A DNA stretch of 33,685 nucleotides. It comes from a virus. Of this stretch, positions 1-33,685 are shown piece after piece. The position numbers and the translations under genes were made by a program. The notes beneath the pieces are model-generated. The model was given only the letters and a program-made list of their open reading frames with translations, made no database searches and was not told where the DNA came from. The stretch covers positions 1-33,685 of the IMG/VR virus record IMGVR_UViG_3300047548_001635; one strand, 5' to 3'. Every line of letters begins with the position of its first letter. The first letter of the stretch is position 1.

Positions 1-13
1 GATCGAGTCTCCC

Positions 14-295
14 ATGCGCGGATTGATCCACCTGAAGCTAGAAGGTGGATCTGAGCGCCTGGCTGTTTTATGGTGCCTGGCTGGATATCCGAATGTTCGA
101 ACGGCAATCAAGGATGCCTGGGCTTTTTTTCAGGAACATAGTGGGCTGCAGGCGGATTACGCCTATATGGCGAAGCTGCCAAACGGAGTTGAAAACGGCT
201 TCGAGGTAGCTGACATGATGATCTTCGAGGCGGAGTGGATGATCCCTGGGTACGTTTTGGTTTGCAGCGCCCAGCATTCACCAGACGAAGTGTAG
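14..295 (+). CDS. Hypothetical phage protein, possibly 5' truncated
   Basis: A 93-residue soluble protein that I do not recognise. It has no transmembrane segment or clear motif. It is moderately rich in aromatic and acidic residues, with a hydrophobic C-terminal stretch (MIPGYVLVCSA). The ATG at 14 has no convincing ribosome site in the few bases before it, and the frame stays open to the window edge, so the true start may lie upstream. It is followed after 16 bases, including an AAGGAG site, by the next unknown gene, which suggests one operon running into the Gp37/Gp68 gene. Confidence 0.6.
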   Translation: MRGLIHLKLEGGSERLAVLWCLAGYPNVRTAIKDAWAFFQEHSGLQADYAYMAKLPNGVENGFEVADMMIFEAEWMIPGYVLVCSAQHSPDEV

Positions 296-311
296 AAAGG
301 AGCAGGAACGA

Positions 312-656
312 ATGGACGGTATCTTATTGGACGGACGGGTTGGTAAGTTGTGGACTTGCAGCAAGTCCACCGGTCATGTTCTTGGATTGCTGATGCGGAT
401 TGAAGTTGATGGTCGAATGGTAGATCAATTGTTGTTGTTTCGCCATACGATCAATGTTGGCGATGCTAAACATCATAAGACTGTGTTATTGCCTGAAGTC
501 AAAACGCTTGGCTATCCTGAGGGCACTGTGCATAATATTGAGTGCGAATTATGCGAACAGAAGCGCACCTGGTGGATGGGTGAAGCTGCAATGGAGAGAT
601 TCCTGGACAGCAGAAAACGCAGAGCTGCGGTTGCGGAGGTGAGTCATGCCAGCTAA
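312..656 (+). CDS. Hypothetical phage protein with CxxC-type motif
   Basis: A 114-residue protein of unknown function. An AAGGAG ribosome site lies about 10 bases before the ATG. The middle of the protein carries a CELC motif (Cys-x2-Cys) after a beta-rich N-terminal half, followed by a basic Arg/Lys-rich tail, so metal or nucleic-acid binding is possible but not shown. Its last 11 bases overlap the start of the Gp37/Gp68 gene, which indicates translational coupling. No family assignment is made. Confidence 0.65.
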   Translation: MDGILLDGRVGKLWTCSKSTGHVLGLLMRIEVDGRMVDQLLLFRHTINVGDAKHHKTVLLPEVKTLGYPEGTVHNIECELCEQKRTWWMGEAAMERFLDSRKRRAAVAEVSHAS

Positions 657-1599
657 AACAAAAATCGAGTGGGCTGATTACATTAGTAACCCGATCAAGG
701 CACGGACCGTGGCGGGTCCGTATGCCTTGAATGGCGGGCATGAAGTAGTGAAACAGGGACATGCGTGTGTGAAGATATCTGAAGGCTGCGCTCATTGCTG
801 GGCTAGCAGCTTCAACGTCCGATTGGGGACTGGGCTGGAATATACCAAGCCAAACCTTGAGAAGGTCGATTTCTTTTTGGATGATAAGGAAATCAAAAAG
901 ATGTGGAGTTTTTCTCCACTATTAGCCAACAAAAGCGGGACTTTCAAAAATGGTCGCAGTCGAGCTGTTGTTTTTCCGTGCGATATGACAGATTTGTTTG
1001 GAGATTGGATCAGTGATGATCAAATTGATATCGTTTTCCAAGCGATGGTCAATAATAATAATGTTGATTGGTTAGTGTTGACCAAGCGAACAGATCGCAT
1101 GCTGGCATATCTGCAGAAGAGGCGAGACCTTGGATCAAGTTTTGAGCCTGTTGATCATATTTACGTTGGTTGCTCAATCGAAAATCAAAAGAGAGCAAAT
1201 GAACGTCTTGATGCTATGAAAAGCATATCTTATATCGGCTGGAAAACTTGGACAAGTTTCGAACCTGCCCTTGAGGTTGTAAACTGGAAAGGCTGGAAGT
1301 TCTTAGATGGCATTATCTGCGGCGGAGAGAGTGGAGTTCACGCACGACCCATGTCGCCTGAAGCTCCAAGGGAGGCAAGGAATTTCTGCGAAGAGCATGG
1401 GATTCCGTTCTTTTTCAAACAATGGGGCGAGTGGCTGCCGCTTGATCATTTAGCCTGGGTGAATGATGAGATGACATTCAAACATCGACCGGTTGAAATA
1501 AATGGGACGATGATGGTGCGTGTTGGTAAAGGGTTGGCTGGGCGAGTGTTGGATGGGATGGAGCATAATATCTCACCGATCGCGCCATACATAAAATAG
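646..1599 (+). CDS. Phage Gp37/Gp68 family (DUF5131) three-Cys protein
   Basis: 317 residues, typical for the DUF5131 / Gp37-Gp68 family (Pfam PF07505), which occurs in phages and mobile elements and whose biochemical role is not settled. Family hallmarks visible are the N-terminal TKIEWAD, a three-cysteine cluster C41-x6-C48-x2-C51 followed by W, a central LVLTKR segment, GGESG near residue 227, and FFKQWGEW near the C-terminus. The Cys cluster resembles a metal or iron-sulphur site. Family members often sit beside a partner called TcmP (three-Cys-motif partner). No such partner is seen here, although one could lie left of the window. It overlaps the upstream gene by 11 bases and is followed after 9 bases by the FlbD-like gene. 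Confidence 0.85.
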   Translation: MPAKTKIEWADYISNPIKARTVAGPYALNGGHEVVKQGHACVKISEGCAHCWASSFNVRLGTGLEYTKPNLEKVDFFLDDKEIKKMWSFSPLLANKSGTFKNGRSRAVVFPCDMTDLFGDWISDDQIDIVFQAMVNNNNVDWLVLTKRTDRMLAYLQKRRDLGSSFEPVDHIYVGCSIENQKRANERLDAMKSISYIGWKTWTSFEPALEVVNWKGWKFLDGIICGGESGVHARPMSPEAPREARNFCEEHGIPFFFKQWGEWLPLDHLAWVNDEMTFKHRPVEINGTMMVRVGKGLAGRVLDGMEHNISPIAPYIK

Positions 1600-1608
1600 G
1601 AGATCGTT

Positions 1609-1818
1609 ATGATGGTTTTATTGAAAGACTTACATGGAAATGAATATCATTTAAATATCGATTTGATCGAATCAATATTAGAGCGCCAAGGCAACACTTC
1701 AGAAATTGTGCTTATAAACGGTAAACGATATAGCTGCATTGAATCTCCAAGATATGTATCGAATAAAATAAATCTGACTAAGATCGCAAATCAACCAGGA
1801 AATATTCAATCCACTTGA
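1609..1818 (+). CDS. FlbD-like small protein
   Basis: 69 residues. The pattern (V-L-L-K-D-L-H-G-N-E-Y-H-L-N, then IDLIESI, then IVLINGKRYSCIES) matches the short FlbD family, whose members read roughly I-L-T-x-L-N-G-x-x-F-x-L-N-x-x-L-I-E, then a threonine-rich strand and NGKKYxVxES. FlbD proteins are otherwise linked to flagellar operons, so a phage copy is odd. GGAG at about 1600 supports the ATG at 1609; the ATG at 1612 is an alternative. The gene is more AT-rich than its neighbours. Its stop codon lies inside the -35 box of the downstream promoter. The similarity is by eye only. Confidence 0.6.
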   Translation: MMVLLKDLHGNEYHLNIDLIESILERQGNTSEIVLINGKRYSCIESPRYVSNKINLTKIANQPGNIQST

Positions 1819-1843
1819 CAAAATAGAACGAGCGTTCTAAAAT
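1815..1843 (+). promoter_or_regulatory. Strong sigma70-type promoter
   Basis: TTGACA (1815-1820), a 17-base spacer and TAAAAT (1838-1843): near-consensus -35 and -10 boxes with ideal spacing. It overlaps the end of the FlbD-like gene and points at the methyltransferase operon starting at 1935. The spacer and the first -10 bases hold the SOS-type palindrome listed next. Confidence 0.8.
1824..1839 (+). promoter_or_regulatory. LexA/SOS-type operator
   Basis: TAGAACGAGCGTTCTA has two 7-base inverted arms around AG. It contains GAAC-N4-GTTC, the core of the Bacillus-type (DinR/LexA) SOS box. It fills the spacer between -35 and -10, the classic position for repression. That it binds host LexA is an inference from motif and position; another dimeric repressor could use it. 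Confidence 0.65.
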
Positions 1844-1849
1844 CTTTTT

Positions 1850-1897
1850 GAACGTCCGGCGTGCGGGCCCGCTTCCCACGCTGGACGTTCGCTTTTA
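1850..1897 (+). terminator. Leader hairpin / attenuator-like terminator
   Basis: GAACGTCC (1850-1857) and GCGTG (1859-1863) pair with CACGC (1877-1881) and GGACGTTC (1883-1890), opposite single-base bulges, giving 13 base pairs. A GCTTTTAAT tract follows. It starts about 7 bases after the -10 box, so transcripts from that promoter begin almost directly with this stem. It could terminate, attenuate or stabilise the RNA. Confidence 0.6.
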
Positions 1898-1934
1898 ATC
1901 ATTCCCTTCGGGCTGGGAAATCTACGAGGTGAGA

Positions 1935-2435
1935 ATGACAATCCAAAAACCTATTTACCAACTGTCGATGAACCTTGAGATTGAAGTGCCGATCGAGGAC
2001 GGACAATCCCAGGACGATGCCAAAATGAAAAGCGAGATTTCTCAAAAGGCGCTTGAGTTGTTGTATGGCAAAGCTGGCGCTCCGCGCTGGCTTGATGATT
2101 ATCTTGAGCTGATTAAGAATGGCTGGCCGTGGAGGGTGGCTGCGTACATTGCTTGGGCATCGACGCCTAAAGGATCAAGAGAACCAAAGACTCAAGACGA
2201 GCTCGCACGTTATCACTTGGGGCTTTCCAGCGATCGCGCAATCGTGACCTGGCGAAATAAGAATCCGTTGATCGACCAGATGGTTCATAAACTGCAGGGC
2301 AGCCCATTATGGAAACACCGTGCTGAGATCATCACCGCTATGGTGGCAGTGGCAGTGAAACCGGATGCCAAAGGACACCAGGACCGGAAGCTGGCATTCA
2401 AGCTGATGGGAGACCTAGACGATGACAAAGAATGA
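1935..2435 (+). CDS. TerS-like helix-turn-helix protein (paralogue of the 7442 gene)
   Basis: 166 residues. It is clearly related to the gene just upstream of the large terminase: both share TPK near the middle, P-K-TQDELA, LGLSSDR and a W-x-x-x-NP segment, forming a helix-turn-helix of the phBC6A51 / small-terminase type. The ATG at 1935 is chosen because GAGGTG ends 3 bases before it; a GTG at 1929 is in frame but lies within that site. It ends inside the first methyltransferase gene (14-base overlap). Because a second copy stands at the terminase, this one may be a DNA-binding adaptor or regulator for the methyltransferases rather than the packaging subunit. That role is an inference. Confidence 0.7.
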   Translation: MTIQKPIYQLSMNLEIEVPIEDGQSQDDAKMKSEISQKALELLYGKAGAPRWLDDYLELIKNGWPWRVAAYIAWASTPKGSREPKTQDELARYHLGLSSDRAIVTWRNKNPLIDQMVHKLQGSPLWKHRAEIITAMVAVAVKPDAKGHQDRKLAFKLMGDLDDDKE

Positions 2436-3774
2436 CACTCCCCCACTGATCAGCCACGATGATCACAATGCAAACAAGGGCACGGAACGGGGGAAAAAGT
2501 TATTGCTGCAATCAGTGAAGGAACTTGGCGGCGGAAGGTCTGTTCTCTTGGATAAAAATGGAAGGTTGATCGCTGGAAATAAAACCTTCGATGCCGCTCA
2601 GGAGGCAGGGCTGAAGGTCCGCATCATTCAAGCTGGTAGGGATGAGCTGGTGGCTGTGCAGCGGTCAGATCTTGATCTGGAAGACACAACGGGCGAAGCT
2701 CGCAGATTGGCATACATGGATAACCGCGTCTCTGAGCTTGACTTGGCATGGGATGCAGATCAGATCGCTGCAGACGCTGAAGCAGGGATCAACTTCGATG
2801 GCGTGGGTTTCCTCGAGGGAGAGCTGCGCCAGTTGCTTGACCAGGTCGAGGTCATGGAAGAGGCGGGGAATGATCCAGGAGACCAAAGTGATGAAGCAGA
2901 TAACCTGGTCAGGAAATGGGGCGTGGAAGTCAATCAAGTGTGGACGCTGGGAGATCATCGAATCATTTGTGCAGATGCCACAGACCTCTCGTCGATTGAC
3001 CGACTTATGCAAGATGAAAAAGCATTGTTATGCTTCACCAGTCCGCCATATTGGGTGGGGAAAGAATATGAGGCACAAACCAGTGAGGAAGAGATCGATG
3101 CGTTTGTTGAAAATATCGCGTTGACGATCAACGCGGTGACTCATCGAGACGAAAGCAGGGTTGTGATCAACACGGGCACGGGATTCACCACGGCGTTTGA
3201 TAAAAAATCGAAGCGGCATGTATTGTTGTTGGTCGATAAATGGACAAATGCAATGCGCCGCCTTGGATGGAATCTGCGCCACGTGCGCCACTGGATCAAA
3301 GAGGGGCAGTTAATGAGCACGTCTCCGCGAACAGATGTCATCGATCAACATAACGAATTCCTGGCAACCTACGAGCACGTGGAGGGCACCGAGAGGCAAT
3401 TTCTGGATACCTTCGATGATCAGGATGTGAATCTTTTATTGACGTTTTATCACGCCCAGGGAAAACAACGCGGTCAGGAATGGACCGGCGCGGGATGGGC
3501 GCTGCGCTCTCATTGGGATGATCTGCGGGGAACCGCCCGGGCGCATGGACACGTGGCTGCATTCCCAACCGAATTGCCTCTGCGTCACCTGATGCTATAC
3601 ACCAAACGTGGTGAGATCGTCTTCGAACCGTTCTGCGGCAGCGGCACCACCATCATTGCTTGCGAAGCGATGAAACGAAAATGCCGAGCCGTTGAGATCG
3701 AGCCGAAGTATGTAGCGGCTGCCATTGAACGATGGTCGCTATTTACCGGAAGGGAGCCCATTCTTCATGAGTAA
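2422..3774 (+). CDS. DNA methyltransferase with ParB-like N-terminal domain (TSPPY type)
   Basis: 450 residues. Residues 10-115 form a ParB/Srx-like domain (DDHNANKGTERG, GRSVLLD, LIAGNKT). The catalytic part carries TSPPYW at 206-211 (motif IV) and, near the C-terminus, FEPFCGSGTT at 401-410 (motif I, AdoMet binding), the circular order of beta-class N4-cytosine/N6-adenine methyltransferases. SPPY is more frequent in N4-cytosine enzymes but does not prove the base. A long insert between the motifs (about 300-375) may hold the target-recognition region. It overlaps both neighbours and is followed by a homologue. No restriction endonuclease is seen, so it is probably an orphan enzyme that modifies phage DNA. 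Confidence 0.88.
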   Translation: MTKNDTPPLISHDDHNANKGTERGKKLLLQSVKELGGGRSVLLDKNGRLIAGNKTFDAAQEAGLKVRIIQAGRDELVAVQRSDLDLEDTTGEARRLAYMDNRVSELDLAWDADQIAADAEAGINFDGVGFLEGELRQLLDQVEVMEEAGNDPGDQSDEADNLVRKWGVEVNQVWTLGDHRIICADATDLSSIDRLMQDEKALLCFTSPPYWVGKEYEAQTSEEEIDAFVENIALTINAVTHRDESRVVINTGTGFTTAFDKKSKRHVLLLVDKWTNAMRRLGWNLRHVRHWIKEGQLMSTSPRTDVIDQHNEFLATYEHVEGTERQFLDTFDDQDVNLLLTFYHAQGKQRGQEWTGAGWALRSHWDDLRGTARAHGHVAAFPTELPLRHLMLYTKRGEIVFEPFCGSGTTIIACEAMKRKCRAVEIEPKYVAAAIERWSLFTGREPILHE

Positions 3775-5008
3775 CGATGCACTGAAATACGATGATCACA
3801 ATGCCAACAAAGGTACAGAGCGCGGGCGTGAATTGCTTGAACAGTCTGTCACGGAGCTGGGTGCCGGGCGCTCGATCCTGAGTGATAGGAAAGGGAAAAT
3901 TATTGCAGGCAATAAAACGCTTGCCGCGGCTCAAAAGGCTGGCTTGAAGGTTCGCATTGTTACTACAAGCCGAGACGAATTGGTTGTGGTGCAGCGGGAA
4001 GATTTGGATCTGGATGATCCTGCAGGTGAAGCCCGAAGGCTGGCATATTTGGATAACAGGGTGGCAGAGATCGATCTGGCATGGGATGTAAATGTCATTG
4101 CACAGGATGCCGCTTCAGGTTTGGATTTTGATGCACTCGGATTCCTGGACAAAGAACTTCAGAAGATCCTCGTGCAGGCAGACGATATTATTCAGCCGGA
4201 AGAAAATGAACCTGCAGAGTTGATCGACCAGGCTGAGACATTGGTGGACAAATGGAATGTGGAAGAAGGTCAGCTCTGGAAACTTGGTGAAAATCGGTTA
4301 ATGATCGGCGATTGTACAGACACAAATATCATGGATACCTTGATGCAAGGGGAAAAGGCACAGATCTGTTGGACTGACCCGCCCTGGAATGTTGCCTATG
4401 GTGAAGACATCGAAGAAGATAATGCACAGGGATATAAAAAACGAACGATGAAAAATGACAACCTGGGTGAATTATTTCCGGCTTTCATTCAGGCGGCTGT
4501 AAAAAACATCTGGGCTGCCTCTCAGCCTGGCGCATTGATATACATGGCAATGAGCGCCCAGGAATGGCCCGTTATTGACAAAGCGTTGCGTGACCAGGGC
4601 TATCATTGGTCAAGTACGATCGTGTGGGCGAAGGATCAACTGGTACTTTCGCGAAAGGATTATCACACCCAGTTCGAACCGCTATGGTATGGGTGGCGTG
4701 ATGATGCAGCTCGTTTGCGCGAGGTTATGGATCGGAAGCAATCTGATGTGTGGTTTATTGACCGTCCTAAACGATCTGAGGATCACCCCACAATGAAGCC
4801 TCCCCCACTGGTTGAGCGGTCCCTGGTCAATTCGAGCCTGCCAGGGGATATTGTCCTGGATCCGTTTGTTGGCAGTGGAACGACGTTAATCGTTTGTGAA
4901 CAGTTAAACCGGAAATGCAGAGCGGTTGAATTGGACCCGATCTATGCGGCAGTAACCATCGAACGTTGGGCGAATTTGACGGGCATGTCGCCTACACAAA
5001 TGACTTGA
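3767..5008 (+). CDS. DNA methyltransferase with ParB-like N-terminal domain (DPPW type)
   Basis: 413 residues. The N-terminal 115 residues are strongly similar to those of the preceding enzyme (DDHNANKGTERG, LGAGRSIL, IIAGNKT, EARRLAYLDNRV). The catalytic half carries TDPPW at 203-207, HPTMKP at 340-345 and LDPFVGSGTT at 364-373, the usual set of beta-class N6-adenine methyltransferases. Start at 3767 is set by GGAAGGGAG 11 bases upstream; it overlaps the previous gene by 8 bases. The pair probably arose by tandem duplication of the ParB-like module, with different catalytic domains. Likely role: modifying phage DNA to escape host restriction. Confidence 0.88.
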   Translation: MSNDALKYDDHNANKGTERGRELLEQSVTELGAGRSILSDRKGKIIAGNKTLAAAQKAGLKVRIVTTSRDELVVVQREDLDLDDPAGEARRLAYLDNRVAEIDLAWDVNVIAQDAASGLDFDALGFLDKELQKILVQADDIIQPEENEPAELIDQAETLVDKWNVEEGQLWKLGENRLMIGDCTDTNIMDTLMQGEKAQICWTDPPWNVAYGEDIEEDNAQGYKKRTMKNDNLGELFPAFIQAAVKNIWAASQPGALIYMAMSAQEWPVIDKALRDQGYHWSSTIVWAKDQLVLSRKDYHTQFEPLWYGWRDDAARLREVMDRKQSDVWFIDRPKRSEDHPTMKPPPLVERSLVNSSLPGDIVLDPFVGSGTTLIVCEQLNRKCRAVELDPIYAAVTIERWANLTGMSPTQMT

Positions 5009-5056
5009 TTTCCTTTGAAAGCTACGGCGTAATGAAGGCATCAAAGGAGATAACCA

Positions 5057-5332
5057 ATGGAAGAAAAAACAGCACTCGAGGCATATGAAGAAAAACAGGC
5101 AGAGATCGAAAAGCTTTTGAAACAGATCAAGGCAGGTTTGCTGAAACACGATCGAGGATGCAACCCAAGACACCACTGGGGGCATGTGGGCGACTTGAAT
5201 GAAATCGAAAGCGAGCTGCGCAATATCCGAAACAGGTTATTGAGAGAAGGTGAATATGCAGAAGCAGCTGAGACCGGTCATCATCATAGATCGCTAAGCC
5301 GCCGAAAAATGATAAAGGCAGCATTGTCATGA
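5057..5332 (+). CDS. Small coiled-coil phage protein, unknown
   Basis: 91 residues. An AAGGAG site lies about 7 bases before the ATG. The N-terminal third is a likely coiled coil (repeated E/K heptads around EEKQAEIEKLLKQIKAGL). The middle reads HHWGHVGDLNEIESEL, reminiscent of WG-x-VGDL segments in small phage proteins. The C-terminus is basic with an HHHR patch. It overlaps the next gene by 4 bases. No function is assigned; it belongs to the methyltransferase operon by position. Confidence 0.7.
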   Translation: MEEKTALEAYEEKQAEIEKLLKQIKAGLLKHDRGCNPRHHWGHVGDLNEIESELRNIRNRLLREGEYAEAAETGHHHRSLSRRKMIKAALS

Positions 5333-5538
5333 AAACCTACATAACCGACCCAAAGGAAGTTTATAAACTGGAGCTTGTTCAGCTCCAGTTTTGTTTTTCT
5401 GAAGTGCAGAAAGTCGGTGAAGAAGCCAGTGAATTAGGCAAGATCAACTGGCGTCAGGTTGAACTTCTTCGGCATTTGAACTTTATCCTCGAAGAAGCCA
5501 TTATGACGGGCAAGGTGCTTATAGAAATTCCCCATTGA
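5329..5538 (+). CDS. Small acidic helical protein, unknown
   Basis: 69 residues, mostly helical, with no recognised domain. It starts with ATGA overlapping the previous stop and so is translationally coupled. It is the last gene of the methyltransferase operon; its stop codon lies within the next promoter's -35 box. A cluster of hydrophobic and acidic residues (VGEEASELGKINW) suggests a small soluble dimer, but nothing more can be said. Confidence 0.6.
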   Translation: MKTYITDPKEVYKLELVQLQFCFSEVQKVGEEASELGKINWRQVELLRHLNFILEEAIMTGKVLIEIPH

Positions 5539-5562
5539 CAAGCGAGTCGAAATCCTTATAAT
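5535..5562 (+). promoter_or_regulatory. Strong sigma70-type promoter
   Basis: TTGACA (5535-5540), a 16-base spacer and TATAAT (5557-5562): both boxes are perfect consensus. It overlaps the stop of the preceding gene and points toward the lysis and late genes. No palindromic operator lies in the spacer, unlike the promoter at 1815. Confidence 0.8.
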
Positions 5563-5570
5563 ACGCATAT

Positions 5571-5607
5571 TCGACCGCAAGGGTGCCCCCCTCACCCTTG
5601 CGGTCGA
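5571..5607 (+). terminator. Perfect 15-bp hairpin right after the promoter
   Basis: TCGACCGCAAGGGTG (5571-5585) is exactly complementary to 5593-5607, with a 7-base loop CCCCCCT. Only TGCTTTAAG follows, so the U-tract is weak. It begins about 8 bases after the -10 box, so RNA from this promoter would start with the stem. It could be a short structured RNA, an attenuator or an antiterminator target. Confidence 0.6.
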
Positions 5608-5743
5608 TGCTTTAAGGCGTATTAGAATCTCTGTTCTGACTCTTGTTAAAATCCCGATATCTGTTAAAATAATTATGTAAATCAAATACTCCGCTGACCA
5701 TAGCAACCCACGGGTTCAGGCGAGGTCAAAAGTTTGACAGTAG

Positions 5744-5781
5744 AGCGCTGTCGTGACGTAATGTCACGGCGGCGCTTTTTT
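5744..5781 (+). terminator. Rho-independent terminator
   Basis: AGCGCTGTCGTGAC (5744-5757) pairs with 5763-5776 through 14 base pairs including G-U wobbles, around loop GTAAT, and is followed by TTTTTT. It lies 54 bases before the lysis cassette. Read-through or antitermination would be needed for the 5535 promoter to reach the late genes. Confidence 0.8.
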
Positions 5782-5834
5782 GTTTCCATTTTCCCGGGCG
5801 GAGCGGGAAACATTTTGAAAAGGAGAATAGTTCC

Positions 5835-6281
5835 ATGAAGAAAATGTTATTTGTTGTGCTCGCTGTGATGGTCCTTGCGGCATTCGTTGTGCCGGTCGCG
5901 TTTGCCCAGAGCGATGTGCCGGGCGGTGAGATTGTAGACCCAGTGCAGTTGTATGTGATCGGCTTGGTCGCTTCCGCTGTGGTTTATGGCGTGAAGTTGC
6001 TCAATACCAAGTATCCGAATCTCAAGATCAAACGCGAATGGTTGACCGTGATTCTGTATGTGGCGGCGTTGGTGCTTGCCGTATATTGGGGCGGTGTGAG
6101 CTTCCCGAGCTTTCCTGAATTCAATGACCCGGTCAGTTTCGTCTCTGCGCTGTTGACCTTCTTCACCAACGTGATCGCCGCGCTTGCCTTCCCGACTTCC
6201 TTCGCCACGCTGATTTACAACGTTTTGCTGAAGCGCGTTTTTGATGGCGCTGCCGTCAAAGTGGGCTGGATCGAAGCGTAA
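5835..6281 (+). CDS. Exported membrane protein, candidate holin
   Basis: 148 residues. It begins with a clear signal peptide (MKK, a long Val/Ala/Leu core, then AFA before QS at residues 23-25). Three further hydrophobic stretches follow at about 38-56, 68-86 and 100-130, so the mature protein has two or three membrane spans. AAAAGGAG precedes the ATG. It stands first in a group with another membrane protein and an M23 endopeptidase, so a holin or lysis-timing role is plausible. A cleavable signal peptide on a holin would be unusual, and the family is not recognised. Confidence 0.7.
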   Translation: MKKMLFVVLAVMVLAAFVVPVAFAQSDVPGGEIVDPVQLYVIGLVASAVVYGVKLLNTKYPNLKIKREWLTVILYVAALVLAVYWGGVSFPSFPEFNDPVSFVSALLTFFTNVIAALAFPTSFATLIYNVLLKRVFDGAAVKVGWIEA

Positions 6282-6299
6282 TTCTGAGACCTGAGAGGT

Positions 6300-6328
6300 G
6301 GGCAGGGAAGAAACGTCCCTGCCCCTTT
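6300..6328 (+). terminator. Intergenic hairpin, weak terminator
   Basis: GGGCAGGGA (6300-6308) pairs perfectly with TCCCTGCCC (6316-6324) and is followed by CTTTC. It lies between the two membrane-protein genes. The short U-run suggests partial termination or mRNA stabilisation. Confidence 0.5.
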
Positions 6329-6335
6329 CGAGCCT

Positions 6336-6617
6336 ATGAGCGAACAAGCGGTCAACCTTTTATTACAGATCCCGCTGGCTGGCGTGGTCGTTTTCGTTGT
6401 GGTCGTTTTCTTGAAATATCTCAAAGAGATGACAACGCAGATGATTGACTTCATGGCGCAGCAGGCTGAAACAAACCGCCAGTTTTTAGCGACCCAACGT
6501 GAACAAATGAATCAAGCAATAGGTCGTATGGCGGAAGAACTTAAATTACTTCGAGAAGATTTCGCAGAAGAGCGCGGATATCGCCATTCACCAACCAAGC
6601 GAAACAGGAACGTGTAA
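6336..6617 (+). CDS. Small TM plus coiled-coil protein, holin/spanin-like
   Basis: 93 residues. One hydrophobic span at about 8-27 (LLLQIPLAGVVVFVVVVFL) is followed by a long charged helix with Gln/Glu/Arg heptads (about 35-85) and a basic tail. This is the shape of phage holin-associated or Rz-like membrane proteins, but no family signature is visible. It ends directly before the endopeptidase ATG, so it is probably co-translated with it. No Shine-Dalgarno match is obvious before the ATG at 6336. Confidence 0.65.
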   Translation: MSEQAVNLLLQIPLAGVVVFVVVVFLKYLKEMTTQMIDFMAQQAETNRQFLATQREQMNQAIGRMAEELKLLREDFAEERGYRHSPTKRNRNV

Positions 6618-7445
6618 ATGATTCTTACTTATCCAACCGTATCTACAGCATATACCGTGCAGCGTTGGGGTAATGTGAATTACAGCATGTACCCAGGCGG
6701 CAGGCATATGGGCATTGACATTGGCGGTCCGATGGTGGGTGCGCCAATTTATGCTGTTTGTGATGGGGTTGTGAAGGAAGTGAACCTGGTTGGAGCGCAT
6801 GGCTATGGACGGCATGTGATCATTCAGCACGATGGCTTTGTGACCCTATACGCGCATCTGCATAAGGTCTTTGTGATGGCAGGAGAAGAACTGCGATCGG
6901 GCGAGAAGATCGGCGAGATGGGCGGGGACCCGAAGGATAACGATCCCATTGACGGCGCTTCAACGGGAACGCATTTGCACTTTGAAGTGATTCTGCCTTC
7001 GAAGCCGGAAGGCGATTCGGTGAAGACGTTCGCCGGATGGACGGTGGATCCATTCCCATATCTTTTGAAGCGTTATTCCCCTGCCCCGATCAACATTGGT
7101 AAGGTTTTGCCTACCGATGGCTTGCGCGTGAGATCGGCTCCCAATGTAACTGCCCAAAAACTGGAAGGCTTGGTCTACAAGGATGAACTTCCGGTAATGG
7201 AGTTGAAGATCGTTGGGAATGATACCTGGGCACGGTTGATGTCGCTGAGAGAAGAGTGGGTAGCTGTGATCCATAACGGTCGCAAATATATGGACTTGCT
7301 TCCGTTGCCAGCTCCAACACCAAATCAAGAGCCTGTTCCTGAGGTTCCCATTGAAATCCCTGTACCTAAAAACTCAAAAGCACGCCTAGTCATTTCCATC
7401 GAGGATGGTAAGGCAAGCATCGAGAGTTATGAGGAAATGAAATGA
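6618..7445 (+). CDS. M23 family endopeptidase with SH3 domain (endolysin candidate)
   Basis: 275 residues. Residues 20-125 are an M23/LytM zinc endopeptidase: H30-x3-D34 (RHMGIDIGG), YAHL at 78-81 and H119-L-H121 (THLHFEV) supply the metal and catalytic residues. Such enzymes cut peptide cross-links in peptidoglycan. A bacterial SH3-like domain follows at about 160-230 (LRVRSAPN, WARLMS, EEWVAV), then a Pro/Glu-rich linker. There is no signal peptide, so release would depend on a holin, fitting the two membrane genes upstream. It overlaps the next gene by 4 bases. Role as endolysin is inferred from context; a virion-associated hydrolase is the alternative. Confidence 0.85.
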   Translation: MILTYPTVSTAYTVQRWGNVNYSMYPGGRHMGIDIGGPMVGAPIYAVCDGVVKEVNLVGAHGYGRHVIIQHDGFVTLYAHLHKVFVMAGEELRSGEKIGEMGGDPKDNDPIDGASTGTHLHFEVILPSKPEGDSVKTFAGWTVDPFPYLLKRYSPAPINIGKVLPTDGLRVRSAPNVTAQKLEGLVYKDELPVMELKIVGNDTWARLMSLREEWVAVIHNGRKYMDLLPLPAPTPNQEPVPEVPIEIPVPKNSKARLVISIEDGKASIESYEEMK

Positions 7446-8152
7446 ATTCAACACCTCCGAGTCAACTGAAATTTGAATGGGACCTTCCAGAGGATGAGTC
7501 CTCTTCGGCTTTAAGTGCGGAGGAGATTCGATTCCGAAAAGACCTGGCTGAGGCATTTATTCGCAACCCAGATCATTGGGAGAAGGATGCACATGGGAAA
7601 CCAGTCAAGCCCTATTGGCTGGATCATGCCATTACGCTGCACGAAGGCAAGATGCGGTTCCCATTCCGCGCGGCTGTGCTGGCAGCATGGCTGGCAACCC
7701 CTAAAAAATACCGCGTACCCAAAACACAAGATGAGCTTGCAGATCTACTCGGTTTGAGCAGTGATCGTCAGTTCACGATCTGGATGGCGCGAAATCCGCA
7801 GATCCGTGCTGTGGCGCACACCGTATGGAAGGAACGTGCTCTTGATCGTGTGAATGACAGCATGGAAGCCATGTTTGAAGTTGCTGCACGCGATGATTAT
7901 AAAAGCAAGGGCGACCGAGAATTGCACTTCAAAGTCGCTGAGATTCTTTCGGACAAGTTGGTTTTGGATACACAGGGCAAGGTTGATTTAAACAAATTGA
8001 CCTTCGAAGAGAAGCTGCGCCTGGCTGGATTGGATAATCCTGAGGCGCTGATCAAAATTCGTGAGGAACTTGCGAATCGCCGTGCTGAGATGGAACGGCT
8101 CTCGGCTGAAGAAGAGGAAAGCGATGACGACGTTACCAGCAGCGACACTTAA
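7442..8152 (+). CDS. Terminase small subunit-like HTH protein
   Basis: 236 residues. The central region (about 70-130) carries P-KTQDELADLLGLSSDR and WMARNP, a helix-turn-helix of the phBC6A51/small terminase type. The C-terminal part is helical and acidic (EEEESDDD). It sits immediately before and overlaps the large terminase by 29 bases, the usual place for the DNA-recognition subunit. It starts by ATGA overlap with the endopeptidase. A related protein is encoded at 1935-2435. Confidence 0.78.
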   Translation: MNSTPPSQLKFEWDLPEDESSSALSAEEIRFRKDLAEAFIRNPDHWEKDAHGKPVKPYWLDHAITLHEGKMRFPFRAAVLAAWLATPKKYRVPKTQDELADLLGLSSDRQFTIWMARNPQIRAVAHTVWKERALDRVNDSMEAMFEVAARDDYKSKGDRELHFKVAEILSDKLVLDTQGKVDLNKLTFEEKLRLAGLDNPEALIKIREELANRRAEMERLSAEEEESDDDVTSSDT

Positions 8153-9689
8153 TGTCAGCCGCGAGGAAGCCCTGGCAGATGTCATGCGCATTTCTTTAGC
8201 GCGTGATGATCTGGCGCTTTTCTCCGAATATATGAGCACGGATGCAGATGGGCTTGCCTGGTACACGGCATACAAGATGCACCAGTTGATTGCCTATGAG
8301 CTTGAGCAGGTGTTGCTTTACCTCATGACGGACGGCAAAAAGGGCACGCAGTTTTTGCTGATCCTTACGCCTCCCCAACATGGAAAAAGTGTGTTGGTCA
8401 GTCGATTTTTTCCTGCCTTTGCATTGGGGAAACTTCCAGACCTGCGCATTCTGGAAGTTTCGTATGGAGCAGACCTAGCAAGCGAGAACAGCCGGAATGT
8501 CAGAAATATGATCCTTTCTGATCAATACAGGGCTGTGTTTGGTGAATACTCTCCGAGCGAGGAACCAGTTGTCTTAGCTTCGGATAGCAAGGGTGCAGCT
8601 TCGTGGGACTTGGCGGCTCCGCATCGAGGCGGGATGATCGCCACCGGCGTAGGTGGTGCCGTGCCAGGACGTGCAAAAGGTCTTGGGCTTTTTGATGATC
8701 CAATCAAGGGCGAGAAAGAGGCGCAGAGTCAACAGATACGCGATGATGCCTGGGATTTCTATGTCGCTTCGTTTCGCCCGCGTATGCTTGCCGGTGTGAT
8801 GGTCATGACTCACTGGCACCCAGATGACCCAGCTGGGCGTGTGATCAAGGATATGGTCACTAAGCCAGATGGCGACAAGTGGAAGATCTTGATGCTGCCG
8901 GGCATTGTGGAAGACGGTATGTTTTCCGCAAACAAGGAAGAGCAGCGTCAAAAAATGGCTGAAGGTGTGTATCTGCCTTTGCGCGACCCGCTGGGGCGGG
9001 CTGTGGGTGAAGTGGTTTGCCCTGAGTTGTTATCCAAAACCGAAATGTTGAAGATCCGCACGACACAAGGCGATCGGCATTTTTCTGCGCTGTATCAGCA
9101 GACCCCATATACCAAGGAAGGTCAACGATACAAGCGCGAATGGTTCAAAAAGATCGTCACTCAAATTCCTGACGGCGTGACGATCAAATATATCGTTCGT
9201 TACTGGGATAAGGCGAACTCTATCGACGGAGATTATTCTGCCGGTGTGTTGATGGCGTATTGCTCGGATGGATATTTTTATATTATCGATGTGACGCGCA
9301 AACAAGGGACTTCGCGCACGCGCAGTCAGACGATGAAAGGCTGCGCTGAGCGTGATCGAGATCACTATGGCAGGTTAGAGACCTGGCACCAACAGGACCC
9401 CGGCAGCGCTGGCAAAGACAGCGCGGAAGCGACCAACCTGGTGCTGGTTGGGCATCCTGCAAAGTATGAGATCGTATCTGGCGATAAAGAAACAAGAAGT
9501 GAACCACTTGAGGACGCCTTCGAAGGCGGGATGGTTTATCTGCTCAAGGGTGCGTGGAATGATCCATTCATCGATGAGTGTGTGGCGTTTCCCCGCGGTA
9601 AATATGATGACCAGGTGGATGCTGCCAGCAGCGCATACAACAAACTACTTGAAAAGATCGGCAACAAGCGAAAGAGCAGGGTTGCATGA
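8124..9689 (+). CDS. Terminase large subunit
   Basis: 521 residues, normal for the family. ATPase: Walker A variant TPPQHGKS at 82-89, Walker B GLGLFDDP at 186-193, and a coupling-type MTHWH at 228-232. The C-terminal nuclease fold has acidic residues at D362 (RYWDKA), D425 (QQDPG) and D495/D496/D499 (KYDDQVDA). It drives ATP-dependent packaging and cuts concatemers at the portal. Start at 8124 is supported by GAGG about 8 bases upstream; an earlier in-frame ATG would lie deep in the small-subunit gene. It overlaps the portal gene by 4 bases. Confidence 0.93.
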   Translation: MTTLPAATLNVSREEALADVMRISLARDDLALFSEYMSTDADGLAWYTAYKMHQLIAYELEQVLLYLMTDGKKGTQFLLILTPPQHGKSVLVSRFFPAFALGKLPDLRILEVSYGADLASENSRNVRNMILSDQYRAVFGEYSPSEEPVVLASDSKGAASWDLAAPHRGGMIATGVGGAVPGRAKGLGLFDDPIKGEKEAQSQQIRDDAWDFYVASFRPRMLAGVMVMTHWHPDDPAGRVIKDMVTKPDGDKWKILMLPGIVEDGMFSANKEEQRQKMAEGVYLPLRDPLGRAVGEVVCPELLSKTEMLKIRTTQGDRHFSALYQQTPYTKEGQRYKREWFKKIVTQIPDGVTIKYIVRYWDKANSIDGDYSAGVLMAYCSDGYFYIIDVTRKQGTSRTRSQTMKGCAERDRDHYGRLETWHQQDPGSAGKDSAEATNLVLVGHPAKYEIVSGDKETRSEPLEDAFEGGMVYLLKGAWNDPFIDECVAFPRGKYDDQVDAASSAYNKLLEKIGNKRKSRVA

Positions 9690-11734
9690 ATTGGTTTACG
9701 AACTTATTCCGCAAGGCAGCGGCTAAATTATTTTCCTTTTTGCCTGAGTTTGCACGCTATGCATTCTCTCAATTCACCATGCGACAGCTGGTCACTGAGG
9801 GATATAAGAAGAACTCGGCTGTCAGCGCCTGCGCAACAACGCTGCAGCTCACCTTTCCGGAACCTCCCTTGCTTGCTGGGTATGAAGAAGAAGGAAGGTT
9901 CATTCCTGACTTCTCGCATCCGGTGACTACATTACTGCGCCAACCCAACCCTGATATGGGAATGGTTGAGTTTTTGCAATTCGCCATCACCTTCAACTCC
10001 ATTGGCGGTAATTTCTACGGGTGGAAGCAACGCTCGCGAAGTGGCAGGGTCGTTGCGATTTGGGCGTTTAGTGATCTGCAAATCTCCCCCATTGCCGGGC
10101 GTACTACAGAAGAAGGTCTGGTGCGCTATTACGAATATGACTCTGGCGATGGAAACAAGATCCCGATTCCGAAGGAAGACATTATCCATTGGAAGTGGAT
10201 GATCGATCCTGAGTATCCATTCAAAGGCATTGGTGCGATTGCGCTCAGCGCACGTGAGGTGGATCGTGACAATGAGGCGTCTGCTTATATCTTCTCTTTG
10301 CTGAAGAACAATGCCGTACCGCCATTGGTCGTAAACCTGGAAGAGGACGACGACTCCACCCAGGAAGAGATCGATGCGATGGGTCTCAAGTGGATACAGA
10401 AACATTCCAAGGGACAACCTGCTTTTATCTCTGCAGGCATGAAGGTCACGCAGCTTGGATATGACCTGAACAAACTTGCCGGTGAAAGCCTGGCTGATGT
10501 GCCAGAGACAAGGATCGCTGCCAATTTCCATGTTCCACCATCTGTAGCTGGTCTCAACGTTGGCGTGAAACGATCCGATTATGGCGATACAGCTGCGCGT
10601 AAGGCGTTCACCGAACAAACCCTGATGGCGTTGTGGAGATCCTTCGCTTCAGAAATGTACAACGGGCTGAAGGATGAATTCCCGACCGGCAATAACTTCA
10701 CGCTGCAGTTTGATGTATCTCGCGTTGGCGCATTGCAAGAGTTGAAAAAGGATCAGCGACAGAGCGTGAATGAATTGTGGAAGAGCGGCATGGTGACACG
10801 CGCTGAAGCCAAACAGGAACTTGGCATCAAACCACTGCCAGGCGATGATGTGTATTACGTCAGCCTTGCCACGGAGTTTGTTCCGGCGAAAGGCAGCGGT
10901 TCTGTGGTGCGCGTTGATAACAATACTCCAAAGGCTTTAGGTAGCGGCTTTGAGATGAAAGCAAAGCGGCAATCACTTTCCGATGCTATGTTGACCATCC
11001 GTAAAAAAACAGCCAAGAGAATGGAAGCGGCTCTTGAAAAATACTTCGATGACCTGGCTGATCGAGTTGTGGAAAGAGCCAGCAAATCAGCGGTGAGTGA
11101 ATCGTTATCCGTAAAAGCAAAACTGCCAAATGCAGACGATCTGTTGAGTGCATCGGATGACGCTGAATTGGAGAAGCTGATCAAGCGGTTCTATGTGCAG
11201 GTGATTGAGTTGTCCTGGGATTCGTGGAATGTGACCCTTGGCATCGAAAAGGCTTTCGATTTGACGGACCCTGCCGTGACACGCGCCCTGGAAATGGCTG
11301 GTGATCATGTTGGTGATATTCAGGACACAACCAAGGACGCGCTGCGAGATCTGCTGAAGCAAGCCAATGAGAATGGCTGGAGCATCGATCATATCGTGCG
11401 CGGCGTGGATGGACAACCTGGTCTGAGGGATATTGTCGAAGAAACCTACAAGAACCGCGCTCGAGCTGTTGCGATCTCAGAGATAGGACAAGCGCAAAAT
11501 GTGGCTGCGTCTGAACGTTATCGTAACGCCAGTGTAACAAAAGTTGAAATTTTAGATGCACAAAAAGGTGACAGTGCGCCTGCCTGTGTATTAGCAAATG
11601 GTCAGATCTGGACCTTGGATCTGTTTGAGAAAAATCTTTTGCAACACCCAAATTGCTCACGATGTCCGATTCCATATTTTGGTGACGATGAGCCGGTGAC
11701 CAGTTGGGCTTATGGATTTGGAGAGCGAGGATAG
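9686..11734 (+). CDS. Portal protein fused to Mu gpF-like head morphogenesis domain
   Basis: 682 residues, longer than usual portals (about 400-500). Residues 1 to about 400 match HK97-type portal proteins: HPVTTLLRQPNP, GNFYGWKQR, EDIIHWKW, PFKGIGAI, and AANFHVPPSVAG. The rest is helical and ends in a Mu gpF / SPP1 gp7-like domain from residue 591 (RARAVAISEIGQAQN, ANGQIW, HPNCSRCPIPYF). The fused domain would place the minor head protein at the portal vertex. One open frame, no sign of frameshift. It overlaps terL by 4 bases and is followed by an ATG immediately after its stop. Confidence 0.87.
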   Translation: MNWFTNLFRKAAAKLFSFLPEFARYAFSQFTMRQLVTEGYKKNSAVSACATTLQLTFPEPPLLAGYEEEGRFIPDFSHPVTTLLRQPNPDMGMVEFLQFAITFNSIGGNFYGWKQRSRSGRVVAIWAFSDLQISPIAGRTTEEGLVRYYEYDSGDGNKIPIPKEDIIHWKWMIDPEYPFKGIGAIALSAREVDRDNEASAYIFSLLKNNAVPPLVVNLEEDDDSTQEEIDAMGLKWIQKHSKGQPAFISAGMKVTQLGYDLNKLAGESLADVPETRIAANFHVPPSVAGLNVGVKRSDYGDTAARKAFTEQTLMALWRSFASEMYNGLKDEFPTGNNFTLQFDVSRVGALQELKKDQRQSVNELWKSGMVTRAEAKQELGIKPLPGDDVYYVSLATEFVPAKGSGSVVRVDNNTPKALGSGFEMKAKRQSLSDAMLTIRKKTAKRMEAALEKYFDDLADRVVERASKSAVSESLSVKAKLPNADDLLSASDDAELEKLIKRFYVQVIELSWDSWNVTLGIEKAFDLTDPAVTRALEMAGDHVGDIQDTTKDALRDLLKQANENGWSIDHIVRGVDGQPGLRDIVEETYKNRARAVAISEIGQAQNVAASERYRNASVTKVEILDAQKGDSAPACVLANGQIWTLDLFEKNLLQHPNCSRCPIPYFGDDEPVTSWAYGFGERG

Positions 11735-12028
11735 ATGCAAGGTCGAAGAGTTTACCCACCTGAACCAACGGAAGAATTTCCTCATCCATTACCCCTTGAT
11801 ACCCAGCAAGGTGATTATTGGTTTCAGCCTGATCTTAGTAGATGGATGTGCTTTGCTCCAATGTTGAATAGGCGTGGTGGTTTTGCATTGGGAGATCTAA
11901 GCAAGCACTCTGTGACTGAACATGAAGATGGAACGATTACTGTTTCGCCATCGATTCTGATTACCTGCGGTCAAGATGGAGAACAATGGCATGGATATTT
12001 GGAGCGCGGCATTTGGCGCGAAGTTTAG
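11735..12028 (+). CDS. Hypothetical phage protein
   Basis: 97 residues. The N-terminus is proline-rich (VYPPEPTEEFPHPLPLD); the remainder is beta-rich with many Trp (DYWFQPDLSRWMCF, EQWHGYLERGIW). GDGTITVSPSI-type phrasing, here EDGTITVSPSILI, recalls small phage proteins whose fold is unknown. It starts right at the portal stop with GAGG about 7 bases before. No function is proposed; co-expression with head genes is the only hint. Confidence 0.65.
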   Translation: MQGRRVYPPEPTEEFPHPLPLDTQQGDYWFQPDLSRWMCFAPMLNRRGGFALGDLSKHSVTEHEDGTITVSPSILITCGQDGEQWHGYLERGIWREV

Positions 12029-12048
12029 CAGTTAGGAAACGAGGATAA

Positions 12049-12306
12049 ATGAAACCTTCAAAATTTGATGAATCCAATGCCGTGCTGGCGCGACCGGAAG
12101 GCATGAGTGAAGAGGAATGCGGCGACCTGCCTGTATATCATGATCCTCAATGCAATATTTCATGCTGGAAATTGACATGGCGCGAACGGTTTTCAGCTCT
12201 GTTCTTTGGCACAGTCTGGCTTTGGGTTTATGGAGCAGGTCATCCTCCCGTAGCCCTCGAAGCTAGAAAAACGATTTTCAAGAAGGTACACCATCACCAT
12301 GAATAA
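12049..12306 (+). CDS. Small conserved phage protein (CWK-WRER-F type)
   Basis: 85 residues. The segment CWKLTWRERFSALFFGTVWLW, followed by GHPPVAL, matches a recurrent small phage/bacterial protein of unknown role in which a Cys-Trp-Lys-x-Thr/Ser-Trp-Arg-Glu-Arg motif precedes a hydrophobic stretch (about 52-64) and a G-x-x-x-PPVAL end. The C-terminus is unusually rich in histidine (HHHHE). GAGG lies 5 bases before the ATG. It overlaps the next gene by 8 bases. Confidence 0.7.
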   Translation: MKPSKFDESNAVLARPEGMSEEECGDLPVYHDPQCNISCWKLTWRERFSALFFGTVWLWVYGAGHPPVALEARKTIFKKVHHHHE

Positions 12307-12550
12307 CATGATCCGACCCATGCCACATATCGAGCAAAAGCCTCTGAGCATCGAACGCGAATATACGCAAGAGGGAAATGAAATCATTGTGATCGAAGGT
12401 GTGCGTTATGACGCGGATTACTTTCGGGCTTTTGCGCATCCTGAAACTGACGTGCTGTATCAGGTCATGCGTGATGGTGAAGGCGTTGTGAAATTGACGG
12501 TCATTCAAACGCTCGATGAAGCGCGAAAATTTTTTGAGCAAACTGCTTAA
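12299..12550 (+). CDS. Hypothetical phage protein
   Basis: 83 residues, mixed alpha/beta, with no recognised domain. The core reads GNEIIVIEGVRYDADYFRAF, then repeated charged strands and a C-terminal helix (TLDEARKFFEQT). It begins within the last codons of the preceding gene. AAGAAGG lies about 12 bases upstream, which is somewhat far. It ends 10 bases before the prohead protease. Confidence 0.6.
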   Translation: MNNMIRPMPHIEQKPLSIEREYTQEGNEIIVIEGVRYDADYFRAFAHPETDVLYQVMRDGEGVVKLTVIQTLDEARKFFEQTA

Positions 12551-12560
12551 GGAGCTGCAC

Positions 12561-13322
12561 ATGGAAAACGATATCGAATACAAATCCGCTGTGGTGGAGT
12601 TCAAAGCCACTGGCAATGAAGGCGAGTACGAAGGTCATTTTTCCATTTTTGGAAATGTGGATGACGGCAGGGATATTGCCCACCCTGGCATGTTCCAGAA
12701 GACGATTGCTGAACGTGGCAAGCGCGTGAAGGTCTTTTACGCGCATGACTGGAGCAAGCTGATCGGTCCGCCGCCTTCGACGCTGAAGGAAGACTCGCTG
12801 GGTCTTTTTGCTGGCGGTCGCCTGACCCTTGATTCGTTCTGGGGCAAGGAAGCCTGGGTGTTGATGAAGGATGGGGCGCTCACTGAAGGATCGTTCGGGT
12901 ATGAGGCGGTCAAGTTCGACTTTGAAAACCTCAACACCGGAATGACGGTCCGCAATCTGCGTGAGGTCAAGCTATTCGAGATCTCGCCGGTGCCACTGGG
13001 TATGAATGCGTTGACGGAGATCCGCGCTGTGAAGGCAGCGTTGATGAAAAGCACGAGTCAACCAACGGAAGCTACAGACGAAGCGATGATCAAGACGTAC
13101 CTTGAAAAATGGGGTGCGCTTGTTACCGAAATGAAAGAGGGGCGAGTCCTCAGCTCTGCCAGCAAGGAGAAGGTTGTGAATGCCATCTCCGCGATGGAAG
13201 GAGCGATGGAGGCATTGAATCATCTGCTTACAGCCGCAGAGCCGCAGAAGAACCTGCACTCCGCACTGTTGACAAAACGCCTGCGAGCGGCAGAGTTACA
13301 GCTCGCAAATATTGCCAATTAG
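12561..13322 (+). CDS. HK97-family prohead protease
   Basis: 253 residues. It is a U35/HK97-type serine protease that removes the scaffold part of the capsid protein during head maturation. Visible: GHFSIFGNVDDGRDIAHPGMF near 25-45, catalytic His at H62 (FYAHDW), Ser at S111 (LTEGSFGYEA), and the L-x-EISPVPLGMN strand typical of the family. AAGGAG is 8 bases before the ATG at 12561; an in-frame ATG 45 bases earlier lies in the previous gene. The C-terminal third is helical and may act as scaffold. It is followed by the capsid gene. Confidence 0.9.
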   Translation: MENDIEYKSAVVEFKATGNEGEYEGHFSIFGNVDDGRDIAHPGMFQKTIAERGKRVKVFYAHDWSKLIGPPPSTLKEDSLGLFAGGRLTLDSFWGKEAWVLMKDGALTEGSFGYEAVKFDFENLNTGMTVRNLREVKLFEISPVPLGMNALTEIRAVKAALMKSTSQPTEATDEAMIKTYLEKWGALVTEMKEGRVLSSASKEKVVNAISAMEGAMEALNHLLTAAEPQKNLHSALLTKRLRAAELQLANIAN

Positions 13323-13337
13323 TACAAGGAGAAAATC

Positions 13338-14624
13338 ATGAAAATCAAAATCAAACGGCTGTATGACGAAGCCAACCAACTGCACATCCGCGCCAAGGCG
13401 ATCCTTGATGAATTCAAGGAAAAGGACATGCCAGGCGACAAGGCAAAAGAGGTCGATGACCTGCTTGACCAGGTCGAAGCCAAGACCGCTGAAGCCAAAC
13501 GTCTGGAACGTGCTGCTGGTATGGATGACACATTCAACCAGCCCAATACCCAGTTGCCTCTCGGTGGCGGCACTGAAGGCAAGAGCGGTGGAATCTCTGC
13601 GGAGACCAAGAGCCTGCTGCGCAAGGAAGGTTTCAAGTCCGATGTCATCGATGAGCGTTTCTTCGATGATGCCGAAGCGAAGCGTCATATTGCCAGCCTC
13701 CAGTATTTCAAGGGCGGTCTGGATGGTGTCGATCGCAAAGATCTGCAAACCAGCCCTGCCTCATCCGGTGGGTATCTGGTGACTGATACGCAGCGCTCTG
13801 AATTGTTGGAGAAGGCTGCGCCGGTTTCCGCGATGCGCCGCATTGCCCGCATCCTACCGTCGATCCCTGGCGGCTCCTCGATCACTCCGACCGAAGAGAA
13901 TGAACTCACCGATGCTGAGTGGACGACCGAAGTCAAGACTGGCTCGAAGGATGAGATCAAGCCTTTCGGTGGTCGCGTCCTCAGCCCCAAGCCGCTCGCG
14001 AAGCGCATCCTCATCAGCGATACCGAGCTTCGCGCCGGACGCCTGATCGACATCGAAGGCTGGATCAACACCCGCATGGGTCGCCGCTTTGGTGTGCCGC
14101 AAGAAAATGCTTTCATCAATGGGAAGGGCGTGAATAGTCCGATGGGGTTGCTCTCGTGGACTAGCATTCCGAAGTACACCACTGCCGTATCGAATGTGTT
14201 GGCAGCGGATGACATCGTCAACTGGGCGTACAGCCTGCCCGCGGCGTATGCAGCAACCGCACGCATCCTCACCAACCGCGCGTTCCTTCGCAAGGTGCGC
14301 TTGCTGAAGGATCAGAACAACCAGTATCTGTGGCAGCCTGGCTTGAGCGCCGGGCACCCGAGCACGATCCTGGACTGGGCGTATGAACTCAGCGACCAAT
14401 ACCCGACCGGTCTCGATGCCAACGATGCCTACAAGGACAACGAATTGATCGCCACGATCGGTGACTTCCAGTATTACTGGATCGTTGATTCCCTCAACCT
14501 GAGCATCAAGCGCCTGGATGAGTTGTATGCCGAAACAAACCAGGTTGGGTTCATCGGTCGCCTGGAAACGGACGGCATGCCCGTGTCCAACGAAGCGTTC
14601 TATCACCTGAAGGTGAAGGCGTAA
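13338..14624 (+). CDS. HK97-fold major capsid protein
   Basis: 428 residues, in the usual range. The first about 60 residues form a charged coiled coil (delta/scaffold domain) expected to be removed by the upstream protease. The shell region shows the family pattern: GGYLVTDTQRSELLEKA, IARILPSIPGGS, KPLAKRILIS, a Gly-rich MGRRFGVPQENAF segment, SAGHPSTILDWAYELSDQYP and a C-terminal IGDFQYYWIVDSL. AAGGAG stands about 9 bases before the ATG. Codon use is more GC-rich and regular than in neighbours, consistent with high expression. Confidence 0.93.
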   Translation: MKIKIKRLYDEANQLHIRAKAILDEFKEKDMPGDKAKEVDDLLDQVEAKTAEAKRLERAAGMDDTFNQPNTQLPLGGGTEGKSGGISAETKSLLRKEGFKSDVIDERFFDDAEAKRHIASLQYFKGGLDGVDRKDLQTSPASSGGYLVTDTQRSELLEKAAPVSAMRRIARILPSIPGGSSITPTEENELTDAEWTTEVKTGSKDEIKPFGGRVLSPKPLAKRILISDTELRAGRLIDIEGWINTRMGRRFGVPQENAFINGKGVNSPMGLLSWTSIPKYTTAVSNVLAADDIVNWAYSLPAAYAATARILTNRAFLRKVRLLKDQNNQYLWQPGLSAGHPSTILDWAYELSDQYPTGLDANDAYKDNELIATIGDFQYYWIVDSLNLSIKRLDELYAETNQVGFIGRLETDGMPVSNEAFYHLKVKA

Positions 14625-14680
14625 CCCAATTCACAATTTTCGATTGACGATTGAAGATTTGTCATCGAAAGGAGAAACCC

Positions 14681-15112
14681 ATGTTATTCAAAAATATGTT
14701 CGAAGACACCAAGTTCGTGCCGCAGGTGATCAAGGCGGCTGATAACGAAACCCTGGTTGGTCAGGGTGTGGATATGGCTGGCTATGAAGGCGTCGCCTTC
14801 TTTGTGCTGGCTTTGAAAGGTGAAGCGTTGAACTTCACCATGAAGGCGCAACAGGATAACGATGCTGCCTGGGGCACTGTGCAGGACCTGAAAGATACGT
14901 CCGTCGCGTTCGCCACTGCCGTTGGCACAGATGGTTCCGCAATGCTCGATATCTATCGCCCGCAAGAACAGTATGTGCGCCCGTCCATCGCCGTGCCAAA
15001 TGGAACAAATCCAGTTCCCGTGGCTGTCATTGCTGTGCTGTATGGTGGTCGGTTCCGCCCTGAAAGTAATGTGGGCGAGCTGCACGTCAGCCCTGACGAA
15101 GGCACTGCGTAA
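14681..15112 (+). CDS. Probable head decoration/structural protein
   Basis: 143 residues, beta-rich. The phrases YEGVAFFVLALKG, KAQQDNDAAW, ILDVYRP-like LDIYRPQEQYVRPSI and IAVLYGGR fit a common small structural protein found right after the capsid gene in HK97-type phages. Start at 14681 is set by GAAAGGAG; an in-frame ATG 30 bases upstream precedes that site. Position between capsid and connector supports a head decoration or stabilisation role, which is an inference. Confidence 0.65.
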   Translation: MLFKNMFEDTKFVPQVIKAADNETLVGQGVDMAGYEGVAFFVLALKGEALNFTMKAQQDNDAAWGTVQDLKDTSVAFATAVGTDGSAMLDIYRPQEQYVRPSIAVPNGTNPVPVAVIAVLYGGRFRPESNVGELHVSPDEGTA

Positions 15113-15116
15113 TTAC

Positions 15117-15153
15117 CCTCACCCCTGGCCCCTCTCCCATTTGGGAGAGGGGG
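15117..15153 (+). repeat. REP-like palindrome overlapping a ribosome site
   Basis: CCCTCACCCC leads into CCCCTCTCCC (15129-15138), loop ATTT, and GGGAGAGGGG (15143-15152), a perfect 10-bp stem. This C-rich/G-rich form is like the REP-type intergenic repeats common in bacterial chromosomes. Its right arm is also the only purine-rich sequence before the connector gene ATG at 15166, so the stem may mask that ribosome site or act as a weak terminator. Confidence 0.65.
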
Positions 15154-15165
15154 ATCGGATGATCT

Positions 15166-15678
15166 ATGCCTCTTGTAACCGCTGCCGATGCCAAAAAACA
15201 AATCAATACATCCCTGGGTGATGAAGACCTGCAGGCGATCATTGACAGGATCGAAAGCCAGATCACTGCGCGAATCGGTGAGCCGTGGTCAGAAGACAAT
15301 ACGCCTCCGGAGATCGAGAAGACGCTGCGCGGCGATGGTATGTCGTTGTTCCTGCCTACCGGAATCTATGAGGTCGTCAGCATCGTTGAGGATGATGTTG
15401 AGCTCACCACAGATGATTATCGCGTTTGGGGCAACGGCGGCGTGATCGAGAGATTACCGATCAATTCCAACTGGTGCACAGTCTGCACCGTGACCTATAA
15501 GCCGATGGATGATCGCTTCAAACGTATTCCTGTGATCATCGATCTATTGCGCCTGACGCTGAATCGATCCGCGATGAAGAGCGAGAACTTTGCCGGTGAG
15601 TATTCCTACACGGCTCCCGATAACTGGGATGCCGAATTCCGGAAAGCCATGAAGAGATTGGTGTTCAAGGCAATCTAA
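15166..15678 (+). CDS. Head-tail connector (gp6/gp15-like adaptor)
   Basis: 170 residues. The N-terminus (VTAADAKKQINTSLGDEDLQ, then AIIDRIESQITARIG) matches the helical adaptor proteins of HK97 gp6 / SPP1 gp15 type that form a ring under the portal. The family's helix-loop layout and the position right after the capsid block agree. The probable ribosome site GGGAGAGGGG lies 13 or more bases before the ATG and within a hairpin. It overlaps the next gene by 1 base. Confidence 0.75.
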   Translation: MPLVTAADAKKQINTSLGDEDLQAIIDRIESQITARIGEPWSEDNTPPEIEKTLRGDGMSLFLPTGIYEVVSIVEDDVELTTDDYRVWGNGGVIERLPINSNWCTVCTVTYKPMDDRFKRIPVIIDLLRLTLNRSAMKSENFAGEYSYTAPDNWDAEFRKAMKRLVFKAI

Positions 15679-16037
15679 TGTCCTTCGATGATTCGTTGAT
15701 CCACACCTGTACGATCAAGCCCGCCGCTGCCGGGAGCGTGAATGTTTATAACAACGCTTCGAAGGCATTTGGAACACCAGTAACCGGGGTGAAGTGCCGG
15801 TTGGTGGAAACCCGCGAGCGCGTGTGGAGCGATGAGAAACAGGAAGCCATGATCCAAAGCGTGTATAAGCTGTTCACTCATGCCAATGTGGCTGCGCTCA
15901 CCGAAAAAGCGGAGATCTCAAGCGTCACGCTTGAGGATGGCACAACCATCACGGATGTGTTCGTGGTGGATGAGTTGTTCGTGCGACGCGGGCGAAATGG
16001 TCACCACAAGATGGCGACGTTGACGAGGAATTCGTAA
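15678..16037 (+). CDS. Head closure / head-tail joining protein
   Basis: 119 residues, beta-rich. Its size, place (second gene after capsid block) and content (LIHTCTIKPA at the start, GVKCRLVETRERVWSDEK, and ITDVFVVDELFVRRG) fit the SPP1 gp16-like head-closure family that seals the connector after packaging. It overlaps each neighbour by one base, so expression is tightly coupled. The assignment is mostly positional. Confidence 0.65.
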   Translation: MSFDDSLIHTCTIKPAAAGSVNVYNNASKAFGTPVTGVKCRLVETRERVWSDEKQEAMIQSVYKLFTHANVAALTEKAEISSVTLEDGTTITDVFVVDELFVRRGRNGHHKMATLTRNS

Positions 16038-16483
16038 TGGCGCGGATTAAGAAGTGGCGCGGCAAAGAGATCTCGCAGGCGGTTGCTCAGAATGTGGCGA
16101 AGGCACTGGGCGAGTATGGTCTGCGTGTTGAAGGTCGTGCCAAGAAAAAGCTCAAAAAAGGTCATGGTCTTATAACTGCAACTTTGCAGCGTTCTATCCA
16201 TACAGCTCAACCTGACTATAACTGGAGTGGTGATGATGTGGAGCCTGGTCCTGGAACACCCGAGCGTGGCAATCAGCAATTTGATGCGATGGTAGATGGC
16301 AAACGCATCACGATACAGGTTGGAAGCGGTCTCGTGTACGCAATGGCGATCCACCAAGGCTGGTCAAAAGGCTACAAAGGCATGCAAGGCTCCTTCGAAG
16401 GCTATCACTTCATAACAGATGCCAACGAAGAGACAAAGCCTGAATTGCCCGCTGTGTTGAAAAAGTACAGGTTAGAAAAATGA
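16037..16483 (+). CDS. HK97 gp10-like tail completion protein
   Basis: 148 residues. The basic N-terminus (MARIKKWRGKEISQAV) with a helix ending EGRAKKKLKKGHGLITATLQRSI matches the HK97 gp10 / minor tail-completion family, where K-x-x-x-P/L-x-x-T-G-x-L-x-x-S-I is typical. The middle contains GSGLVYAMAIHQGWS, the usual YA-x-x-x-E/H-x-G segment. It overlaps neighbours by 1 and 4 bases. Confidence 0.75.
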   Translation: MARIKKWRGKEISQAVAQNVAKALGEYGLRVEGRAKKKLKKGHGLITATLQRSIHTAQPDYNWSGDDVEPGPGTPERGNQQFDAMVDGKRITIQVGSGLVYAMAIHQGWSKGYKGMQGSFEGYHFITDANEETKPELPAVLKKYRLEK

Positions 16484-16896
16484 TCATTGATCCGCTTGAA
16501 ACCGTCATCACCTGGCTTAAGACTGCGCTGACCAGCGTTTCTGGTCGTGTGGCTGGAAAGCACCGCTATGGCAGCGGTTGGACGGAGAGCCAGACAGGTG
16601 TGAGTGTGCATTTGGATAGTGGTGCGCCTGATCTGTATGTGCCGGTATCCACCCCGCGAATTGAGATCCGAATCTATGCGGATGACCAGGTCAAGGTCGT
16701 TGCTGTGTGGCGTGATCTGATTGCGCTCAGTCGAAATAACGAACGATTCACAGTGGCAATCAGCGACAGCAAGACCGCGCTAGTGCATTACTTCAAACCT
16801 GCTAGCGGGCTGTCCATCCCTTATGACGAGGTCTTGAAGATGGATGTCGGTGTCGTATTTTTTGATTGCATGATCGCAGAAGATGCGGTCGGTTAG
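16480..16896 (+). CDS. Tail terminator protein
   Basis: 138 residues. Starts with an amphipathic helix (DPLETVITWLKTAL) followed by a sandwich with PRIEIRIYADDQVK, the pattern of tail-terminator (SPP1 gp17 / lambda gpU-like) proteins. It lies in the canonical place between the gp10-like gene and the major tail protein, and overlaps the former by ATGA. Function by position and fold pattern. Confidence 0.65.
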   Translation: MIIDPLETVITWLKTALTSVSGRVAGKHRYGSGWTESQTGVSVHLDSGAPDLYVPVSTPRIEIRIYADDQVKVVAVWRDLIALSRNNERFTVAISDSKTALVHYFKPASGLSIPYDEVLKMDVGVVFFDCMIAEDAVG

Positions 16897-16906
16897 GAGA
16901 TAAGAA

Positions 16907-17092
16907 GTGGAAAATAAACCTGAAGAAAACAAAGCAGTAAGCCCAGCCTGGAACAAAGGCAAGACGGTGAAGGTGCGGATCAATCCGAAACGTGCCATCA
17001 CCGGTGTTGGCACGGCTGGTGATGTCGTTGAAATGGACGAAGCCACCGCGAAGCAGTACGAACGCGATGGATTTGTAACCATCCTCAAATAA
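16907..17092 (+). CDS. Small SH3-like phage protein
   Basis: 61 residues, GTG start with GGAGATAAGAA before it. The second half (TVKVRINPKRAITGVGTAGDVVEMDEATAKQ, then YERDGFV) follows a pattern seen in small phage proteins: a beta strand, a gap, G-D-x-V-E/A-x-D-x-x-x-A-x-x-x-x-x-x-G. Such genes often sit next to head-tail genes but have no known task. It is followed after 10 bases by the major tail protein. Confidence 0.6.
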   Translation: MENKPEENKAVSPAWNKGKTVKVRINPKRAITGVGTAGDVVEMDEATAKQYERDGFVTILK

Positions 17093-17102
17093 GGAGAAAA
17101 CA

Positions 17103-17678
17103 ATGGAAGCATACGAACTCTTAACTGGTGTTGGTGAAATGTTCATTGCCCCTGCAGGGGAAGCGAAGCCTGCGCTGGGTTCCACACCTGGCGGGAACTG
17201 GGTATCGCTGGGTGTCACCGACGGCGGTGTGAAGATCACCAAAACGCAGACCATCGAGAAACATCGTGTGGATCAGCGCGTGGGCATCGTCAAAGCGCAC
17301 CGCACCGAAGAAGGTCAAACTGTCGAGACCAGCCTCGCTCAAGCCACCCTCGAAAACTATGTCAACGTGGTAGGCGGCTCGGTCACCGATACGCCTCCTG
17401 GTGTTGGCACGATCGGTGTACGCGCCGTGAAAAACTACCGCGGGAAAGTTGTTGAAGAATTCGCGCTATTGTTCCGCGGTGATTCACCGTATGGCGCGAA
17501 CTTCGTTGGTCAATATTATGTCCCACGTGGCTTCATGGATGACGACGTCGAGACCGAATATCAGAAGGAGGGCAAGACTCTCATCCCAGTGAAATTCGAG
17601 GCGATGGAAGATCTATCTGCCGTCGATGCTGAGGATCGTTTTGGTCAGTACGATTATCAGGATGCTGCAGCTCTGTAA
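17103..17678 (+). CDS. Major tail protein
   Basis: 191 residues. AAGGAG precedes the ATG. The opening (ELLTGVGEMFIAPAGEAKP, GGNWVSLGVTDGGVKIT) and the E-x-x-VDQ-x-x-G segment with a C-terminal FEAMED are typical of siphovirus tube proteins. It is the gene before the frameshifted chaperone and tape measure, as expected for the tail tube. A stable hairpin follows it. Confidence 0.82.
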   Translation: MEAYELLTGVGEMFIAPAGEAKPALGSTPGGNWVSLGVTDGGVKITKTQTIEKHRVDQRVGIVKAHRTEEGQTVETSLAQATLENYVNVVGGSVTDTPPGVGTIGVRAVKNYRGKVVEEFALLFRGDSPYGANFVGQYYVPRGFMDDDVETEYQKEGKTLIPVKFEAMEDLSAVDAEDRFGQYDYQDAAAL

Positions 17679-17694
17679 CCCATAAATATGATCA

Positions 17695-17723
17695 CAGGCA
17701 GTGATCATGCTGGTCACTGCCTG
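17695..17723 (+). terminator. Hairpin after the major tail gene
   Basis: CAGGCAGTGA (17695-17704) pairs perfectly with TCACTGCCTG (17714-17723) around a 9-base loop. No U-run follows (ATTGCG), so it more likely protects the 3' end of the tail-protein mRNA or lowers read-through into the chaperone than terminates fully. Confidence 0.6.
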
Positions 17724-17736
17724 ATTGCGAGGTCTT

Positions 17737-18117
17737 ATGTCAGATGATAGAAAAGTCCTGGATTTGGACGAACTGTTTGGTCAAGCTCGAGCCGTAAAGG
17801 TGAAGTGGCAAGATCAAGAGTATGAATTGCTCAAGATGGAAGCCATCAGTCCAAAGGATGCCGTCCAATTCCAAAAGCTGCAGATCGCAGCTGGCAAACT
17901 CCAAATGAAGGACGATATGGACGATGCCTCAGCCAAACAGATCGAGAAACTGATCGACGACATGCTGAAGCTTTTGTGCAAAGAACTGCCGTTGCAAGAC
18001 ATGAAGTTTATGGTCAAGATGCGCGTTTTGACTTACTACATCGAGGAAACTCAGGGAAAAAAAGCCCTGGAGACCGCACTGAGCAAAGTGACTGGGGTGA
18101 AATCTTCAGCAAGCTGA
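17737..18117 (+). CDS. Tail assembly chaperone, short form (gpG-like)
   Basis: 126 residues, acidic and helical, with D/E-rich N-terminus (SDDRKVLDLDELFGQ), a beta strand (KVKWQDQEYELLKME) and K/D-rich helices. It lies between the major tail protein and tape measure, the canonical position of lambda gpG-like chaperones. GAGG 5 bases before the ATG supports 17737; a TTG at 17725 precedes that site. Near its end a slippery A AAA AAA allows -1 shifting into the overlapping frame. Confidence 0.8.
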   Translation: MSDDRKVLDLDELFGQARAVKVKWQDQEYELLKMEAISPKDAVQFQKLQIAAGKLQMKDDMDDASAKQIEKLIDDMLKLLCKELPLQDMKFMVKMRVLTYYIEETQGKKALETALSKVTGVKSSAS

Positions 18118-18389
18118 GTTTCTGGTATGGGCTGCCCTTTGCGGATGTGGCATCGATGCCAATAGCAGCGATCAACATCTATCTTGAACGGCTGCCAGCC
18201 AGACAGGCAGAATTGAAATTAATGCTTGCGGATGTGGTCTCGTATCCTCACACAAAGAAAGACGCGCAGGATACATCTATCAAGCAATGGCTTCGGGAAG
18301 CCAACGCAAATGTTGTCCAAAAGGCAAAGATCGCATCTCCTGCGATATTGAGACTGATGGGCATTGGAGTGAATCGTGACAGGAAGTAA
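17737..18389 (+). CDS. Tail assembly chaperone, frameshifted long form (gpGT-like)
   Basis: Predicted product of -1 frameshifting at 18057-18063: 109 residues of the short form joined to 108 residues from the overlapping frame, giving about 217 residues. The extension (GEIFSKLSFWYGLPFADV, then ASMPIAAINIYLERLPARQAE) has no credible start of its own and is highly regular, as expected for the T domain, which recruits tape-measure protein to the tail tube. It ends 14 bases inside the tape measure gene. The layout matches lambda G-GT and related siphoviruses. Confidence 0.78.
18057..18063 (+). promoter_or_regulatory. Programmed -1 frameshift site A AAA AAA
   Basis: In the zero frame the codons are CAG GGA AAA AAA GCC; bases 18057-18063 are exactly A AAA AAA, the X XXY YYZ form. 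Slipping back one base gives AAA AAA AGC and enters the open -1 frame. A short stem-loop candidate (CACT/AGTG, about 18079-18092) lies downstream. Confidence 0.8.
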
Positions 18390-20523
18390 CTCATCATTAG
18401 GTGAAGCGGTACTGGATCTCGCTGCTGATATGGCAGGGCTCGTTGACGATATTAACAAGTCAAAGCCTAAAGCCTTATCTGCATTGGATTCACTTGGCAA
18501 AGCTGGTGGCGCTTTACTAGCCGCTGGTATTGCTGTTGCCGCAACTGCCATCGTTGCGATCACATCGATGATCTGGGACGCAGGGCAGACGCTCGATGCT
18601 GCCTACGATCGCATCCAAACCCAAACGGGAGCCACCGGAGAACGGCTCGAAGCTCTGAAAGCAGATTTTGAGGAAGTCTTTACATCCGTCCCTGCATCCG
18701 CTGAAGATGCAGCCGATGCAGTCAGCATTCTCAACCAGCGGCTTGGATTGACTGGTCCTGTACTGCAGGAAACCTCTGCCGCGTTACTTGAGTTAACTCG
18801 CCTCACCGGCGGGGATCTCATGGCAAATGGTGAAGCGTTCACGCGCTTGATTGGCGATTGGGGTATCGCGAATGAAGACACTGCAGGAACGCTGGATAAG
18901 GTTTATGTCGCCAGTCAGAATACAGGCGCGGGCGTAGATCGATTGATGCAGCTCATGGTGCAGTTCGGTGCGCCAATGCGCCAGTTTGGTTTTTCCTTCG
19001 AAGAATCCATTGGCTTGCTGGGTAAATGGGAGAAGGAAGGGGTCAATACAGAACTGGTGATGGGTTCGCTACGCATTGCAGCTGGTGAATTTGCCCGTCA
19101 GAATATTCCACTGCAGCAGGGTCTGCAGGAAACGTTTGACAAGATTAAGAATGCCAAGGATGGCAGTGAAGCTCTTGCGATCGCAATGGATGTGTTCGGA
19201 GCACGTGCCGGTCCGGATATGGCAGCGGCGATCCGTGAAAATCGTTTTGAGCTTGGTGACCTGGTCACTGCCCTGGACAATGCCGATGGCAAGATCATGG
19301 AAACATCTGAAGCCACGATGGACTGGGGAGAGCGTTGGACGCTTTTCAAAAACCGGATCACCGCGGCGTTAGGTCCCTCTGGCATGGGATTGATGGATTC
19401 TGTCAATTCAGTGCTTAAAACCTTGGAAGAGACCGTGACAAAGCCCGAAATCCAGAATGGCATTATGGCGATCGCGAATGGCATCGTTTGGCTGGCACAG
19501 CAAGGCGCAGCATATTTGCCAATTCTGATTGACAACATTTTCAAGTTTGTTGATTATCTGAAGAACAATCAAGGGGTTGTGATCGCAATACTGGCCGCAA
19601 TTGGCACAGCCATAGCGGCATTCGTTTACACCACGGTTATTCCTGCTGCAGTGTCAACCATCACAGCTCTAGCACCAGTAATTGCCATTATTTTGTTGGT
19701 GGCAGCTGTAGCCTATCTCTTATATCAAGCCTGGACGAATAACTGGGGAGGTATCCAAGATAAGGTCATGGCTGTGTGGGCTGTGCTGCAGCCCATGTTG
19801 CAAAATCTATGGAATTGGCTTTCGACCAATATTCCCGCTGCGCTGCAAGCATTATCCGGCTTTTGGACGGGAACCCTTTTACCAGCGATCATGTCCGTTT
19901 GGTCGTGGCTGAATGGCACGTTGTTCCCGTTCTTCATGGCAATGGGTAACTTTCTTGGTGCCGTCTTCAGTGTGGTAATCACTGCTTTGGCAGGGATATG
20001 GCAGAACGTCCTACAACCCGCATTGGCTGGAGTCTTTGGCGTGTTATCAAGCCAACTGATGCCAGAATTCAAAGCCCTGGCAGATTTCTGGAAAGGTACA
20101 TTGCAACCGATCGTGCAGGCTATCGCTCAATGGATCGGCGAGAAAGTGGTTGGTGCATTCAAAAACCTATCAACAACTCTAAAAGATGTAACCACGTGGC
20201 TCAATAATGTTGCAAGCAAGTTAAACACCATGAAACTTCCAGGCTGGATGACCCCTGGCTCCCCCACTCCATGGGAGATTGGTTTACTCGGTGTGAATGA
20301 TGCACTCAAGAAAGTGTCCAGTATTGGGTTGCCACAATTGAACTCCAGCATGATGGGCATGAGCACTCCTGCCCTTGCAACTGGTGCGGTTGGAGGATCT
20401 GGTCAAAGCATCAGCGTTGGAGATATCTACGTGGATGCACGTGGGGCGAAGGATCCCCAGGCTGTTGGGCAGGCTGCCGGTGAGGCCGTCTTGAAGAAGA
20501 TCAGATCCATGGGAGGTGGGTAA
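18376..20523 (+). CDS. Tape measure protein
   Basis: 715 residues. GTG start with GGAGTG about 6 bases upstream, overlapping the chaperone T frame. The N-terminal third carries the TIGR01760-like core (LGLTGPVLQETSAALLELTRL, then GFSFEESIGLLGKWEKEGVN). Hydrophobic segments lie at about 35-58 and around 395-450; Trp-rich repeats (WNWLSTNIP, FWTGTLLPAIMSVWSWLNG, FWKGTLQP) occupy about 475-600. By the usual ruler of roughly 0.15 nm per residue, the tail would be about 105 nm; this is an estimate. It ends at the ATG of the distal tail gene (1-base overlap). Confidence 0.9.
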   Translation: MTGSNSSLGEAVLDLAADMAGLVDDINKSKPKALSALDSLGKAGGALLAAGIAVAATAIVAITSMIWDAGQTLDAAYDRIQTQTGATGERLEALKADFEEVFTSVPASAEDAADAVSILNQRLGLTGPVLQETSAALLELTRLTGGDLMANGEAFTRLIGDWGIANEDTAGTLDKVYVASQNTGAGVDRLMQLMVQFGAPMRQFGFSFEESIGLLGKWEKEGVNTELVMGSLRIAAGEFARQNIPLQQGLQETFDKIKNAKDGSEALAIAMDVFGARAGPDMAAAIRENRFELGDLVTALDNADGKIMETSEATMDWGERWTLFKNRITAALGPSGMGLMDSVNSVLKTLEETVTKPEIQNGIMAIANGIVWLAQQGAAYLPILIDNIFKFVDYLKNNQGVVIAILAAIGTAIAAFVYTTVIPAAVSTITALAPVIAIILLVAAVAYLLYQAWTNNWGGIQDKVMAVWAVLQPMLQNLWNWLSTNIPAALQALSGFWTGTLLPAIMSVWSWLNGTLFPFFMAMGNFLGAVFSVVITALAGIWQNVLQPALAGVFGVLSSQLMPEFKALADFWKGTLQPIVQAIAQWIGEKVVGAFKNLSTTLKDVTTWLNNVASKLNTMKLPGWMTPGSPTPWEIGLLGVNDALKKVSSIGLPQLNSSMMGMSTPALATGAVGGSGQSISVGDIYVDARGAKDPQAVGQAAGEAVLKKIRSMGGG

Positions 20524-21365
20524 TGTATAGGTTGATCAGTTTTGGTCTCGTCAGTTTGGAGTACTACGATCCGATGGATGATATCGGATCTGGTGAAACT
20601 CCAACATCATATTTTCCGCTGCCTGAAGGTGGTGCGATCGACAACTTCGGCAGTCTGCAAAAACACCCGGGCGTGGTAGAGCGTGTCAAGACCATCACGA
20701 TCTACGATGATTCGGATGAGACAGCAGTCAATCTCTATTTACAGTTGCTTGCATTAAGAGGCAAACGAGATCGTTTGTATCGACGAACGATCACAGGTGA
20801 CATTCACTGGATGTATGCCAGGCTCAAAGAGGTCAAAGCAAAACGAGACGGGTTTGCACAGAAGATCGAATTGCGCTTTGAAACTCAGGAGGCGTTCTGG
20901 CGTGGAGATCTGGGCGGAAAGTGGTATTTGAATGATGGCGAATATTTGAATACTGGTCTGTCACTTAACAGTGGTCAGACCTATCCACTCACAGCAAGCC
21001 CGACGTTGATCACTATCTCCCTGGGTGCAGCGACCGATGCAGGTCGAGCGCCAACCCGCGCGATCGAGATCACGATCAGTGCAGGGGCATCTCCCATGAG
21101 CAACATCACAATTGCTAGAGCCAATGGAGAGTCGATTACCTTCAGCGGAACGGTCGATGCAAATACGGATTTGGTTATAGACACCGGCTCGATGCAAATC
21201 ACCAATGATGGTGCAGATGCTTATAACGATCTGGTTATCTCCCCCACCGCTGATCTCGCAACCTGGTTCTCGTTCCTGGCTGGTGACAATGAGTTAACGA
21301 TCTCATTCACCGGCGGTGGAACAGGCAAGCAAGTTGAATTTCGTTATTACGAAGGTTGGTACTAA
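20523..21365 (+). CDS. Distal tail protein (Dit-like)
   Basis: 280 residues. The N-terminal half has the Dit/siphovirus tail-component layout: short beta-strands followed by RDRLYRRTITGDIHWMYARL and a strand reading FAQKIELRFETQEAFW. The C-terminal half (about 140-280) is a beta-sandwich (ITISAGASPMSNITIARANG, TFSGTV) like carbohydrate-binding or galectin-type modules found on Dit proteins. It follows the tape measure and overlaps the tail-tip gene by TAATG. Confidence 0.8.
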   Translation: MYRLISFGLVSLEYYDPMDDIGSGETPTSYFPLPEGGAIDNFGSLQKHPGVVERVKTITIYDDSDETAVNLYLQLLALRGKRDRLYRRTITGDIHWMYARLKEVKAKRDGFAQKIELRFETQEAFWRGDLGGKWYLNDGEYLNTGLSLNSGQTYPLTASPTLITISLGAATDAGRAPTRAIEITISAGASPMSNITIARANGESITFSGTVDANTDLVIDTGSMQITNDGADAYNDLVISPTADLATWFSFLAGDNELTISFTGGGTGKQVEFRYYEGWY

Positions 21366-23326
21366 TGCAAATTAGAAGCTTCTGGATAGACATCGAAAAT
21401 TCATCCGGCGGGAAGATGGGCAAGGGTCCGCTGCGAGCATCGAGCTTCAGAAACTCAGACCGTTTGTCTGCAAGCGGTGAGTTTTCCTTTGTTGTCTCGG
21501 CGGCAGATCCGAACATTTCTGCCCTGGCGCAAAAGCGTGTGGCAATCTGCAGATATATTGATCACACCGGAACTGTTCAAATTTTCGGTGGCGGCGTTAT
21601 TGAAAAGATCGTGCGCAAAATCCAACCAGATGGATCGATGATCCTGGTTGTATCAGGTAATGACCTGGCACGTGAGTTGACCTATCGTTCCGTTGGAACC
21701 CTCGATCTATCTGGCATTGGTGGAGCTGGTGTGAGTGATGCCCCTGAACAGGTCATGGCATTTGCTCCTGCCGGTTGGACAATTTCAGATGGAACGACCC
21801 TATCGAATTATTATGCTGGGTTCGACGGTGAATCAGTGTTGTGGTCTCTCGTGCGAATCTCCGCGCGATCGGGCGAACATTGGAGGCTTGGAAGCGGGCG
21901 TAATGTGGAATGGATAGGACCGGCATCTAACTTTGAAACCTCAGGTATACGAGCTATCCAACAGGTCAATGATCCAGTCAAATCCGAAACAGCGAGTGGT
22001 ATTGCCTTAATCACATCCCTTGAGGAAGAGTCTGATGCAGTGGAACTGATCTCACGCGTCATCCCGCGGGGATCTGGCAATGGTGGCGCATCTCTGACCT
22101 TATTTGCAGCAACTGATACTCCACCGATTGGATACACCGTAGACACTACTCTCAATTACGTCAAACGTGATGACGCTGAAGCAACCTATGGTCGCATCGA
22201 GCGGGCATTGGATTTCAAGGATATAGGTCCCTTGAGTAACACCACTCCGGATATGCAAGCGGCAGCCAATATGCTGTTGCAGGCATCTGTAGAGCATCTT
22301 AGACGCTATGGTGAACCTCAGGAGTTCTACCGGGTCGGTCTGGCAAATGTCGGTCAGATCCTCAAGCCTGGCACAACCATGCACCTGGTGTATCGAGGCA
22401 GAGCGAATGAATCTATTGTCTACGACTTGAATAGTGTTTTCAACATCGTTGAGGCTGAACGAGAGATTACAGCCGAGGGTATCGAAACAATATCCGTGGT
22501 CATCGCTACGATTGATCGTTTGCCAATGTCAGACGAAGAATACCTTGCAAGCCAGTCCATGAATGCGCGTGTTCTGGCTGCGCATCAGCAATTGGGAGCT
22601 AGTGTAGATACTTTCACGTATCGTGACGAGCTCGATAATGCGAAAGGTGCGTCATTCCGATTTTGGTTGGGCGATGAATATACATCGATCCAGCGTGCCG
22701 TGATGCGCTTCAGGATTCAACCTCTGCGGAGCACCGTGAAATCTGTAGCTGGTTCAAGTACTACCACTAGTAGCGGTGGAGGCTCAACTCAAACAAGTTC
22801 AAGCGGTGGAGGAAGTTCTGTTTCATCTGGCGGTGGAGATCACGCCCACTTTGTGCCTGTCGCAAATGGAACTACTGGTCAACCAGTATATTACGGCAGT
22901 GGATCTTTCCGATGTTCTGGTGGAAGTGGTATCAGTCCTGTTCCAGTCACTCTTGATTCTCCGGCGCATACTCATACAGTGACTATATCACCGCATACAC
23001 ACAACGTTACGATCCCAGAACACTCACATGATTTGACCCCAAATATAACCATGCAGTATGGGATTTTCGAGGAAAGTGGGGCAAACACCCTCGCGCTTGT
23101 AAATCTCGTGATCAAGCTAAACGGTGGTGCGGATCTTAATGGCAATGTGGATGATATTGGAAATGGCTGGTTCGAACTCGACATCACCGCAGATCTGGTT
23201 GATGATGTTTTTCGACCAGCACAGGAAAATAATGAGATCACCATTACCACTGCAACCGCAAAAACGGCCCGAATCGAGGCACAGGTCACGATCCGTGGCG
23301 TTGTACAAGCTGTAGCGTATTCATAA
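21365..23326 (+). CDS. Tail-tip / tail-associated protein with HxH-rich C-terminus
   Basis: 653 residues; the gene after Dit, where Tal/baseplate-hub proteins are found. The first about 430 residues resemble siphovirus tail-tip proteins (FSFVVSAADPN, a RVIPRGSGNGGASLT segment, YGEPQEFYRVGLANVG). A Ser/Gly-rich linker (about 465-500) leads to a fibre-like part with repeated His-x-His (DHAHF, AHTHT, PHTHN, EHSHD) and a beta-rich end. HxH rows in phage fibres coordinate metal ions in trimeric needles. Whether this protein has peptidase activity is not visible. Start at 21365 is set by overlap with the previous stop. Confidence 0.78.
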   Translation: MQIRSFWIDIENSSGGKMGKGPLRASSFRNSDRLSASGEFSFVVSAADPNISALAQKRVAICRYIDHTGTVQIFGGGVIEKIVRKIQPDGSMILVVSGNDLARELTYRSVGTLDLSGIGGAGVSDAPEQVMAFAPAGWTISDGTTLSNYYAGFDGESVLWSLVRISARSGEHWRLGSGRNVEWIGPASNFETSGIRAIQQVNDPVKSETASGIALITSLEEESDAVELISRVIPRGSGNGGASLTLFAATDTPPIGYTVDTTLNYVKRDDAEATYGRIERALDFKDIGPLSNTTPDMQAAANMLLQASVEHLRRYGEPQEFYRVGLANVGQILKPGTTMHLVYRGRANESIVYDLNSVFNIVEAEREITAEGIETISVVIATIDRLPMSDEEYLASQSMNARVLAAHQQLGASVDTFTYRDELDNAKGASFRFWLGDEYTSIQRAVMRFRIQPLRSTVKSVAGSSTTTSSGGGSTQTSSSGGGSSVSSGGGDHAHFVPVANGTTGQPVYYGSGSFRCSGGSGISPVPVTLDSPAHTHTVTISPHTHNVTIPEHSHDLTPNITMQYGIFEESGANTLALVNLVIKLNGGADLNGNVDDIGNGWFELDITADLVDDVFRPAQENNEITITTATAKTARIEAQVTIRGVVQAVAYS

Positions 23327-23336
23327 GGAGAAATTT

Positions 23337-23894
23337 ATGACACAAAATCACCATACACCAATTCCTGTAGCACCTGCCAAACCGCCTGCGGATTCGGAAA
23401 CCTTCAATGGACCGCTCGGCGAATTAGATGCAGCGATCACTGATCATGAAACGCGCATTGGTGATCTGGAAGCTGCAGCAATACCACCATCAGGTAACCC
23501 CACTGAATACCTCGATGGTGAAGGCAATTACACGGTTCCTGCAGGGACGGGAGCAAGTGTCGATGGTCATGTGATACAGGATGAAGGCATTGACATGCCT
23601 CAGCGAGCCAAAATCAACTTTGTTGGCGCAGGTGTAACGGTCACGAATGAAGCGGGGGGAACTCAGGTCTCGATCCCTGGTGCGGTTGCAACCGGCGTGC
23701 AGTCTGTTGTGGCTGGCAATAATATTTCAGTTGACAATACAGACCCGGAAAACCCAATCGTCAGCGCAGCTGCCGTTCAATCGGTTGTGGCTGGCACGGG
23801 AATATCAGTCGATAACACTGACCCTGAAAACCCAGTAATCAACGCAGTGGGTGGCAGTGGGGCAGATGTTTTACAAGTTCAAATATTTTCATAA
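23337..23894 (+). CDS. Tail fibre protein with tandem repeats
   Basis: 185 residues. AAGGAG precedes the ATG. N-terminal Pro/Ala-rich segment (PIPVAPAKPPAD), a helix (LDAAITDHETRIGDLEAAA) of the trimerising kind, a GNPTEYLDGEGNYTVPAG linker common in phage fibres, then two consecutive 26-residue units (VQSVVAG-x-x-ISVDNTDPENP). No enzymatic motif. It follows the tail-tip gene and is probably an accessory fibre. Confidence 0.72.
   Translation: MTQNHHTPIPVAPAKPPADSETFNGPLGELDAAITDHETRIGDLEAAAIPPSGNPTEYLDGEGNYTVPAGTGASVDGHVIQDEGIDMPQRAKINFVGAGVTVTNEAGGTQVSIPGAVATGVQSVVAGNNISVDNTDPENPIVSAAAVQSVVAGTGISVDNTDPENPVINAVGGSGADVLQVQIFS
23697..23852 (+). repeat. Tandem 78-base repeat in fibre gene
   Basis: Two in-frame copies (23697-23774 and from 23775) encode VQSVVAGNNISVDNTDPENP and VQSVVAGTGISVDNTDPENP, differing by substitutions at the DNA level, many of them synonymous, so the duplication is old or under protein-level selection. 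Confidence 0.75.
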
Positions 23895-23903
23895 GGAGCT
23901 AAT

Positions 23904-24257
23904 ATGGCTACATTCGAAGCAGTAATTCCGTCCGGGTCAGTAAATGGCAAGCAAATCAAAATTGTCGCAACGGCTACACCAGGCACGTTGATACATACCG
24001 CTGTTAACAGCCTCACCCAAATGGACGAAGTTTGGATCTGGGTGACGAATAATCATACGTCTGCGGTTGATCTTACGATCGAATGGGGCGGAGTGGCATC
24101 GCCTGATGATCAGATTAAATTAAGTGTCCCCTCCAAGGCTGGGGATTACCTTGTCAAGGCTGGAGTACGCATTAATAACAACCTGGCAATTCGCGCGTTC
24201 GCCAGTGTTGCAAATGTGCTGTGCATTTCCGCGAACGTAAATCGCATTACCCCATAG
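23904..24257 (+). CDS. Small virion-type beta protein
   Basis: 117 residues. AAGGAG before the ATG. Beta-rich: G-x-x-VNGKQIKIVATATPGTLIHTA, DEVWIWVTNN, and LTIEWGG. This arrangement recurs in small phage structural proteins encoded among tail fibre genes, probably a fibre-tip or decoration protein. No His/Cys motif or signal peptide. The function is inferred only from neighbours. Confidence 0.62.
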   Translation: MATFEAVIPSGSVNGKQIKIVATATPGTLIHTAVNSLTQMDEVWIWVTNNHTSAVDLTIEWGGVASPDDQIKLSVPSKAGDYLVKAGVRINNNLAIRAFASVANVLCISANVNRITP

Positions 24258-24264
24258 GTGCATC

Positions 24265-25143
24265 ATGACACGTCAAGCAAAACGCGGTCGATTACGAAGC
24301 GGGATTGGACAGTTAGATACTGTTAATGGGCAAATAAGTCCATTTGATGTCGAGTATCTTGTTATCGCAGGCGGCGGTGGGGGAGGTGGTGCTGGAGGCT
24401 CAATTGGTGTTGGAGGAGGTGGTGGTGGTGGATATAAACCAGGGACTTTATCCGGTTTAGTGCCGTCCACAAATTATCCAGTTACTATAGGTGGAGGTGG
24501 TGCTGGAGGTACATCAAGCGCAAACGGATCAAACTCATCATTTTCAACAGTGACCGCTACTGGTGGTGGTCGAGGCGCACCCACATCAGGTGTAGTTGGT
24601 GGCAATGGCGGCTCTGGAGGTGGTGGTAGTTATTCATCTAGCCCAGGTACAGGCATTGGAGGTCAAGGCAATAATGGCGGTGCGGGAAACTTAGGTGGTG
24701 GTGGCGATGCCAGAGGTGGAGGCGGCGGTGGTGCAGGGGCTGTGGGAGGTAGTGCCTCTGGATCTGTTGCTGGTGCAGGTGGTGCTGGATCGGCATCATC
24801 TATTACGGGCTCTTCGGTTACTCGAGCTGGCGGTGGAGGCGGTCAGGGCGAAAGTGGAGGTGTAAACCAATCTGGTGCAGGTGGTGCTGGTGGCGGCGGT
24901 GCTGGGAATAAGGGGACTGCCACAGCAGGAAGCGCCAACACAGGTGGCGGTGGCGGTGGCGGCGGTGCTAGTGGTGGTGGTGGTTCAGGTGCAAATGGCG
25001 GCTCTGGAGTTGTGATCTTGAAGTATCCTGCTTCATACACCATCAATATTGGTGCTGGTTTGACCGGGTCCGAAGGTGCGCCATCCGGTGGTTATAAGGT
25101 AGCTACGATTACCGCAGGCACTGGCAACGTGAGTTGGAGTTAA
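24265..25143 (+). CDS. Glycine-rich adhesin-like tail protein
   Basis: 292 residues, with about half glycine between residues 35 and 250. It opens with a basic stretch and a conserved strand (FDVEYLVIAGGGGGGGAGG), then Gly/Ser/Ala repeats (YKPGTLSGLVPSTNYPVTIGG, SGGGGSYSS), and ends with GSGVVILKYP. The start V-x-YLVIAGGGGGG and end G-SGVVI-x-x-YP pattern is typical of phage glycine-rich domain proteins, which can form polyglycine-II bundles and bind receptors. It is probably the host-range determinant. Proline-rich open frames on the other strand are only its shadow. Confidence 0.75.
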   Translation: MTRQAKRGRLRSGIGQLDTVNGQISPFDVEYLVIAGGGGGGGAGGSIGVGGGGGGGYKPGTLSGLVPSTNYPVTIGGGGAGGTSSANGSNSSFSTVTATGGGRGAPTSGVVGGNGGSGGGGSYSSSPGTGIGGQGNNGGAGNLGGGGDARGGGGGGAGAVGGSASGSVAGAGGAGSASSITGSSVTRAGGGGGQGESGGVNQSGAGGAGGGGAGNKGTATAGSANTGGGGGGGGASGGGGSGANGGSGVVILKYPASYTINIGAGLTGSEGAPSGGYKVATITAGTGNVSWS

Positions 25144-25145
25144 TC

Positions 25146-25682
25146 ATGGCATATTATGCTTTTTTAGACGTCAATAATATTGTGACTGAGATCATCGTCG
25201 GAAAAGATGAGGGCGATGATGGCATCGATTGGGAGCAATGGTATGGAGATTTCCGCGGGCAGCCATGCAAGCGGACATCCTATAATACTAAAGGCGGAAA
25301 TCATCTTGAGGGTGGTGTTCCGTTTAGGAAGAATTTTGCTGGCATAGGTTATGTTTATGATCCTGTGCGGGATGCGTTCATTCCGCCCCAGCCTGCAGGC
25401 AATTATGTGCTCGACGATGATACATGCCTTTGGAAGCATGCACCCGAATTGGGGATTTTGGGTGGTGTCTCTCCAATCATCGCCGCTGATGGAATAGATT
25501 TTGTAACTGTATACGTAGTTGGCGCAACTCCGAATTCGACCCAAGAGATAACGGTTAATGCTGAACCATTCTCAATCAATATAGGAGTTGATGGGTATGG
25601 CGAATTTGAACTATCCAGCGATGCATCTGGTTTGTTATTGGTTGAGTGGGGCGAGTTCAGTTTGGAGGTAGCTGCGCTATGA
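25146..25682 (+). CDS. Conserved tail-region phage protein (YNTxGGxH type)
   Basis: 178 residues. The first about 100 residues match a family common beside phage fibre genes: MAYYAFLDVNNIVTEIIVG, then TSYNTKGGNHLEGG, FRKNFAGIGYVYD, RDAFIPPQP and DDDTCLWK. The remaining part is a small Ig-like or beta module (IDFVTVYVVGATPN, EFELSSDASGLLL). Start at 25146 is set by GGAG 6 bases upstream. The role in the virion or as assembly factor is unknown. It overlaps the next gene by 4 bases. Confidence 0.7.
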   Translation: MAYYAFLDVNNIVTEIIVGKDEGDDGIDWEQWYGDFRGQPCKRTSYNTKGGNHLEGGVPFRKNFAGIGYVYDPVRDAFIPPQPAGNYVLDDDTCLWKHAPELGILGGVSPIIAADGIDFVTVYVVGATPNSTQEITVNAEPFSINIGVDGYGEFELSSDASGLLLVEWGEFSLEVAAL

Positions 25683-25873
25683 TCATTAAACAAGGCAAGC
25701 GGATCAAATTCTCAAATCCTGAGAAGTCCATTAAGAAGGAAGAATTAATAGCTGAAACTGCGAAACATAAGGGCAAGGGGATTCCCAGTCTGACAAAAAA
25801 ACAGCTTGAGGATGCTCTAAGGGCTGCGTTGAAGTTGCTGGATATGGTCAATGACCAAGATGTGATCAATTAA
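25679..25873 (+). CDS. Small lysine-rich phage protein
   Basis: 64 residues, strongly basic N-terminus (MIIKQGKRIKFSNPEKSIKKEEL) followed by a helix-hairpin-type segment (KGKGIPSLTKKQLEDALRAALKLLDM). It begins by ATGA overlap and is the last gene of the late operon, ending inside the bidirectional terminator. No known family. Confidence 0.58.
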   Translation: MIIKQGKRIKFSNPEKSIKKEELIAETAKHKGKGIPSLTKKQLEDALRAALKLLDMVNDQDVIN

Positions 25874-25912
25874 AATAAAAAGACCGTCGAAATCGACGGT
25901 CTTTTTATTTTA
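25871..25912. terminator. Perfect 20-bp bidirectional terminator
   Basis: Bases 25871-25890 are exactly complementary to 25893-25912 with a 2-base loop AA. The GC-rich core GACCGTCGA is flanked by A and T runs on both sides, so it works for the late genes (plus) and the integrase (minus). Both genes' stop codons lie inside the stem. Confidence 0.92.
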
Positions 25913-27557
25913 CGGGTAGAGGATTGCCTGGATTTTGGATCAGATATTCGATTTGCAGACTGTGTCTATAGATAGGTGCCCCCACAGGGGCATGTAATGT
26001 AAGCACAGTAGGGCTATTATACGTCAGTTCTTTTTTTTTATCAAAGTAGAGATCTACTTTCATGACCAGCTGCCTGCCGTGGCGATCGGCGAGGATCTGG
26101 TAGACGAGGCTGAGAAGGGTTTGACGGACGTGGACGGGGTCGTTGGAGTGTAGATTGGCGATGATGCGCTCTGCTGCACCACGTGCTTCAGCGTGAGTTG
26201 GGATTTTGATGGGTTCGGTCTTTTGGCTTTCAAGCTCGAGGATCTTGGCGGTGAGCTCGGCGTCTTGGGCTTCGAGGTTCTTTAGCTTTTTGAGAAGGGT
26301 GGCGGAGCCGCCCAGTTCGGCGATGGCATTGGCAGTGTTGGACAAGGCTTTTCGGACGGTGGCAAGCTCGGCACGATGGGAGGCGATGGCTTTATCCGCT
26401 GTGGCATTGTAGTCTGCCTGGTTAGATGCGAATTGGGTAAAGAGATTCACCAGGTTATTTTCATCCCTTAAGAAGCCTTCGATTCTTTTGATGACGAGTT
26501 TTTCTGCCAAGGCTGCGGGGATGGGTTTGGCGGTGCATTCCATTGCCTGTTTGGAATTGTTGCAACGATAGCGGCGATAGTCGGAGCCGGATTTCTGACG
26601 TGAGGTGAGACCGTTCATGGCTCCCCCACAGCGGGCACATTTGATTATGCCGGAGAGTGCGTAGGTGGCGTTGACGCGGCGGGGATGATACAGGTCGCTT
26701 TTCGTGCTGGAGCGTTTGGCGTAGGCGGCAATGATGGCTTGGACTTTATCCCAGGTGTCGCGGGGCACGATGGGCTTGCAGTAATCTTCAACGACGAGAT
26801 CGCCAAACTTCAGGATGCCGATATAGATAACGTTTTGAAAGAAGGAGGTGTACCCGCTTTGGCGGCTATAGAGATGGGTGGCGCGGTGGATCTGTGCCAG
26901 GGATTTGCCCTCGGCTTTCATCATGAAGGCTTTGAGGATGCGGTGTTCGTAGCGTGGATCTGGGTCCCAGCGGTGGGCGGTGTGCTCTACACCTTGTTCT
27001 GATACGACGGTGATCGGATTGCGCTTGATGCCCTTGGGCGGTGTGCCAGGCACGGCACCTTGTTTGACGAGATGACGCAGACCGCGCCAGGCACCCATGC
27101 TTGCCTCTTCAGCTTTTTGTTGGTTCGAGGTATCGATGAGAGTCTCGATGACGGGAGCGAATTTTCCTTCAGGTATTTTGTCGGTGAGGGAATGAATGAT
27201 GATGCCACGGCTTCGAAGCGTGGATTTATAGAATTGGGCATCGTAGGGACCGCCGCGGCTGAAGCGGGCGTGATTCCAGATCAGTAATCCCTTGGGGCGC
27301 AGCGCTTTGGATGCGCTGAGGGACATCATGTATTCAAATTCATTGCGTTTGTTGACCGTGGTGCCTGATTTGTGGACGTCTTCGAAGGGCGGTTGGATGA
27401 GGACAAGCCCCCATTTGGTGCAGTATTCTTCGATGATGTGGCGTTGTTGTTCAACGGATCGATCCTGGGTGGGTCCGCCTGAATCGCGCAGGTACGCCCA
27501 GACGGTGGAGCCTGGGGGAAGTGTGGAGGGAGGCGGTTCGAGGCGAAGGTCGGACAT
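25905..27557 (-). CDS. Large serine recombinase (integrase)
   Basis: 550 residues. Catalytic resolvase-like domain with the active serine at S26 in AYLRDSGG and further R98/R101 in NHARFSRGG. Recombinase domain around 170-300, zinc ribbon C307-x2-C310 ... C332, C341 (CARCGGAM, YRCNNSKQAMEC), and a coiled coil at about 385-445. Such enzymes insert phage DNA at a host attB without host factors. The usual first residues YxRVS are altered to YLRDS. It is transcribed opposite to the late genes and is the last gene of the lysogeny operon. The window holds a second, tyrosine-type recombinase. Confidence 0.92.
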   Translation of the reverse strand: MSDLRLEPPPSTLPPGSTVWAYLRDSGGPTQDRSVEQQRHIIEEYCTKWGLVLIQPPFEDVHKSGTTVNKRNEFEYMMSLSASKALRPKGLLIWNHARFSRGGPYDAQFYKSTLRSRGIIIHSLTDKIPEGKFAPVIETLIDTSNQQKAEEASMGAWRGLRHLVKQGAVPGTPPKGIKRNPITVVSEQGVEHTAHRWDPDPRYEHRILKAFMMKAEGKSLAQIHRATHLYSRQSGYTSFFQNVIYIGILKFGDLVVEDYCKPIVPRDTWDKVQAIIAAYAKRSSTKSDLYHPRRVNATYALSGIIKCARCGGAMNGLTSRQKSGSDYRRYRCNNSKQAMECTAKPIPAALAEKLVIKRIEGFLRDENNLVNLFTQFASNQADYNATADKAIASHRAELATVRKALSNTANAIAELGGSATLLKKLKNLEAQDAELTAKILELESQKTEPIKIPTHAEARGAAERIIANLHSNDPVHVRQTLLSLVYQILADRHGRQLVMKVDLYFDKKKELTYNSPTVLTLHAPVGAPIYRHSLQIEYLIQNPGNPLPVK

Positions 27558-27579
27558 GGTGTTAAATGCGATTTACAAA

Positions 27580-28149
27580 TTAAGGCTTTGCAGATTGCAA
27601 TTCAGAAGCAGCCTTTTCAAGTAACAGATTGATATTATCGATATTTTTTTGTGCTGCTGAAAGAGCCGATTGATCTTGATTATCGAGTACCAAATTGTAG
27701 TTTTGACCAAGTAATATCATTTCCTGATTGATTTCATTGATGGTCTTGTGAAAAGTTTCGTATTCAGTTGGCACACCATTCATTGAAGACATTTCAGAAA
27801 CGCGCGTTTCTAAATTGAATATGATGGATTGGGTTTTGAAATAGAAATCGTTATTGTTGGCTATTGCTATATCTTCAATAAGCTGATTGTTTTGAATAAG
27901 AAAATCAGTCCATGTTTCTTTAAATACATCAAAACGGGTGGATACAACTAATGGGTAATCTTGAGAGCCTATTGATGGTGTTTCGGTATTAATTGGCAGC
28001 TCAGTTGGAATCTGAGATGGCGCACTGGTTGGAATAAGCCCAAATTTGTTTATGACTGAACTTGTAACAAGGCAAAATATACAAAAGCCAATTAAGCCAG
28101 CAATGAAAATTCCAACTATAAGCAATCTATTTTTTGTCTGTTTATTCAA
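27580..28149 (-). CDS. Membrane-anchored helical protein, unknown
   Basis: 189 residues. One N-terminal membrane span (about 9-31, LLIVGIFIAGLIGFCIFCLV), then a Ser/Thr/Pro-rich stretch (PTSAPSQIPTELPINTETPS) and a long helical outer domain rich in Asn/Gln (about 65-185). Topology suggests a cell-surface facing protein or one in the periplasm. The gene is clearly AT-rich compared with the integrase. It starts 1 base after the previous gene. No family recognised. On the lysogenic operon, so expression from the prophage is likely. Confidence 0.7.
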   Translation of the reverse strand: MNKQTKNRLLIVGIFIAGLIGFCIFCLVTSSVINKFGLIPTSAPSQIPTELPINTETPSIGSQDYPLVVSTRFDVFKETWTDFLIQNNQLIEDIAIANNNDFYFKTQSIIFNLETRVSEMSSMNGVPTEYETFHKTINEINQEMILLGQNYNLVLDNQDQSALSAAQKNIDNINLLLEKAASELQSAKP

Positions 28150-28150
28150 T

Positions 28151-28333
28151 TTATTTTCCCTTTCCTTTGATGCGTTCTGGATCAGTGGCGATGTAAAACC
28201 CTATTGGGGCGACGAAACATAGAAGATAAACATATTCCCAATCGTTGAGGATTTGTTGGGGAATAAATATGAAAATAAAGGCTACGATGGCGGCGACTGT
28301 GAGGACATGCTTTTCACGCCTGGTCAGTATCAT
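28151..28333 (-). CDS. Small two-span membrane protein, unknown
   Basis: 60 residues with two hydrophobic segments (VLTVAAIVAFIFIFIP and YVYLLCFVAPIGFYIA) and charged ends (LTRREKH, RIKGKGK). ATG at 28333 overlaps the stop of the upstream gene as ATGA, so I prefer it to an in-frame ATG at 28351. Function unknown; sits between two other membrane-protein genes of the lysogenic operon. Confidence 0.62.
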   Translation of the reverse strand: MILTRREKHVLTVAAIVAFIFIFIPQQILNDWEYVYLLCFVAPIGFYIATDPERIKGKGK

Positions 28334-28653
28334 CGGCGCACCTTTATCCATTTGATGTTGCGAGGACGGATGATCATCAGCACGAGAGCTGCACACATGA
28401 AAGCGGTGCTGAGGACAGCAATCATCTTAATGGGATGATCTGGGAAGTTTCGAATGGCAAGATTGTAGGCGGCAAAAAATGCCGCAGGCGGAAATAACCA
28501 TAGATCTACACGATGCAAAACTTGTAACGCAATTTTTTCAATGGAAGGGTAAATAATTGCGAGAAAGAGCCGTAATGCAATGTATAGTTTTATATCTATG
28601 GGAGCACGTTCCCATTCATTTTGATTTGGTGGAGGTGTTTTCCTGTAATTCAT
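28330..28653 (-). CDS. Membrane protein, unknown
   Basis: 107 residues. Soluble, proline-rich N-terminus (NYRKTPPPNQNEWERAP), then three hydrophobic stretches (YIALRLFLAIIYP, WLFPPAAFFAAYNLAI, MIAVLSTAFMCAALVLMII) and a basic end (RNIKWIKVRR). The ATG at 28653 is chosen because longer frames run deep into the repressor gene. It overlaps that gene by 38 bases. No family recognised; probably made together with the repressor in lysogens. Confidence 0.62.
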   Translation of the reverse strand: MNYRKTPPPNQNEWERAPIDIKLYIALRLFLAIIYPSIEKIALQVLHRVDLWLFPPAAFFAAYNLAIRNFPDHPIKMIAVLSTAFMCAALVLMIIRPRNIKWIKVRR

Positions 28654-29038
28654 CTGGTAAGGGGTCAGTTGTATATTTTGATAGTAGTTTTGCCAGTTCG
28701 ATCTGAAGTTTCTTTGGAGCCTTATCCCAATTGCGAAGGACAAATATCCGAAGTGGATTGATGGGGTCAATATCTAATACTTCGTAGACTATTTTTCCTA
28801 ATTTCTCAGCCAAGACCAAAATATAAAGTTCATCTTTAGGGGCATATCTTCCTTTAACCCAATCACTGATTAACTGCTGTTTGAAGGTCACTCCATATTT
28901 ATTGTCAGATAACCATCTGGCAAAGGCAGAAAAATTCGACCTCTGATTGGGCTGTGCTTTTTCCCACTCGATGAAGGCTGTGAAGATAAATTCCTTGAAC
29001 GGATTTGCTGGGGGATCAGATTTTGCCATTTCACTCAT
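28616..29038 (-). CDS. HTH repressor (CI-like role)
   Basis: 140 residues from the ATG at 29038. The middle has an Xre-type helix-turn-helix: FSAFARWLSDN, then FKQQLISDWVKGRYAPKDE (about 50-75), followed by a helix and a longer C-terminal region with KAPKKLQIELAKLLSKY. There is no visible LexA-type Ser/Lys peptidase domain, so it may not self-cleave on DNA damage. A GTG at 29065 is in frame but lies inside the operator and is rejected. It is divergent from the Cro-like gene and the natural ligand for the inverted operators at 29056 and 29098. Confidence 0.7.
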   Translation of the reverse strand: MSEMAKSDPPANPFKEFIFTAFIEWEKAQPNQRSNFSAFARWLSDNKYGVTFKQQLISDWVKGRYAPKDELYILVLAEKLGKIVYEVLDIDPINPLRIFVLRNWDKAPKKLQIELAKLLSKYTTDPLPDELQENTSTKSK

Positions 29039-29055
29039 TTTATAACAAAAGAGAC

Positions 29056-29109
29056 TGTGTAACACGGGATTGACAAATTCACAACACTATGTATAATCCG
29101 TGTTACACA
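29056..29109. promoter_or_regulatory. Paired inverted operators
   Basis: TGTGTAACACGG (29056-29067) and its exact reverse complement CCGTGTTACACA (29098-29109) flank the promoter. Each contains its own palindrome GTGT-A/T-ACAC. The centres are 42 bases apart, about four helical turns, so two bound dimers would face the same side of the DNA. Repressor and Cro-like protein are the probable ligands. Confidence 0.8.
29070..29097 (+). promoter_or_regulatory. Rightward early promoter
   Basis: TTGACA (29070-29075), 16 bases and TATAAT (29092-29097), both perfect. One operator ends 2 bases before the -35 and the other begins right after the -10, so binding would block the RNA polymerase. A clear leftward promoter for the repressor is not seen; a weak TTGTGA/TACACA pair exists on the minus strand. 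Confidence 0.82.
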
Positions 29110-29144
29110 TTTTCACGCTATAACGTAAATACAAGGACAACGTA

Positions 29145-29447
29145 ATGAAAACGCCCGATGTAACCAAAAATTATAGAAATTCATTGAACCTTTCCCTGCG
29201 TGGTTTTGCTGACGCAATCAATGAAAAATTGATCAACACAAATGTTAGTCATGCAACCGTTGCGAGATGGGAGGATGAGGAAAAGCCAAGAGAGCCCGAT
29301 TTACGCCTTCTATTCGAATGCATTGCCACCTACCCCAATAGTTGGATTGCTTCGTGGGCAATTGAGATCATTTCTGCCATGTATCCAGACCTAGTTCAAA
29401 GTGGCGTGATCGCCTTCAACCTTCGTAAAGTTGCACAACCCCAGTAG
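29145..29447 (+). CDS. HTH protein, Cro/anti-repressor-like
   Basis: 100 residues. AAGGA lies 6 bases before the ATG. Xre-like HTH: LSLRGFADAINEKL, then VSHATVARWEDEEKPREPD (about 15-55), followed by a helical C-terminus with many Trp/Ile (YPNSWIASWAIEIISAMYP). First gene after the operator-controlled promoter and divergent from the repressor, so a Cro-like role is likely. It could also be a second repressor or an excision regulator. Confidence 0.72.
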   Translation: MKTPDVTKNYRNSLNLSLRGFADAINEKLINTNVSHATVARWEDEEKPREPDLRLLFECIATYPNSWIASWAIEIISAMYPDLVQSGVIAFNLRKVAQPQ

Positions 29448-29454
29448 GTGACGA

Positions 29455-29691
29455 ATGGAAGTCACCACTGGGACGATCGGAGAAGGTCGAAGCCAGTGGA
29501 CCTATGAAGTGACGGTCGAATTCGTGCAGGTGCCAGATGATAAGCGAGACGCGTATTGGGCAACGCTGGCATGGCTTGCGGATGAGATCTTGAAAGAACT
29601 GAGCGCAGAGTCGGGACGGGCGACACCACGCTCAGTTGAACGGGAGACCGAGGCGATGGTCTCTGAAGAGATTTTAGACCCGAGTTTTTGA
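29455..29691 (+). CDS. Small acidic protein, unknown
   Basis: 78 residues. The first half is beta-rich (VTTGTIGEGRSQWTYEVTVEFVQVPDD), the second a helix (YWATLAWLADEILKEL) with an acidic end. It starts 7 bases after the Cro-like gene's stop, so it is probably in the same early transcript. No known domain. Confidence 0.55.
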   Translation: MEVTTGTIGEGRSQWTYEVTVEFVQVPDDKRDAYWATLAWLADEILKELSAESGRATPRSVERETEAMVSEEILDPSF

Positions 29692-29995
29692 TTTGTGGGA
29701 TTTTTCGTTGAACGAGTTTTGAACGTGAATCACGAGGCGATGGCTTCGTTGTTCGGAAGGCGTGATGCTGCCGGAGGCGGCGTTTATCGGTAGGCAGGTT
29801 CGAGTCCTGGTCGCGCCAATAGGCGGGTGGTTCCCGCCGAAGAGAGCAGGCAAGTTCGTTCTCTCCTCCTTTTGTGATGGTGTGCTTTTTGGTCCGCGTT
29901 TCACACGTTTGATCAGGATGCACACCAGAGCAAGGGAAACCAATCGATAGTGATCAACAGTCCCTTACCAGGGACGCAACCAGAAGGAGATAACC
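29692..29995 (+). other. Non-coding stretch with hairpins
   Basis: About 300 bases without a credible gene. It contains the tRNA-like piece, then GGCGGG/CCCGCC (29823-29839, loop TGGTT), GAGAG/CTCTC around 29843-29868 followed by CTCCTTTTG (a weak terminator), and GTCCCT-TACC-AGGGAC (29960-29975) just before the AGAAGGAGA ribosome site of the next gene. Peptides read here in any frame look like products of tRNA-like sequence. Confidence 0.5.
29759..29818 (+). tRNA. tRNA-like remnant, D-arm missing (possible attachment core)
   Basis: GGCGTGA (29759-29765) pairs in all 7 positions (one G-U) with TCGCGCC (29811-29817), followed by A. A T-arm with the invariant GGTTCGAGTCC (29797-29807) has 4 of 5 stem pairs, and CTGCC/GGCAG can pair in between. 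At 60 bases it is too short for a normal tRNA; no D-arm fits. An alternative start near 29736 gives a longer fold but a poor acceptor stem. It may be a decayed tRNA, a mimic, or the tRNA 3' end carried as attP for the downstream tyrosine recombinase. Confidence 0.4.
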
Positions 29996-30346
29996 ATGTC
30001 ATATAGGCTAAAGATCGTAACGGGTGATAAGAACCTGGACGCAAGCGAAATTGAAAATGCCGCACGAATAAATCGTGAGCGGCGCAATGAGATGGAATAT
30101 TTGCGCACTCACCATGATGATGAGAGTGCGCTTAAGCGATGGATCTGGAAACGGATCCCTAAAATTTTGGAAACTGTCTTTTTCATGGCAGTTGTTGGCA
30201 TTGTGATTTTGATAGCACGTTCTATGCAGTACGCAAGCACCGTGCGGACACTAGACGCTGAAGATTACGCGATCGGTATTTTGGGCGGAGCCATATGTGT
30301 TGGCATTTTAGGCATGTTCCTTTGGCTGCCGTTCAACAACAAATAG
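29996..30346 (+). CDS. Membrane protein, unknown
   Basis: 116 residues. AAGGAGA precedes the ATG. A charged N-terminal half (ENAARINRERRNEMEYLRTHH) is followed by two membrane spans (ILETVFFMAVVGIVILIA and YAIGILGGAICVGILGMFLWL). No family recognised. It sits in the early region, after the tRNA-like piece and before the recombinase. Confidence 0.65.
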   Translation: MSYRLKIVTGDKNLDASEIENAARINRERRNEMEYLRTHHDDESALKRWIWKRIPKILETVFFMAVVGIVILIARSMQYASTVRTLDAEDYAIGILGGAICVGILGMFLWLPFNNK

Positions 30347-30355
30347 GAGAACACC

Positions 30356-30751
30356 ATGACAAACCAATCAACCAATATTATTACATCGATCCGTGAAGCG
30401 CCACGAATGCCAGACTATGTGATCTGCGGATTATTGAGCAGCTTCGATGGCAGGACCTATGAAGTGATTTACGTTATGTACGGGGAAACGGGCTACCGCC
30501 CTACCACGTGGGGCAGACAGACCAAAGAGTGGATCGCTGAGAAGAACGCCGAACTGGGGATCGATCCGGCTACACAGGAAGCTTATTACAACTGTTCGGT
30601 ACTCAATACCTGGGCAAATTACTCGAAGATCTACGAACAAATATCCAAGTTGCTTGAGCCTATATGCACAGGGACTGATCCGGTTCATTGCGATGGCGTT
30701 AACTGCCCAGTTCATGGGAAATCGGAGGCGGGTGATGCTACAGCAAATTAA
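30356..30751 (+). CDS. Hypothetical phage protein with Cys-rich end
   Basis: 131 residues. Beta-alpha N-terminus (YVICGLLSSFDGRTYEVIYVMYG), a helical middle, and a C-terminal C-x-x-x-x-x-x-H-C-x-x-x-x-C-x-x-H pattern (ICTGTDPVHCDGVNCPVHG) that could bind zinc. AGGAGA about 5 bases before the ATG. Overlaps the recombinase gene by 17 bases. Confidence 0.6.
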   Translation: MTNQSTNIITSIREAPRMPDYVICGLLSSFDGRTYEVIYVMYGETGYRPTTWGRQTKEWIAEKNAELGIDPATQEAYYNCSVLNTWANYSKIYEQISKLLEPICTGTDPVHCDGVNCPVHGKSEAGDATAN

Positions 30752-31715
30752 TCTCGCAACATTACAAATTGCGCCTGCCATGCATTGGGTTGAGACTTTC
30801 GGTTCGTGGCTGCATAGTGATCATCGCAAGTTTGGCAAGCGCGGAACGCTGAGCGTTAATTCCATCGATGCCTATTTGCAGGATGCACGGCATCTGGATC
30901 GTTTTTATGAACAGGCATACGGGGAGAGCTTTTCGCCTGGCATTTTGAATGAAGCATTGGTCAAGTCTTATTTTGAATGGATGGACATGAACAGGGTTGC
31001 ACCTGCGACATTCAACCGTCGTTTAGCAACGGTGAAGCTGATGAGTCAGTGGCTGGGCATTGGTGATGTGACCTTATGTGTTGAGCGCAAGGTCACGGAA
31101 TATGAACCACGCGACAAGACCCCAGATGAATACCAGGCTCTCGAATCGGTGGCAGGCTCAATGTCCCATTTGAGGCGGCAGACCGAGAAACACGTCACCT
31201 TGGGCGAACGGGATCAGATCGCATTTCGACTGATGGGTATCCCCCACGGGCTGCGCATCTCGGAGATCGAGGGGCTGAACGTGGATGATGTGAATTTCGC
31301 CCGCCTGCAGATCCGTGTACGCGGCAAGGGTGGTTCTGATCAGAAGATCGAGATGGCAGAGGATATGGCGACGTTGATATCGCAGTGGATCGAGCGAATG
31401 CCCAAGCCAGTGGAAGATGATGGGGGAACGCCTTTGTTTGTGAATTGGGATGGCAAGCGGGTTACTGGCGGTCAGTTACGCAGACGGTTGAAGTTGATCG
31501 GCGAGAAGGCAAAAGTGGATGTGACCTGCCACGATCTGCGGGCTTCGATGGGCTGCCAGTTTTATGGGATGGCATTGCAACAGACCGGCTCTCAATACGC
31601 GGCGGCTGATGCCACTCGCAGGCAGATGCGACACCGTGATTTTCGGACAACTCAAAAGAACTACTTACGCGCCAGCCGGACGCAGATCCGCGCGGTGGTG
31701 GAAGCGATGGCATGA
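30735..31715 (+). CDS. Tyrosine recombinase/integrase
   Basis: 326 residues from the ATG at 30735 (GGAGGCGG a few bases before; GTG at 30732 is the alternative). N-terminal core-binding helices (about 15-110). Catalytic residues are visible: R174 in HGLRISEIEGL, K198 in RVRGKGG, H266-x2-R269 (CHDLRAS), H300 (MRHRDF), and nucleophile Y310 (QKNYLRAS). It is full-length and apparently intact. It could mediate integration, resolve multimers, or act at dif-like sites. Its presence beside a complete serine integrase is unusual. Coupled by ATGA to the next small frame. Confidence 0.88.
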   Translation: MLQQINLATLQIAPAMHWVETFGSWLHSDHRKFGKRGTLSVNSIDAYLQDARHLDRFYEQAYGESFSPGILNEALVKSYFEWMDMNRVAPATFNRRLATVKLMSQWLGIGDVTLCVERKVTEYEPRDKTPDEYQALESVAGSMSHLRRQTEKHVTLGERDQIAFRLMGIPHGLRISEIEGLNVDDVNFARLQIRVRGKGGSDQKIEMAEDMATLISQWIERMPKPVEDDGGTPLFVNWDGKRVTGGQLRRRLKLIGEKAKVDVTCHDLRASMGCQFYGMALQQTGSQYAAADATRRQMRHRDFRTTQKNYLRASRTQIRAVVEAMA

Positions 31716-31849
31716 ATCTAAAAGATCGATTTGCGGAGTTTGTTTTGGCGGCATTTGACCGCTTTATGGATTTCATCACGCTTGGAACGTGGACACGTGT
31801 CCGCGGAAGCGTGGTGCCACAAGTCAAGATAACCAAAAGGAGAAACTGA
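31712..31849 (+). CDS. 45-residue small protein
   Basis: Reads MNLKDRFAEFVLAAFDRFMDF, then ITLGTWTRVRGSVVPQVKITKRRN. Its ATG overlaps the recombinase stop (ATGA) and its TGA overlaps the next ATG (TGATG), so both ends are coupled. An amphipathic helix and a basic tail are visible. No family; its reality rests on the two overlaps. Confidence 0.5.
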   Translation: MNLKDRFAEFVLAAFDRFMDFITLGTWTRVRGSVVPQVKITKRRN

Positions 31850-32895
31850 TGTTCACACAAACGCAAGAAACCATAGATACCATCCTGGAACAGGCCCGCG
31901 CCTTGGATTTAGATAAAGCTGATTTTTATGGTCAGCCAGAGTCGTTCACGTTTGATAAGAACGCAAATATGGTGGTGCCAGGCACATTGTTTGGTGGAGT
32001 GCCACCAATGCCAATGTCAGAGTGGGCAACACGGCAGCTTTATCAGAAACTGGGTCCTGCCGTGTTTGGAAAAGGATCAAATAAAAGCCTGCCAAACGAT
32101 TATCTAACAGCTTTATTGCCCGATCGACGCGCAACGCTTTTGAATGATCATGTCAAAACTTTACCGGTTGGATCAGATGGTTGGTTTGTACGATCATATA
32201 AAGGTGAAATTCGCGCAGTATTGAGCAAAGGCTATACCAATATTGGCAATACTGAGCTTGTTGAAATTGCAGAAGAAGTGGTTCGACAGAACCCAAGCAG
32301 CGAGTTTTCATTGGTGCGTCCAAATTTGACTCCGGACACCCTGCATTTGAAAATGATCTGGAAGAACGTGAATCCAAATCCAGATCGCAAAGATGGTGGA
32401 TGGGGAATTGGAGTCTATATCGGGAATGGGGAAATTGGCAATCGCAGATTGAGCGTATTCCCAATGTTGCAACGTCACTCCTGCACGAATTCGATCATTG
32501 TTGAGAGTGAACGAGGCGTGGAGTTTATCCACCGTGGCAGCCGAGATTCGAAGATGGCAATCCTGAAAGCCATCATTGCGGAGTTATTTCCGATCGCGGC
32601 TGATGCATTGAACAAGATGATCAAGGCGGACAGCGAGAAGATACCCCAATTTACAGATGTGCTGAGCGGATTGGCAAAGCAATATGGATGGTCGGATGTT
32701 GTAACAACCAACGTTGCTGTAGGGACAGAAGGGCGAGATACACGTGCAGGACTGATCAACGGCATCACGTTTGCAGCCCATAGTTCCAATTTATCCCAGG
32801 ATGACCAAGCAGATATGGAGATCCTCGGTGGTCGCATCCTTCTTGCTTCCGATAGCGTGTTCCATCAAGCCGTACAGGCGGCAAAAGGTAAATAG
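31849..32895 (+). CDS. DUF932-like phage/plasmid protein
   Basis: 348 residues. AAAGGAG lies 8 bases before the ATG. The order of motifs (GWFVRSYKGEIRAVLSKGYTNI-x-NTELVEIAEE, a central LHLKMIWKN, GIGVYIGNGEIGNRRLSVFPML, RHSCTNSII) resembles the DUF932 (phage/plasmid-like, TIGR03299) family, whose members share R-A-x-L-S-x-x-Y-x-x-I/L-x-N and a late GxN/NxE pattern. Its function is not known, but such proteins occur in replication/recombination modules. Followed by a terminator. Confidence 0.55.
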   Translation: MFTQTQETIDTILEQARALDLDKADFYGQPESFTFDKNANMVVPGTLFGGVPPMPMSEWATRQLYQKLGPAVFGKGSNKSLPNDYLTALLPDRRATLLNDHVKTLPVGSDGWFVRSYKGEIRAVLSKGYTNIGNTELVEIAEEVVRQNPSSEFSLVRPNLTPDTLHLKMIWKNVNPNPDRKDGGWGIGVYIGNGEIGNRRLSVFPMLQRHSCTNSIIVESERGVEFIHRGSRDSKMAILKAIIAELFPIAADALNKMIKADSEKIPQFTDVLSGLAKQYGWSDVVTTNVAVGTEGRDTRAGLINGITFAAHSSNLSQDDQADMEILGGRILLASDSVFHQAVQAAKGK

Positions 32896-32900
32896 GAAGG

Positions 32901-32958
32901 AATTGCCGCGCCGGTCTCCTGCTGCTAATGATTTCAAAAACGGCGCGGCAATTTTCTT
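32901..32958 (+). terminator. Long-loop terminator after DUF932-like gene
   Basis: AATTGCCGCGCCG (32901-32913) is exactly complementary to CGGCGCGGCAATT (32941-32953), loop of 27 bases, followed by TTCTTTC. It separates the DUF932-like gene from the next unit. Confidence 0.75.
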
Positions 32959-32975
32959 TCATACGGAGATTCGAG

Positions 32976-33320
32976 ATGGAACTGAGGGAATTGGTCGTGA
33001 TTGTTGTGCTGGTGGAATTGGGATTGCATTATTTCCCCTGGCGAATGTTGATCCGCAGGAAGCTTCCACGCCTGGCGGCATACACGTTGGGATTGTTGGG
33101 GATCATGGTGCCATTTAGTTTGTGGCTTATGGATCGGGATGAGATCGAGATCCTGCAAACGATGTGGATTGTGATCATTTCGGCTGGCTTTACCGTTTTC
33201 GGCTTATATGGTCTTGATCGGTACTTCGATCTCGAACGCAAGGATGTGGAAGCTGGTCAGATCGAAGTCATGCTTAAGAAGCTGATCAAGGATGTCCTCG
33301 ATGAGCGGCAGGGCAAATAA
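32976..33320 (+). CDS. Three-span membrane protein, unknown
   Basis: 114 residues from the ATG at 32976 (CGGAGA 8 bases upstream). Hydrophobic segments LVVIVVLVELGLHYFP, YTLGLLGIMVPFSLWL and WIVIISAGFTVFGLYG, with a charged C-terminal helix (RKDVEAGQIEVMLKKLIKDVL). The coding strand has a long frame on the other strand that is only its shadow. Unknown function; holin-like by size, but it stands in the early region. Confidence 0.65.
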   Translation: MELRELVVIVVLVELGLHYFPWRMLIRRKLPRLAAYTLGLLGIMVPFSLWLMDRDEIEILQTMWIVIISAGFTVFGLYGLDRYFDLERKDVEAGQIEVMLKKLIKDVLDERQGK

Positions 33321-33546
33321 ACGGGATACAGAGATCCGCGCTGCGTTGGAGTCCATTGGCGGTGAGCTGGTGGCGATACGAACTGCGGTGCCCCTAGCGC
33401 AGTTGCGGGTACGCCAAGCAAAGGAACGCACCGGGCTGGACGATCTGTTGAGCCCTGCCATCGAAGAGATGGAAGAAGTAAGCAAGGCGGTGGCTGTGAT
33501 CGGTGAGCAGGTCCGCGCTGCGCTGGCGAAGTTGGAGAAGGTGTGA
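33301..33546 (+). CDS. Small helical protein, unknown
   Basis: 81 residues from ATG 33301 (84 from ATG 33292); AAGGAT lies about 9 bases before the later start. All-helical with repeated E/A/K heptads (ALESIGGELVAIRTAV, EEMEEVSKAVAVIGEQVRAAL), probably a coiled coil. Overlaps the membrane-protein gene and the next start (TGATG). Confidence 0.58.
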   Translation: MSGRANKRDTEIRAALESIGGELVAIRTAVPLAQLRVRQAKERTGLDDLLSPAIEEMEEVSKAVAVIGEQVRAALAKLEKV

Positions 33547-33685
33547 TGGCGCGCGTCAACTTTGAAAGCAGTAGTAGGAAGATTCGTGATCTGCCCATTT
33601 CCTTGCGTTTTGGTGGGCAGGCGCGGCGCTCCCAAAAAAGGTTAGTGACGGTCAAAAATTCATGCAACATAACATGGGATTATGT
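33546..33685 (+). CDS. Partial gene cut by the window end
   Basis: ATG at 33546 overlaps the previous stop (TGATG). The frame stays open for 46 codons to the window edge (MARVNFESSSRKIRDLPISL...). No family can be named. The end of it overlaps a dif-like palindrome, so the reading frame may not be genuine past about 33640. Confidence 0.4.
   Translation, partial: MARVNFESSSRKIRDLPISLRFGGQARRSQKRLVTVKNSCNITWDY
33667..33685. promoter_or_regulatory. dif-like or operator palindrome at the window edge
   Basis: ACATAA (33667-33672), 7 bases, TTATGT (33680-33685). Arms ending in ATAA and starting TTATGT around a 6-8-base centre are the form of Xer/dif sites. The window ends exactly at the last arm, so the full site cannot be judged. 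Confidence 0.3.

Follow-up and report, generated by a model that had tools for sequence, protein, structure and literature searches.

The interval between repressor and integrase is known as a site of defence genes in one group of temperate phages: in K139/phiO18P-like prophages of Vibrionaceae, an antiviral hotspot is located between the cI repressor and the integrase (Rousset et al. 2022, PMC9122126), and its variable cargo includes restriction-modification (R-M) and ATPase/nuclease defence genes (PMC9122126). Ltp of Streptococcus phage TP-J34 is a superinfection-exclusion lipoprotein; it is composed of one lipid anchor, one serine-rich spacer and one active repeat domain, and its gene lies in the lysogeny module (PMC3952083). 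In phage lambda, rexAB is expressed from the prophage together with cI, and gp30/gp31 of mycobacteriophage Sbash are comparable (PMC6426596).

Here we analyzed one 33,685-nt stretch of DNA from an IMG/VR virus record, referred to as the window, in which three small genes (P0001, P0002 and P0003, the trio) lie between a CI-like repressor and an integrase. Like the Vibrionaceae hotspot, this slot carries variable cargo from CI repressor to integrase in a temperate phage. Different from that hotspot, the slot belongs to other phages, with a serine integrase and Chloroflexota-linked hosts, and membrane-anchored ectodomain proteins prevail in it, along with a small protein overlapping the repressor. 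With a probability of roughly 50%, we read the trio as lysogeny-operon cargo that would remodel the envelope of the lysogen, most likely for superinfection exclusion or defence. The features of the locus are as follows.

25905–27557, minus strand: large serine integrase, last gene of the operon (Pfam Resolvase and Zn_ribbon_recom, PHROG integrase).
27580–28149, minus strand: P0003, 189 aa, with N-terminal TM anchor, S/T/P spacer (residues ∼30–60) and four-helix-bundle outer domain, as judged from the L089 homologue and AlphaFold.
28151–28333, minus strand: P0002, 60 aa, 2-TM protein with basic C-terminal tail; a 49% identical homologue is in the equivalent slot of L038.
28330–28653, minus strand: P0001, 107 aa, small membrane protein overlapping the repressor, with 2-TM hairpin and amphipathic N-terminus; member of a 7-member family.
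28616–29038, minus strand: P0004, CI-like repressor, first gene of the lysogeny operon; 51% identical to the repressor of L157, and the relatives' profile puts a repressor upstream of the integrase in ∼50 loci.
29057–29108, no strand assigned: putative operator pair GTGTAACACGG ... CCGTGTTACAC around the promoter (GTGTWACAC, two copies).
29070–29097, plus strand: sigma-70 promoter, 12/12 consensus, between the two putative operators.
29145–29447, plus strand: Cro-like divergent regulator, with a weak HTH_3 match; homologues in relatives are 33–61% identical.

As described in a first-pass annotation of this DNA, the three membrane-protein ORFs are tightly packed on one strand. P0001 overlaps the repressor by 38 nt and P0002 by 4 nt (ATGA), P0002 and P0003 are separated by 1 nt, and the 22 nt between P0003 and the integrase form the largest intergenic gap from repressor to integrase. 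P0003 has a TTG start codon with AAAGGAAAGGG upstream, and the ATG of P0001 has no clear Shine-Dalgarno sequence. The minus strand from repressor to integrase showed no terminator-like site. GTGTWACAC occurs at two sites in the window, both between the repressor and the Cro-like gene and on either side of the plus-strand promoter; on sequence grounds, the divergence of these two genes with putative operators around a promoter is a classical switch layout. Owing to this layout, expression of the trio alongside the repressor is likely, and the three genes are probably co-expressed with the repressor in the lysogen. The proposed placement in a lysogeny operon is thus supported by gaps of at most 22 nt, by the lack of a minus-strand terminator and by the operators around the opposing promoter. 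The GC content of the trio is 38.4%, compared to 50.0% for the window, and is the lowest of all 1,074-bp stretches in it; however, the repressor is equally AT-rich (39.2% GC), so the AT-rich block is the lysogeny module and not the trio alone, as had been suggested. The neighbour called an integrase is one indeed, but it is not the sole recombinase; a second one, of the tyrosine type, is located at 30735–31715 of the window, and several relatives retain both types.

Further observations concern the rest of the genome and its relatives. Positions 29798–29819 of the window (GGTTCGAGTCCTGGTCGCGCCA) resemble a tRNA 3′ end; ARAGORN calls no tRNA there, and the site is possibly an att site or a tRNA remnant. 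Virus Rctr41k carries a tRNA-Thr gene near its own Cro-like gene and XerC, and also a detached C-terminal serine-integrase remnant, 65% identical, after its tail genes (L017, 2944–3585). In G006 (L022, 8008–9840), the serine integrase frame continues into an apparent host pfkA start (MPRLGILTGGGDAPGLNAVIRA), which suggests a prophage junction at pfkA. The tandem proteins encoded at 2422–3774 and 3725–5008 of the window have near-identical N-terminal motifs, and the first matches ParB-like/DNA methyltransferase families. Contig G001 (IMGVR_UViG_3300043399_001053, L007) is 99.985% identical to the window over the sampled overlap 19908–33557 and covers 11832–20000 too; it extends ∼8.3 kb beyond the end of the window and then re-enters positions 1–794 at 95% identity. 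This suggests a circular or permuted genome of ∼42 kb, with the replication region outside the window.

Hydropathy analysis gave one single strong helix (2.96) for P0003 and two helices (2.28 and 1.35) for P0002, which agrees with the one-span and two-span topologies assigned at first. P0001, initially taken as a 3-span protein, has one strong C-terminal helix (2.63) and two weaker segments (1.59 and 1.32). Homologues without the first hydrophobic segment retain the hairpin DLWxFPP..F ... FPxHPI...SxFMxSTLxLxLLRP; therefore, the 3-span assignment is doubtful, and a 2-TM hairpin describes P0001 better. In the AlphaFold model, P0003 has an N-terminal helix, a disordered spacer (residues 25–56, mostly with pLDDT <50) and a four-helix bundle (helices 62–92, 100–121, 128–157 and 160–186; pLDDT mostly 92–98), in line with the S/T/P linker and helical domain of the earlier description; the architecture suggests that this domain faces outward. 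Foldseek searches with P0003 against PDB and BFVD gave no match at E≤1e-3. The AlphaFold model of P0001 is of low confidence, and the fold search with it was empty.

P0003 is like Ltp in plan. Hydropathy and AlphaFold indicate an anchor, a flexible Ser/Thr-rich spacer and a small, presumably outer domain, and the gene is part of the lysogeny module. Different from Ltp, the anchor of P0003 is a TM helix, without an N-terminal lipobox. No homology between the two proteins was detected, and searches against Pfam, NCBIfam, PHROGs and PADLOC at E up to 1 gave no match to the Ltp lipoprotein family. Phage phiO18P, an Aeromonas phage, encodes a 195-aa TM and helical protein in its CI repressor-integrase interval (L205, 1648–2235). 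As a homologue of P0003 it was rejected (weak BFVD match, E 0.034; hhalign probability 7%), although its position and architecture are P0003-like.

In agreement with the initial view that the trio is unlike known proteins, no credible match was found in Pfam, PHROGs, PADLOC or NCBIfam, and the PADLOC HMMs matched no catalogued defence system. Single-protein scans with the trio returned the near-identical contig only, and that with P0003 gave no relative in genome_contigs; tblastn of the phage collection with P0003, a P0001 homologue and a short-form homologue gave no useful match. Relatives were therefore reached through an integrase alignment, which yielded 66 viral loci and 65 genome loci; the genome loci closest by integrase are mainly Chloroflexota/Anaerolineae MAGs. 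P0001 has six homologues (28–50% identity; L042, L091, L104, L157, L158 and L166), P0002 has one (49%; L038), and P0003 has one over its whole length (26%; L089), which is a lipoprotein there and fits the lipobox pattern. All of these are beside a CI-like repressor, and within the repressor-integrase interval wherever the same stretch includes the integrase. Three kinds of candidate were set aside: a weak P0002 match in G347 (L179), which sits in an R-M-like region; the L069 slot protein as a P0003 relative; and many A5 matches in genomes, which cover the TM helix and linker only. Weaker relatives of the P0003 outer domain occur in Chloroflexota genomes outside the repressor-integrase slot (L167, L168, L169 and L170); in L167 and L168, the P0003-type domain adjoins a gene resembling phage major capsid protein.

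A first synteny comparison, made through terminase relatives, had found in G002 the gene order of the window: the integrase gene is followed by that of a TM and S/T/P-linker protein, which weakly matches Excalibur, and then come the repressor and Cro-like genes. The ∼50 loci with a repressor upstream of the integrase are mostly viral contigs, and the host-linked ones are mainly Chloroflexota MAGs. TM helices are predicted in 60 of 113 slot genes (53%), compared to 79 of 524 size-matched other genes (15%, p 2e-16); with an identical gene caller the slot count is 51/99 (p 6e-14), and TM proteins with an S/T/P linker number 22/119 in the slot versus 3/524 among other genes (p 2e-14), all these p-values being optimistic as the slot loci are phylogenetically non-independent. 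Genes were called by a simple ORF search, and TM helices were counted from hydropathy; since the ORF caller missed some genes (L033, L035, L039 and L091), the TM enrichment is more likely to be under- than overestimated. Slot content varies between the ∼50 repressor-slot-integrase loci, indicating high gene turnover. On this comparison, the slot is a short, membrane-gene-rich turnover site between two conserved phage genes.

The slots share a recurrent layout: one or more small TM proteins, then a TM or lipid anchor with an S/T/P spacer and an interchangeable outer domain, then the integrase. In L038, the repressor is followed by a 112-aa 2-TM protein, the P0002 homologue, a TM-linker protein and the integrase; in L042, by an 83-aa protein, the P0001 homologue, a 76-aa TM protein, a TM-linker-Excalibur-like protein and the integrase; in L091, by the P0001 homologue, a 47-aa TM protein, an Excalibur-like protein and the integrase. 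The outer domain on the shared anchor-spacer plan is helical in the window and L089, of Excalibur type in L037, L042, L038, L065 and others, SNase-Excalibur in L158 and MmpS-like in L026. Excalibur-type domains are calcium-binding. The L026 protein (6229–6984) contains a TPR, a TM helix and a Mycobact_memb (MmpS-like) outer domain, and similar TPR-TM proteins are present in L029 and L032. The first-pass annotation had treated the trio as one system, whose members should co-occur in other prophages. The layout does recur in L038, L042 and L091, so that conserved co-occurrence is found at this level, but the members occur separately: for each of P0001, P0002 and P0003, homologues were found where the other two are absent, and P0001 goes with the repressor and not with the cargo. 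As the layout recurs while the outer domain and the cargo vary, the trio is one set of cargo among others in this slot, and not an invariant machine of three parts.

Known anti-phage genes are present in some of the slots, as expected of an antiviral hotspot. The P0001 homologue of L157 is followed by an HSDR_N protein, and an HSDR_N protein is also found in the slot of L041. In L158, an OLD/AriA-like AAA/TOPRIM protein and a TM-linker-SNase-Excalibur protein come after the P0001 homologue; this stretch ends before any integrase. The OLD/AriA-like protein, which recalls P2 old and OLD-like nucleases, is absent from the window and indicates the type of cargo the slot takes. N6/N4 methylases are in the slots of L055 and L066, and the other candidates include PADLOC's PDC-M66A (L048) and PDC-S48 (L047 and L063) and a HipA-like protein. 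L027, in which a repressor could not be identified, has a type IIG R-M gene upstream of its integrase. TM-anchored SNase-Excalibur proteins are encoded in the lysogeny regions of two unrelated phages, L158 (6336–7292) and Aeribacillus phage AP45 (L206, 2746–4155), in the latter between a regulator and a recombinase; they are possibly membrane-tethered nucleases acting against entering DNA.

P0001 belongs to a family of 7 members with 28–50% identity; in 6 of them, the gene has 38 or 44 nt in common with the 3′ end of the repressor gene (38 for P0001 itself). ORFs of at least 60 aa overlap 27 of 54 repressors, and 26 of these 27 are in the same relative frame; overlapping ORFs with a TM helix were found at 17/54 repressors versus 23/611 other genes (p 5e-10). 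Among 12,355 ORFs, 11 of no more than 130 aa end with [AG]HW[VIL]; all 11 are at or just after a repressor 3′ end, with differing cargo downstream. The short members (57–70 aa; L026, L028, L034, L037, L040, L041, L065 and L080) have no predicted TM helix. Short and long (P0001-type) forms are apparently alike in their N- and C-terminal regions, between which the long form has its hairpin; they were joined by a bridging L028 sequence and the common C-terminal motif, the profile score being not significant. The family has no match in Pfam, PHROGs, PADLOC, NCBIfam or the phage records searched, the literature having been looked at briefly. Since its ATG has no clear Shine-Dalgarno sequence, P0001 is suggested to be translationally coupled to the repressor; by its distribution, which tracks the repressor, it is a lysogeny-core protein and not cargo.

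These data allow one tentative generalization for Chloroflexota-linked serine-integrase phages. A lysogeny component of these phages may be a small protein with the C-terminal motif AHW[VI], either short or with a 2-TM hairpin, whose gene overlaps the repressor 3′ end, usually by 38–59 nt and almost always in one frame. Its translation would be coupled to that of the repressor, and the protein would either tether or regulate the repressor at the membrane or be the core exclusion protein, with swappable surface-anchored cargo downstream. It is similarly conceivable, if doubtful, that P0001 works within the genetic switch as a membrane or partner protein tuning repressor activity, with P0002 and P0003 as the sole cargo; this is compatible with the superinfection-exclusion explanation. 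The single relative frame, the excess of TM overlaps at repressors and the confinement of the C-terminal motif to repressor 3′ ends while the downstream cargo changes all point in this direction; however, the short forms have no predicted TM helix, interaction with the repressor is conjecture, and simple translational coupling could explain the overlap by itself.

For the trio as a whole, superinfection exclusion or defence is the reading we prefer, owing to the operon packing, the lack of a minus-strand terminator and the refilling of the slot with membrane-anchored proteins or defence genes, to the precedents of Ltp and the Vibrionaceae cI-integrase hotspot, and to the confident model of the P0003 outer domain. 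The repressor transcript made in the lysogen would supply all three proteins in the dormant state. The N-terminal helix of P0003 would sit in the membrane, and its disordered S/T/P spacer would carry the four-helix bundle out through the wall; there the bundle may meet the tail tip or DNA-entry machinery of an incoming phage and block injection, as Ltp does. The site of action would most likely be phage DNA entry at the outer membrane face. P0002, itself a small membrane protein, may act as a partner to the anchored one. P0001, whose synthesis would keep pace with that of the repressor via the 38-nt overlap, may be either another component in the membrane or a regulator linked to the repressor. 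Counting against exclusion, the trio has no family or defence-library match, P0001 and P0003 have no fold match, and P0001 follows the repressor and no particular cargo. Because its outer domain is found in Chloroflexota genomes outside the slot, P0003 may have a general envelope role.

A rival reading is lysogenic conversion without defence, in which the ectodomains alter the host surface (adhesion, biofilm, or binding of nutrients or ions) and the benefit to the phage comes from fitter lysogens. We consider this unlikely: the diversity of outer domains, including Excalibur-type and MmpS-like ones, and the presence of the P0003 domain in cellular genomes are consistent with it, but dedicated defence genes (OLD-like, methylases and HSDR_N proteins) occupy the same slot, and rapid turnover at one single site fits an arms race. 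Abortive infection through a RexAB/Sbash-like pore, with small membrane proteins depolarising the cell once a sensor detects phage growth, is more improbable still. Membrane protein genes in a cI operon, at a position probably expressed from the prophage, do recall cI-rexA-rexB and Sbash gp30/gp31, which include a 4-TM protein (PMC6426596). However, the trio lacks both a cytoplasmic RexA-like sensor and a RexB-like protein with 4 TM helices, and the Pfam search matched it to neither RexB nor DUF4747; the trio consists of 1- and 2-TM proteins only, and the 2-TM proteins P0001 and P0002 vary independently. Spurious or decaying ORFs, which the AT-rich region, the TTG start of P0003 and the failure of a codon-based gene caller to find P0001 might suggest, can be dismissed, since for each ORF a 26–50% identical protein homologue lies in a corresponding slot, the reading frames are intact and motifs are conserved; by these comparisons the three are real genes.

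The antiviral cI-int slot was already known from Vibrionaceae prophages (PMC9122126) and is seen here, by sequence comparison, in another phage group; new is the placement of P0001 in a small-protein family that overlaps the repressor 3′ end and has a conserved AHW[VI] C-terminus. The cI-integrase defence hotspot is thereby extended to the Chloroflexota, a phylum whose phages have been little studied; in these phages, membrane-anchored proteins with swappable outer domains, including one putative tethered nuclease, dominate the slot. Such a slot is a place to mine new exclusion proteins, and through the conserved repressor-overlapping family, a connection of immunity with the membrane would become open to direct testing.
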